This document shows positions 1-42,828 of a stretch of DNA of 42,828 nucleotides, piece by piece. The stretch is taken from contig CAISXT010000144.1 in the NCBI GenBank assembly GCA_903889525.1, positions 1 through 42,828 of the forward strand, read 5' to 3'. This DNA is from an uncultured Opitutia bacterium (GTDB lineage Bacteria > Verrucomicrobiota > Verrucomicrobiia > Opitutales > UBA953). Both the position numbers and the translations under genes were made by a program. Positions within the stretch are counted from its first letter, which is position 1. The number at the start of each line of letters is the position of its first letter. The notes under the pieces were generated by a model. That model saw only the letters and a list, made by a program, of their open reading frames with translations, made no database searches and had not been told where the DNA came from.

Positions 1-166
1 CGGGCTCTTCGAGGCGCGCCACAATGCGGCGCGAGCCGGCGGAGAGCGTGAACGTGTGATCCTGCGTCAGGTCGGCGCGGAACGGCACCGAGCTGAAGAT
101 GAGGTTCACGAAGAACGCCGCGGCGAGGACGGCGAAAGCGGCGAGGAGGGCTTGGGAGCGATTCAT
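1..166 (-). CDS. GldG-like ABC exporter auxiliary subunit (N-terminal fragment)
   Basis: Only the first 55 codons lie in the window; the gene runs off the left edge. The start is the ATG at 166. The visible protein has a short N-terminal hydrophobic segment (about residues 5-25) followed by DLTQDHTFTLSAGSRRIV. This matches the usual beginning of GldG/DUF7088-type subunits, which have one N-terminal membrane anchor and then an extracytoplasmic domain opening with a (D/K)LTxxxxYTLS motif. It follows the permease gene with a 15-base gap and completes an ATPase-permease-GldG order. In Bacteroidota these proteins are named for gliding, but homologues are widespread and gliding should not be inferred here. 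The assignment rests on a short N-terminus plus context. Confidence 0.6.
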   Translation of the reverse strand, partial: MNRSQALLAAFAVLAAAFFVNLIFSSVPFRADLTQDHTFTLSAGSRRIVARLEEP

Positions 167-181
167 GGTGGTGGGGTCCGA

Positions 182-967
182 TTAGCGGCGTTCGACGATG
201 ATCGTACTCAAGCCGAGGCCAGCGAAGGCGACGGACAGGAAGTAGGCAATCGGACGGGCGTCGACCAGTCCGAGGGTGAAGGGTTCAAGGTTGCGCCAGA
301 GTCCGAGGCGGCGGATTTCGTCCACGCCACCGGAGCCGAGGATGCCCGCGAGCAGTTCGTCGAAGACACCGTAGCCGACGAGTACCAGGATGAAGCAGGC
401 GAGGAAGCCCGTGACGAAGGCGATGACTTGATTGCGGGTGAGGGCCGAGGCGATGGAGGCAATGCCGAGGCAGGCACCAGCGCAGAGCAGTGACCCGGCG
501 TAGCCACCGACGATCACACCCCAATCGGGACCCGTGATGATATTCCAATTAGAGCCATCATTACCAAGATAACCCACGGTGAAGGCGACAGGTATGGTCA
601 TCAGGAGGGCGCAGGCGAGGAAGAGCCAGGCGGCGAGGAATTTACCCAGCGCGGCTTGCCACACCGTCACCGGCCAGGTGAGCAGGAGTTCGATGGTGCC
701 TTGGCGGCGTTCTTCAGCCCAGAGGCGGGCGCCGGCGGCAGGGGCGAGGAAGGCCCAGAGCCACGGATGATAGAGGAAGAAACGATCCAGGCTGGCGACG
801 CCGGATTCAAAGAGGCCACCGACGAAGAAAGCGAGCGACACTGCGAAGGCGTTGAATACGGCCAGGAAGACGTAGGCCAGCGGCGTGCGGAAATAGCCGG
901 CGAATTCGCGCCGCATGATGGCGATCAAGGGTGCGAAGCGGGAGGGTGAGGAGGGGGCAGAGGACAT
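182..967 (-). CDS. ABC-2 type transporter permease, GldF/NosY-like
   Basis: A 261-residue polytopic membrane protein with about six hydrophobic segments. The N-terminus, with IMRREFAGYFRTPLAYVFLAVF near residues 18-39, is typical of GldF/ABC-2 permeases: an amphipathic lead-in followed by the first membrane span. SAAGARLWAEERRQGTIELLLTWPVT-type sequence at about residues 76-101 is the characteristic cytoplasmic loop of this family (W-A-E-E-R-x-x-G-T-x-E-L-L). The gene lies 10 bases downstream of the ATPase gene and 15 bases upstream of the GldG-like gene, so the three should be cotranscribed and form one exporter. The substrate is unknown. Nitrous-oxide (NosDFY) or gliding (Gld) systems are possible relatives, but no nos or gliding genes are visible. 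Confidence 0.85.
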   Translation of the reverse strand: MSSAPSSPSRFAPLIAIMRREFAGYFRTPLAYVFLAVFNAFAVSLAFFVGGLFESGVASLDRFFLYHPWLWAFLAPAAGARLWAEERRQGTIELLLTWPVTVWQAALGKFLAAWLFLACALLMTIPVAFTVGYLGNDGSNWNIITGPDWGVIVGGYAGSLLCAGACLGIASIASALTRNQVIAFVTGFLACFILVLVGYGVFDELLAGILGSGGVDEIRRLGLWRNLEPFTLGLVDARPIAYFLSVAFAGLGLSTIIVERR

Positions 968-977
968 GACGGTAAGA

Positions 978-1682
978 TTAGGCGGTGAGCTTGCGGAAGA
1001 CGGCGTTGAGGTCGGGGCCGCGCGCGAGGAATTTATCCCGCGACTCGTCGCAACGAACTTCCCCTTTCGCGATCACGATGACGCGGGTGCAGAGTTCACC
1101 GATTTCTTCGAGGATGTGGGTGGAGATAATGACGGCCTTGCGGGCGGCCATCTCCTTGAGAATCCGACGGACTTCGAATTTCTGATTGGGGTCGAGGCCA
1201 TCCGTCGGTTCATCGAGGATGAGCACCTCGGGGTCGTGGATGACGGCTTGGGCGAAGCCGACGCGCATGCGGTAGCCCTTAGAAAGCGTATCGACGGTCT
1301 GGGCGGCGACTTCCTCGAGGCGGCAGAGGCTGAGCGTCTGACGGACGCTTTCCGCAGGGTCGGCCAGGCCGCGCAGGTCGGCGGCGAAGCGGAGGAATTC
1401 CCGTACGGTCATCTCGCCGTAGGCGGGCGCACCTTCAGGCGAGTAGCCAAGGTGGTGTTTGGCGGCGACGGATTGATCGGCGACATTGAAGCCGGCGATG
1501 GCGGCCGTGCCGGTATCGGCGCGGACGTGGCCGGCGATCATCTTCATCGTGGTGGACTTCCCAGCGCCATTGGGCCCGAGGAAGCCGACGACCTCACCTC
1601 GGTCGACGGAGAAGGAGACATCGCGTACGGCCTGAATGGGGCCGTAGGATTTGGAAAGATTTTTGACTTCGATGAGGGACAT
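978..1682 (-). CDS. ABC transporter ATP-binding protein, GldA-like
   Basis: A 234-residue nucleotide-binding subunit energising the adjacent ABC-2 permease. Walker A is GPNGAGKST (about residues 36-44), the signature is LSKGYRMRVG and Walker B is VLILDEPTDGLDP, followed by the switch histidine in STHILEE. An open frame extends upstream to 1847 but overlaps the mscS gene. The ATG at 1682 gives a canonical N-terminus (SLIEVKNLSKSYG), so it was chosen. The protein is shorter than the roughly 300 residues of many GldA/NosF-type ATPases, lacking most of a C-terminal extension. It starts 11 bases after the mscS stop and ends 10 bases before the permease gene. Confidence 0.9.
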   Translation of the reverse strand: MSLIEVKNLSKSYGPIQAVRDVSFSVDRGEVVGFLGPNGAGKSTTMKMIAGHVRADTGTAAIAGFNVADQSVAAKHHLGYSPEGAPAYGEMTVREFLRFAADLRGLADPAESVRQTLSLCRLEEVAAQTVDTLSKGYRMRVGFAQAVIHDPEVLILDEPTDGLDPNQKFEVRRILKEMAARKAVIISTHILEEIGELCTRVIVIAKGEVRCDESRDKFLARGPDLNAVFRKLTA

Positions 1683-1693
1683 GGCGGGAAAGT

Positions 1694-2830
1694 TCAGCGG
1701 GTTTGCGGGGTGCCTTGGGCGGCCATCCGGATATCCGCCTTCTGGAGGCGTTCGGAAATCTGCAGGATGAGCTTCTGATTGAAGTCGAGTTGGCGGACGG
1801 CGTTGGCTGGATGGTACCAGTACATCACGCGGATGTTGACGGCCCAATCCGCGAACTCGGTGACGTGGACCAAGGGCGGATGGCTAGGCTGATAGCCCTC
1901 ATGGTTGACCAGGGTCTCGCGGATGAGCTCGACCGCCTTGGCAATCTTGTCGGCCGGCGTATTGGTCTCAAGGTGCACGAGGTCCTGCCCGCGGATGAAG
2001 TCTCGGCGGGTGATGTTCACGATAGCGCGCGTCGCGAGGTCGCCGTTAGGAATGGCGAGCTTTTGCCCGTCGAGCAGGACGATGGTAGTGGAGCGTAAGC
2101 CGAGTGATTCGACTTTACCCTCATGCGTGCCGGTATTGATGATATCGCCGAGGGTGAAGGGCTGGTCGATGATGAGCATGACCGCGCCGAAGACGTTCTT
2201 GATGGTATCTTGGGAGGCGAAGGCGAGACCGACGACGGCGCCGGCGAGTAGGCCGAGGATCGCATCGGAAGCTTTCGGGTCGACAATCGAGATGGCTTTG
2301 AAGGCGCCCACGAGCACGACGGCGATACGGACGACCGTGGCAAACATCGGGACCAAGATGTCGTCGAGTTTGTTTTCGGTCTGGTCGGCGACCTTTTGCG
2401 CCCAGGCGATGGGGATGGCGACCAGGTAGAACATCGCCGAGGTGTGGGCGAGGGAGCAGAGGAAGGTGCCAGCGAGGGCGGTGAACTCCAGGCTTCCGGC
2501 GTAGGCGAGGTACGGCTTGTTGTCCTTAATAAGGTAAAGAATCGTGTAGGCCGGCAGGATGGTCGGGAGGGCTTTGCCGACGGCGGCGACGGTGGCCTCG
2601 ATGATCGGGCTGGCGCTGAATTTATTGGCCGTCCAGCGCAGGACCTTCTTGGCGACCCAGCCCACAAGGAAGGCGATGGCGATGTAACCGACGGAGTGGA
2701 TGACGATGTTGACCCAGTCCTGCGGGGCTAGAGCCACGACGTTATGGATATCCCCGATGATGAAGGGATTACTTGGGGGCGTCACGGCAGCGGGGGTCGT
2801 GCTGGCAGTCGCGGCTTGGGCGAGGAACAT
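1694..2830 (-). CDS. Small-conductance mechanosensitive channel (MscS family)
   Basis: A 378-residue MscS-type channel that would release solutes on hypo-osmotic shock. After an N-terminal Ala/Thr/Pro-rich stretch there are several hydrophobic helices (about residues 40-185). The conserved pore/beta region follows: AGAVVGLAFASQDTIKNVFG, then DQPFTLGDIINTG, GKVESLGLRSTTIVLLDG and the hallmark IPNGDL near the cytoplasmic beta domain. The C-terminal alpha/beta domain includes FADWAVNIRVMYW. The start is uncertain: the ATG at 2830 is preferred, while a TTG at 2881 would add 17 residues and fall inside an inverted repeat. The gene is divergent from trpS and heads the minus-strand ABC exporter operon. 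Confidence 0.88.
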   Translation of the reverse strand: MFLAQAATASTTPAAVTPPSNPFIIGDIHNVVALAPQDWVNIVIHSVGYIAIAFLVGWVAKKVLRWTANKFSASPIIEATVAAVGKALPTILPAYTILYLIKDNKPYLAYAGSLEFTALAGTFLCSLAHTSAMFYLVAIPIAWAQKVADQTENKLDDILVPMFATVVRIAVVLVGAFKAISIVDPKASDAILGLLAGAVVGLAFASQDTIKNVFGAVMLIIDQPFTLGDIINTGTHEGKVESLGLRSTTIVLLDGQKLAIPNGDLATRAIVNITRRDFIRGQDLVHLETNTPADKIAKAVELIRETLVNHEGYQPSHPPLVHVTEFADWAVNIRVMYWYHPANAVRQLDFNQKLILQISERLQKADIRMAAQGTPQTR

Positions 2831-2876
2831 GGGGGTCTGGGGGGCGAGGTTCTGTGTAGGCTGTTCGTTTGCGTAT

Positions 2877-2909
2877 TTCAAGCGTCACCGACCGCCCAAT
2901 CCGCTTGAA
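2877..2909. promoter_or_regulatory. Inverted repeat in the mscS/trpS divergent intergenic region
   Basis: TTCAAGCG (2877-2884) is repeated as its exact complement CGCTTGAA (2902-2909), with 17 bases between the arms. It lies between two divergently transcribed genes, where an operator for a dimeric regulator or a promoter element would be expected. The regulator is unknown, and an 8-base repeat could occur by chance. Confidence 0.3.
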
Positions 2910-2944
2910 GCGGGGCTCAGCCCTTGCCACGCTGGGCCTTAGGA

Positions 2945-3964
2945 ATGACCGAAACGAGCGAAAAAAAGGCCGCCAAGCCCGTGGTACTGACCTGTGCCCA
3001 GCCAACCGGGCGGCTTCATCTGGGTAATTATCTGGGGGCCGTCCTGAATTGGGGTCGGATGCAGGACGACTACGAATGCTATTTCGGGATCGTCGACCAG
3101 CATGCCATCACGGTCTCCCATGTGCCGGCTCAGCTCCGGGATAACACCTATTCCTGCCTGGCTCAGTATGTCGCCTGTGGCCTCGACCCGACGCGCAGCC
3201 GGCTTTTTGTCCAATCCCATGTCATCGGGCACACCGAGCTGGCGTGGATTCTCGGCTGTCTTTGTCCGCTTGGACAGCTCGAGCGCATGACGCAGTTCAA
3301 GGATAAGTCCCGCAAGCACGAGTCAGTCGACGCCGGCTTACTGTTCTATCCGGTCCTGATGGCGGCTGATATTCTGCTTTATAACGCCACGTTGGTGCCG
3401 GTCGGGGATGACCAGAAGCAGCACCTCGAGCTGGCGCGTGATCTCGCAGAGAAATTTAACCACCGTTATTCGGAGACGTTCAAAGTGCCGGAGCCGTTCA
3501 TCTCCAAGGTCGGCTCGCGCATCATGTCGCTGCAGGATCCCTCCGCCAAGATGTCGAAGTCCGACCCGAACCACGCCGCCACGGTGTTTATCACCGATCG
3601 CCCGGAGGAGGTGCGGAAGAAGATTATGTCTGCCGTGACCGACTCCGCGGCGGACGTCCGTTCTGGTCCGGATAAGCCCGGGGTCACGAACCTGCTTTCG
3701 ATCATGTCCGCTTGCACGGGTCGCTCGGTGGAGACCCTCGAGTCTGAGTTTGCCGGCAAAGGCTACGGAGATTTCAAGAAGGCGGTCGCCGAGGCCGTCG
3801 TCGCCACACTCGACCCCGTCCGCGTGCGCTACGATGAGCTGATCAAGGACCGGGCTGAGCTCGACCGTATTTTTAAATCCGGCGCCGAACAGGCTCAGGC
3901 TACGGCGTACCGCACGCTCTCGAAGGTCAATCGCAAGGTCGGCTTTGTGGAGCGCCCGCGCTAA
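2945..3964 (+). CDS. trpS: Tryptophanyl-tRNA synthetase
   Basis: A 339-residue class I aminoacyl-tRNA synthetase that charges tRNA-Trp. The N-terminus has AQPTGRLHLGNYLGA; HLGN (about residues 25-28) is the HIGH-type signature. KMSKS is intact at about residues 202-206 in PSAKMSKSDPN. VPVGDDQKQHLELARDLA is the family's conserved tRNA/Trp-site segment. Length fits bacterial TrpRS (about 330-340). An upstream TTG at 2924 is in frame, but the ATG at 2945 aligns better with known N-termini and has AGGA immediately before it. A 13-base motif, GCCCTTGCCACGC, occurs just upstream (2920-2932) and also upstream of ileS. Confidence 0.97.
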   Translation: MTETSEKKAAKPVVLTCAQPTGRLHLGNYLGAVLNWGRMQDDYECYFGIVDQHAITVSHVPAQLRDNTYSCLAQYVACGLDPTRSRLFVQSHVIGHTELAWILGCLCPLGQLERMTQFKDKSRKHESVDAGLLFYPVLMAADILLYNATLVPVGDDQKQHLELARDLAEKFNHRYSETFKVPEPFISKVGSRIMSLQDPSAKMSKSDPNHAATVFITDRPEEVRKKIMSAVTDSAADVRSGPDKPGVTNLLSIMSACTGRSVETLESEFAGKGYGDFKKAVAEAVVATLDPVRVRYDELIKDRAELDRIFKSGAEQAQATAYRTLSKVNRKVGFVERPR

Positions 3965-3989
3965 ACCCATTTTCCCTTACCCCACCCCC

Positions 3990-5111
3990 ATGAATCGCGA
4001 ACTCGAAAAACTCCTCAAAGAAAAATGGTTCCTGGTCGCCGCCGACCTCATCGCGGTCATCGCCATCTTGTGCGTGGTGCCAGATGGCAAGCGCGACGGA
4101 TTCGACAACTTCTTGATTCTATCCGCGATCTTGCTGTCCTCGCTCATCGTGGTGATTCCCGTGCTCAAGGATGGTGGCGGTAAGGCGGAGCGCCTTGCCG
4201 AGCAGGCTCGACTGCGGGCCGCTCTGGCGGAGGAAATTGATCGTCAGCGCGATAGCAATCGGTCTGGCACGGAAGCCCTCAACCGCCGCATCGTGGAGGT
4301 CGAAATTTCCGCACAGAAGGCCGCCGAAGTGGCGGCGGTCGCCGTGGCGCAGCGCGCCTCGACGGAGGTCAATGCAATCAAGGCTGCGATGGCCGAGTTG
4401 GAAAAGAAACTTCAGCAGGCCGCCCAAGCCGCCCCATCGACCGAAGCGGTCGATGACCTCGCCGAAAAAGTTGATGCACTCGCGACCACGGTGCGCGCGG
4501 TCGTCGCGGATGCCGACGAACTCGCCACGGCTGCCGCCAAGGATCAGGCCGAAGCCAAGCAGGCGTGGGAGACCGAATTAAAGTCGGTGCGGGACGATAT
4601 CAAGAAGGCCGCCAAGCAGGCTGAAAAGGCTGCTGGCAAGTTGGCTGACGAAATCGAAGCCGTGCGCGGCGAGGTGCGCCAGTTGCCGGAGAATCTTTCC
4701 GTTGCCGCCGTGCCGGTGGCGGCGAAGAAGGCTGAGGAAATCGTCCACCCTGAGTTAACAGAAGATGAGTCCGAAGAAGAGCCAATCGATGAGATCATCG
4801 AAGAAGAGGAAGCGCCAGCGGAGGTGCCAGTGGCCGCCGCGGCTTCGGGCACGGGCACCTCGCTCACCATTAATCTCATGATCGGCATCGGTAACAAGCC
4901 GTATGTCCGCGGCACCGGCCCGGGACTCAATCCAGATAAGGGTGTGCTCATGAATTTCTTGGGTATTGGTCGCTGGCAGTGGATTTCGCCTGACCCGGAG
5001 GCACCCGCCACCGTTGAGGTTTGGAAGAATGACCAATCACCGATGGGCGAGCCGCTGCATCTTTCAGGCGGTGAGCCTGTGGAGGTCGACGAAGGACACT
5101 TCGGCGCCTGA
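3990..5111 (+). CDS. Membrane-anchored coiled-coil protein of unknown function
   Basis: A 373-residue protein I cannot assign to a named family. Two closely spaced hydrophobic segments (about residues 13-31 and 38-58) form a membrane hairpin. A long Ala/Glu/Lys-rich heptad-like coiled coil covers about residues 64-240. A very acidic linker follows (TEDESEEEPIDEIIEEEE), then a C-terminal globular part of about 85 residues (from TSLTINLMIGIG) with alternating hydrophobics that suggest beta strands. The ATG at 3990 was chosen because an upstream frame overlaps trpS and the sequence MNRELEKLLKEKWF starts the anchor cleanly; the leader is C-rich with no Shine-Dalgarno sequence. It lies 25 bases after trpS and 3 before the next gene. 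A structural or scaffolding role is only a guess. Confidence 0.8.
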   Translation: MNRELEKLLKEKWFLVAADLIAVIAILCVVPDGKRDGFDNFLILSAILLSSLIVVIPVLKDGGGKAERLAEQARLRAALAEEIDRQRDSNRSGTEALNRRIVEVEISAQKAAEVAAVAVAQRASTEVNAIKAAMAELEKKLQQAAQAAPSTEAVDDLAEKVDALATTVRAVVADADELATAAAKDQAEAKQAWETELKSVRDDIKKAAKQAEKAAGKLADEIEAVRGEVRQLPENLSVAAVPVAAKKAEEIVHPELTEDESEEEPIDEIIEEEEAPAEVPVAAAASGTGTSLTINLMIGIGNKPYVRGTGPGLNPDKGVLMNFLGIGRWQWISPDPEAPATVEVWKNDQSPMGEPLHLSGGEPVEVDEGHFGA

Positions 5112-5114
5112 GCG

Positions 5115-6203
5115 ATGCTGGGTCTTCTGGCTACTTTCAGCTGGTTGGCCGCTTCAGCTCCTGCGGTCGAGCCGCCGTTGCCTGTGCCCGCGCATGTTTA
5201 TGTCGCGGACACCCGTATCGCCACGGTGGCCAGCGAGAAGCTGGCCGAGGTGAGTTTTGTCGCCGTGCACTGCGATGCTTTGCAACGCTACTTGGAGTTC
5301 GCGCTCAATATGCCAGCGTTGCCGCCGCCCATGGCACGGCTGGAATCATTGGATGATAAAGGCTCAACCCTAGTGGAGACACGGGTGGCCGCCGGTAGTA
5401 TCTTGGTAGCGGTGCGGCTGGGAGATGCGTTGACCGCGCCGACGCGCGCATCGGAGGCCGTGGCGGCGACTTGGCTGGCGCGGGTGGCCCTTGCGGGCGG
5501 CAAGCCCGTCAGTGCCTCCGAGCCATGGACGCGGCAAGCCTTGGCGTGCGAGACGCTCGTCAGTTTGCGCCCAGCCATGAATGATTTCTGGTATCGTGAA
5601 GGCCGGCAATTACCACCGTCGACGCTCGAGGAGATTATCGCCGGGCGGGCCCCTGCGCGGGAGGCTTTTCTTTTCTGGCGGGCATTGCGCCAGACTTTGG
5701 TGGCACCCGCTGAGCAATCCAAAGCGTTGATTGCTTCGGCCCAGGGGGGGTCGATTCTCAAGTTGCTTGGCGGGTTAGCTAAGTCGCCGCAGGATTGGTG
5801 GCTAATCCATCGCGCGGAGTTACTCCTTTCGCGGAGTCCGGTCAGTCTTGGCCTGCGAGAGTCGGCGGAGTCACTGGATGACATCTCGCGGTTCGTCTTC
5901 GATCTCGGGCAAGGCGATGTGCTGATTCCGGGGGGCGAGCTGGGGAAGCACCGCGAGTTAGCGGCGATCAAGTCGAGCATTACGGCGCGGCTGGTTGCGT
6001 TGCGGCGGGAGATTTTACGCCAGAATCCGGTCTACCATAATTCATGGCGGACCTTTGGCGCTTGGCTGGAGGCATTTGGGACCGCCGCGCCGGAGGAGCT
6101 GGGTCGGTTATGGAAGGATTACGCGGCGGAGCGAAAACAGGCCGACGAGCTTCGCCGGGAGGTCGAGGCAGCGTTACTGGCGCCAACGCCGGCGGCCAAG
6201 TAA
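5115..6203 (+). CDS. Secreted/periplasmic protein of unknown function
   Basis: A 362-residue protein with a short hydrophobic N-terminus (MLGLLATFSWLAASAPAVEP), likely a signal peptide. The remainder is mostly helical, Ala/Leu/Arg-rich, with an Arg/Glu-rich C-terminal helix (about residues 330-355). No catalytic motif is recognisable. The start ATG is three bases after the stop of the coiled-coil gene, so the two are almost certainly translated from one transcript and may work together at the envelope. A perfect hairpin lies downstream at 6219-6240. Confidence 0.75.
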   Translation: MLGLLATFSWLAASAPAVEPPLPVPAHVYVADTRIATVASEKLAEVSFVAVHCDALQRYLEFALNMPALPPPMARLESLDDKGSTLVETRVAAGSILVAVRLGDALTAPTRASEAVAATWLARVALAGGKPVSASEPWTRQALACETLVSLRPAMNDFWYREGRQLPPSTLEEIIAGRAPAREAFLFWRALRQTLVAPAEQSKALIASAQGGSILKLLGGLAKSPQDWWLIHRAELLLSRSPVSLGLRESAESLDDISRFVFDLGQGDVLIPGGELGKHRELAAIKSSITARLVALRREILRQNPVYHNSWRTFGAWLEAFGTAAPEELGRLWKDYAAERKQADELRREVEAALLAPTPAAK

Positions 6204-6210
6204 GGGCCAC

Positions 6211-6240
6211 TAAACAAAGAAGCCGGCGGGAGCCGGCTTC
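6211..6240 (-). terminator. Bidirectional hairpin terminator between convergent genes
   Basis: GAAGCCGGC (6219-6227), loop GGGA, GCCGGCTTC (6232-6240) form a perfect 9-bp stem. On the minus strand the hairpin is followed by TTTGTTTA, so it best fits termination of the minus-strand gene at 6262-6525. It also lies just past the plus-strand gene ending at 6203. Confidence 0.75.
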
Positions 6241-6261
6241 AGGAAAGGGCGGGGAAGGGGC

Positions 6262-6525
6262 TCAGAGCAATTCCTTCGTCACCATCGTCTTCTGGAGCAT
6301 TTGATCGGCCAAGGTCACCCGGAAAAGGCTCAGGGCGAGCCAAAAGACGCCGGCGAGACAGGCACCACAATAGGCTGCACCAAGGAGAATGGCGGTGGGG
6401 CCAGCTTCACTCCAAGGGACATGCTTCTTGAGAATCGAGGTGATCCAGACGAAGAAGATCACCGTCAGGACGAGGTCGAGGATGACCGCATGCTTGGTGA
6501 TGAGCTTGGGCTTCATGTTTTCCAT
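6262..6525 (-). CDS. Small inner-membrane protein of unknown function
   Basis: An 87-residue protein with two clear hydrophobic helices (about residues 13-31 and 43-67) separated by a short KKHVPW loop. It resembles many small uncharacterised membrane proteins and I recognise no family. Start is either the ATG at 6525 or the one at 6516 (MKPKLITKH). It is divergent from ileS. A TTGACA sequence at 6557-6562 on the minus strand gives a possible promoter close to the start codon. Confidence 0.7.
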   Translation of the reverse strand: MENMKPKLITKHAVILDLVLTVIFFVWITSILKKHVPWSEAGPTAILLGAAYCGACLAGVFWLALSLFRVTLADQMLQKTMVTKELL

Positions 6526-6533
6526 GGGGTTTC

Positions 6534-6562
6534 ATTCGTGCGATTCCGGCTGGCGGTGTCAA
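6534..6562 (-). promoter_or_regulatory. Candidate sigma-70 promoter for the small membrane protein
   Basis: On the minus strand, a perfect -35 hexamer TTGACA (6557-6562) is followed after 17 bases by ACGAAT (6534-6539), a weak -10 matching three of six consensus positions. A transcript from here would begin within a few bases of the ATG at 6525, or 10-12 bases before the ATG at 6516. Confidence 0.35.
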
Positions 6563-6678
6563 CCCCGCCCGGCATGCTCGCCCCCTCATCTACGCCCTTG
6601 CCACGCAGGCCGGGCCGTTCACCCTGCCCGCCCCGAGGGGTCACATCGATCCCTCCCACCCACTTCCCCGACGAATTC

Positions 6679-9498
6679 ATGGCCGAAGAGCTCAAGGACA
6701 CCCTCAACCTGCCGGTCACCGATTTCCCCATGCGGGCCGGCTTGGCCGAACGCGAGCCGATCCGCCTCGCCCACTGGGAGCGCCACGGCCTCTATGCCCA
6801 GATTCAGGCACGCGCTGCCGGCAAGCCCGCCTTCGTCCTGCACGACGGCCCGCCCTTCACGAATGGCGACGTTCACATCGGCACCGCGCTGAACAAACTC
6901 CTGAAGGATTCCATCTTGCGCTATAAATCCATGCGCGGTTTCCGGACGCCTTATGTGCCCGGTTGGGACTGCCACGGTTTGCCGATTGAGCACAAGGTGA
7001 TGAAGGAGTTGCAGGCTAAGAATCAATCGCTGGATGCCCTCGGCGTTCGCAAGGCCTGTGCGGAATTCTCGGCCGCTTATATTGAGAAGCAGCGAGGACA
7101 ATTTAAGCGCCTCGGCATCCTGGCCGATTGGCAGTCCGAGTATCGGACGATGGATCCGGCTTATGAGGCAGAGATTCTCGGTGGCTTTGCCTGCTTCGTC
7201 GAACAGGGGCTCGTCTATCGTTCTAAGAAGCCTGTCTATTGGTCGATCCCTTGCCAAACCGCGCTCGCGGAAGCCGAGATCGAATATAAGGACAAGCGTT
7301 CCCATTCGGTCTGGGTGGCTTTCCCCGTGCCCAATCCCGGCGCGAAACAGCTAACCCCCGCCCATCCGCTTTCCGTCGTCATCTGGACGACCACCCCTTG
7401 GACGCTCCCGGCCAATCTCGCCATCGCCGTGCATCCCGACCTCGAATACGTCGAAGTGCAGCACGGCGAGAAGTCTTTCTTAGTAGCCTCGGCTTTACGC
7501 GATACTTTCGTCGCTGCCTGTGCGCTCGAAGGAGCGACGGACGGTTTCCGCCTCAAGGGTCGGGCGCTGGAAGGCCTACTCCCTCGTCACCCCTTCATCG
7601 ATCGCGATTCCCCCGTTGTGCTCGCCGACTACGTTACCACCGAAGCCGGTACCGGCTGCGTGCACACGGCGCCTGGCCACGGCCTGGAGGATTATCAGAC
7701 GGGCCTTAAGTACGGCCTCGAGCCTTACTGTCCGGTGCGGGATGACGGCACGTATGCGGATGACGGTAAGGTGCCTGCGGGGCTCGTCGGCATCACGGTG
7801 CTTGAGACCGACGGTAAGAATCCGGCGAACATCGCCGTACTTGAATTGCTCCGCAGTAAGGGCGCCCTCCTCAAGGCGCAGAGTTTCGAACATTCCTACC
7901 CACATTGCTGGCGCTCAAAGACGCCCGTCGTCTTCCGGGCCCTCGACCAGTGGTTCGTCGGGCTTGATCGGGCTGATCTCCGCAAGCGAGCGCTGGCTGC
8001 CGTCGGTGAAGTGAAATGGATTCCCGCTTCCGGCGAAAACCGGATTCGGGCCGCGCTCGAGGGCCGTCCGGATTGGTGTATCTCTCGTCAGCGGGCTTGG
8101 GGTGTGCCGATCCCGGCCTTCTACTCGCCTTCCAAGGGTGAGTCCTATCTCGACGCCGCGGTCGTCCGTCATGTCGCCGCGCAGATTGCTACGCGGGGTG
8201 GCGATTGGTGGTGGGCGACCTCCGGGGAGGAGATTCTAGCCGGCGCACCCGTGCCCGCCAATTGGCCCAAAGACCTGCGCAAGGGCACGGACACGCTCGA
8301 TGTGTGGATTGATTCCGGCTCCAGCCATCTCGCCGTCTGCGCCAAGCACAAGGACTTGCATTGGCCAGCGGACCTTTATCTCGAAGGTTCTGACCAGCAT
8401 CGCGGTTGGTTCCAGTCGTCGCTTTGGACGGCCGTAGCCGTCAAGGGGTCGGCACCGTATCGGGCCGTCCTGACCCACGGCTTCGTGGTGAATGAGAAGC
8501 GCCAGAAGATTTCTAAGTCCGACGGCAAGCCGCAGACTGCGGATGATTACGTCAAAAAGTATGGAGCCGACATCGTGCGCCTGTGGGTCGCCTCGGAAAA
8601 TTATCAGAGCGATATTCCGCTTTCGGATGCGATCTTTGAGACGGTTTCCAATCAGTACCGCGGCATGCGTAATTCGCTGCGTTACCAGCTCGGCAACCTT
8701 TTTGATTTCGAGGCCGCCCGGGATGCTGTGCCCCTCGCCCAGATGACCGCCGTCGATCGCTGGGTACTGGTCGAGACCGCTAAACTCATCCGCGAGGTCA
8801 CGGATGCCTGCGAGCGTAATGAGTTCCACCGGGCCGCCGCTGCCCTCGCGGGCTTCACCACAGCGATTCTTTCGGCAACCTATCATAATGCGGTGAAGGA
8901 TCGTCTTTACACCACCGCTCCGGCGGATCCAGTCCGTCGCTCGACGCAGACCGCGATTGATATCGTCCTGCGCAGTTACCTGAAATTGATTGCCCCGTTC
9001 GTGCCGTTTACGGCGGATGAAGCCTGGTCGCACCTCGTCGCCAAGTCCGAGTATACGGATGCGGCTAACATCCACCTACAGGATTGGCCGGCAATTCTCC
9101 CCGAGTGGGAGGACGCGGCCGGTCTCGCGGCCCATGCGGCGGTCAGCCGCGTCCTGGCCCTGGCGGCCCAAGTGAATGTCCCCCTCGAACGTCTCCGGCA
9201 GGAGAAGAAAATTGGCCAGTCGCTTGAAGCGTCCGTCGTTGTCACTGGCGACTTGGCTGAAGCCGATTTCGCCCTCCTTTCGACCCATCAGGACCTTTTG
9301 ACCGAGCTCTGGATTATCTCTTCGGTCGAATTGACCCCCCAGCCGGGCGCAGCCTTGGCCTTCTCCGTGGACAAGGCCGGCGGCGTCCGTTGCCCGCGTT
9401 CCTGGAGGTGGGTCCCCGCACTTGTGGAAGCCGGCCGTTTTGGTATGGTGTCTCCACGCTGTCGCGAAGCCCTGCTCGCGAAATATTCTCAACTCTAA
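6679..9498 (+). CDS. ileS: Isoleucyl-tRNA synthetase
   Basis: A 939-residue class I synthetase charging tRNA-Ile, with the usual editing insertion in the catalytic fold. HIGH is seen as DVHIGTALNK (about residues 64-73), with PGWDCHGLPIEHKV shortly after. The KMSKS loop is KISKS (residues 610-614). The editing domain includes TTTPWTLPANLA and GTGCVHTAPGHG. The ATG at 6679 gives the standard N-terminus; the frame is open further upstream but without family sequence. The C-terminal zinc motif is degenerate: C905-P-R-S908 and S925-P-R-C928 replace the usual CxxC...CxxC. It heads a run with the DksA-like gene 11 bases later, lspA and a flavin-reductase-like gene. Confidence 0.97.
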   Translation: MAEELKDTLNLPVTDFPMRAGLAEREPIRLAHWERHGLYAQIQARAAGKPAFVLHDGPPFTNGDVHIGTALNKLLKDSILRYKSMRGFRTPYVPGWDCHGLPIEHKVMKELQAKNQSLDALGVRKACAEFSAAYIEKQRGQFKRLGILADWQSEYRTMDPAYEAEILGGFACFVEQGLVYRSKKPVYWSIPCQTALAEAEIEYKDKRSHSVWVAFPVPNPGAKQLTPAHPLSVVIWTTTPWTLPANLAIAVHPDLEYVEVQHGEKSFLVASALRDTFVAACALEGATDGFRLKGRALEGLLPRHPFIDRDSPVVLADYVTTEAGTGCVHTAPGHGLEDYQTGLKYGLEPYCPVRDDGTYADDGKVPAGLVGITVLETDGKNPANIAVLELLRSKGALLKAQSFEHSYPHCWRSKTPVVFRALDQWFVGLDRADLRKRALAAVGEVKWIPASGENRIRAALEGRPDWCISRQRAWGVPIPAFYSPSKGESYLDAAVVRHVAAQIATRGGDWWWATSGEEILAGAPVPANWPKDLRKGTDTLDVWIDSGSSHLAVCAKHKDLHWPADLYLEGSDQHRGWFQSSLWTAVAVKGSAPYRAVLTHGFVVNEKRQKISKSDGKPQTADDYVKKYGADIVRLWVASENYQSDIPLSDAIFETVSNQYRGMRNSLRYQLGNLFDFEAARDAVPLAQMTAVDRWVLVETAKLIREVTDACERNEFHRAAAALAGFTTAILSATYHNAVKDRLYTTAPADPVRRSTQTAIDIVLRSYLKLIAPFVPFTADEAWSHLVAKSEYTDAANIHLQDWPAILPEWEDAAGLAAHAAVSRVLALAAQVNVPLERLRQEKKIGQSLEASVVVTGDLAEADFALLSTHQDLLTELWIISSVELTPQPGAALAFSVDKAGGVRCPRSWRWVPALVEAGRFGMVSPRCREALLAKYSQL

Positions 9499-9509
9499 CT
9501 CCACTCCCG

Positions 9510-10637
9510 ATGTCCAAGAAGCCCGATCCTAAGAAAATGCCCACGAAGAAGCCTGCCCCCGAGACCAAGGCCAAGGCTAAACCAGTGCCCAAGCCGCCAG
9601 CGAAGCCGGTCGCCAAGGTGGTTGTGAAGGTCGCACCCAAGGCACCTGCACCCAAGGCGCCTGGACCGAAGGCACCTGCGCCCAAGGGCAAGGCCCCGGT
9701 ACCTCCGCTTAAGGGCGGTAAGGCCGCGCCCGCCGCCAAGAACGCCAAGGTCGCCGAACCACCGTTCAAAGGGGGTAAGACGACGCCTGCGGCCAAGGCT
9801 GGCAAGGCAGGCAAGCCCGTCAAGGATTCCAAGGCTGACCACGCCGCGCAGAAAAAGATTCTCGATAAACACCGCGGCGAGCATCCCGAGCAGGCGGGTG
9901 TCATGGAGATTAAAATTCGCCCGAAGCTCCAGTTCTACACCACTGCTGACCTCAAAGTGTATCTCGAAAAGCGCAATAAATCGAAAGTGAAACTGAACGT
10001 CTGGGTGCCGGAGGAAGAGCGCAAGGCACGGGAGAAGGCCGCCGCCGCCGCCCGCTCGCAGGGCAATCGCTCGAATAATATCGCGGCTGCTTCCATCGCC
10101 GACCTCTTGGGTGGCGCTAATCCTTTCCGCAAGGGCGCCGGCTTCGTCGATGAATCTAAGCAGGTTCCGGAAAAATTCCGCCGCTACTACCGCCTCCTCA
10201 CGGACATGCGTGAGGCACTCCAGAAGGGCCTCGCCTTCCATTCCGAAGAAGCCCTCAAGAAATCCGGCAAGGATGATTCCGGCGACCTCTCTGGCTATTC
10301 GCAGCATTTGGCTGATGCCGGGACCGACACCGCCGATCGGGACTTTGCGCTTTCACTGATTTCCAATGAGCAGGAAGGATTAAAAGAAATTGCCGATGCG
10401 ATTGAGCGTATGAAGAACGGCACTTACGGTACTTGTGAGATCAATGGTAAGCCGATTCCTTCGGCCCGTTTGATCGCGGTGCCGTTCACGCGTTATTCCC
10501 TGGAAGGCCAGAAAGAGTTGGAGCGCACTCGCCGTGCACACCGTCGCCGGGGGGGCAATCTGCTGGGTGAAGTCGGCGACGAAGTCGGCTTTGGTACGGG
10601 CGGTGGTGGCGGCGAGGATGACCCGAGCGATACCTGA
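9510..10637 (+). CDS. DksA/TraR-like protein with long basic N-terminal extension and degenerate zinc finger
   Basis: A 375-residue protein. Residues 1 to about 115 are low-complexity Lys/Pro/Ala-rich repeats (PAPKAPGPKAPAPKGK type). The C-terminal third has the DksA/TraR layout: a helical hairpin around DTADRDFALSLISNEQEGLKEIADAIERM, then GTYGTCEINGKPIPSARLIAVPFTRYS. In the family this last part is a C4 zinc finger (CxxC...CxxC). Here the four positions read C309, N312, S330 and G333, so zinc binding is probably lost. DksA proteins bind RNA polymerase in the secondary channel; a similar role is inferred, not shown. The gene sits between ileS and lspA, 17 bases before lspA. The start ATG follows a C-rich leader. 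Confidence 0.82.
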   Translation: MSKKPDPKKMPTKKPAPETKAKAKPVPKPPAKPVAKVVVKVAPKAPAPKAPGPKAPAPKGKAPVPPLKGGKAAPAAKNAKVAEPPFKGGKTTPAAKAGKAGKPVKDSKADHAAQKKILDKHRGEHPEQAGVMEIKIRPKLQFYTTADLKVYLEKRNKSKVKLNVWVPEEERKAREKAAAAARSQGNRSNNIAAASIADLLGGANPFRKGAGFVDESKQVPEKFRRYYRLLTDMREALQKGLAFHSEEALKKSGKDDSGDLSGYSQHLADAGTDTADRDFALSLISNEQEGLKEIADAIERMKNGTYGTCEINGKPIPSARLIAVPFTRYSLEGQKELERTRRAHRRRGGNLLGEVGDEVGFGTGGGGGEDDPSDT

Positions 10638-10654
10638 GCGACTCGCGCCGTCTC

Positions 10655-11209
10655 ATGATGTCCCGGCACCGGCCCTATCTCGTCTTCTGGGCCGTCTGCC
10701 TGACGGCTATCGCGGCGGATGTGGGCACGAAGTTGTGGGTGGTGCGGTCGATTCCGTTTGGTGCTTATTTCGACGGCGACCCGTCGCGCCCACCGGTAAT
10801 ACTCTTCGACCGACTTTGGCTCGTGCACGTCGGGAACAAGGGGGCGGCCTGGGGTCTGGGCGCGCAGCATGAGGTCCGACCCTTCCTGGTCTTATTAGCC
10901 TTGGCGGTGGTTGCCTTGATCTGGCGCTGGCGTCAGCCATTGCTACGCGAGCTGAGCGGCGGGCAGTTGGCTTTCGGTCTATTTGTCGGTGGCACCCTCG
11001 GGAATGTACGCGACCGGCTCTTCGGAGATCACGTCATTGATTTCATCGATGTACACCTGCCGTACTATCGCTTCCCGGCTTTCAATGTGGCGGACTCCTG
11101 TATCTGCGTGGGCGTCGGCCTTTATGTCATCATGTCCTATCGGCATGACCGGGAACGCCGCGACGCGATTGTCTCGCACGGCGGAGAGGATGCGCCGCCG
11201 AGGGCATGA
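10655..11209 (+). CDS. lspA: Lipoprotein signal peptidase (signal peptidase II)
   Basis: A 184-residue inner-membrane aspartyl protease that removes signal peptides from prolipoproteins. Four hydrophobic segments are present. Conserved motifs are seen in order: AADVGTKLWV near residues 20-29, VGNKGAAWGLG, GGTLGNVRDRL (first catalytic Asp in the NxxDR motif) and FPAFNVADSCICVG (second catalytic Asp in FNxAD). Two ATGs lie in tandem (10655 and 10658). The stop overlaps the next start by four bases (ATGA). A likely substrate, the lipoprotein at 13652-13936, is nearby. The ileS-lspA neighbourhood is common in bacteria. Confidence 0.95.
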   Translation: MMSRHRPYLVFWAVCLTAIAADVGTKLWVVRSIPFGAYFDGDPSRPPVILFDRLWLVHVGNKGAAWGLGAQHEVRPFLVLLALAVVALIWRWRQPLLRELSGGQLAFGLFVGGTLGNVRDRLFGDHVIDFIDVHLPYYRFPAFNVADSCICVGVGLYVIMSYRHDRERRDAIVSHGGEDAPPRA

Positions 11210-11820
11210 GTCTACGCTTCGATGTCGCCGCTCACCCGGGAGAGCGGGCTTACAAATTGCTCGCTGGTCTCGTCGTGCCTCGACCGATCGGCTTAGTCAC
11301 GACCGTGGATGCGGATGGCAATGTGAACGCGGCGCCCTTCTCCTTTTTCAACGTCATGGGAGCCGAGCCGCCGATTGCGGTCATCGCCCCGGCTGATCGT
11401 GACGATGGGTCGCCCAAGGACACGGCGGCCAACCTCATCGCCAACGGCGAATGCGTGATTCACCTCTGCGATGAAGCGGTCGCCGCCAGGATGGTCGAAT
11501 GCGCCCGTCCCTTGCCCCCGGGCGTGAGTGAGGTGTCGCGGGCGGGCTTCACGACGCGTCCCGCCGAGCGGGTGCGGGCACCGATCTTAGTCGAATGCCC
11601 CGTGGCTTTGGAATGCCGGGTGTTGGACATCCGCCGCTATGGCGACAACCGCCTCGTGGTCGTGGAAATCTTGCTCGCGCACGTACGCGAAGGCATCGCT
11701 GACCCGTTGACATGGAAAGTCGATTACGCCGACTATGCGCCCATCGGCCGACTGAATAGTCCGGATGGCTACACGCGCACGCTCGACCGTTTCTCACTGC
11801 GCTTTCCGTCTGGCAGCTGA
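11206..11820 (+). CDS. Flavin reductase-like FMN-binding protein (DIM6/NTAB family)
   Basis: A 204-residue protein of the flavin reductase-like split-barrel fold. The N-terminus reads LLAGLVVPRPIGLVTTVDADGNVNAAPFSFFNVMG, the family's typical FMN-binding opening (PRPI(G/A)xVTT...NxAPxSxF). ANGECVIHL and a C-terminal DYAPIGRL(N)SPDGYTRTLDRF segment are also typical. Members bind FMN and often serve as flavin reductases or flavoprotein oxygenase partners, but the substrate here is unknown. Its start overlaps the lspA stop by four bases, implying coupled translation. It ends directly against the convergent RluA-like gene. Confidence 0.88.
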   Translation: MSLRFDVAAHPGERAYKLLAGLVVPRPIGLVTTVDADGNVNAAPFSFFNVMGAEPPIAVIAPADRDDGSPKDTAANLIANGECVIHLCDEAVAARMVECARPLPPGVSEVSRAGFTTRPAERVRAPILVECPVALECRVLDIRRYGDNRLVVVEILLAHVREGIADPLTWKVDYADYAPIGRLNSPDGYTRTLDRFSLRFPSGS

Positions 11821-12624
11821 TCAGATACCTTTCGAAAGCCTTTTCACCACCGTCTCGAAATCATCTGGACGGGGGGCGACCACTTCAAAGCGCTGACCGC
11901 CGAGTTTGCCCGTGACGCGGGCGAGTCGCAGGAGGAGGCCGCGGTGCAGAGGCTTATCTTCGCCTTTATTGAGGCGGCCCTTAATGGTGGTATCGGTCAA
12001 GGTCACGCGACCCGTGCGGCCGTACTTGAGTTCGCCGGCGATGCGGATGCCGCATTCGGAGGCATGGATGCGGACCTGATCGCGGCGCGGGAAGGGTGAC
12101 TGGGCGGTCCAGATGCGCCAGCGGCCACAGGCGCGCCCGGGCGTGAAGCGGGTCTCGGCGTGCTTACCGTTGCGGTGAGAGACGAAGGCGCGCCCTTGGG
12201 AGTCATCCATGCCGACGGGCAGGTCGCACAGGCCCGGATCTTCGGGAGCTTCTTCCGTGCGGGCGATGAACTCGTATTCAAAACTGAAGGCACCGGAGCC
12301 GAGGGCTTCGCGCCAATCCGCCATCGTCGTGGCCCGATCGGCGAGAATGGCGATACCGGCGGACTCGGGTTCGGGGCCGAAGACCGCGGCGGGTTCGGCG
12401 AGTCCGAGTCGGACCATCTCCGGTTTCTTCGCTTCGAGTTGAGTCCGGAGTTGGCCTAGAATCGTCGGCGCGCCATTTTGCCAGGGATGCTCTTCGAAGG
12501 CCACGCCGGAGGGCTTGGCGATCGCGACCCAGCCCGGGCCGTGGGCGAGGACGGCCATGCGAAAGGCCTCTGCGCCGAGGAGGCCGGCGGCGAAACCGAT
12601 GGAGGAGGGGGGCTGATCGGACAT
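11821..12624 (-). CDS. RluA-family pseudouridine synthase-like protein, probably catalytically impaired
   Basis: A 267-residue RluA-like protein. GWVAIAKPSGVAFEEHPW (about residues 31-48) matches the family's opening, and the C-terminal part keeps QVRIHASECGIRIAGELKYG and HRGLLLRLARV...FEVVAPRPDDF. The catalytic motif, normally HRLDxxTSG with an essential Asp, reads FGPEPESAG (residues 82-90), placing Glu85 where the catalytic Asp should be and losing H-R-L. RluA enzymes convert uridine to pseudouridine in rRNA or tRNA; this copy may only bind RNA or have another role. The ATG at 12624 was chosen over a TTG at 12636, which lies inside the rpsT terminator tail. Confidence 0.8.
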   Translation of the reverse strand: MSDQPPSSIGFAAGLLGAEAFRMAVLAHGPGWVAIAKPSGVAFEEHPWQNGAPTILGQLRTQLEAKKPEMVRLGLAEPAAVFGPEPESAGIAILADRATTMADWREALGSGAFSFEYEFIARTEEAPEDPGLCDLPVGMDDSQGRAFVSHRNGKHAETRFTPGRACGRWRIWTAQSPFPRRDQVRIHASECGIRIAGELKYGRTGRVTLTDTTIKGRLNKGEDKPLHRGLLLRLARVTGKLGGQRFEVVAPRPDDFETVVKRLSKGI

Positions 12625-12634
12625 ATCCGGGAAC

Positions 12635-12663
12635 AAAAAAACCCCGGCGCCTAGGCGACGGGG
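12635..12663 (-). terminator. Rho-independent terminator of rpsT
   Basis: On the minus strand, a CCCCG...CGGGG stem with inner CGCC/GGCG arms and one T-C mismatch (12642-12663) is followed by seven T residues (12635-12641). It lies 22 bases after the rpsT stop and ends 10 bases before the start of the RluA-like gene, so that gene would depend on read-through or its own start signal. Confidence 0.85.
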
Positions 12664-12685
12664 TTGGTGAGCGGCCGCGCGGGCA

Positions 12686-12931
12686 TTACTTCTTGGCGAC
12701 AGCGAGCTTCTTCGCGAGGCGAGCCTTGATGCGGTTCGCCTTGTTGCGATGAATCACGCCGGTCTTGGCGGCCTTATCGGCGGCGGAGGCAACCTGCGAG
12801 GCGCTCGCGGCGACGTTGTCACCCGTGAGGCTCTTAACGAGGGACTTCAGGCGGGTGCGGACGACCTTATTGTGCTCAGCACGACGGGCGGTCTGGCGGA
12901 TGCTCTTCTTGTTAGCTTTGATGTTGGCCAT
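12686..12931 (-). CDS. rpsT: 30S ribosomal protein S20
   Basis: An 81-residue, highly basic helical protein that binds 16S rRNA in the small subunit. The N-terminus MANIKANKKSIRQTARR and the GVIHRNKANRIKARLAKKL C-terminus are diagnostic of S20. There is no Shine-Dalgarno sequence before the ATG (leader ends CCTATTCGCACA). A TTGACT hexamer lies about 35 bases upstream on the minus strand (12966-12971). A strong terminator follows. Confidence 0.97.
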   Translation of the reverse strand: MANIKANKKSIRQTARRAEHNKVVRTRLKSLVKSLTGDNVAASASQVASAADKAAKTGVIHRNKANRIKARLAKKLAVAKK

Positions 12932-12998
12932 GTGTGCGAATAGGGAAGCCGTGGCGAGCCCTCGGAGTCAACGCGGATTTGAGGGATTCAGGCAGGGA

Positions 12999-13021
12999 GA
13001 GGCCCCCTTTGGAGGGGCCTC
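12999..13021 (-). terminator. Terminator-like hairpin after tRNA-Tyr
   Basis: GAGGCCCC (12999-13006) and GGGGCCTC (13014-13021) form a perfect 8-bp stem around a 7-base loop, 11 bases beyond the 3' end of the tRNA. The following minus-strand bases (TCCCTGCCT) are only moderately T-rich, so termination efficiency is uncertain. Confidence 0.55.
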
Positions 13022-13032
13022 GAACGTCCTGC

Positions 13033-13119
13033 TGGTGGAAGGGGTGGGATTCGAACCCACGAACAGCGAAGCTGAACGGATTTACAGTCCGCGACCTTTA
13101 GCCACTTGGATACCCTTCC
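13033..13119 (-). tRNA. tRNA-Tyr (anticodon GTA)
   Basis: The minus strand folds as a tRNA. The acceptor is GGAAGGG paired with CCCTTCC, the T arm contains GGGTTCGAATCCC, and the anticodon loop CTGTAAA within GGACTGTAAATCC gives anticodon GTA. A long variable arm (about 13-15 bases, CAGCTTCGCTG-type stem) is expected of bacterial tRNA-Tyr. The 3' CCA is encoded (13033-13035); without it the gene is 13036-13119. Confidence 0.97.
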
Positions 13120-13254
13120 GGCCAACAGGATGGGCAACTTGGCACTCTGTTGTGCTCATGACAAGCGCTTTCGCTGTACTTAAAGGCCCTTTCTCAAGCC
13201 AAGGGGTCGCATATTACCCCTTCACACCTGCGGGGCATCGCTTAGGCTCCGCCT

Positions 13255-13641
13255 ATGCGGGAAACGCCTCTAGTCGTGCTGATTGATGGCACCTGTGCCC
13301 TGTGCAATGGCACGGCGGCGTGGCTGGCCCGCCGCAACGCCGCTGGCGGCATGATCTTCGCCACGAACCGGGGCGAGGTCGCCCGCATTGCGGGCGAGCC
13401 GCCGGGCGGTGACCAGGGCACGCTCGTCGTCTGGGCGGGGTCGCATCGACTGGTGAGATCGAACGCCGTGCTCGCCCTCTTGCGGGGGCTGGGCGGGGGC
13501 TGGCGGCTGCTGGCTTGGTTCGCTTGCTTTTGCCCGCTCGTGCTTCGGGATTTTATCTACGATCAGGTCGCTCGCCGTCGTCACTCTTTCGCGGGGCCAG
13601 CCGTCTGTACGCGCTTGAGCCCGTACGACCTCGCGGAATAG
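13255..13641 (+). CDS. DCC-family thiol-disulfide oxidoreductase-like protein (DUF393)
   Basis: A 128-residue protein whose N-terminus, VVLIDGTCALCNGTAAWLARRN (about residues 7-28), carries the DxxCxxC(N) motif that defines the DCC/DUF393 family. A hydrophobic segment GWRLLAWFACFCPLVLRDFIYDQVARRR also fits the family's WRxxxxxxPxxxRDxxYxxxAxxR pattern. Members are proposed thiol-disulfide oxidoreductases on sequence grounds; the partner is unknown. It opens a plus-strand run of five genes and lies 10 bases before the lipoprotein gene. Confidence 0.9.
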   Translation: MRETPLVVLIDGTCALCNGTAAWLARRNAAGGMIFATNRGEVARIAGEPPGGDQGTLVVWAGSHRLVRSNAVLALLRGLGGGWRLLAWFACFCPLVLRDFIYDQVARRRHSFAGPAVCTRLSPYDLAE

Positions 13642-13651
13642 AAACTTACCG

Positions 13652-13936
13652 ATGAAACCCGCCCCGCTCCTGCTGACGCTGTTGGCTCTGTTGCTCTGCG
13701 TGGGGTGCAGTCTGCCGGACCCGAAGAGGGGGCAACGGGAAACGGAGCAGCGACTGCTTGATGACACGGATGATCGTAAGGCCCGCCTCCAGGCGCAGGG
13801 CACACTCAATCCGCAAGAGTACGAGGCGCTCGCCCGCAAGATGGGCTGGACGAATAAGGATGCACGGGGGATCCCGCCGCCCCCGACGACGGAGGAGTTG
13901 GAGAAACGCGTGAAGGAGGCGCAAGGGAATCGCTGA
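13652..13936 (+). CDS. Small putative lipoprotein of unknown function
   Basis: A 94-residue protein with a classical lipoprotein signal. A hydrophobic stretch of about 14 residues ends in LCVGC, with the lipobox Cys at residue 19. The mature part is charged and helical (QRETEQRLLDDTDDRKARLQAQ, ...EELEKRVKEAQ). No family is recognised. Its TGA stop shares one base with the ATG of the OppB-like permease, so it is tightly coupled to that gene. It is too small to be the transporter's substrate-binding protein. Confidence 0.8.
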   Translation: MKPAPLLLTLLALLLCVGCSLPDPKRGQRETEQRLLDDTDDRKARLQAQGTLNPQEYEALARKMGWTNKDARGIPPPPTTEELEKRVKEAQGNR

Positions 13937-14853
13937 TGGCTTACGTCCTGCGCAGGCTGCTGGAGATGATCCCGGTCCTGCTCGTGGTCATTACGGCGAC
14001 TTTTTTCCTAGCGCATGCGGTCCCGGGTGGACCCTTTGATAAAGAGCGTCCGCTGCCGGCCGAAGTGAAGGCCCGGCTTGAGGCGTACTATGGATTGAAT
14101 CAGCCCCAACCCATTCAGCTCCGTAACTATATGGTCAACTTAGTGAAGGGGGATCTCGGCCCGTCGATTAAGTATCCAGGTTGGTCTGTGCGTGAGATCA
14201 TCGGTTCGCGGATGGGGGTTTCGTTTTCGCTCGGGCTGGTCTCGCTCTTGCTCGCGGTGCTCATTGGCGTGCCGGTGGGCGTGCTCGCCGCCTCGCGGCC
14301 GAACAGCTGGCTCGATCGCGTGCCGATGGGTTTCACGCTCGTCGGTATCTGCGTACCGTCCTTCGTACTCGGCCCGATCCTGGCGCTGATCTTCGCGCTC
14401 GGTCTGGGCTGGTTGCCGCCTTGTGGCTGGGGGTCTGCGGTGCACTACGTCCTGCCCGCTTGTACGCTCGGGCTCATCACCGCCGCGCCACTAGCGCGCC
14501 TGACGCGCGGCTCGCTGATGGAAGTGCGCTCGCTGGATTATGTCCGGACGGCGCGGGCCAAGGGCGTGCCGCCGCTACGCGTCTGGTTTGTCCACGCGCT
14601 GCGCAACGCGCTACTTCCAGTCGTCACTTATCTCGGCCCCGCGGCGGCTGGCCTGGTCTCGGGCTCTTTTGTCATTGAGTCTCTTTTCGATGTGCCCGGC
14701 ATGGGCCGGCTTTTCGTCACCGCCATCATCAATCGTGATGTCATGCTGATCTTGGGCACCACGATTATCTATGCGGTCGCCTTGCTCGTTTTAAATCTCG
14801 CGGCCGATCTCGTGAATGCAGCGCTCAACCCTAAAGTAGCCCGCGACCGATGA
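13936..14853 (+). CDS. ABC transporter permease, OppB/DppB type
   Basis: A 305-residue inner-membrane permease of the peptide/nickel (Opp/Dpp) importer class. The N-terminus YVLRRLLEMIPVLLVVITATFFLAHAVPGGP is the family's diagnostic first span. The cytoplasmic EAA-type loop is present as MEVRSLDYVRTARAKGVPPLRVWFVHALRNALLP, and GSFVIESLFDVPGMGRL is a typical late motif. It pairs with the OppC-type gene that starts within its last four bases (ATGA). No substrate-binding protein or ATPase gene is adjacent, so those must be elsewhere. Confidence 0.93.
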   Translation: MAYVLRRLLEMIPVLLVVITATFFLAHAVPGGPFDKERPLPAEVKARLEAYYGLNQPQPIQLRNYMVNLVKGDLGPSIKYPGWSVREIIGSRMGVSFSLGLVSLLLAVLIGVPVGVLAASRPNSWLDRVPMGFTLVGICVPSFVLGPILALIFALGLGWLPPCGWGSAVHYVLPACTLGLITAAPLARLTRGSLMEVRSLDYVRTARAKGVPPLRVWFVHALRNALLPVVTYLGPAAAGLVSGSFVIESLFDVPGMGRLFVTAIINRDVMLILGTTIIYAVALLVLNLAADLVNAALNPKVARDR

Positions 14854-15719
14854 GCACGCCGCCAGATAGAGTCGAGGCCATCGCACCGGAAACAGGTTGG
14901 CAACGTTTTCAGCGCGACCGCGTGGCGATGGGCTCCGGGGTTTTCCTGGCGGCTGTCGCCCTGATTTGTTTCTGCTCTCCTTTGATCGCCCCTTATGATT
15001 ACAAGGTGCAGAATCTGGCCGCCAGTGCGGTCGGTCCTTCCGTCGCCCATTGGCTCGGCACCGACCTCCTCGGGCGAGATGTCTTGTCGCGCCTGATGCA
15101 GGGCGGGATGATTTCGCTCTTCGTGGGATTAATTGCCACGACCGTGGCGCTGCTCCTGGGGATCTGCTACGGGGTGTTGGCAGCGGAGGTCGGCGGCCGG
15201 GCCGAGGATGCCATGATGCGGTTCGTCGACATCGTGAGCACCTTGCCGCTGACGCTGATCGTGATTCTGTGCACCGTCGTCTTTGGGCAGAATATGCCGA
15301 TGATTTTTCTGGCCGTCGGCGGCGTGTCGTGGCTGACCATGGCACGGATTATTCGCAACCAGACCCGGGAGTTGCGCAATTCGCAGTTTGTGCAGGCGGC
15401 CGAGGCGCTGGGCCAATCGCGCCTCGGTATCTTCAGCCGGCATTACTTGCCCAATCTCGCGGGCACCATCGCTGTGTGCGCGACCTTGACTGTCCCCGGC
15501 GTGATGCTGTTGGAGGCCTTCGTGAGCTTCCTGGGGCTCGGGGTGAAGGCACCGATGACCTCTTGGGGTCTGATGATTAAGGAGGGGGCCGATATCATGG
15601 AGGAGTGCCCTTGGTTGCTCATCTCGCCTTCGGTGGTCTTCGCCCTCTCGTTACTCTCGCTCAACTTCCTCGGCGATGGGCTGCGTGATGCCTTTGATCC
15701 GCGTTCCTCCCGCAAGTAA
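14850..15719 (+). CDS. ABC transporter permease, OppC/DppC type
   Basis: A 289-residue permease partner of the OppB-type protein. It has an N-terminal cytoplasmic lead-in with an RFQRDRVAMGSGVFL-like segment, a first span ending at SPLIAPYDY, and the conserved GTDLLGRDVLSRLMQGG motif (about residues 69-85). The EAA loop is FVQAAEALGQSRLGIFSRHYLPN. ALSLLSLNFLGDGLRDAFDPR is the standard C-terminus of DppC/OppC proteins. The start overlaps the oppB-like stop by four bases. The substrate (oligopeptide, murein peptide, nickel or other) cannot be told from sequence alone. Confidence 0.93.
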   Translation: MSTPPDRVEAIAPETGWQRFQRDRVAMGSGVFLAAVALICFCSPLIAPYDYKVQNLAASAVGPSVAHWLGTDLLGRDVLSRLMQGGMISLFVGLIATTVALLLGICYGVLAAEVGGRAEDAMMRFVDIVSTLPLTLIVILCTVVFGQNMPMIFLAVGGVSWLTMARIIRNQTRELRNSQFVQAAEALGQSRLGIFSRHYLPNLAGTIAVCATLTVPGVMLLEAFVSFLGLGVKAPMTSWGLMIKEGADIMEECPWLLISPSVVFALSLLSLNFLGDGLRDAFDPRSSRK

Positions 15720-15722
15720 GCC

Positions 15723-15986
15723 ATGCCGCTTCGCCGCTATATTGTCATCAAGGCCGACGGAGTCGAAGGCGATGAGTTCGAGGTGGAGCTGCCGGCCGCC
15801 GCCCCGGACTTCACCCACCACCCGGTGACGAAGGAGGCCTGTCGCCGCGTTTTGGAAACACCGACCCTTACAACCAAGTATGGCGATGGAGCGATGAAGC
15901 AGGCCGTGAGTGATAAGCGACTCGCCCAGGCCGGCTTTCAGAAGCTGGAGAAGGACGGTAAGGGCGGCTGGAATAAGATTAACTGA
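15723..15986 (+). CDS. FmdB-like small protein lacking the zinc-ribbon cysteines
   Basis: An 87-residue protein starting three bases after the permease stop. The layout resembles FmdB/zinc-ribbon proteins: a MPLRRYIV start, GDEFEVE near residues 18-24, a HHPVTKEACRRVLETPTLTTKY segment where the family has CPxCGxxxVRRLLSxPxF, and a Lys-rich tail. The four ribbon cysteines are absent; only one Cys (about residue 40) is seen. The family link is by pattern and is tentative. Function is unknown. Confidence 0.6.
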   Translation: MPLRRYIVIKADGVEGDEFEVELPAAAPDFTHHPVTKEACRRVLETPTLTTKYGDGAMKQAVSDKRLAQAGFQKLEKDGKGGWNKIN

Positions 15987-16021
15987 ACACTGGGGACGGT
16001 CGCTGACCTCCGTAAATGAAT

Positions 16022-16043
16022 CACCCCGCCGGGTGGCGGGGTG
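16022..16043. terminator. Perfect hairpin between convergent genes
   Basis: CACCCCGCC (16022-16030), loop GGGT, GGCGGGGTG (16035-16043) form a perfect 9-bp GC-rich stem. It lies 36 bases past the FmdB-like gene and 41 bases past rpsP on the other strand. The minus-strand tail (ATTCATTTACG) is the more T-rich, so it probably ends the rpsP transcript and may act both ways. Confidence 0.65.
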
Positions 16044-16083
16044 AAGCATCGTCAGGGTGGGCGTTTCCGCCGTGTAAATTAAC

Positions 16084-16350
16084 TTAGGCCTTGGCCGGAG
16101 CGGCCGCTTCTTCGCGGGCGCGCTTCACGAGCGACTTGGCGGTGTCGGAGGGCTGGGCACCCAGTTTGACCCAATGGTCGACGCGTTCGACATTGATCAC
16201 GAGGCCGGGGGTCTTACCACGGGCGCGCGGGTTGTAGTTGCCGAGGACTTCGACGAAGCGACCGTCGCGGCGGATGCTCTGCTCGGCGACGACGAGACGA
16301 TAGGACGGCTCGTTTTTCGTACCGAAGCGTTGGAGGCGGATGCGTAGCAT
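16084..16350 (-). CDS. rpsP: 30S ribosomal protein S16
   Basis: An 88-residue S16 protein of the small ribosomal subunit. MLRIRLQRFGTKNEPSYRLVVAEQ and RDGRFVEVLGNYNPRA are diagnostic, and DHWVKLGAQPSDT completes the family pattern. The frame continues upstream, but the ATG at 16350 gives the universal S16 N-terminus. The leader is pyrimidine-rich (ACTTCTCCTCACC) with no Shine-Dalgarno sequence. Unlike the common rpsP-rimM-trmD-rplS order, rpsP here lies downstream of trmD-rplS, past a strong terminator, with its own 5' region; no rimM is seen. Confidence 0.97.
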   Translation of the reverse strand: MLRIRLQRFGTKNEPSYRLVVAEQSIRRDGRFVEVLGNYNPRARGKTPGLVINVERVDHWVKLGAQPSDTAKSLVKRAREEAAAPAKA

Positions 16351-16408
16351 GGTGAGGAGAAGTTGGTGTGGATGCCTGCTGGGGAGGTTTTCCAAAACAG
16401 GGACGTGG

Positions 16409-16437
16409 AAAGACGCAGGGAGGGGAGGGGGAGTCAA
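16409..16437 (-). promoter_or_regulatory. Candidate promoter of rpsP
   Basis: On the minus strand TTGACT (16432-16437) precedes GTCTTT (16409-16414) by 17 bases. The -35 is good and the -10 poor. The same TTGACTCC octamer is found upstream of rpsT, which supports a shared ribosomal-protein promoter element. The leader to the ATG would be about 50 bases. Confidence 0.3.
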
Positions 16438-16513
16438 GCATTCCCCGGCAGTTTGCAGGAAAATTTCTTCACAATCACCGGAGCGGCGCTTAAAACACGC
16501 AAATCAAGACGTT

Positions 16514-16535
16514 GCATTGCAATTACTTACAATGC
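16514..16535. promoter_or_regulatory. Inverted repeat in the AT-rich rplS-rpsP spacer
   Basis: GCATTG (16514-16519) and CAATGC (16530-16535) are exact complements separated by 10 AT-rich bases. They lie in the only AT-rich patch of this part of the window, between the rplS terminator and rpsP. It could be an operator or a short stem in an RNA leader. Nothing else is seen in 16438-16586. Confidence 0.25.
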
Positions 16536-16586
16536 GTCAGGCGAATACGCGATTTTAACCCCGTCGCCCTGGGTGTTCGGCGGGCA

Positions 16587-16614
16587 CAAAAAACCCCGCC
16601 ATGGGCGGGGTTTT
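16587..16614 (-). terminator. Rho-independent terminator of trmD-rplS
   Basis: AAAACCCCGCC (16590-16600), loop ATG, GGCGGGGTTTT (16604-16614) form a perfect stem whose minus-strand side ends in six T residues (16588-16593). It lies just past the rplS stop (16634). The symmetrical A/T flanks would let it work in both directions. Confidence 0.9.
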
Positions 16615-16633
16615 GGTCGGGCCGTTAGGCCGC

Positions 16634-17056
16634 TTATTTGGCGGCAGCAACGGCGGCGGCAGCAGCAGCCTGTTGGGCGGCATGCTCGGTCGGGTCGAAG
16701 CGCTTTTCCTTAACCTTGGTGGCCGACTTGCCCTGGCGGTCGCGGAGGTAGAAGAGGCGGGCGCGCATAACCTGCGACACGCGCTCGACTTCGATCTTCT
16801 CGATGTTGGGGGAGTGGACCGGGAAAGTGCGCTCAACGCCTTCGCCGAAGGAGACGCGGCGGACGGTGAAGGTCTCGTGGATGCCTCCGCCTTTACGCTG
16901 GATGACGATGCCGGCGAAGGTCTGCGTGCGCTCTTTGTCGCCTTCGCGGACCTTGGTGGCCACCTTGACGCCGTCGCCGACCTTGAATTCATGGTCGCCG
17001 CGGGCGGTCTTCAGCTGGGGCTGGGTGGCAAATTGGATGAGGGGATGGTTGCTCAT
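16634..17056 (-). CDS. rplS: 50S ribosomal protein L19
   Basis: A 140-residue L19. Diagnostic segments are [60 protein letters not shown] (split over about residues 24-83), then [28 protein letters not shown]. The C-terminus carries an unusual Ala-rich tail (about residues 120-140) not needed by the family. The ATG at 17056 overlaps the trmD stop by four bases (ATGA), so translation is probably coupled. The nearby terminator ends the transcript. Confidence 0.97.
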
Positions 17057-17745
17057 GGCTGGTGTTCTTGGTCTTTCATCAGGTCCGGTCTGCGTTGCTT
17101 TGTCTTCTCGATTTGCCTTTCCCGGCGCCATTTTTCGATTTCGGCGTGATTTCCTCCTAGGAGGACCGGGGGCACCTCGAGACCATCGTAAACAGCGGGT
17201 CGGGTGAACTGCGGAAAGGCGAGCAACTTGCCGTTGTAACTATCCCCCGTCAAGGAGTTTTCCTCCCCGAGCACGCCGGGAATCTGCCGACCAAGGCAAT
17301 CGACGAGGACGCAGGCGGGCAAAGTGCCATTTGTAAGCACATAATCGCCAATCGAGACCTCGCGGGTGACTTTCTGGTCCCGGAAGCGTTGGTCGATTCC
17401 CTCATAGTGGCCGGAAATGAGGATAATGTGGCTTTTTTGGGCCAGTTCACGCGCGAGGCCATTACTCAGCTGTTCGCCATCCGGGCAAAGGTAGATGACT
17501 TCGCAGCCAGGGGTGGCCAAGGCGTCCACGGCGTCAAAGAGGGGCTGGCAGGTCATCAGCATGCCCGGGCCACCCCCGTAGGGCATGTCGTCCACCTTGC
17601 GGTGCTTATCCTTGGAGTAGGTGCGCAGGTCGTGGGCTTTGAACTGGATCAGCCCCTTATCCATGGCGCGCCCGATGACGGATTCCTGGAGGAAGCCATC
17701 GGCCATGCCGGGGAAGAGGGTGACTAGGTCGATGCGGATGGCCAC
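17053..17745 (-). CDS. trmD: tRNA (guanine-N1-)-methyltransferase
   Basis: A 230-residue TrmD that methylates G37 of tRNAs reading CNN codons, using S-adenosylmethionine in a trefoil-knot fold. [16 protein letters not shown] is the N-terminal motif, [12 protein letters not shown] a conserved loop, [13 protein letters not shown] and [10 protein letters not shown] the knot/SAM-binding segments, and [23 protein letters not shown] the C-terminal domain. The start is taken as the GTG at 17745; a TTG at 17787 is an alternative that would add 14 residues unlike the family. rplS follows with a four-base overlap. Confidence 0.95.
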
Positions 17746-17804
17746 GGGAAGGCAGCCATCCAACAGCCGAAACCCATCCGAGGGCAAGCCGTCCGTGCGG
17801 CGGC

Positions 17805-18869
17805 TTACTTCTTCTTTTTGGTCTGCTGATCCATCCGGACCCCTGGCTCGGCGGCGACGGGCTTGCCGATCTCATCTACCGATGAGGTGAACAGATAACG
17901 CCAGACATCATCCTGCAGGTTATTGCCCTTGGCGTCTTTGGGAGAGCCTTTGCTCGGCGTCACGTAGCCGTGTCCGCGCGCGGCCTGTTCTTTCTCGGTG
18001 CCTTTAAGGGTCGCATCGGAAATCAGTCGGCGCGAGTGGTCGTAAGGGGCTTTCTCTTTTTCGGCGTTCACGATGGGGCCGAATTTATTGAGCCCCATCA
18101 GTAGCCAGGAGCGCGGGTAATGGTCTTCCGACCAGCCGCCATCGAGGACGTGGCTATAACCGAAGAAGCGATTGGAGGGCGTAGCGGAGGGCAGGCCTTG
18201 CCAGTTATCGAGGTTATCGCGCGGGCCGCAGAACATGACGATGCGGGCGCATTTCTGGTAGATACCGAAACGGGCCGCGGAGGTCGCGCCGTGCGAAGCC
18301 CCGGAGACAATCACTTTTTCCCAGTCGAGCGACTTGCCGTCCTTTGTGAGGAAGAAATCCCAGCGGGCCTGTGGATGGGTCTTGGCCAGGTGTTTCACGA
18401 ATTGGAAGGCGCGCTCCTTCATGCTGTCCGGCATGGGGATATCGATGTCCTTGCTCGCATCGACGCCGGCCGTGGCTTCGAGGCGGATATTGCCGAGGTG
18501 CTGCGGGTCGTCCGTGGGCTCGGTGTTCAGTTTGCCGAACCAGCCATTGGCGTAGCTGACTTGGATGAAGTGGAGGCCGTAGCCGTTGACTTTGTCGGCA
18601 AGCACTTGGTTGTGACCCATGAGCCAGACGACGAGTTGCCCGCGCGGGGCCACGCGGGTATCAACGCTGGCGTTCTCGAGGTCGGCAGGCTTACCGGCCT
18701 TCTCGAAGACGAAGTCGATCTCGGGGTGCGACTTGCATCGGGGGTCGAGCTCGCTGGCGCGGGCCTTGAGCTGATACCCCTGCGGCTTCGGATCGGCGAA
18801 CTTCAGGGCCGAGTCGGCGGCGAAGGCGGCAGTGGTGGCCAGGAGGAGTAAGACGAAGGCGTGGCGCAT
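17805..18869 (-). CDS. Secreted alpha/beta hydrolase, BPSS1187-like
   Basis: A 354-residue protein with a clear signal peptide (MRHAFVLLLLATTAAFA, cleavage about residue 18). The nucleophile elbow is G190-A-S-H-G194 in VIVSGASHGATSAARFG, with Ser192 the likely nucleophile. WLMGHNQVLADKVNG precedes it and a late RGHGYVTP may carry the catalytic His. The layout resembles the BPSS1187 family of Verrucomicrobiota/Planctomycetota hydrolases; substrate unknown. The C-terminus is Lys-rich (QQTKKKK). It is 50 bases from the next hydrolase on the same strand, and the pair probably act in the envelope or outside the cell. Confidence 0.8.
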   Translation of the reverse strand: MRHAFVLLLLATTAAFAADSALKFADPKPQGYQLKARASELDPRCKSHPEIDFVFEKAGKPADLENASVDTRVAPRGQLVVWLMGHNQVLADKVNGYGLHFIQVSYANGWFGKLNTEPTDDPQHLGNIRLEATAGVDASKDIDIPMPDSMKERAFQFVKHLAKTHPQARWDFFLTKDGKSLDWEKVIVSGASHGATSAARFGIYQKCARIVMFCGPRDNLDNWQGLPSATPSNRFFGYSHVLDGGWSEDHYPRSWLLMGLNKFGPIVNAEKEKAPYDHSRRLISDATLKGTEKEQAARGHGYVTPSKGSPKDAKGNNLQDDVWRYLFTSSVDEIGKPVAAEPGVRMDQQTKKKK

Positions 18870-18919
18870 GGGGATGCACTTTCAATGCCCTGCGGCGGGG
18901 CAATGGCAAGAGCGCTCCC

Positions 18920-19645
18920 TTATTTGGGGAGGTGGCCGTCGACGTAATCGAGTGCTTTCTCAATCACGTCTTTGGGGGCCCACTGATGGCCGCCCTCAAA
19001 TTCAAAGACCTGCAGTCGCTCGCCTTGCGATTCGCGCAACCCCGCAATCTCTCCGCGATTAGGGTCTTTTTTCCCGATGGTGAGTGCGACGGCCGGTATC
19101 TGGATACCGTTGAGTCCACGGAGGCCGTTATCGAGCGTGCCGACGCCCGCCCCTTGCAGGATGACGCCGCCGAAGTTATCGCCGATGCTCACGAAGATGG
19201 AACTCGCGCGCGCTCCGCCCGAGAAGCCGGTGCAGACTTTTTTGCCCTCGGCGATTCGGAAGCGTTTTACCGCGTCTTGGTGCGCGGCGAGAAAGTTTCC
19301 GACACTCGGATCCCATGGCCCGTTTTTAGATTCCTCGAGCATGATGGCGATGTAGCCATGGCGTTTAATCCAGTCCGTCATGTTGCCCATGTTGGCATTG
19401 CCGCCCGGTGAGGCGATGAAGAGGGCGGGCCAGGTTTTCTTGGGGTCGGCGTTGTAGCCCTTCGGCAACCACACCTTGTAATGGTAGACCTCGGCGTATT
19501 TGGAGAAGCCGCCGTTGTGGTCGCAGGCAATGCGTGTCTCGAGGCCTTCCTTAATAGGTGTCTCCGGCGGCGTCGTGCGACTTGCCTTGGGTTCGGCGGC
19601 ATGCACGAGGACACCGAGAAGCAGGAGGGCGGGGGTCCAGCGCAT
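18920..19645 (-). CDS. Secreted alpha/beta hydrolase (PHB depolymerase/dienelactone-type fold)
   Basis: A 241-residue protein. The ATG at 19645 gives a signal peptide (MRWTPALLLLGVLVHA) where a longer upstream frame does not. VWLPKGYNADPKKTWPALFIASPGGNAN is the first strand and oxyanion region typical of esterase/PHB-depolymerase-like hydrolases. G140-F-S-G-G144 is the nucleophile elbow (Ser142), and FEFEGGHQWAPKDV supplies the C-terminal His. Natural substrate is unknown; esterified polysaccharides are plausible given the other secreted enzymes here. It lies upstream of the BPSS1187-like gene on the same strand. Confidence 0.82.
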   Translation of the reverse strand: MRWTPALLLLGVLVHAAEPKASRTTPPETPIKEGLETRIACDHNGGFSKYAEVYHYKVWLPKGYNADPKKTWPALFIASPGGNANMGNMTDWIKRHGYIAIMLEESKNGPWDPSVGNFLAAHQDAVKRFRIAEGKKVCTGFSGGARASSIFVSIGDNFGGVILQGAGVGTLDNGLRGLNGIQIPAVALTIGKKDPNRGEIAGLRESQGERLQVFEFEGGHQWAPKDVIEKALDYVDGHLPK

Positions 19646-19740
19646 GGTGAAGAGGTAGGGCGATTTCGTGGATGGCGCAAGTGCGCACGGCAGGCTTTGC
19701 GACTTGGAAGTAGGGTAATCTTGCCTCATAGCATTTGCCC

Positions 19741-20544
19741 GTGGCGAAGCCTCGTATCCTACCTCCCGTGCTCGAAGTCTCACGCCTGCGTATCGCCCGC
19801 GAAGGTAAAGTCATCCTGTGCGGTCTGGATTGGAAGGTCGCCGCCGGCGAGCACTGGGTGATTCTCGGGCCGAACGGCTCCGGCAAATCCTCGCTGCTCG
19901 CTGCGCTCACGGGTTATTTCGCACCGACGTCCGGTTCGCTCGCCGTCCTCGGCGAGACGTTCGGGCGGAGCGACTGGCGCGAACTCCGCCGTCGTATCGG
20001 CCTCGTGGGCCCGTCCGTCGCCGCGATGATTCAGCCTTCCGAGCCGGCGTTGTCCGTCGTGGCCGGCGGCGTCGACGGGCTCATCAATCTCTGGCGTCAG
20101 CCGAAGCCAGCGACGTGCACGCTCGCGCGCCGGCTACTGCGTCTGCTCAAGGTCGGCGGGCTCGCCGCGCGTCCCTGGGGTCATCTCTCGCAGGGCGAAC
20201 GCCAGCGTGTGCTCATCGCCCGCGCCTTAGCTTCCGATCCCGCGCTCTTGATCCTCGACGAATCCTGCGCGGGCCTAGACCCAGTCGCGCGCGCCGAGTT
20301 TCTCGGCTTGGTGAAGCGCCTGCCGAAGCTCAAGCCCGGCCTAGCCATCGTGTTCGTCACTCACCACGTCGAGGAGATTCTGTCGACGTTCACGCATGGC
20401 CTGCTCTTGCGGAACGGGGCCGCCCTCGCCGTTGGCAAGATGGCCGATGTCCTGAAGCCGGCCGCGCTGTCGAAACTCTTCGGTCGCAAGGTCCGCCTGA
20501 CCAAAGGGCGGGCCGGTTGGTCGCTGGATGTCGCCGGGGAATAG
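19741..20544 (+). CDS. Stand-alone ABC ATPase, YlmA/ModF-like
   Basis: A 267-residue ATPase without an adjacent permease gene. Walker A is GPNGSGKSS, the signature LSQGERQRVLIARAL, Walker B LLILDESCAGLDP and the switch histidine VFVTHHVEEI. The opening VILCGLDWKVAAGEHWVILGPNGSG and RIGLVGPS at the Q-loop match YlmA/ModF-type proteins, which often lack the usual Q-loop glutamine. The start is uncertain: GTG 19741 is used, with TTG 19735 and GTG 19768 possible. Divergent from the hydrolase gene across 95 bases. Substrate and partner unknown. Confidence 0.85.
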   Translation: MAKPRILPPVLEVSRLRIAREGKVILCGLDWKVAAGEHWVILGPNGSGKSSLLAALTGYFAPTSGSLAVLGETFGRSDWRELRRRIGLVGPSVAAMIQPSEPALSVVAGGVDGLINLWRQPKPATCTLARRLLRLLKVGGLAARPWGHLSQGERQRVLIARALASDPALLILDESCAGLDPVARAEFLGLVKRLPKLKPGLAIVFVTHHVEEILSTFTHGLLLRNGAALAVGKMADVLKPAALSKLFGRKVRLTKGRAGWSLDVAGE

Positions 20545-20552
20545 GTGGCAGG

Positions 20553-20568
20553 GCGGTTTGACCGCTTT
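20553..20568 (+). terminator. Weak hairpin after the ABC ATPase gene
   Basis: GCGGT (20553-20557), loop TTG, ACCGC (20561-20565) are followed by TTT. The stem is only five base pairs, so it may be a weak terminator or chance. Confidence 0.3.
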
Positions 20569-20615
20569 CGACTTCCCCTTAACCCCTGCTTCGTCCTACT
20601 TCATCTTCCTTCGCA

Positions 20616-22106
20616 ATGCCTTCGCCGTTCGACAACCTCCTCCCTCGCTATGACGCCGTCGTCATTGGTGCCGGTCTGGGCGGAATGACCGCGGCTAACA
20701 ATCTCGCGAAATTCGGCCGCAAGGTGCTGCTCCTCGAGCACCATTACCAGCTCGGCGGCCTCGCCACCTACTTTAAGCGCGTCGGCGGGCACGTGTTTGA
20801 TATCTCTCTCCACGGCTTCCCGCACGGCATGATCAAGTCAACTCGTCGCTACTGGACCAAGGAAATCTCCGACCGAATTCATCAGCTCAAGGATGTCCGT
20901 TTCATTAATCCCGACTTCGACGTCCGTACGACCTTCGACCGGGCAGACTTCACGCGCATCCTGATCGAGCAGTTCAAGCTTTCCGCCGAGACCGTCGAGG
21001 CCTTCTTCGCCCACTTGCGGGAGATGAATTATTACGATAACGACGCGCGCACCACGCGCCAGTTGTTCGAGCAATTCTTCCCGGGCCGGCCGGATGTGCA
21101 GCGCCTACTGCTCGAGCCGATTGCTTACGCCAACGGATCCACGCTTGATGACCCGGCGATCACCTTTGGCATCGTCTTCTCGAACTTCATGTCGAAGGGC
21201 GTGTTCATCTTCCAAGGCGGCACGGATACGATGATCAACCTGATGACCGCGGAGATGAAGGCCAACGGGGTCGACATCCGCCGCAATGTCCTGGTTGAGA
21301 AAGTCCTCGTCGAAAAAGATGCCGCTGGTCGCCGTCGCGTCGTGGGCGTGAAACTGCGCGGTACCCGGATGGGCGAAGAGGTCGAGGTGGCCTGCGCCAC
21401 CGTCGTCTCTAATGCCAACATCAAGGACACGGTCCTGAAGATGGGAGGGGAGGATGCCTTTGAGGCTCCGTTCCTCGACGAGGCACGGAAGGTCCGCGTG
21501 AATACATCTTCTTGTCAGGTCTACATGGGCGTGCGCGAAGGTGAAAGCATCCCGCATATCGGCGACCTCGTCTTCACTTCCGAAGCGAAGCCTTTCTCGA
21601 GTCACGAGCTCATTGATTTCCATACGACTTCGCGCACCTACTCGGTGTATTACCCCGATACTCGTCCGCACACGAAGACGCCGCGCTACGCCGTTGTCAC
21701 CTCGGTGAATCAGCAGTGGGAGGACTGGGTAAACCTCTCGGCCGAAGATTACGCGGCGAACAAGGCACGCGTCATCGAAGAATCTTTCCGCGGCCTGGAG
21801 AAATTCATCCCCGATATTCGCAGCAAGGTCGATCACGCCGAAGCCGCGACCCCGCGCACGGTGAATCGTTATGTTCGCCACGTCGGCGGGACCTCTTTCG
21901 GCACTAAGTTCGAAGGCCTCAAGGTCTCAATGGCCCTCCCTGAGCAGGTCGGCGGGTTCTATCATGCCGGCAGCGTCGGCATCATTATGTCCGGCTGGCT
22001 CGGCACGATTAATTACGGCGTTATTGTTTCAGCCAAGGCCGACGCCTACCTGCGTGATCCCGCCGCGAATCCTCCGGGTGACGCCGCTGCGAGCGCTGGT
22101 GTCTAA
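20616..22106 (+). CDS. CrtI/retinol-saturase-like FAD-dependent oxidoreductase
   Basis: A 496-residue flavoprotein. The N-terminal dinucleotide-binding motif is [34 protein letters not shown] (about residues 15-48), as in phytoene desaturases, with the E of LLLE binding ribose. A typical [26 protein letters not shown] segment (about residues 197-222) and a C-terminal [26 protein letters not shown]-closing motif are present. The superfamily includes carotenoid desaturases/isomerases and retinol saturases. No phytoene synthase or other crt gene is visible, so the substrate is open. The ATG follows a very pyrimidine-rich leader. Confidence 0.88.
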
Positions 22107-22111
22107 GGTGC

Positions 22112-22918
22112 TTACGCCTTGGGTGCGAGATCGCTGACCCAGCCTACGACGTAACGTTTCAGCACGGGCGACCAGCCGTAGTGAATCCGCAAACGGCGGC
22201 CACTCGGGTCGGGCTTGGTATCGATGGTCGCGTTGAGGCTGATTTTATTACCTTGGTGCGCCACGCGGATGGCTGACTTGCCGGCGAGCCCCTGACGAGT
22301 CGGGTGGCGGAGGTGCGACGGGATCTCATCCCCCTCGCAGGCGCTGCCCAAGCCGCCTTCCATCCGCACCATCCGCATGAAGTCGAGGGCGTGCATCGCA
22401 GAATGAATGTGTTCGAAACTGCTGAACTCGCAGGCCAGGCCGGCATCGATGGCCGACTCCAGGATGACATGGTCTGCCATGCTGGGCATGCAGGCCGCCC
22501 AGGCGAGGAAGTGGCCCACGTTGGGTTGGAAGCCGGTGACAATGTGGCCCATAAGATCGTGGCGCGGGCGGGGGACCTTGGCTTCATGGAGCTCGGGGCC
22601 GAAGCAGGCGACGAGTGCTTGCACGGTCGATTTGTCTGCGGCGCGGCAGTCGACGGTGACTTCGGTGGTATTGCCGGTGAAGGCAGCCAACGCCCCTTTG
22701 TTGGTCGCGATCCGCACATGGATATCGCCGTGCAGTTCCGGTCCGCTCACGCGGAGGGATTCGCCAGCGGAAGGGAGGATGAAGACGGTGGGCAGGCTGG
22801 CTACCGTCCGCGTGCGTTCCTCCAGGCGGAGACGGATGTCAGCCGGGGCGAGGCTCGCATCGAAGCGGCGGCGCAGGAGGGGGCGAGGGCGGGCGGGCGG
22901 AGAAGGACGACGTTTCAT
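22112..22918 (-). CDS. Conserved-looking protein of unknown function
   Basis: A 268-residue protein I cannot place. The first 20 residues are Arg/Pro-rich and basic, with no signal peptide. The core has a run of His and Cys residues (HDLMGHIVTGFQPNVGHFLAW, ACEFSSFEHIHSAMHALDFMRMVRMEGGLGSACEGDEIPSHLRHP) that could coordinate metal but do not form a known motif. The C-terminal part looks like beta strands (IRVAHQGNKISLNATIDTKP, LRIHYGWSPVLKRYVVGWVSDL). It is convergent with the CrtI-like gene, five bases away, and read in the same direction as the pyrophosphatase. Confidence 0.7.
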   Translation of the reverse strand: MKRRPSPPARPRPLLRRRFDASLAPADIRLRLEERTRTVASLPTVFILPSAGESLRVSGPELHGDIHVRIATNKGALAAFTGNTTEVTVDCRAADKSTVQALVACFGPELHEAKVPRPRHDLMGHIVTGFQPNVGHFLAWAACMPSMADHVILESAIDAGLACEFSSFEHIHSAMHALDFMRMVRMEGGLGSACEGDEIPSHLRHPTRQGLAGKSAIRVAHQGNKISLNATIDTKPDPSGRRLRIHYGWSPVLKRYVVGWVSDLAPKA

Positions 22919-23137
22919 GGTTTGGTTTTAAAAAGAAGAGAGGGAGGCCCTGCCGTGCGGTCCGTGGGAAACGGCGCGCGGCTGGTGCGTGTAGTGAATA
23001 GACTACCGGGTGCTGGCCAGGGACGCCGGGGAAGGGCGGAGAACTGGCCGAGGCCCCTGTTATGCCCGGACGAGGCCGCCTTGTCCAGCGGGTGCCCGCC
23101 GATTCTTGATAACAATATAAAGCACGGTTTTAGGGGC

Positions 23138-23167
23138 AAAAAGAAGGGCTCCCCCGTGGGGGAGCCC
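23138..23167 (-). terminator. Rho-independent terminator of the membrane pyrophosphatase gene
   Basis: GGGCTCCCCC (23146-23155) and GGGGGAGCCC (23158-23167) form a perfect stem. On the minus strand it is followed by TTCTTTTTG. It lies 25 bases past the stop of the pyrophosphatase gene. The remaining 219 bases to the next gene start (22918) hold only a GATAACAA motif at 23108-23115. Confidence 0.9.
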
Positions 23168-23192
23168 TGCAGGGAGGCCAAGGTGGGTCGGC

Positions 23193-25625
23193 TTAGCCGC
23201 GCTTAGAATCGTCGGGGATCCGCATGCCGTAGAAGCTGCGATGGACGAAGACAAGGGCGACGAGGAAGATGACCACGCCAAGGAAGAGGCGCGGGCCCGG
23301 CGCCATCTGGACGGCAATCTCGACGGCCAGGAGGCCGAAGAGCGTGGTGAACTTGATGACCGGGTTGAGGGAGACGGAGGAGGTATCCTTAAACGGGTCG
23401 CCCACGGTGTCGCCGACGACGGCCGCTTCGTGGAGTTTGGTGCCCTTGGCCTTCAGGTCGACTTCGACAATCTTCTTCGCGTTATCCCAGGCGCCACCAG
23501 CATTCGCCATGAAAATGGCCTGGAAGAGGCCGAAGAACGCCATGCCCACGAGGTAGCCGATGAAGAAGAACTCGTTGAAGAGCGCCAGAGACAGTGAGAG
23601 GCAGAAGATCACGATGAAGATATTGATCATGCCTTTCTGCGCGTATTGCGTGCAGATTCGAACGACTTCCTTGGAGGACTCCGTGGTCGCCGTGGTGACA
23701 TCAAGCTTCATGTTCTCCTTGATATAGACGACCGCGCGGTAAGCGCCGGTGACGACCGCTTGCATGGAGGCTCCCGTGAACCAGTAGATGACAGCCCCGC
23801 CCATCAGGATGCCCATCAGCGCCTCGGGGTGCACTAAGGAGAGTTTCTCCAGCACGTTGAATTTCGCATTTAAGACCTGATGGTGTTCCTGCAGCATCAT
23901 GATGATGCCGAAGACCATCGTGGTGGCGCCCACGACGGCAGTACCGATGAGTACCGGTTTGGCCGTGGCCTTGAAGGTGTTGCCCGCGCCGTCACCTTTC
24001 TCGAGCTGGTGCTTGGCACCGACGAAGTCAGGCTTGAAGCCGAAATCACGTTCAAGTTCAGTGGAGATGCCCGGCAGTTTTTCGATCTGGGAGAGTTCAT
24101 AGACGGACTGGGCGTTGTCGGTGACTGGGCCGAAGGAATCGACGGCGATGGTGACTGGGCCCATGCCAAGGAAGCCGAAGGCCACGAGGCCGAAGGCGAA
24201 GATCGGTGCGGCGAACGCAAACTGCGGCGGCATGATGGCCGCGACGGCCGCATGGCCAGATAAGAGATAGGCGCCCAGCATCAAACCAAGGATGCATAGT
24301 CCGGTCCAAAAGGCGGAGAAGTTGCCAGCCACGAGGCCAGAAAGAATATTCAGTGAAGCACCGCCCTGCTTAGAGGAGGTGACGACTTCTTTCACGTGTT
24401 CGCTTTCGGTCGAGGTGAATACCTTCGTGAATTCAGGAATCAGCGCGCCGGCGAGCGTGCCGAGCGAGATGATGGTCGAGAGTACCCACCAGAGGCCGGC
24501 GTGACCTGGGAGCGGCGCGAGGAGGAGGTAACTGGCGGCGTACGTGATGGCGATGGAGATAACAGAAGTGATCCAGACGAGATTCGTCAGGGGCTGTTCC
24601 AGGTTGAAATCCTTGGCGTCTCCCCAGAGGGATTGGCTGACGATGTTGTTTACCCAGTAGCTGACCACTGAAGTGATCACCATCAGGATGCGCATCGCGA
24701 AAAGCCAGACGATGAGGGTGGCGCAGAGGGCGGGGTTGGTGGCGAGCGCCAACGCGAGGAAGGCGATCAGGGCCACGCCGGTCACGCCGTAGGTCTCAAA
24801 GCCGTCAGCCGTCGGGCCGACCGAGTCGCCGGCGTTGTCGCCCGTGCAATCGGCGATGACACCCGGGTTGCGGGGATCGTCTTCCGGCAGCTGGAAATTG
24901 ATTTTCATCAAGTCCGCGCCGATGTCGGCAATCTTGGTGAAGATGCCGCCGCAGATACGCAGGGCCGAGGCGCCGAGCGATTCACCGATGGCGAAGCCGA
25001 TGAAGCAGGGTCCGGCGAGTTCCTTAGGGAGGAACGCCAGGATGCAGATCATGAAGAAGAGTTCGATGGCGACGAGGACTAGCCCGACGCTCATGCCCGA
25101 CTTAAGCGGGATGAGGAGTGTGGCGAGTGGGTTACCCTGGAGGGAGGCGAAGGCGGCGCGGGAATTGGCGACCGTGTTGATGCGGATGCCGAACCAAGCG
25201 ACGCCATAGCTGCCGAGGATACCGAGCACGGAGGTGGCGAGAATCATCGCGACATTGCCAGCCGTTTTATGTTCGAGCGCCCCGAAGTAATAAATCATGC
25301 AGGCGGCGATCAGGACCCAGAGGGCGGCGAGGAACTTGCCTTGCTGCCAGAGGTACGTCTTACAGGTTTCCCAGATTAATTGGGAAACGTCGGCCATCGC
25401 TCGATGCACCGGCAGGGCGCGGGTCTGGAGGTATTGCCACCAGCCGTAAGCCACGCCGAGCGCACACACGACGAGGCCAATCCAGAGGACCTGGGTGCCG
25501 CTAAGGGCGCCATTCAGGAAGGAGACCGTGCCAAGGTCCGGAATCTTGATATCCGATTCGCCGGCATGGGCGAGGAGGGGGGAGGACAGCAGGAGCGCCG
25601 CCGGGAGTTTCTTCACGCAGTTCAT
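23193..25625 (-). CDS. hppA: Membrane-bound ion-pumping pyrophosphatase, divergent type
   Basis: An 810-residue polytopic enzyme that couples pyrophosphate hydrolysis to cation export. Conserved parts: DIGADL (234-239), PEDDPRNPGVIAD (247-259), GDNAGDSVG (262-270), AVDSFGPVTDNAQ (about 494-506), GGAWDNAKKIVE and GDTVGDPFKDTS. Departures: the usual DVGADLVGKVE reads DIGADLMKINF, one residue shorter and without K-V-E. GNTTxA reads GNTFKA with Lys552 at the position that, in known families, separates K+-independent (Lys) from K+-dependent (Ala) enzymes. There is also a signal-like N-terminus (MNCVKKLPAALLLSSPLLAHA) and a longer spacer before GNTFKA. It may be a Na+-regulated or otherwise divergent H+-PPase. 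Confidence 0.93.
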   Translation of the reverse strand: MNCVKKLPAALLLSSPLLAHAGESDIKIPDLGTVSFLNGALSGTQVLWIGLVVCALGVAYGWWQYLQTRALPVHRAMADVSQLIWETCKTYLWQQGKFLAALWVLIAACMIYYFGALEHKTAGNVAMILATSVLGILGSYGVAWFGIRINTVANSRAAFASLQGNPLATLLIPLKSGMSVGLVLVAIELFFMICILAFLPKELAGPCFIGFAIGESLGASALRICGGIFTKIADIGADLMKINFQLPEDDPRNPGVIADCTGDNAGDSVGPTADGFETYGVTGVALIAFLALALATNPALCATLIVWLFAMRILMVITSVVSYWVNNIVSQSLWGDAKDFNLEQPLTNLVWITSVISIAITYAASYLLLAPLPGHAGLWWVLSTIISLGTLAGALIPEFTKVFTSTESEHVKEVVTSSKQGGASLNILSGLVAGNFSAFWTGLCILGLMLGAYLLSGHAAVAAIMPPQFAFAAPIFAFGLVAFGFLGMGPVTIAVDSFGPVTDNAQSVYELSQIEKLPGISTELERDFGFKPDFVGAKHQLEKGDGAGNTFKATAKPVLIGTAVVGATTMVFGIIMMLQEHHQVLNAKFNVLEKLSLVHPEALMGILMGGAVIYWFTGASMQAVVTGAYRAVVYIKENMKLDVTTATTESSKEVVRICTQYAQKGMINIFIVIFCLSLSLALFNEFFFIGYLVGMAFFGLFQAIFMANAGGAWDNAKKIVEVDLKAKGTKLHEAAVVGDTVGDPFKDTSSVSLNPVIKFTTLFGLLAVEIAVQMAPGPRLFLGVVIFLVALVFVHRSFYGMRIPDDSKRG

Positions 25626-25788
25626 AGGATTGTGTAGGGGTGCGGCCGCGGGTGACGACCTAGGTGCAGATTTGTCGGGGCGGCGGGCGGCTTGCGAGGG
25701 GAAACTACGGACGGCCCCCCTTCATTTTTCGTCTTATAAGATGAGGATGCGGACTCGCCTTCCGCTGCGCCGGGGGCTACCAAGTGCC

Positions 25789-26463
25789 ATGCCCCGCTCC
25801 CTCCTAATCGCCTGTCTGATGGCCCCGCTGGCTCTCCTGGCCGCCAAAAACGATTTCCCGGTCAGCCCCGTGGTCCCGGCGGTAGCCCACCCCCCGGCTG
25901 ACGCCCCCGGTTTTGTGACGCTCTTCAATGGCAAGGACCTGACTGGCTGGAAGACGAAGGGTAACTGGGTTTACGACCCTGATGGCACCGTGACCCTCAA
26001 ACCCCGCCCCGGCGAAACCGGCTGGCAGCGCTACGACGCTTATATTTTCACAGAGCGTAAGTACCGGGACTACGTCCTCGATTTGGAATTTAAGATCGAG
26101 CCGACCGGTAACTCGGGCGTCTTCTTTTGTGTAGCCGACCCGCTGGATCCGGTGGCTAAGGGCATTGAGCTCCAAATCCTCGATACCTTCGGACTCGCTA
26201 AGCCGGGTAATCACGATTGCGGCGGCATCATCCGCGCCATGGCTCCCTCGAAGAATATGGTGAAGGCTCCCGGAGAATGGAATCACTACACCCTGACGCT
26301 TAAGCAACGTCACCTCACGGTAGATTTCAATGGCGAGCGCACCATCGTGCTCGAACTCGACTCCTCGCCGATGAAGGATCGCCCGGCAGAGGGGCACATC
26401 GGATTTCAAGATGAGGCCAAGCGCGTCTGGTACCGCAACGTGCGCATCCAGGAAGTGAAATAA
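25789..26463 (+). CDS. Secreted DUF1080 / 3-keto-disaccharide hydrolase domain protein
   Basis: A 224-residue exported protein with a signal peptide (MPRSLLIACLMAPLALLAAK) and a single DUF1080 jelly-roll domain. GFVTLFNGKDLTGWKTKGNWVYDPDGTVTL is the domain's diagnostic opening. LDLEFKIEPTGNSGVFFCV, GIELQILDT, GEWNHYTLTLKQRHLTVDFNGE and HIGFQDEAKRVWYRNVRIQEV complete it. Some family members hydrolyse 3-keto-glycosides in the periplasm. The start ATG at 25789 is preferred; an ATG at 25741 would put a basic leader before the signal. It is convergent with the cupin gene, nine bases away. Confidence 0.9.
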   Translation: MPRSLLIACLMAPLALLAAKNDFPVSPVVPAVAHPPADAPGFVTLFNGKDLTGWKTKGNWVYDPDGTVTLKPRPGETGWQRYDAYIFTERKYRDYVLDLEFKIEPTGNSGVFFCVADPLDPVAKGIELQILDTFGLAKPGNHDCGGIIRAMAPSKNMVKAPGEWNHYTLTLKQRHLTVDFNGERTIVLELDSSPMKDRPAEGHIGFQDEAKRVWYRNVRIQEVK

Positions 26464-26472
26464 GCCGCGACC

Positions 26473-26880
26473 TTAGCGGCCGCGGATTTTATCCCAGGGC
26501 GACTCGCTGCTGACGTCTACCATGAACGGCCCTTTGCTCGCACCGGGTGAGAGGATGGCCAGGATGGTCGCGTCCGCTGACGAGGAATTGAAGGTGGCGT
26601 GCACGATGCCCGCCGGGATATGTGCCGCCTCGCCAGGCTTGAGGAGGCGTTTTTCCTGCTCGACCCATTGCTCCACTTCGCCGGCCAGTACGTAAATCAT
26701 CTCTTCGAGTTCTGGGTGGGTGTGGAAGGCGTGACCTTCGCCCGGGGGCAGGGTGGCTTCGCAGACCTGCAAATCCTTGGCTCCCGTGAGCTCCGGCTTG
26801 GTCAGCCAGTAATTGGTCCGCCCTTTATATTCTTCTTTGAGGGCGTCGGCCTTGGTCACGAAACGAAGCGGTTTGCTCAT
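26473..26880 (-). CDS. Cupin-domain protein
   Basis: A 135-residue single-cupin protein. Cupin motif 1 is GHAFHTHPELEEMIYVLAGEVEQWV (about residues 50-74), with two His and a Glu positioned to bind a metal. Motif 2 is PGEAAHIPAGIVHATFNSS (about residues 83-101). No signal peptide. The ATG at 26880 was chosen; the longer frame runs into GC-rich intergenic sequence. Function could be a small sugar-related enzyme or sensor; nothing in the sequence decides. Divergent from the SGNH hydrolase gene; a GCCCC-TTC-GGGGC hairpin (26901-26913) lies in between. Confidence 0.88.
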   Translation of the reverse strand: MSKPLRFVTKADALKEEYKGRTNYWLTKPELTGAKDLQVCEATLPPGEGHAFHTHPELEEMIYVLAGEVEQWVEQEKRLLKPGEAAHIPAGIVHATFNSSSADATILAILSPGASKGPFMVDVSSESPWDKIRGR

Positions 26881-26932
26881 AGCTCTTCTTATCCCCCCGG
26901 GCCCCTTCGGGGCAAGCATCGTGCGGTCGGCA

Positions 26933-26961
26933 TTGACAGAGGCTGGTCCGAGGACGAAATG
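26933..26961 (+). promoter_or_regulatory. Candidate promoter of the SGNH hydrolase gene
   Basis: A perfect TTGACA (26933-26938) is followed after 17 bases by GAAATG (26956-26961), a poor -10. If used, the leader to the ATG at 26983 would be about 15 bases. It would rule out the alternative ATG at 26959 as the start. Confidence 0.35.
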
Positions 26962-26982
26962 AACGCCCCCGCATATACCCTC

Positions 26983-27765
26983 ATGAAACGCACCCTATCC
27001 CTCCTCCTTGGGCTTTCCTTGCTCGGCGCCGCCAATGCCGTCGCTCAGGAAACCAAAAAAGAAGCCCCTAAGAAAGACGCCGCTCCGGCTGTGAAGCTGG
27101 CGCCCCAGCAGCCTGACGTCGCTGCACCGAAGTTTGATGGCAAGACCGGTGAAATCCAGGTCAGCTTCGCCCATCAGCATGCCACTTTCGTGGCCATTGC
27201 CAAGAAGGGCGAAGCACAGGTCGTCTTCCTCGGTGACTCGATTACCGCAGGTTGGGGTGGCCAGAAGGCTCTCTTTGAAAAGGAATACGGCCAGTACAAG
27301 GCCGCTAACTTCGGCATCGGTGGTGACCAGGTCCAGCACGTCCTCTGGCGCGTCGAGAACGGCGAATTCGAAGGCATCAAGCCGAAGGTGGTCGTGCTCA
27401 TGATCGGCACCAACAACGTCGGCAACCCCGCTCACACCCCCGAGCTGATTGCCAATGGCATCAAGAACATCATCGACGCCATCCAGAAGCGCTCGCCTGA
27501 CACCAAGGTGCTGCTCCTCGCGGTCTTCCCTCGCGCCGCCAAGTTGACGGATGCTCCTCGCGTGAAGAATCAGAAGGTTAACGATATCATCGCCAAGTTC
27601 GATGACGGCAAGAAGGTGCACTTCTTCGATATCGGCGCCAAGTTTCTCACGGCGGATGGCACCCTCGAGAAGTCCGTCATGCCTGACCTGTTGCACCTCA
27701 ACGCTGCCAGCTACAAGGTCGAAGCTGACGCCATCCGCGACAAGCTGGCTTCTCTCGCCAAGTAA
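26983..27765 (+). CDS. Secreted SGNH/GDSL-type esterase
   Basis: A 260-residue exported hydrolase. The signal peptide is MKRTLSLLLGLSLLGAANAVAQ, followed by a Lys/Ala/Pro linker to about residue 55. Block I is VVFLGDSITAGWGG (GDSI 84-87, Ser86 nucleophile), block II ANFGIGGDQVQHVLWRV (Gly), block III MIGTNNVG (Asn145 or nearby) and block V MPDLLHLN with Asp235 and His238. The layout resembles the PAF-acetylhydrolase/acyl-hydrolase subgroup common in Planctomycetota and Verrucomicrobiota. Substrate is probably an acetylated or acylated glycan, inferred from the secreted location. Confidence 0.93.
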   Translation: MKRTLSLLLGLSLLGAANAVAQETKKEAPKKDAAPAVKLAPQQPDVAAPKFDGKTGEIQVSFAHQHATFVAIAKKGEAQVVFLGDSITAGWGGQKALFEKEYGQYKAANFGIGGDQVQHVLWRVENGEFEGIKPKVVVLMIGTNNVGNPAHTPELIANGIKNIIDAIQKRSPDTKVLLLAVFPRAAKLTDAPRVKNQKVNDIIAKFDDGKKVHFFDIGAKFLTADGTLEKSVMPDLLHLNAASYKVEADAIRDKLASLAK

Positions 27766-27784
27766 AAGGCGGGATAGCTGATAC

Positions 27785-27817
27785 AAAGGTCGGCCCTCTC
27801 GGGGGTCGGCCTTTTTT
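27785..27817 (+). terminator. Rho-independent terminator of the SGNH hydrolase gene
   Basis: AAAGGTCGGCCC (27785-27796) can pair with GGGGTCGGCCTTT through 12 pairs including G-T wobbles, with a 5-base loop, and is followed by TTTTTT (27812-27817). It sits 19 bases after the stop, between two convergent genes. Confidence 0.85.
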
Positions 27818-27828
27818 GTGCCCAAAGC

Positions 27829-29124
27829 CTATTTGCCCCAGCGCGCCGGCAGGTCGGGCATCGTCGAGGTCAGGATTTCGTGGATGGTGGCGCGCTCGGC
27901 TTCCGCGAGGTGCGCGAAATTCTGTGAAGGCGGGAAGGCCCGCAGGCCGGCGGAGAGTTTGAGCAGGATGATCTCGCGGAGTGGCTTGGGGAGCGTCGCG
28001 AAGCTCTGCGAATAAATCAACGGGCTACAGCGATAGCGAAAAATCCTCGTCGCAAGATCTAGGTCGCGCAGGGAGCGATTCTTGGCGTCGGGCTTACGGG
28101 TGCGGGCATAGGCCTTTTCAAAGACGCCGTCGCCGTGGATGCCTTCGGCGGGGAAGGCGGCCTCGTCTTTGCAGAGGAGGGCCTCGATGACTTTATCTGC
28201 CTGGCTGTTGAAGACGACCAGACAGGAGCCGGAGGGTGGCGCATCTAAGGGCAGTCCGAGAATCTCGCGCATGGCCGGCCAGCGATAAAGGGCGATGCGG
28301 GCGTCTTGGTTCGCGGTGGCTAGGACATTGTGGACGTGGACCTGATGGTCGTGCATCAGGAGCGGGACAATGTCGCTGGTGTTCAGTGGATATCGGCGCG
28401 TGTCCACGAGGTCCTTTAGGGTCGTGACCGTCTTGCCCATTTGGGCGGTCGGCCCTTCGAAGTCGTCGATGGATTTCCCGATGCGGTTGCCGCGATGGCG
28501 GAGAGTGCCTTCGGTGCCGGTGACGTACCAGCCGCCCCAGCGTTCAGCGAGCGGCGTCGAGGGCTCAATATTAGAGCCGCCGGAGCCACTTAATGGCTCG
28601 CCGTTGGCATCAGGGAAGACGGACCGCGTGCGGAGCGAAGGGGTGTGGTCGTGGCGGGTGTGGCAGAGTAGGCATTCACCACTGCGGGCGAAGAGTGGGG
28701 TGGGTCCGCTCTCGTGCTGATCCAGGAGGTAGAAAGTGGTGCCAAGGTTCGCGTCGAAGACAGTTACCTCAAAGCCGCCGCCCGCCGCCCAGCCGACATA
28801 CGCTTCATCGGAGAAGAAGAGCGCGCGCGGTGTCTCCGGGGAGATTAAATTCCGTTGCAGGCTGGTTTTACTGAAGACGAGTAGCTGGGATTCGATGGGC
28901 ACGTCCAGCTGTTCGAGTAGCCAGCGGAGCCGCTTCTTGGCGGGCAAACTGCGGATCTCATCGGCCTGCTGGCGGAAGGTCTCATTGATGCTCGTGACCC
29001 GGTCGTGCGGCTGCGTCGCCGAGTAGTTGATCGGCGGCTCCTCGAAGGGCTCGCGCTCCTGCGCTGCCCCCGGGCCCGCCAAGGTCAGCAGGGTGGCGAG
29101 CACAAGACTGGAGCGCAGGTTCAC
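27829..29124 (-). CDS. Secreted c-type cytochrome-like protein with one CxxCH, coupled to a sigma factor
   Basis: A 431-residue exported protein with a signal peptide (MNLRSSLVLATLLTLAGPGAAQ). A single heme c motif C151-L-L-C-H155 lies in SGECLLCHTRHDHTPSLRTRS. The rest matches no named enzyme: INYSATQPHDRV near residue 32, LLMHDHQVHVHN and a Leu/Pro-rich C-terminus are visible. It resembles uncharacterised single-heme secreted proteins of Verrucomicrobiota and Planctomycetota; this is from memory of similar architectures only. The GTG start overlaps the TGA of the sigma-factor gene (GTGA, 29121-29124), so translation is probably coupled. No terminator is seen after it except the opposite-strand hairpin at 27785-27817. 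Confidence 0.82.
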   Translation of the reverse strand: MNLRSSLVLATLLTLAGPGAAQEREPFEEPPINYSATQPHDRVTSINETFRQQADEIRSLPAKKRLRWLLEQLDVPIESQLLVFSKTSLQRNLISPETPRALFFSDEAYVGWAAGGGFEVTVFDANLGTTFYLLDQHESGPTPLFARSGECLLCHTRHDHTPSLRTRSVFPDANGEPLSGSGGSNIEPSTPLAERWGGWYVTGTEGTLRHRGNRIGKSIDDFEGPTAQMGKTVTTLKDLVDTRRYPLNTSDIVPLLMHDHQVHVHNVLATANQDARIALYRWPAMREILGLPLDAPPSGSCLVVFNSQADKVIEALLCKDEAAFPAEGIHGDGVFEKAYARTRKPDAKNRSLRDLDLATRIFRYRCSPLIYSQSFATLPKPLREIILLKLSAGLRAFPPSQNFAHLAEAERATIHEILTSTMPDLPARWGK

Positions 29125-30155
29125 GCCGCCATTTTGTCCGCACCGTCGGGCGACACAAGACCTTGCTGCTCGCGGGCGGCCATGCGGAGCTTACGCATGG
29201 CGATTTCCTCAATCTGGCGAATGCGTTCGCGGGAAACGCCCTGCTGTTGGCCAATCGCATCCAGGGTCTCCACTTCGCCGTTCAGCCCGTGGCGGCGGCG
29301 AATGACATCTTGTTCGCGGGCGGTGAGGCCGGACAAGAGTTTGGACAAGAGGGCGGAGTCATCCGCGAACAACGCGGCGAGGGCGGGGTTGAGGGCGTCC
29401 TCATCCGCCAGACGATCGCCGAAGGTGAGGTCGCTATCTTCTGCGCCGATCGGCGCATCCAGGGACTGGCCAGACTGTTGCAGGCACTGAAGCTCGGTGA
29501 GTTTCTCCCGCGAGCAGCCGAGGGCTTGGGCGATTTCCGCATCGGACGGCTCGGCATTTTTCTCCTGGCGGAGGCGTTCGGCGGTCTTGCGCATCTTGGA
29601 CATTTGCTCGTGGACATTGCGCGGGAGGCGCACCGTACGACGGAGGAAATTTAATTCACCCAGGACGGCGCTGCGGATACCCCAATAGGCATAGGTACTG
29701 AAGCGGTTACCGAGCTCGGCGTTGAATTGGCGGGCGGCCTCCAGTAGGGCGAGGTTACCCGCATTGATCAACTCCATGAGTTCGTCGCGCTTCACGTGGG
29801 TCTGGCTGGCGGCGTGGTAGGCGAGGCGGAGATTTGCGCACACCAGCCTATCGAAGGCGCACTGGGCGGCGGCGTTGAGGGTCCCGTGGGCGTCGGTGCC
29901 GGCCTTGATTGTACGGCCGAGGCGGAGTTCCTCCGCGGCTTCGAGGCGCGGCCAGCGGCTGGCTTGATCCAGGTAGCGGGTGAGCGCATCGCCGCCTTCG
30001 TTAACCGTGACGTCGATTTCGGCCTGACCAAGAATCGTTTCCGTGTCGACGCGGCTGAAACTGAGACGGCCTAGGTCGGGCAAATCGGAGCGGAGGGAGG
30101 AGAGGAGGGGGCTGGTGTGTGAGCGGGGGGTATGGGGGATTAGGTTGATGGTCAT
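29121..30155 (-). CDS. Group-2 sigma-70 family RNA polymerase sigma factor
   Basis: A 344-residue sigma factor. Region 1.2 is DALTRYLDQASRWPRLEAAEELRLGRTI (about residues 56-83). Region 2 is CAFDRLVCANLRLAYHAA...ELMELINAGNLALLEAARQFNAELGNRFSTYAYWGIRSAV (about 99-164), and region 3 contains RLPRNVHEQMSKMRK. Region 4 is LTAREQDVIRRRHGLNG...TLDAIGQQQGVSRERIRQIEEIAMRKLR (about 277-324), a complete helix-turn-helix for the -35 element. The N-terminal 55 residues are unlike RpoD. Lack of the large 1.1/non-conserved region fits an alternative (RpoS/SigB-type) factor rather than the housekeeping one. It is divergent from the lactonase operon and translationally coupled to the CxxCH gene. Confidence 0.93.
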   Translation of the reverse strand: MTINLIPHTPRSHTSPLLSSLRSDLPDLGRLSFSRVDTETILGQAEIDVTVNEGGDALTRYLDQASRWPRLEAAEELRLGRTIKAGTDAHGTLNAAAQCAFDRLVCANLRLAYHAASQTHVKRDELMELINAGNLALLEAARQFNAELGNRFSTYAYWGIRSAVLGELNFLRRTVRLPRNVHEQMSKMRKTAERLRQEKNAEPSDAEIAQALGCSREKLTELQCLQQSGQSLDAPIGAEDSDLTFGDRLADEDALNPALAALFADDSALLSKLLSGLTAREQDVIRRRHGLNGEVETLDAIGQQQGVSRERIRQIEEIAMRKLRMAAREQQGLVSPDGADKMAA

Positions 30156-30462
30156 GTGGAAAATGTGAGGGGCCTCTATATATAGGGCTTAAAAGGGTGT
30201 TTTGGGCCACGTGTTTGCCTAAGTCATTCTAGGACAAAGCAATAAAAACGTATTATATTTTCAGGCGGGGGTGGGCGCTGGGCCGCCGGCACCCGCTCCT
30301 CGGCGAGGGGGGTCGCTCATTATACCGATCCGGGTTTTTTTGTCAAAGGGGGTGCCGCCCGTCAGGATTGATAACAAAAATAGAGGGAACGCCCCAGCCC
30401 CTTTCGAGTCATAGGGGTTGCCCCCTCCGTGGGGGCTTCTTAACCCCACTTACCCCCCTACA
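30156..30462. promoter_or_regulatory. Divergent control region between sigma factor and lactonase operons
   Basis: A 307-base spacer with no credible gene. Visible elements: a 10-base palindrome CTATATATAG (30176-30185) just upstream of the sigma-factor ATG; TATAAT on the minus strand (30252-30257); GATAACAA on the plus strand (30370-30377); and a nested hairpin 16-49 bases before the lactonase ATG, with GGGGTT (30414-30419) pairing AACCCC (30442-30447) around GCCCCC/GGGGGC (30420-30425, 30431-30436). No matching -35 hexamer could be placed with confidence. Confidence 0.5.
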
Positions 30463-31566
30463 ATGCGTCACACCCTCCGCTTGCTCGCCATGCTTTCTCT
30501 GGTCCCTCTCGCCGGTGCCGCTGAACTCACTTACTATATTGGCACTTCGGGTGGTCAGGCCAAAGGCATCCTGCGCGGGACGATCGACGCGGAGACGGGC
30601 AAGCTTTCGGAGCCCACCTTGATGGTGGCCGCCAAAGGGGCCTCCTATCTCGCCCAAGGCAAAGACGCGAAGATTCTCTACGCCACCTCCGAAGTCGCGG
30701 GCGGCGGGGTGGCCGCCTATGCGCTCAGCACCGATGGTAAGGCGACGTTATTGAACGCTGAAAATACCAAGGGCAAGGGTGCCACGCACCTCGCCGTCGA
30801 TCCCTCTGGGCGCAATCTGCTTGCGGCGAATTACGTCTCGGGCTCCGTCGCCAGCCTACCGATCAAGGCGGACGGCTCATTGGCCGCCGCCATCGGTTTT
30901 AATCAGCATGTCGGTTCTGGGCCTGACACCAAGCGTCAGGCGGCCCCGCACGCCCACGGCATCTACCCCGATGTGGCTGGCAAGTTCGCTTATGTCCCTG
31001 ACCTCGGGACGGATGATATTTTTATCTATCGTTTGGAGGCCGAGCAGGGAACGTTGACCCTCAATGAGCCTAAGTCCGGCCGAGTGGCTCCGGGCAGCGG
31101 GCCGCGACACTTCGCTTTCCATCCCCGCGGTGGTTTCGCCTACGCCTGCAATGAAATGGCCCTCACGGTGAGTGCTTTTACCCTCGATGCCGCTAAGGGT
31201 GTGCTCAAAGAAATTCAGACTTTGCCCACGCTACCGACGGGCGCCTCGGCCGCGGGCGCCTCGACGGCCGAAATCTTCTGCCTGCCCAGCGCCAAGGCGC
31301 TTTACGTCTCCAATCGCGGCCATGATTCGCTGGCGGTTTATGCCATCGGTGCTAACGGCCAGCTGTCGCTCATTCAGCATATGCTGAAAGTGCCCGCCAC
31401 GCCACGGGGCTTTGGCTTGAGCAATGATGGACGCTGGCTCGTCTGTGCCGGCCAAAAATTCGGCACGATCAACGCTTATCGCGTCGACCCAGAGACCGGT
31501 AAACTCACGGACACGATGCAATCAGTGACGGCAGGTTCTTCGTGTTGTATCTTGTTCGCCCGCTAA
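30463..31566 (+). CDS. Secreted lactonase, 6-phosphogluconolactonase-type beta-propeller
   Basis: A 367-residue protein with a signal peptide (MRHTLRLLAMLSLVPLAGAAE) followed by a seven-bladed propeller of the lactonase/Pgl type. LTYYIGTSGG...GILRGTIDAETGKL is the family's first blade. APHAHGIYPDVAGKFAYVPDLGTDDIFIYRL carries the conserved His cluster, and GSGPRHFAFHPRGGFAYACNEM and TPRGFGLSNDGRWLVCAGQK continue the repeats. Cytoplasmic Pgl acts in the pentose phosphate pathway; a secreted version more likely hydrolyses sugar or polyol lactones made in the periplasm. It is three bases upstream of the cytochrome/PSD1 gene. Confidence 0.9.
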   Translation: MRHTLRLLAMLSLVPLAGAAELTYYIGTSGGQAKGILRGTIDAETGKLSEPTLMVAAKGASYLAQGKDAKILYATSEVAGGGVAAYALSTDGKATLLNAENTKGKGATHLAVDPSGRNLLAANYVSGSVASLPIKADGSLAAAIGFNQHVGSGPDTKRQAAPHAHGIYPDVAGKFAYVPDLGTDDIFIYRLEAEQGTLTLNEPKSGRVAPGSGPRHFAFHPRGGFAYACNEMALTVSAFTLDAAKGVLKEIQTLPTLPTGASAAGASTAEIFCLPSAKALYVSNRGHDSLAVYAIGANGQLSLIQHMLKVPATPRGFGLSNDGRWLVCAGQKFGTINAYRVDPETGKLTDTMQSVTAGSSCCILFAR

Positions 31567-31569
31567 GCC

Positions 31570-34044
31570 ATGACCCCTGCTGGAATTATGCACCGGATTC
31601 CGGCTGTATTGCTCGCCTTCGCTGCAACGACTTCGGTGGTCGCCGCGGCCCCGGTCGATTTCTCACACGAGGTCGTGCCGATCCTGCGTAAGCATTGTAC
31701 TGAATGCCACGCGGGGGACAAAAGGAAGGGCGGGCTTTCGATGAACACGCGAGCCTTGTTGCTGGAAGGCAGTGAGAACGGGGTTGTGCTGACGCCTGGC
31801 CAAAGCACCAAAAGTAAATTACTCGAGGCGATCGCGAGTGCCGACCCGGATGTGCGCATGCCTCCGAAGGGAGACCGACTGACTCCGGCCGAGGTCGGAA
31901 TTTTGCGTTCCTGGGTGGCGCAGGGTGCGCTCTGGACTGAAGGCTTCGCTTTCAAGAAGCCGGCCTATGAGCCGCTGCTTCGTCCGCGGATTCCCGTCTT
32001 GCCTGCGGCCGTGGATGGCCGCACTCACCCGCTGGACCGGGTGCTGGATGGCTGGCTTGCTCAGCGAAAACTACCATTACCGTCGGTAGCCGCGGATGCG
32101 GCATTTTTGCGTCGGGCTCACTTGGATCTCATCGGCCTGCTGCCGACGGAGATCGAGGCGAAGGCTTTCCTGGCGGATACCCGGCCGGATAAGCGTGCCC
32201 TGCTGGTGCGCTCTTTATTGGCACGCAATGTGGATTACGCGGATCACTGGATGGCCTTCTGGAATGACCTTCTCCGCAATGATTATGCGGGGACCGGTTA
32301 TATCGACGGCGGCCGTAAGCAAATCTCCGGCTGGCTCTATATTTCGCTGCTCGCTAATAAGCCCTACGACCAGTTTGCCCGCGAACTGATCGCGCCCTCC
32401 TCGGACAGTGAAGGCTTCGCCAAAGGCATCATCTGGCGCGGGGCCGTGAGCGCCGCGCAGGTTCCCGAGCTACAGTTCTCGCAGAGCGTCTCGCAGACTT
32501 TTCTCGGCATCAACATGAAGTGTGCTTCCTGCCACGACAGTTTCGTCGACCGCTGGAAGTTGAAGGATGCCTATGGCCTTGCGGCCATCTACTCCGACCA
32601 TCCGATGGAGCTCGTACGCTGCGACATTCCGACCGGGCGTCCAGCCGTGGCGGCTTGGCCGTTCCCCGAACTTGGACAGGTTGATAGTGCGAAACCGCGG
32701 AACGAAAGGCTCAGCCAGCTCGCTAGCCTGATTACGCATCCGGAGAACGGCCGCTTTCAGCGCACCATCGTCAACCGCCTTTGGCATCGTCTGATGGGTC
32801 GGGGTATCGTGCATCCCGTCGATGCCATGCAGACGGAGCCTTGGAATCAGAATCTCCTGGACGTGCTCGCCAATCAACTGGTCGCCTCTAAGTACGACCT
32901 GAAGGCGGTGTTGGAATTTATCGCAACTTCGCGGGCTTATCAGTCGGCGCCCGAGGTCTTGGCTCAGGGGGCTGAGGATAAGGGTTATGTTTATCGTGGT
33001 CCGCGCACCAAGCGCCTCACGGCGGAGCAGTTTGTCGACGCGCTTTGGAAGATTACGGCGACCTCACCTGGGAAGGTCGAGCTGCGGGTGCCGCGCCTCT
33101 CGCCAGCGGTCGGCGCGGCGAAGCCCGCTGTTGCGGTTGAGCCGTTACTGGCACTGCCGATTTGGTCTAACGATTTGACTGGAGGTCGCATTCCGGCCGT
33201 GGGCGAGGCACGGGCTTTTCGTAAAGAGTTTACGCTCGAGGGCACGGTGGAGTTGGCGATCTGTACGGTGACGTGCGACAACAGTTTTGAACTCTGGGTC
33301 AATGCCGTTAGGGTTGGAGTCGGGGCTGACTGGGAAACGCCCGAGAGTTATGATATCGGGGGGTTGCTCCACGCCGGGAAGAATCAGATTCTGCTCATCG
33401 GGCGAAACGCGGGCAATGTTCCGAACCCAGCCGCACTCTGGTTCCAAGCCAATATCGAAATGAAGGGTGGTGCCCGCGTAAAAATCGCCACGGATAATTC
33501 CTGGGAATGGTCAGCGACCTTGCCAAATGCTCGTGGTCAGTTCCCGGCGGCGAAGGCCGGAAAAGATTCGAGTCCTCTTGTCTGGCGCCCCATCGCCCCG
33601 GTTTCCGTTCTCACGGTGTGGAAGAAGGCCGAGGTGCGGATGTCACAGATGCTCGCCGGTTTGGGCGGCGCGAGCAACATGCCGGCTCGGGCCAGTTTGA
33701 TGAAGTCGGATATGCTTCAGCGAGCCTTAGGTCGTCCCAATCGTGAACAGATCGTCTCGGAGCGACCGAATGAGTTAAGTACGCTGGAGGCCATCGATCT
33801 TTCGAACGGACAGGCGTTGGCTAATCTGCTTGGCAATGGGGCCGGTACTTTATTGCGCAAGCGCAAGTGGGCCTCGTCTGAACAGCTGGTCCACTGGCTC
33901 TACCTTTCTTCCCTGAGTCGCGCTCCCTCGGCAGCCGAGTTGAGGGTCGCCCTTGGCATCGTCGGCCCAGAACTCTCTGAGCAAGGCGTCGCTGATTTAC
34001 TCTGGGTCGTCTGCATGCTCCCGGAATTCCAAACCATTCGCTGA
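31570..34044 (+). CDS. PSCyt1-PSCyt2-PSD1 protein with inserted jelly-roll-like domain
   Basis: An 824-residue exported multidomain protein. The signal is MHRIPAVLLAFAATTSVVAAA (start 31570 or ATG 31588). PSCyt1 has the heme motif C43-T-E-C-H47 in LRKHCTECHAGDKRKGGLSMNTR and ends at MPPKGDRLTPAEVGILRSWVAQGA. PSCyt2 (DUF1549) starts at LDRVLDGWLAQRKLPL and holds a second CxxCH, C318-A-S-C-H322. PSD1 (DUF1553) includes RTIVNRLWHRLMGRGIVHPVDAM and the C-terminal LYLSSLSRAPSAAEL. Between the PSD1 halves, about residues 530-665 (FRKEFTLEGTVELAICTVTCDNSFELWVNAVRVG...) look like a sugar-binding jelly roll. Family function is unproven. Confidence 0.9.
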   Translation: MTPAGIMHRIPAVLLAFAATTSVVAAAPVDFSHEVVPILRKHCTECHAGDKRKGGLSMNTRALLLEGSENGVVLTPGQSTKSKLLEAIASADPDVRMPPKGDRLTPAEVGILRSWVAQGALWTEGFAFKKPAYEPLLRPRIPVLPAAVDGRTHPLDRVLDGWLAQRKLPLPSVAADAAFLRRAHLDLIGLLPTEIEAKAFLADTRPDKRALLVRSLLARNVDYADHWMAFWNDLLRNDYAGTGYIDGGRKQISGWLYISLLANKPYDQFARELIAPSSDSEGFAKGIIWRGAVSAAQVPELQFSQSVSQTFLGINMKCASCHDSFVDRWKLKDAYGLAAIYSDHPMELVRCDIPTGRPAVAAWPFPELGQVDSAKPRNERLSQLASLITHPENGRFQRTIVNRLWHRLMGRGIVHPVDAMQTEPWNQNLLDVLANQLVASKYDLKAVLEFIATSRAYQSAPEVLAQGAEDKGYVYRGPRTKRLTAEQFVDALWKITATSPGKVELRVPRLSPAVGAAKPAVAVEPLLALPIWSNDLTGGRIPAVGEARAFRKEFTLEGTVELAICTVTCDNSFELWVNAVRVGVGADWETPESYDIGGLLHAGKNQILLIGRNAGNVPNPAALWFQANIEMKGGARVKIATDNSWEWSATLPNARGQFPAAKAGKDSSPLVWRPIAPVSVLTVWKKAEVRMSQMLAGLGGASNMPARASLMKSDMLQRALGRPNREQIVSERPNELSTLEAIDLSNGQALANLLGNGAGTLLRKRKWASSEQLVHWLYLSSLSRAPSAAELRVALGIVGPELSEQGVADLLWVVCMLPEFQTIR

Positions 34045-34047
34045 ACT

Positions 34048-35502
34048 ATGAATACGTCGCTCCCCCTGGATCCCTCCTTGCCCGAGCCGCTCGCCCGGCG
34101 TGAGTTTCTGCGGATGCTGGCCGCAGCCGGCGCGGCCACCTTGTCCATGGGTGCTCCACGGGCCCTTGCCGCGGAAGAAAAACTGATTCAACCGAAGGCG
34201 ACGGCGGACGCTTGTATCCTGATTTGGCTGGCGGGTGGCATGGCCGCTCCGGAGACCTTTGACCCCAAGCGCTATGTGCCGTATGAGAAGGGTTTATCGT
34301 ATGAGCGCTTACTGAGTACGTTCCCGTCGATTCCGACGGCGGTTGACGGCATGCGAATTTGTGAAGGACTTGAAAACATCGCTGGCGTGATGGATCGGGG
34401 CACGCTGATCCGCTCGGCGGTGCAGCCTGACCTTGGGAGCATCCTGCATTCCCGCCACCAATTCCACTGGCACACCGGCTACGTGCCGCCGCAGACGGTC
34501 GCTTGTCCGCACATCGGTGCCTGGATGGCCCGCGTGCTCGGCCCGCGCAATCCGGTCATGCCCGCTTTCATTAATATTGGCCAGCGGCTGGAGGGAGTGG
34601 GCGAGAGCGAAGAGCTGAAGGCCTTCACTACGGCTGGTTTCTTTGGAGGCGAATTTGGCCCGATGAACCTGCCTTTCCCGGAAGAGGCTGCGGCCGCGGT
34701 CCGTCCGCCCAAAGGCATGGACGCGTCTCGGTTTGTCAACCGTGACCGCGAATTCCGCCGGCTGGTGGATGCCTCGGCGAACCGCGACATGCTCAGTGAC
34801 TACCAGCAGCAGTCGATGTTGCGGGCCATGGATAATGCCTACCGTCTCCTGAGCGCGAAAGAACGTTCCGCCTTCGATATCTCTCTCGAAAGTAAGGAGG
34901 TGCAGCAGGATTATGACACTGGCCGCTTTGGTCGTGGCTGCTTATTAGCGCGGCGTCTCGTCGAGAATGGGGCCCGCTTCGTCGAGGTCACCACTGAGTA
35001 CGTGCCGTTCTTCCAGTGGGATACCCATGGCAAGGGGCATGAGACGGTCGCCAAGATGCACGCCGAAATCGATCGGCCGATTGCGCGCCTGATTCGTGAC
35101 CTCGAGCAGCGTGGTCTTTTGGATCGGACGCTCGTCATCATCGCGAGCGAGTTCAGTCGCGATGCGATGATTGAAGGCCGACCAGGCTCCAAGGCCGGCG
35201 ACCAGGCTTTTAATAAGGGTAAGACCATGGAAAGCCCGGACCACTACGGACTGCACCGCCACTTCACCGGTGGCACGAGTGTCGTGATGTTTGGCGGCGG
35301 CGTGAAGCGCGGCCAGATTTACGGCGCGACGGCGGATGAGCGGCCGTTAGTCGCCATCAAGAACCCCGTCTCCGTCTCGGATATGCACGCCACGATTTTC
35401 CATGCGATGGGCATCAGCCCGAAGACCGCTTACGATATCGAAGGCCGCCCGTTTTATGCGACCGTGGACGGCAAGGGCGTGCCCGCTCCGATCTTTAGCT
35501 GA
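34048..35502 (+). CDS. Tat-exported DUF1501 protein (sulfatase-like fold)
   Basis: A 484-residue protein with a twin-arginine signal: ARREFLRMLAAAGAATLSMGAPRALA (RREFL at about residues 17-21). The mature part has the DUF1501 pattern: ACILIWLAGGMAAPETFDPK (about residues 57-76) and HSRHQFHWHTGYVPPQ. Later segments are FVEVTTEYVPFFQWDTHGKGHETVAKMH, LLDRTLVIIASEFSR and HYGLHRHFTGGTSVVMFGGGVKRGQIYGATA. The fold is related to alkaline phosphatase/sulfatases, but metal ligands are not certain here. It is three bases after the PSCyt gene and overlaps the convergent glycerate kinase by eight bases. Confidence 0.92.
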   Translation: MNTSLPLDPSLPEPLARREFLRMLAAAGAATLSMGAPRALAAEEKLIQPKATADACILIWLAGGMAAPETFDPKRYVPYEKGLSYERLLSTFPSIPTAVDGMRICEGLENIAGVMDRGTLIRSAVQPDLGSILHSRHQFHWHTGYVPPQTVACPHIGAWMARVLGPRNPVMPAFINIGQRLEGVGESEELKAFTTAGFFGGEFGPMNLPFPEEAAAAVRPPKGMDASRFVNRDREFRRLVDASANRDMLSDYQQQSMLRAMDNAYRLLSAKERSAFDISLESKEVQQDYDTGRFGRGCLLARRLVENGARFVEVTTEYVPFFQWDTHGKGHETVAKMHAEIDRPIARLIRDLEQRGLLDRTLVIIASEFSRDAMIEGRPGSKAGDQAFNKGKTMESPDHYGLHRHFTGGTSVVMFGGGVKRGQIYGATADERPLVAIKNPVSVSDMHATIFHAMGISPKTAYDIEGRPFYATVDGKGVPAPIFS

Positions 35503-36613
35503 GCGCGGTTAGCTGCCGCAGCGCGGGGGCTTCGCGGGTGATGGCGAATTCAATGAGTTCGCCGGTGCGTTGCATGGCTTCTGCCAGGGGCATCTCCGGC
35601 GGCTTGATGCCGATGAGTAAGTCGAAGCGCGTGCGCAGGGCAGGGGAGTCATCGATCGAGCCCGCGATGCCGACGATTTTTTTGCCAAGCCGGCGGGCCA
35701 TCTCAGCCACCCCCACGGGACCTTTCCCCTGCAGGCTTTGGGCATCGAGTCGTCCTTCGCCGGTGATAATCACGTCGGCGGCGGCGATGCGTGCCTCGAG
35801 GCCGATATGTTGGGCGACAATTTCGAACCCGCTGGTGAGTCGACCATCCGTGAAAGCCATCAGCCCGAAACCGAGGCCGCCCGCGGCGCCGGCTCCCGGC
35901 ATGTCGCGCGGGTCGCACCCTAGATCTCTTTTCACGAGGTCCGCGAGGTGTTCGAGTCGATGTTCAAACCAGACGAAGTCGGTGACGCCTTTCTGGGGAC
36001 CATAGATACGGGTGGCTCCCCGGGGGCCGAGCAGTGGGTTGTCGACGTCGCAGGCTACGACGACCTCGGCGGACCATGGCTGGAGGGGGGGGGCGACCCG
36101 GTCAGCTTCCAGGAGGGTTTCCAGCGTTGGGATAAACGGCTGCCCCTGTCGGTTAAAGCGGAAACCAAGGGCTAGGGCGACACCCAGCCCCCCGTCGTTG
36201 GTGGCACTGCCTCCAATGCCTATAAGGATGTTAAGGGCACCCAGCTGGGCGGCCTTTTTCAGGAGGATTCCTGTACCTAAAGTGTTGGCTGTAAGTGGGT
36301 TAAGTTTTAAGTCGGCCACCAGTGCTATCCCGCTAGCTGCGCTCATTTCCAGGACGGCCGTCCGTGTCTCCGGAAGCCATCCCATGGCCGCCTTAATCGG
36401 CCGCCCTTGGGCATCAACCGTTTCAACCAGGATGATTTGGCCATGCAGGGCCGCGGTCACCGCTTCCGTGGTGCCTTCGCCTCCGTCGGCGATCGGGCAA
36501 ATGTCGATTTCAGCCTCAATATTGAGTGATTTCAGCCCATTTTTAATGTGACCAGCGATCGCCCCGGCCCCGAGAGAGCCCTTGAATTTGTCATTGGCGA
36601 TTAAGATGCGCAT
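35495..36613 (-). CDS. Glycerate kinase (GarK/GlxK type)
   Basis: A 372-residue kinase that makes 2-phosphoglycerate from glycerate. The N-terminus RILIANDKFKGSLGAGAIA (about residues 2-20) has the FKGSL motif. CPIADGGEGTTEAV (about 39-52) and LIGIGGSATNDGGLGVALALGFRF (about 134-157) are the GarK/GlxK signatures, and VIITGEGRLDAQSLQGKGPVGVAEMARR is also typical. Its TAA (35497-35495) lies inside the last codons of the convergent DUF1501 gene. It could use glycerate from sugar-acid or glyoxylate breakdown, fitting the sugar-processing context. No partner dehydrogenase is adjacent. Confidence 0.95.
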   Translation of the reverse strand: MRILIANDKFKGSLGAGAIAGHIKNGLKSLNIEAEIDICPIADGGEGTTEAVTAALHGQIILVETVDAQGRPIKAAMGWLPETRTAVLEMSAASGIALVADLKLNPLTANTLGTGILLKKAAQLGALNILIGIGGSATNDGGLGVALALGFRFNRQGQPFIPTLETLLEADRVAPPLQPWSAEVVVACDVDNPLLGPRGATRIYGPQKGVTDFVWFEHRLEHLADLVKRDLGCDPRDMPGAGAAGGLGFGLMAFTDGRLTSGFEIVAQHIGLEARIAAADVIITGEGRLDAQSLQGKGPVGVAEMARRLGKKIVGIAGSIDDSPALRTRFDLLIGIKPPEMPLAEAMQRTGELIEFAITREAPALRQLTALS

Positions 36614-36681
36614 CGGACCGGTCGGTCATGGTTAGCCTTCGGACTAGGGTGTTTTTATCAATGTTATAGGATAAGTGTCGC

Positions 36682-36709
36682 TTGATTATTGGCACCTTGG
36701 GGGTAGATT
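36682..36709 (+). promoter_or_regulatory. Candidate promoter of the 36777 PSCyt gene
   Basis: TTGATT (36682-36687) and TAGATT (36704-36709) are spaced by 16 bases; each matches four of six sigma-70 consensus positions. It lies 68 bases before the ATG. A short inverted repeat GGGTA-ACTA-TACCC (36735-36748) follows downstream and could be an operator. Confidence 0.4.
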
Positions 36710-36776
36710 TTACGCACGCCCCGTGCTTGTAGTGGGGTAACTATACCCGCCCCTAACTCTCCCCAATATTTTTACC

Positions 36777-39700
36777 ATGAAGCCGTTCCGTCAAACCGCC
36801 ATCCTCGCCGCCCTCTTGGCCGCCGCCCTCTCTCACGCCGCCGATGAGCCCGTCGCCTCCAAGGAAGGGTTGGAGTTCTTCGAGAAGAACGTTCGCCCGA
36901 TTCTCGCTGATCGCTGTTTCGAATGCCACTCGGCCGACAAGGGTTCCTCCAAGGGTGGATTGATTCTCGACTCGCGTGATGGCGCCTACAAGGGCGGCGA
37001 TGAAGGCCCTTCCGTCGTGCCAGGCAACCTTGAGAAGTCCCTCCTGATTAAGGCGATTCGCTATACTGATCCGGAATTCTCCATGCCCCCGAAGAAGTCT
37101 GGTGGCAAGTTGCCCGACGACAAAATTGCCATCCTCGAGGAGTGGGTGAAGATGGGTGCGCCGATGCCGGCGGGTGGAGCGGCCAAACTTACCGGACTAA
37201 CCGGCAAAGCTCGTCAACATTGGGCTTTCCAGCCGGTCAAGAAGTCCGCCGTGCCCACCGTGAAGAACAAGGATTGGGTTAAGAATCCGATTGATGCCTT
37301 CGTTCTGGCCAAGCTGGAAGACAAGGGCCTCGTGCCGAACCCCGTTGCAGATCCGGAATCTTTCCTCCGCCGTCTTTCCTATGATTTGATCGGCCTTCCT
37401 CCGACTTCCGAGCAGGTCGAAGCCTTTATCAAGGCTTACGAAGCCGGAGTTTCTTCCGACGCGATTGCGAATCGCACCGGTCGCCCGGCCAATAATGTCG
37501 AAACGGTCGTCGCCAAGCAGGTCGACTTTCTGTTGGCCTCGCCGCACTACGGTGAGCGCTGGGCTCGTCACTGGCTGGATACGGCCCGCTACTCCGATAC
37601 CCGCGGACTGCAGGTCGACCAAGGCGACAGCTTGTTCCGCGATTATCGCTACGCCTACGCCTGGACCTATCGCGATTACGTCATTAACGCCTTCAATGAC
37701 GACAAGCCTTACGACAAGTTCGTACTCGAGCAGCTCGCGGCGGACCGCCTCCCGGATATCGCCCCGGATGATGCTCGTCTGGCGGCCCTCGGTTTTATCA
37801 CCGTCGGTAAGCGCTTTGAAGATGTGCACGACACGATTGATGAGCGCATCGACACCGTCACCAAGGCGTTCATTGGCCTGACCGTCTCTTGCGCCCGTTG
37901 TCACGACCACAAGTTCGACCCGATCCCGACGGCGGATTACTATTCTCTGCACGGCATCTTCGCTTCCATCGTCGAGCCGCTCCAGCACCCCACCATCGGG
38001 GCCACCGGTAAAGTCGCCGCGGCCGCTCGTTCCGACTTCCAGAAGCGACTCGCCATGCTGCAGGACGAGCAGGTCGCTGGCTTCTTTAAGTACATGCGTG
38101 AGACCCGCGCCCGCTACGAGCGTGAGATGGCTGGCCGTCTGATGCTAGCCACCGTGCGCGGTGGTTCAAGCGACGCCGGAGACTATTCTGAAAAATATAA
38201 GATCGACCTGCAAAGCATGACCGATTTCGCCGCGATGCGCGTCCAGAAGGATTCGCCGATCACCGGCCCATTCGCGCATGCCGCCGAGGTGCCGGTCGTC
38301 TATTTCGCCGAGCGTGCCCAGGCGGTCATCGATGAATCGCTCAACGACCCGGACCACCCGGTTAACCCGATTATCGCCGCCGCCCTCCGTGGCCTGAAGC
38401 CCAAGAAGCTCGATGATGTCGCCGCGGCTTACCAGAAGGCCTACATTGACAACAAGGCGGCCATCCTCGCTCACCTTGCGGTCCTCGCCAAACCTGGCGA
38501 CGCCTGGAAGAAGTCTTCTCCGGCCATCGCCCAGATGGCGGGCTATCCGTGGGCTGTTCCTTGCTACGACGAAATCGTCGATAACGAGGAGATGATCTCG
38601 CTCTTCAGCACGCGTAAGTTCTGCGCGGAGTGGCAGAATCGCCCGGTCTACGGCGGCATCGGCAATCGTGCCCCGGCCGCTTATTTCCGCCACACGCAGA
38701 TCAATGAGCTGCGCCTCTCGCATCCGGGCGTGCCCGGAGAAGCGATGGCCATCCAGGATTCCGAGGCCCCGAAGGACAGCTACGTCTTCATTCGTGGCGA
38801 TAAGAACAAGCGTGGTGCCATGGTGCCCCGCCGCTTCCTTGATATCCTGACGATCGGCGATCGCCGCCCTTATGTCGATGGCAGCGGCCGTCTGGAGTTC
38901 GCCCGCTCCATTGTCTCGAAGGACAATCCGATGACCGCCCGCGTTGCCGTGAATCGTATCTGGATGAAGCACTTCGGTGAAGGCTTCGTGAATTCGCCGG
39001 ACGATTTGGGTAATATGTCGGAGAAGCCTTCCCACCCGGAGCTGCTCGACTATCTCGCCGCCGACTTCATGGAGAACGGCTGGACCACTAAGCGCCTCCA
39101 TCGCATGATTGTGATGAGTAACGCCTATCGCCTGGATTCTAATCCCATGGTCAACGCGCTTGTCGTCAAGAAGGGTGCCGCGGACCCGTTGAAGATCGAT
39201 GCCAGCAATCGCCTGCTCTGGCGCGCCAATCTCCGTCGTCTCGATTTCGAGGCGATTCGCGACTCCATGATTCTCCTCACAGGCCGGTTGAATCCGGCCG
39301 TCGGTGGTCAGCCTGCGAATATCACTGAAGAGCCCTTTAGCTATCGTCGCAGCCTCTATGGTTATGTCGACCGTAGCCGCTTGAGCGATACGCTTGCCCA
39401 GTTCGATTACAGCGACCCCGACATGGCGAACTCGAAGCGTAACACGACCATCGTGCCGCAGCAGGCACTCTTCTTCATGAACAACGCCTTGGCCGTCGAG
39501 GCCGCCCGTGCCGTGGCTGCGCGCAAGGATGTCGTGAATGCGATGTCCGAGGATCAGCGCATCGTCGCCATGTTCCGTTCGCTCTTCCAGCGCCGTCCTT
39601 CCACGGCAGAGATTCGCATGGCTCAGGAATTCGTAACGAAGCAGAAGATGCAGGCCGCCACCGCCAATCTGCGGACTGCTGCCAAGGCCACGGTTGCCGG

Positions 39701-39953
39701 AGCCAAGGCCACGGCTATCGTCGCCAAGCCCAAGACGGGCGTCGTCGCTAATAACGCCAAGTCAGCGGGTAAAATGGCCGCACCGGCGATGGCCGAGGGA
39801 GCTGAAGAGACGATGATGGCTGCCACCACTGGACCAGGCGCCGAAGGGATGCTGCGGAATACGGGCGAGCTTATCTCTCGTAACCCGCTGAGCCCAATGG
39901 AGTTACTCGCTCAGGCGCTGATCCTTTCGAACGAGTTTGTTTACGTAAACTAA
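36777..39953 (+). CDS. PSCyt1-PSCyt2-PSD1 protein (tandem copy 1)
   Basis: A 1058-residue exported protein. A signal peptide (MKPFRQTAILAALLAAALSHA) precedes PSCyt1 with heme motif C47-F-E-C-H51 and MPPKKSGGKLPDDKIAILEEWVKMGAP. PSCyt2 (DUF1549) starts at NPIDAFVLAKLEDKGLVPN and includes ASPHYGERWARHWLDTARYS and a second CxxCH, C372-A-R-C-H376, in a CHDHKFDPIPTADYYSLHGIF context. PSD1 (DUF1553) covers about residues 700-1040, with MTARVAVNRIWMKHFGEGFV and NNTTIVPQQALFFMN-like motifs. An Ala/Lys/Thr-rich insertion (about residues 957-1022) interrupts the PSD1 end. A likely c-type cytochrome with unknown partner enzyme; no DUF1501 gene follows it. Confidence 0.92.
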   Translation: MKPFRQTAILAALLAAALSHAADEPVASKEGLEFFEKNVRPILADRCFECHSADKGSSKGGLILDSRDGAYKGGDEGPSVVPGNLEKSLLIKAIRYTDPEFSMPPKKSGGKLPDDKIAILEEWVKMGAPMPAGGAAKLTGLTGKARQHWAFQPVKKSAVPTVKNKDWVKNPIDAFVLAKLEDKGLVPNPVADPESFLRRLSYDLIGLPPTSEQVEAFIKAYEAGVSSDAIANRTGRPANNVETVVAKQVDFLLASPHYGERWARHWLDTARYSDTRGLQVDQGDSLFRDYRYAYAWTYRDYVINAFNDDKPYDKFVLEQLAADRLPDIAPDDARLAALGFITVGKRFEDVHDTIDERIDTVTKAFIGLTVSCARCHDHKFDPIPTADYYSLHGIFASIVEPLQHPTIGATGKVAAAARSDFQKRLAMLQDEQVAGFFKYMRETRARYEREMAGRLMLATVRGGSSDAGDYSEKYKIDLQSMTDFAAMRVQKDSPITGPFAHAAEVPVVYFAERAQAVIDESLNDPDHPVNPIIAAALRGLKPKKLDDVAAAYQKAYIDNKAAILAHLAVLAKPGDAWKKSSPAIAQMAGYPWAVPCYDEIVDNEEMISLFSTRKFCAEWQNRPVYGGIGNRAPAAYFRHTQINELRLSHPGVPGEAMAIQDSEAPKDSYVFIRGDKNKRGAMVPRRFLDILTIGDRRPYVDGSGRLEFARSIVSKDNPMTARVAVNRIWMKHFGEGFVNSPDDLGNMSEKPSHPELLDYLAADFMENGWTTKRLHRMIVMSNAYRLDSNPMVNALVVKKGAADPLKIDASNRLLWRANLRRLDFEAIRDSMILLTGRLNPAVGGQPANITEEPFSYRRSLYGYVDRSRLSDTLAQFDYSDPDMANSKRNTTIVPQQALFFMNNALAVEAARAVAARKDVVNAMSEDQRIVAMFRSLFQRRPSTAEIRMAQEFVTKQKMQAATANLRTAAKATVAGAKATAIVAKPKTGVVANNAKSAGKMAAPAMAEGAEETMMAATTGPGAEGMLRNTGELISRNPLSPMELLAQALILSNEFVYVN

Positions 39954-39973
39954 GTATAGTTTACGTGTTTTTA

Positions 39974-40008
39974 ACGAGGCCGCCGACCTGGGCGGCCTCG
40001 TCTGTTTT
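39974..40008 (+). terminator. Rho-independent terminator after tandem copy 1
   Basis: ACGAGGCCGCC (39974-39984), a 6-base loop and GGCGGCCTCGT (39991-40001) form a perfect 11-bp stem followed by CTGTTTTA. It separates the two tandem paralogues into different transcripts. Confidence 0.88.
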
Positions 40009-40029
40009 AGGGTAAAATTGGGCAATGTA

Positions 40030-40058
40030 TTGGTTGATATCCCCTGGGTCTGGATAAC
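40030..40058 (+). promoter_or_regulatory. Candidate promoter of tandem copy 2
   Basis: TTGGTT (40030-40035) and GATAAC (40053-40058) are spaced by exactly 17 bases, about 68 bases before the ATG. The -10 lies in the GATAACAA motif that recurs at 23108-23115 and at 30370-30377, the latter upstream of the other PSCyt operon. TTTATACC immediately after is an alternative -10. Confidence 0.4.
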
Positions 40059-40125
40059 AATTTATACCTAATAGGACACCCCGTCCGTTGCGCCCCGCAA
40101 CCGTCCTTCCCCTAACCATTTCTTT

Positions 40126-42828
40126 ATGCTGATCCGTCTTAACGCCGTTCGCTTTCTTACTCTCTCCGCCGTGCTGAGCATCGCCCCCGCCGTGCGTGCG
40201 GCCGATGAGGCCAAGCCCGCGGAAAAAATGGATCCCGCTGGCCTTGAGTTTTTCGAGAAGAATGTCCGCCCGATTTTCACCGAGCGTTGCTACAAGTGTC
40301 ACTCGACGGCGGAAGGTGTCTCCAAGGGCGGCTTGCTCATGGATACTCGCGCTGGCCTGCTGGCTGGCGGCGACCAAGGTGCGGCAGTCGTGCCCGGCGA
40401 TCTCAAGAAATCATTACTCCTCGTCGCGGTGCACCAGACCGACCCGGAGCTTTCGATGCCTCCGCGTAAGGAAGGTGCCAAGCTTTCCGAAAAGCAGATT
40501 TCCGTGCTCGAAGAATGGGTGAAGATGGGCGCACCTGCTCCGATTGGTTCCGGCGGTGCGAAACTCACTGGCCTTTCTCAGAAAGCCCGTGAGCACTGGG
40601 CCTTTAAGCCAGTCGGCGAATATCCCGTGCCGACGAAACTCAGCCTGCCTGGCTGGTGCCAGACGGAAATTGATGCGTTCGTCATGTCCAAGCTGGACCA
40701 GCTCGGCTTGAAGCCCAGTCCGGCTGCCGACGGCGAAGCGCTGCTTCGTCGACTCAACTACGACTTGATCGGATTGCCTCCCTCCAACGCCGAAGTTGAA
40801 GGCTTCAGCCGCGAATACGATACGGCCGTCGCCCGCGATGTGCTTTCACTGCGCAATGGCCAGCCCGCCCGCGCCGCCACCGCCGTCGTGGAGCGCGCCG
40901 TGGATCGCTTGCTCGCCTCGCCTCACTACGGTGAGCGCTGGGCCCGCCACTGGCTCGATACCGCTCGCTACTCCGACACCAAGGGCCTGCGCCGTAATGG
41001 CGGGATTGAGAACTTCGAAAGCTCCTGGACTTACCGCGATTACGTCATCGATGCGTTCAATACCGATAAACCCTACGACCAATTCATCATCGAGCAGCTG
41101 GCGGCCGATCGTCTGCCGGATTTGGCCAAGGATGACCCGCGGCTCGCGGCCCTCGGTTTCATCACGCTCGGTAAGCGCTTCCAGAATGCGGACGACACGA
41201 TCGATGAACGCATTGACGCCACGACCAAGGGCTTCCTTGGCCTGACGGTCGCCTGTGCCCGCTGCCACGATCACAAATTCGACCCGATTCCGGCGGCTGA
41301 CTATTATTCATTGCACGGCATCTTCTCTTCAATCGGTGAACCGATGCAGTACCCGGTCATCCGTGACCCGTTGCTGCAGGGTAAGAACGCCCCCACCAAC
41401 GCCTATCGCGCCGACTTCGATAAGAAGCACGCCGATCTCATCAACGAAACCGGCCGCGGCTACTATAAGCATATCGCCGGCCTTATGAACACCCTCCACA
41501 AGGAGTTCGGTCCGCGCGCCTTGGTTTCGATGGTCGGAGGGTACCGCAGCACCGCTGGTTATGACATCTTGAAGAAGTACGACATGCAGGAAAGCCGGGA
41601 AATCGACGGCTCCCTCATGGTGCGTGTGGATTCCCCCATCACCGGCCCGCTGGCGCGCCTGAAGCGCGTGAATGAGAAGACCTTTGAAAAGGATGCACCT
41701 GCCGCCATTGCCGAAGCGCTTGCGGACAAGAAGAATCCCGTCAACCCGATCATCGCTGAAGCCCTGCGGACGCTCAAGCCGCGCTCACTCGAAGAAGTCG
41801 CCTTGGCCTACCAGTCCGTCCTGCTGAAGAACCATGACAAGATCTTGGCTCACATTCAGCTCCGTTCCACGCCCGGCCGGAAGGGCGACAAGGATGATGC
41901 CGCCATGGCACAGCTCGCCTCCTATCCTTGGCCGTTGCCCAACATCGAAGACATCAACACGGTGCCGGCCCTTGAATTGCTCACCGAGGCCCGCACGTTC
42001 TGTGAAGCCTGGCAGGCCGCTCCGAGCCAGACCTTCCGCAATGGCAATAAGCCCGCCAAGTATTTCAAGTTCAAGGAACTCAACGAACTCGACATCACCC
42101 ACAAGGGTGGTCCGGGCATGGCGATGGTCGTCACCGACAACGAGAAGCCTCGCGACAGCTACGTGTATATCCGTGGCGACCGAAATAAGCGCGGGGCCGT
42201 CACCCCTCGCCAGTTCTTGGAAATCTTAGCCGGCCCCGATCGCCTTCCTTTCTATGAAGGTAGCGGTCGTCGCGAACTGGCCCTGTCTATCGCGAGTCGT
42301 ACCAATCCGCTGACCTCGCGCGTCCTCGTCAACCGTCTTTGGCTGCACCACTTCGGGGCGGGCATTGTCTCCACGCCTGACGACCTGGGCAATATGTCCG
42401 AAAAGCCAACGCACCCTGAGCTGCTCGACTGGATGGCCACTAACTTCGTCGAAAACGGCTGGTCGATCAAAAAGATGCACAAGAAGATCCTCTTGTCCGC
42501 CGCATATCGCCAGTCCGCGAATCCGAACACCAATTCCCAGGTCGCTCAGAAGGGCGCCGTTGATCCCTTCAAAGTGGACTCCAGCAATAAGTTCATCTGG
42601 CACGCCAATCTCCGCCGCCTCGACTTCGAGAGCATCCGCGACTCCATGCTGGTTCTCTCCGGCAAGTTGGACCGCGCCTTGGGTGGACGCGCGGTTAATA
42701 TCACCGATGAGCCTTACAGCTATCGTCGCACAATTTACGGCTTCATCGATCGCGACCGCTTGAGCGAGTTGCAAACGCAGTTCGACTTCGCTGACCCCGA
42801 CATGGCGAACACCAAGCGCTCCACGACC
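40126..42828 (+). CDS. PSCyt1-PSCyt2-PSD1 protein (tandem copy 2, partial)
   Basis: The open frame runs from the ATG at 40126 to the window end (901 codons) without a stop, so the 3' end is missing. It is a close paralogue of the gene at 36777. It has a signal peptide (MLIRLNAVRFLTLSAVLSIAPAVRA), heme motif C55-Y-K-C-H59 and a second, C377-A-R-C-H381. Over twenty identical residues surround ASPHYGERWARHWLDTARYS (about 264-285). The same GLEFFEKNVRPI opening and MPPRKEGAKLSEKQISVLEEWVKMGAPAP PSCyt1 end are present. PSD1 begins about residue 690 and is cut near the LSELQTQFDFADPDMANTKRSTT motif. It lies behind a terminator and its own promoter; a DUF1501 gene may follow beyond the window. Confidence 0.92.
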   Translation, partial: MLIRLNAVRFLTLSAVLSIAPAVRAADEAKPAEKMDPAGLEFFEKNVRPIFTERCYKCHSTAEGVSKGGLLMDTRAGLLAGGDQGAAVVPGDLKKSLLLVAVHQTDPELSMPPRKEGAKLSEKQISVLEEWVKMGAPAPIGSGGAKLTGLSQKAREHWAFKPVGEYPVPTKLSLPGWCQTEIDAFVMSKLDQLGLKPSPAADGEALLRRLNYDLIGLPPSNAEVEGFSREYDTAVARDVLSLRNGQPARAATAVVERAVDRLLASPHYGERWARHWLDTARYSDTKGLRRNGGIENFESSWTYRDYVIDAFNTDKPYDQFIIEQLAADRLPDLAKDDPRLAALGFITLGKRFQNADDTIDERIDATTKGFLGLTVACARCHDHKFDPIPAADYYSLHGIFSSIGEPMQYPVIRDPLLQGKNAPTNAYRADFDKKHADLINETGRGYYKHIAGLMNTLHKEFGPRALVSMVGGYRSTAGYDILKKYDMQESREIDGSLMVRVDSPITGPLARLKRVNEKTFEKDAPAAIAEALADKKNPVNPIIAEALRTLKPRSLEEVALAYQSVLLKNHDKILAHIQLRSTPGRKGDKDDAAMAQLASYPWPLPNIEDINTVPALELLTEARTFCEAWQAAPSQTFRNGNKPAKYFKFKELNELDITHKGGPGMAMVVTDNEKPRDSYVYIRGDRNKRGAVTPRQFLEILAGPDRLPFYEGSGRRELALSIASRTNPLTSRVLVNRLWLHHFGAGIVSTPDDLGNMSEKPTHPELLDWMATNFVENGWSIKKMHKKILLSAAYRQSANPNTNSQVAQKGAVDPFKVDSSNKFIWHANLRRLDFESIRDSMLVLSGKLDRALGGRAVNITDEPYSYRRTIYGFIDRDRLSELQTQFDFADPDMANTKRSTT

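Follow-up and report, generated by a model that had tools for sequence, protein, structure and literature searches.

What, if anything, connects a divergent sigma factor with the PSCyt-DUF1501-type gene run that it faces in a small Verrucomicrobiota-type genome? In the window (the whole stretch of 42,828 nucleotides that was analysed), this sigma factor and a protein with a CxxCH motif are encoded head to head with the run. An earlier note had described this cluster, and its genes were recovered where that note had put them, as six ORFs:

27829-29124, minus strand: CxxCH (CLLCH) protein of 431 aa, unclassified family, with a signal-peptide-like N terminus by eye (ORF)
29121-30155, minus strand: sigma-70 family factor with regions 1.2-4, diverged in regions 2.3/2.4 (Pfam; alignment with the genome's RpoD)
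30463-31566, plus strand: lactonase of the 7-bladed propeller family PF10282 (Pfam)
31570-34044, plus strand: PSCyt1-PSCyt2-PSD1 protein with two CxxCH motifs (Pfam; motifs in the sequence)
34048-35502, plus strand: DUF1501 protein with a twin-arginine motif (Pfam)
35495-36613, minus strand: glycerate kinase, a convergent neighbour (Pfam)

Matches to sigma-70 regions 1.2, 2, 3 and 4, PF10282, PSCyt1, PSCyt2, PSD1, DUF1501 and glycerate kinase all exceed the Pfam cut-offs. The 307-base spacer and the two 3-base gaps that had been claimed can be read in the sequence. These ORFs are real genes, as they are under purifying selection: dN/dS between the window genome and its sister G002 is 0.12 for the sigma factor, 0.11 for the CxxCH protein, 0.12 for the lactonase, 0.09 for the PSCyt protein, 0.18 for glycerate kinase and 0.004 for DUF1501, the most constrained gene in the cluster. 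An Rfam search of the window returned nothing but a distant tRNA.

The earlier note had proposed that the genes form one system in which a sugar is oxidised under redox-linked control. The reading that we prefer, to which we give a probability of roughly 55% as a whole, takes the plus-strand run for a periplasmic operon that processes carbohydrates and has the PSCyt-DUF1501 couplet as its core; the sigma/CxxCH pair would be its neighbour at the level of the genus.

The proposal of a single five-gene system is not supported by comparison with other genomes. The plus-strand genes do form an operon-like run that is retained through the genus, as is the whole arrangement, but outside the genus only PSCyt and DUF1501 stay together: lactonase, sigma factor and CxxCH protein are linked to them in 0/28 loci, and glycerate kinase, syntenic in the genus, is likewise found in 0/28. 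The window's copy belongs to the couplet, with PSCyt1, PSCyt2 and PSD1 in one protein and the DUF1501 gene directly adjacent. PSCyt lies upstream of DUF1501 in 22 of the 24 class loci outside the genus that have upstream sequence, and ORF clustering recovers the couplet in 20/22 loci. Nineteen genomes of the class but not of the genus encode near-full-length DUF1501 orthologs (67-75% identity). Beyond the couplet itself no neighbour recurs in more than three of the 22 loci; sulfatases follow it in three class loci. Similarly, among 20 loci for the CxxCH protein outside the genus, no neighbour recurs in more than three.

Within the genus the linkage of the cluster is not special, because the whole 25-kb region is retained, including a tRNA-synthetase gene that is 24 kb away in the window and 26-28 kb away in relatives (7/7 testable genomes and contigs). 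Conserved gene order alone may thus keep the sigma/CxxCH pair next to a functionally unrelated lactonase-PSCyt-DUF1501 run; we give this possibility appreciably less weight than the preferred reading. It is consistent with the retained order of the genes for FAD oxidoreductase, H+-pyrophosphatase, 3-keto-disaccharide hydrolase, cupin, GDSL and glycerate kinase, with the lack of linkage outside the genus, and with the persistence of the sigma gene while sulfatase, M13 peptidase and CxxCH genes come and go. However, the two units have their promoter-like sites interleaved within a single conserved spacer, and there is a printed precedent for a regulatory sigma factor adjoining a PSCyt2/PSD1 gene, in the parts of that paper available to us (PMC2754498). 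A function shared by the pair and the PSCyt run is plausible, and no stronger word is apt since the arrangement is retained in one genus only.

The spacer contains the following elements:

30171-30186, strand not assigned: conserved element GGCCTCTATATATAGG, with CCTCTATATATAGG at 30173-30186, lying shortly before the sigma ATG
30231-30259, plus strand: promoter-like site toward the lactonase operon, with a poor -35 in the window and the form TTGAAT-18-TATAAT in relatives
30319-30346, minus strand: perfect (12/12) TTGACA-16-TATAAT promoter-like site directed at the sigma gene, whose ATG lies 191 nt downstream

The promoter-like sites of the operon and of the sigma gene read toward one another, with predicted starts near 30266 (plus strand) and 30312 (minus strand) and predicted leaders that overlap by about 50 nt. 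Sites scoring at least 9/12 occur on the sigma side in 27/34 loci (shuffle mean 0.5, maximum 3), on the lactonase side in 24/34 (mean 0.6, maximum 4) and on both sides in 20/34, and at 9/12 none was found in 7/34 and 10/34 spacers, respectively; these counts ignore kinship among the sequences, and the ranges of the promoter and dyad scans were chosen after inspection of the spacers. Most of the palindromes that the earlier note saw here are weak, but CCTCTATATATAGG is conserved, and a CCTsTAT-type pattern precedes the sigma ATG in 27/34 loci. At the operon's -35 a covarying dyad was the strongest of 65 centres in the 24 spacers that have the anchor (10/34 were left out); the window's own copy is not intact. 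The sigma leader RNA gave no consistent fold in 34 single folds and a 16-row alignment.

In the preferred reading, the sigma factor would be made from a housekeeping-like promoter, and its leader would overlap the operon's own promoter. The units are therefore probably coordinated via the shared spacer and not by a heme-sensing switch.

The identity of the sigma factor bears on the same question. In group-2 sigma factors the DNA-binding regions 2.4 and 4.2 are near-identical to those of the primary sigma factor, and the assignment to this group that had been made for the protein is doubtful. Like group-2 (RpoS/SigB-like) factors it has regions 1.2, 2, 3 and 4 and the -35 recognition helix, whose key residues in region 4.2 are retained in 34/34 orthologs. 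In contrast, over residues 100-330 it shares 33% identity with the genome's RpoD, and in an alignment with RpoD the equivalents of W434 and Q437 in regions 2.3/2.4, which we take to be the primary-type residues for -10 recognition under this numbering, are replaced in all 34. ECF sigma factors lack region 3, and here Sigma70_r3 scores 50.3 bits (cut-off 25.3), which sets the protein apart from that class also. In the preferred reading it is a specialised sigma factor.

In the earlier note's model, the operon is driven by the sigma factor and the heme protein acting as a redox-sensing switch. We consider this improbable. In 31 of the 32 retrieved genus loci that have the CxxCH gene, the sigma gene does lie directly upstream of it in the same orientation (the remaining locus is at a contig end), and the retained -35 recognition residues of the sigma factor would suit such a role. 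However, the GTGA overlap of the two genes, which is present in the window, recurs only in G002 (2/32 loci); the gap is 36-176 bases in 29/32, and the choice of start is unsafe in L044. In G030 (L077) the sigma gene adjoins a GDSL gene and CxxCH is absent. The CxxCH protein looks secreted from its N terminus, and direct contact with the sigma factor is therefore not expected. By inspection of the neighbours we noticed no anti-sigma factor or membrane partner. A scan of 24 genus genomes for TTGACR-N15..18-CATAAT alone, which leaves aside the TATAAT form and a further 13 genomes of the genus, gave 10 matches and no regulon. Seven of the matches are at the sigma gene itself; the spacer has 16 bases in eight (these seven and one in G018) and 17 bases in two, one each in G000 and G002.

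The CxxCH protein has no Pfam or NCBIfam match. Its motif is retained in 36/36 homologues (the window included; three outside the genus) and is invariant across a 26-row alignment. The AF2 model is confident (pLDDT 90.2, pTM 0.89), and it has no fold match in the PDB at E<=0.001; no copy was found in plasmids at E<=1e-5. The confident model and the failure to find a relative make the family a good candidate for a first structure. A bolder idea, which we regard as a long shot, is a module for control and electron transfer that serves a periplasmic oxidative sugar pathway and is gated mutually by the face-to-face promoters; its parts would be a sigma factor specific to the genus, whose -10 recognition is rewired, and a c-type heme protein of undescribed fold that is transcribed together with it.

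For the plus-strand operon, the PSCyt protein provides an indication of substrate. It has the motifs CTECH and CASCH, at which heme attachment is predicted, and its AF2 model has pLDDT 81.7 and pTM 0.71. Among 22 PSCyt2 matches in the genome the cluster copy is divergent, scoring 145 bits versus 236-285 for 18 of the 22. Within it we identified:

33157-33625 (limits approximate), plus strand: CBM67/rhamnosidase-lectin-like domain, from sequence and fold matches

The sequence matches are 6t0q (E 5.9e-29) and 3w5m (E 3.7e-21), and the fold match is 3w5n (Foldseek E 2.3e-8). D570 and N571 align with Asp179-Asn180 of 3w5m, presumably the pair that acts in CBM67 binding; DN is present in 17/20 alignment rows and replaced in three (one DD, two without). 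The short PSCyt forms L100 and L101 (634 and 624 aa) seem to be without this domain. The substrate may be something other than rhamnose itself, because neither L-rhamnose isomerase nor GH78 rhamnosidase was found above cut-off in any of 24 genus genomes, several of them incomplete.

A sulfatase gene (PF00884; three orthologs checked) lies between sigma factor and lactonase in 29/34 loci. It is absent at this site in the window, G002, G004, G007 and G152, so the operon in the window is not a sulfatase operon. No close ortholog was found in G000, G002, G004, G007 and G152 (best matches 30-36% identity, compared with 68-86% in four genomes with the gene at the site). An M13 peptidase is encoded at the locus in 9/34. 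The ancestral order was probably (M13 peptidase)-sulfatase-lactonase-PSCyt-DUF1501, with the sulfatase lost in the window lineage.

We suggest that a sugar is most likely bound by the PSCyt protein via its CBM67-like domain and oxidised, with electrons passing to the protein's own c-type hemes. The lactonase would open the lactone product, and DUF1501, which begins with a putative twin-arginine RREFL motif (by eye), may perform a second, hydrolase-type step. Of the earlier note's overall reading, the carbohydrate substrate is thus the part that is favoured, by the sulfatase in most loci and the CBM67-like domain, but the single redox-controlled system is not. The strongly conserved two-gene core, sugar-binding domain, lactonase and, in most relatives, sulfatase provide a concrete substrate class to test.

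Several known systems resemble parts of this locus. The lactonase has a full-length family match to PpgL/6-phosphogluconolactonase (PF10282) and is related to the periplasmic gluconolactonase PpgL (6igb, E 9.9e-41), but it scores below NCBIfam equivalog cut-offs. The CBM67 of Streptomyces avermitilis rhamnosidase (3w5m/3w5n) and the Pleurotus ostreatus lectin share the fold and the Asp-Asn pair; the former sits on a glycosidase, whereas the domain here is on a cytochrome-type protein and its binding is a prediction.

In Rhodopirellula baltica, the ECF sigma factor RB10049 was suggested as regulator of the PSCyt2/PSD1 protein gene RB10051, according to the portion of the paper available (PMC2754498). 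The theme of a sigma factor controlling a PSCyt/PSD1 gene is therefore not new, although RB10049 is of ECF type and the protein here is a four-region sigma-70 factor with region 3. In the literature available to us, in part as excerpts, this was the nearest case; we found no example of PSCyt genes adjoined by a head-to-head sigma-70/CxxCH unit.

Planktonic freshwater Verrucomicrobia, in the available sections of the report on them, have numerous, uncharacterised PSCyt genes that occur near sulfatases and are fused to CBMs including Bac_rhamnosid_N, with PSCyt2 genes usually adjoining a family of unknown genes (PMC5615132), which we, like the earlier note, infer to be DUF1501. Those genes share with the cluster described here the PSCyt1, PSCyt2 and PSD1 domains, the CBMs, the unknown gene next door, the nearby sulfatases and the many copies per genome. 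As far as those sections describe them, the present locus differs in the lactonase inside the operon, the head-to-head sigma factor and CxxCH protein, and the divergent PSCyt2.

All six open reading frames of the earlier note are present, and are listed here with the two promoter-like sites discussed below.

27829-29124, minus strand, protein with a CxxCH motif (CxxCH protein)
29121-30155, minus strand, sigma-70 factor
30231-30259, plus strand, promoter-like site of the operon
30319-30346, minus strand, promoter-like site of the sigma gene
30463-31566, plus strand, lactonase (PF10282), first gene of the operon
31570-34044, plus strand, PSCyt1-PSCyt2-PSD1 (PSCyt) protein
34048-35502, plus strand, DUF1501 protein
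35495-36613, minus strand, glycerate kinase

Pfam bore out the domains assigned to these genes; for the CxxCH protein, neither Pfam nor NCBIfam gave a match. The genome to which the window belongs, as contig C144, measures 2.24 Mb (90% complete) and has 22 PSCyt2 matches. In the window, two PSCyt2 matches besides that of the PSCyt protein lie beyond the cluster (36777-39953 and 40666-41334). Relative to the sister genome G002, dN/dS is low for the cluster genes, with DUF1501 extreme (0.004), which shows, as judged from substitutions, that they are functional. At one relative's locus (L050, genome G016, 504-5529), frame-shifted pieces match glycerate kinase, DUF1501 and PSCyt genes; these are perhaps assembly errors.

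Outside the genus, linkage among the five genes holds for the PSCyt-DUF1501 pair (the couplet) but not for the lactonase, sigma and CxxCH genes. Beyond the genus, at least 19 genomes of the class have DUF1501 orthologs of nearly full length (67-75% identity), a lower bound given that up to six candidates were scored in each of 236 genomes. The PSCyt gene lies upstream of DUF1501 in 22 of 24 uncut loci (absent in L102 and L105); four more of the 28 fetched are cut by a contig edge. Lactonase, sigma, CxxCH and glycerate kinase genes were found in 0/28, and sulfatases lie downstream of the couplet in three. Across the phylum, 32 of 387 genomes have a CxxCH homologue, and no neighbor recurs in more than three of 20 loci outside the genus. 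Compared genomes holding both have the CxxCH gene and the couplet far apart (e.g., 5.69 vs. 1.65 Mb in G247).

Besides the window's own genome, 31 of 36 genus relatives encode the CxxCH protein, as do 3 of 20 genomes from elsewhere in the order; among the genus relatives it was not found in G003, G006, G018, G030 and G031. Despite this, G003 and G030 retain the sigma gene at E<=1e-60, at a contig terminus in the former and adjoining a GDSL gene in the latter. The sigma gene is directly upstream of the CxxCH gene in 30 of 31 fetched loci (the exception, L068, meets a contig end) and in genome G152. Lactonase, PSCyt and DUF1501 genes follow on the opposite strand in every locus, as far as the fetched stretch extends. 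Flanking genes also retain their order, and a class I W/Y tRNA-synthetase gene, which the window has at a distance of 24 kb, lies 26-28 kb off in all seven relatives with a sufficiently long contig (G001, G009, G016, G020, G021, G029, G032). Thus, linkage within the genus is weak evidence for a shared function.

A sulfatase gene (PF00884, an assignment checked in three) separates the sigma and lactonase genes in 29/34 loci, although not in the window, and is preceded by an M13 peptidase gene in eight of the 29. G152 has the peptidase gene without the sulfatase. The five genomes without a sulfatase at this site have no close ortholog of it. A pattern search did not match the CxPxR active-site motif at its usual place in the genus sulfatase (L043 7898-9235 and orthologs), yet the Pfam Sulfatase model fits these proteins.

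The sigma factor is one of three sigma-70 proteins with region 3 above cut-off in its genome and is 33% identical to RpoD over residues 100-330. At E<=1e-60 it was found in the genus only (22/57 genomes), where more diverged copies also occur. A 94% identical protein (L039) comes from a record titled Akkermansia muciniphila, probably a wrong label. Equivalents of R584, E585, R588 and Q589 are retained in 34/34 orthologs, whereas those of W434 and Q437 are substituted in all 34 and that of T440 in 32. Given the E. coli numbering and residue roles that we assume here, the sigma factor probably recognizes ordinary -35 boxes but another kind of -10.

The 307-base spacer contains a promoter-like TTGAC-N16-[TC]ATAAT 167-200 nt upstream of the sigma gene, perfect in the window and matching at least 9/12 hexamer positions in 27/34 loci (shuffled mean 0.5, maximum 3). 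The operon has a promoter-like site in 24/34 (shuffled mean 0.6, maximum 4). Because this site is nearer to the sigma gene than the latter's own, the sites point toward each other, and their predicted leaders share ~50 nt. At the operon -35, a dyad covaries across 24 spacers (uncorrected for kinship), with a score of 0.70 where the second of 65 centers reaches 0.36. The dyad is disrupted in the window and in G002 (30231-30259 and equivalents) and, by eye, in G152; these three likewise have no sulfatase. Immediately before the sigma ATG is a conserved GGCCTCTATATATAGG element, some sigma start codons having been assigned by us. Control of the operon by the sigma factor is possible.

From the motif alone, we infer that the CxxCH protein binds heme. 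Its AlphaFold model is confident (pLDDT 90.2, pTM 0.89) and has no match at E<=0.001 among 350,542 PDB chains. A profile search returned nothing below E 0.36, and Pfam on 26 homologues gave a best E-value of only 0.017. Further invariant residues in the alignment hint at an additional site outside the motif.

The PSCyt protein has two CxxCH motifs. Sequence comparison relates its residues ~530-685 to CBM67 and a fungal lectin (6t0q, 5.9e-29; 3w5m, 3.7e-21), and fold comparison relates them to 3w5n (2.3e-8). D570-N571, kept in 17/20 alignment rows, align with the Asp-Asn pair of 3w5m, presumably functional in CBM67. CBM67 is described as calcium-dependent and rhamnose-binding in the text consulted (PMC4690510). 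RhaA and GH78 were not found above cut-off in any of 24 genus genomes, which counts against a simple rhamnose pathway.

In the excerpts consulted, PSCyt genes carry CBMs, adjoin an unknown family and sit near sulfatases (PMC5615132), and the ECF sigma factor RB10049 is a suggested regulator of the PSCyt2/PSD1 protein RB10051 (PMC2754498). As far as those excerpts go, the locus is a genus-specific variant of this kind, distinguished by the lactonase with the couplet, the sulfatase in most relatives and the interlaced sigma/CxxCH unit.
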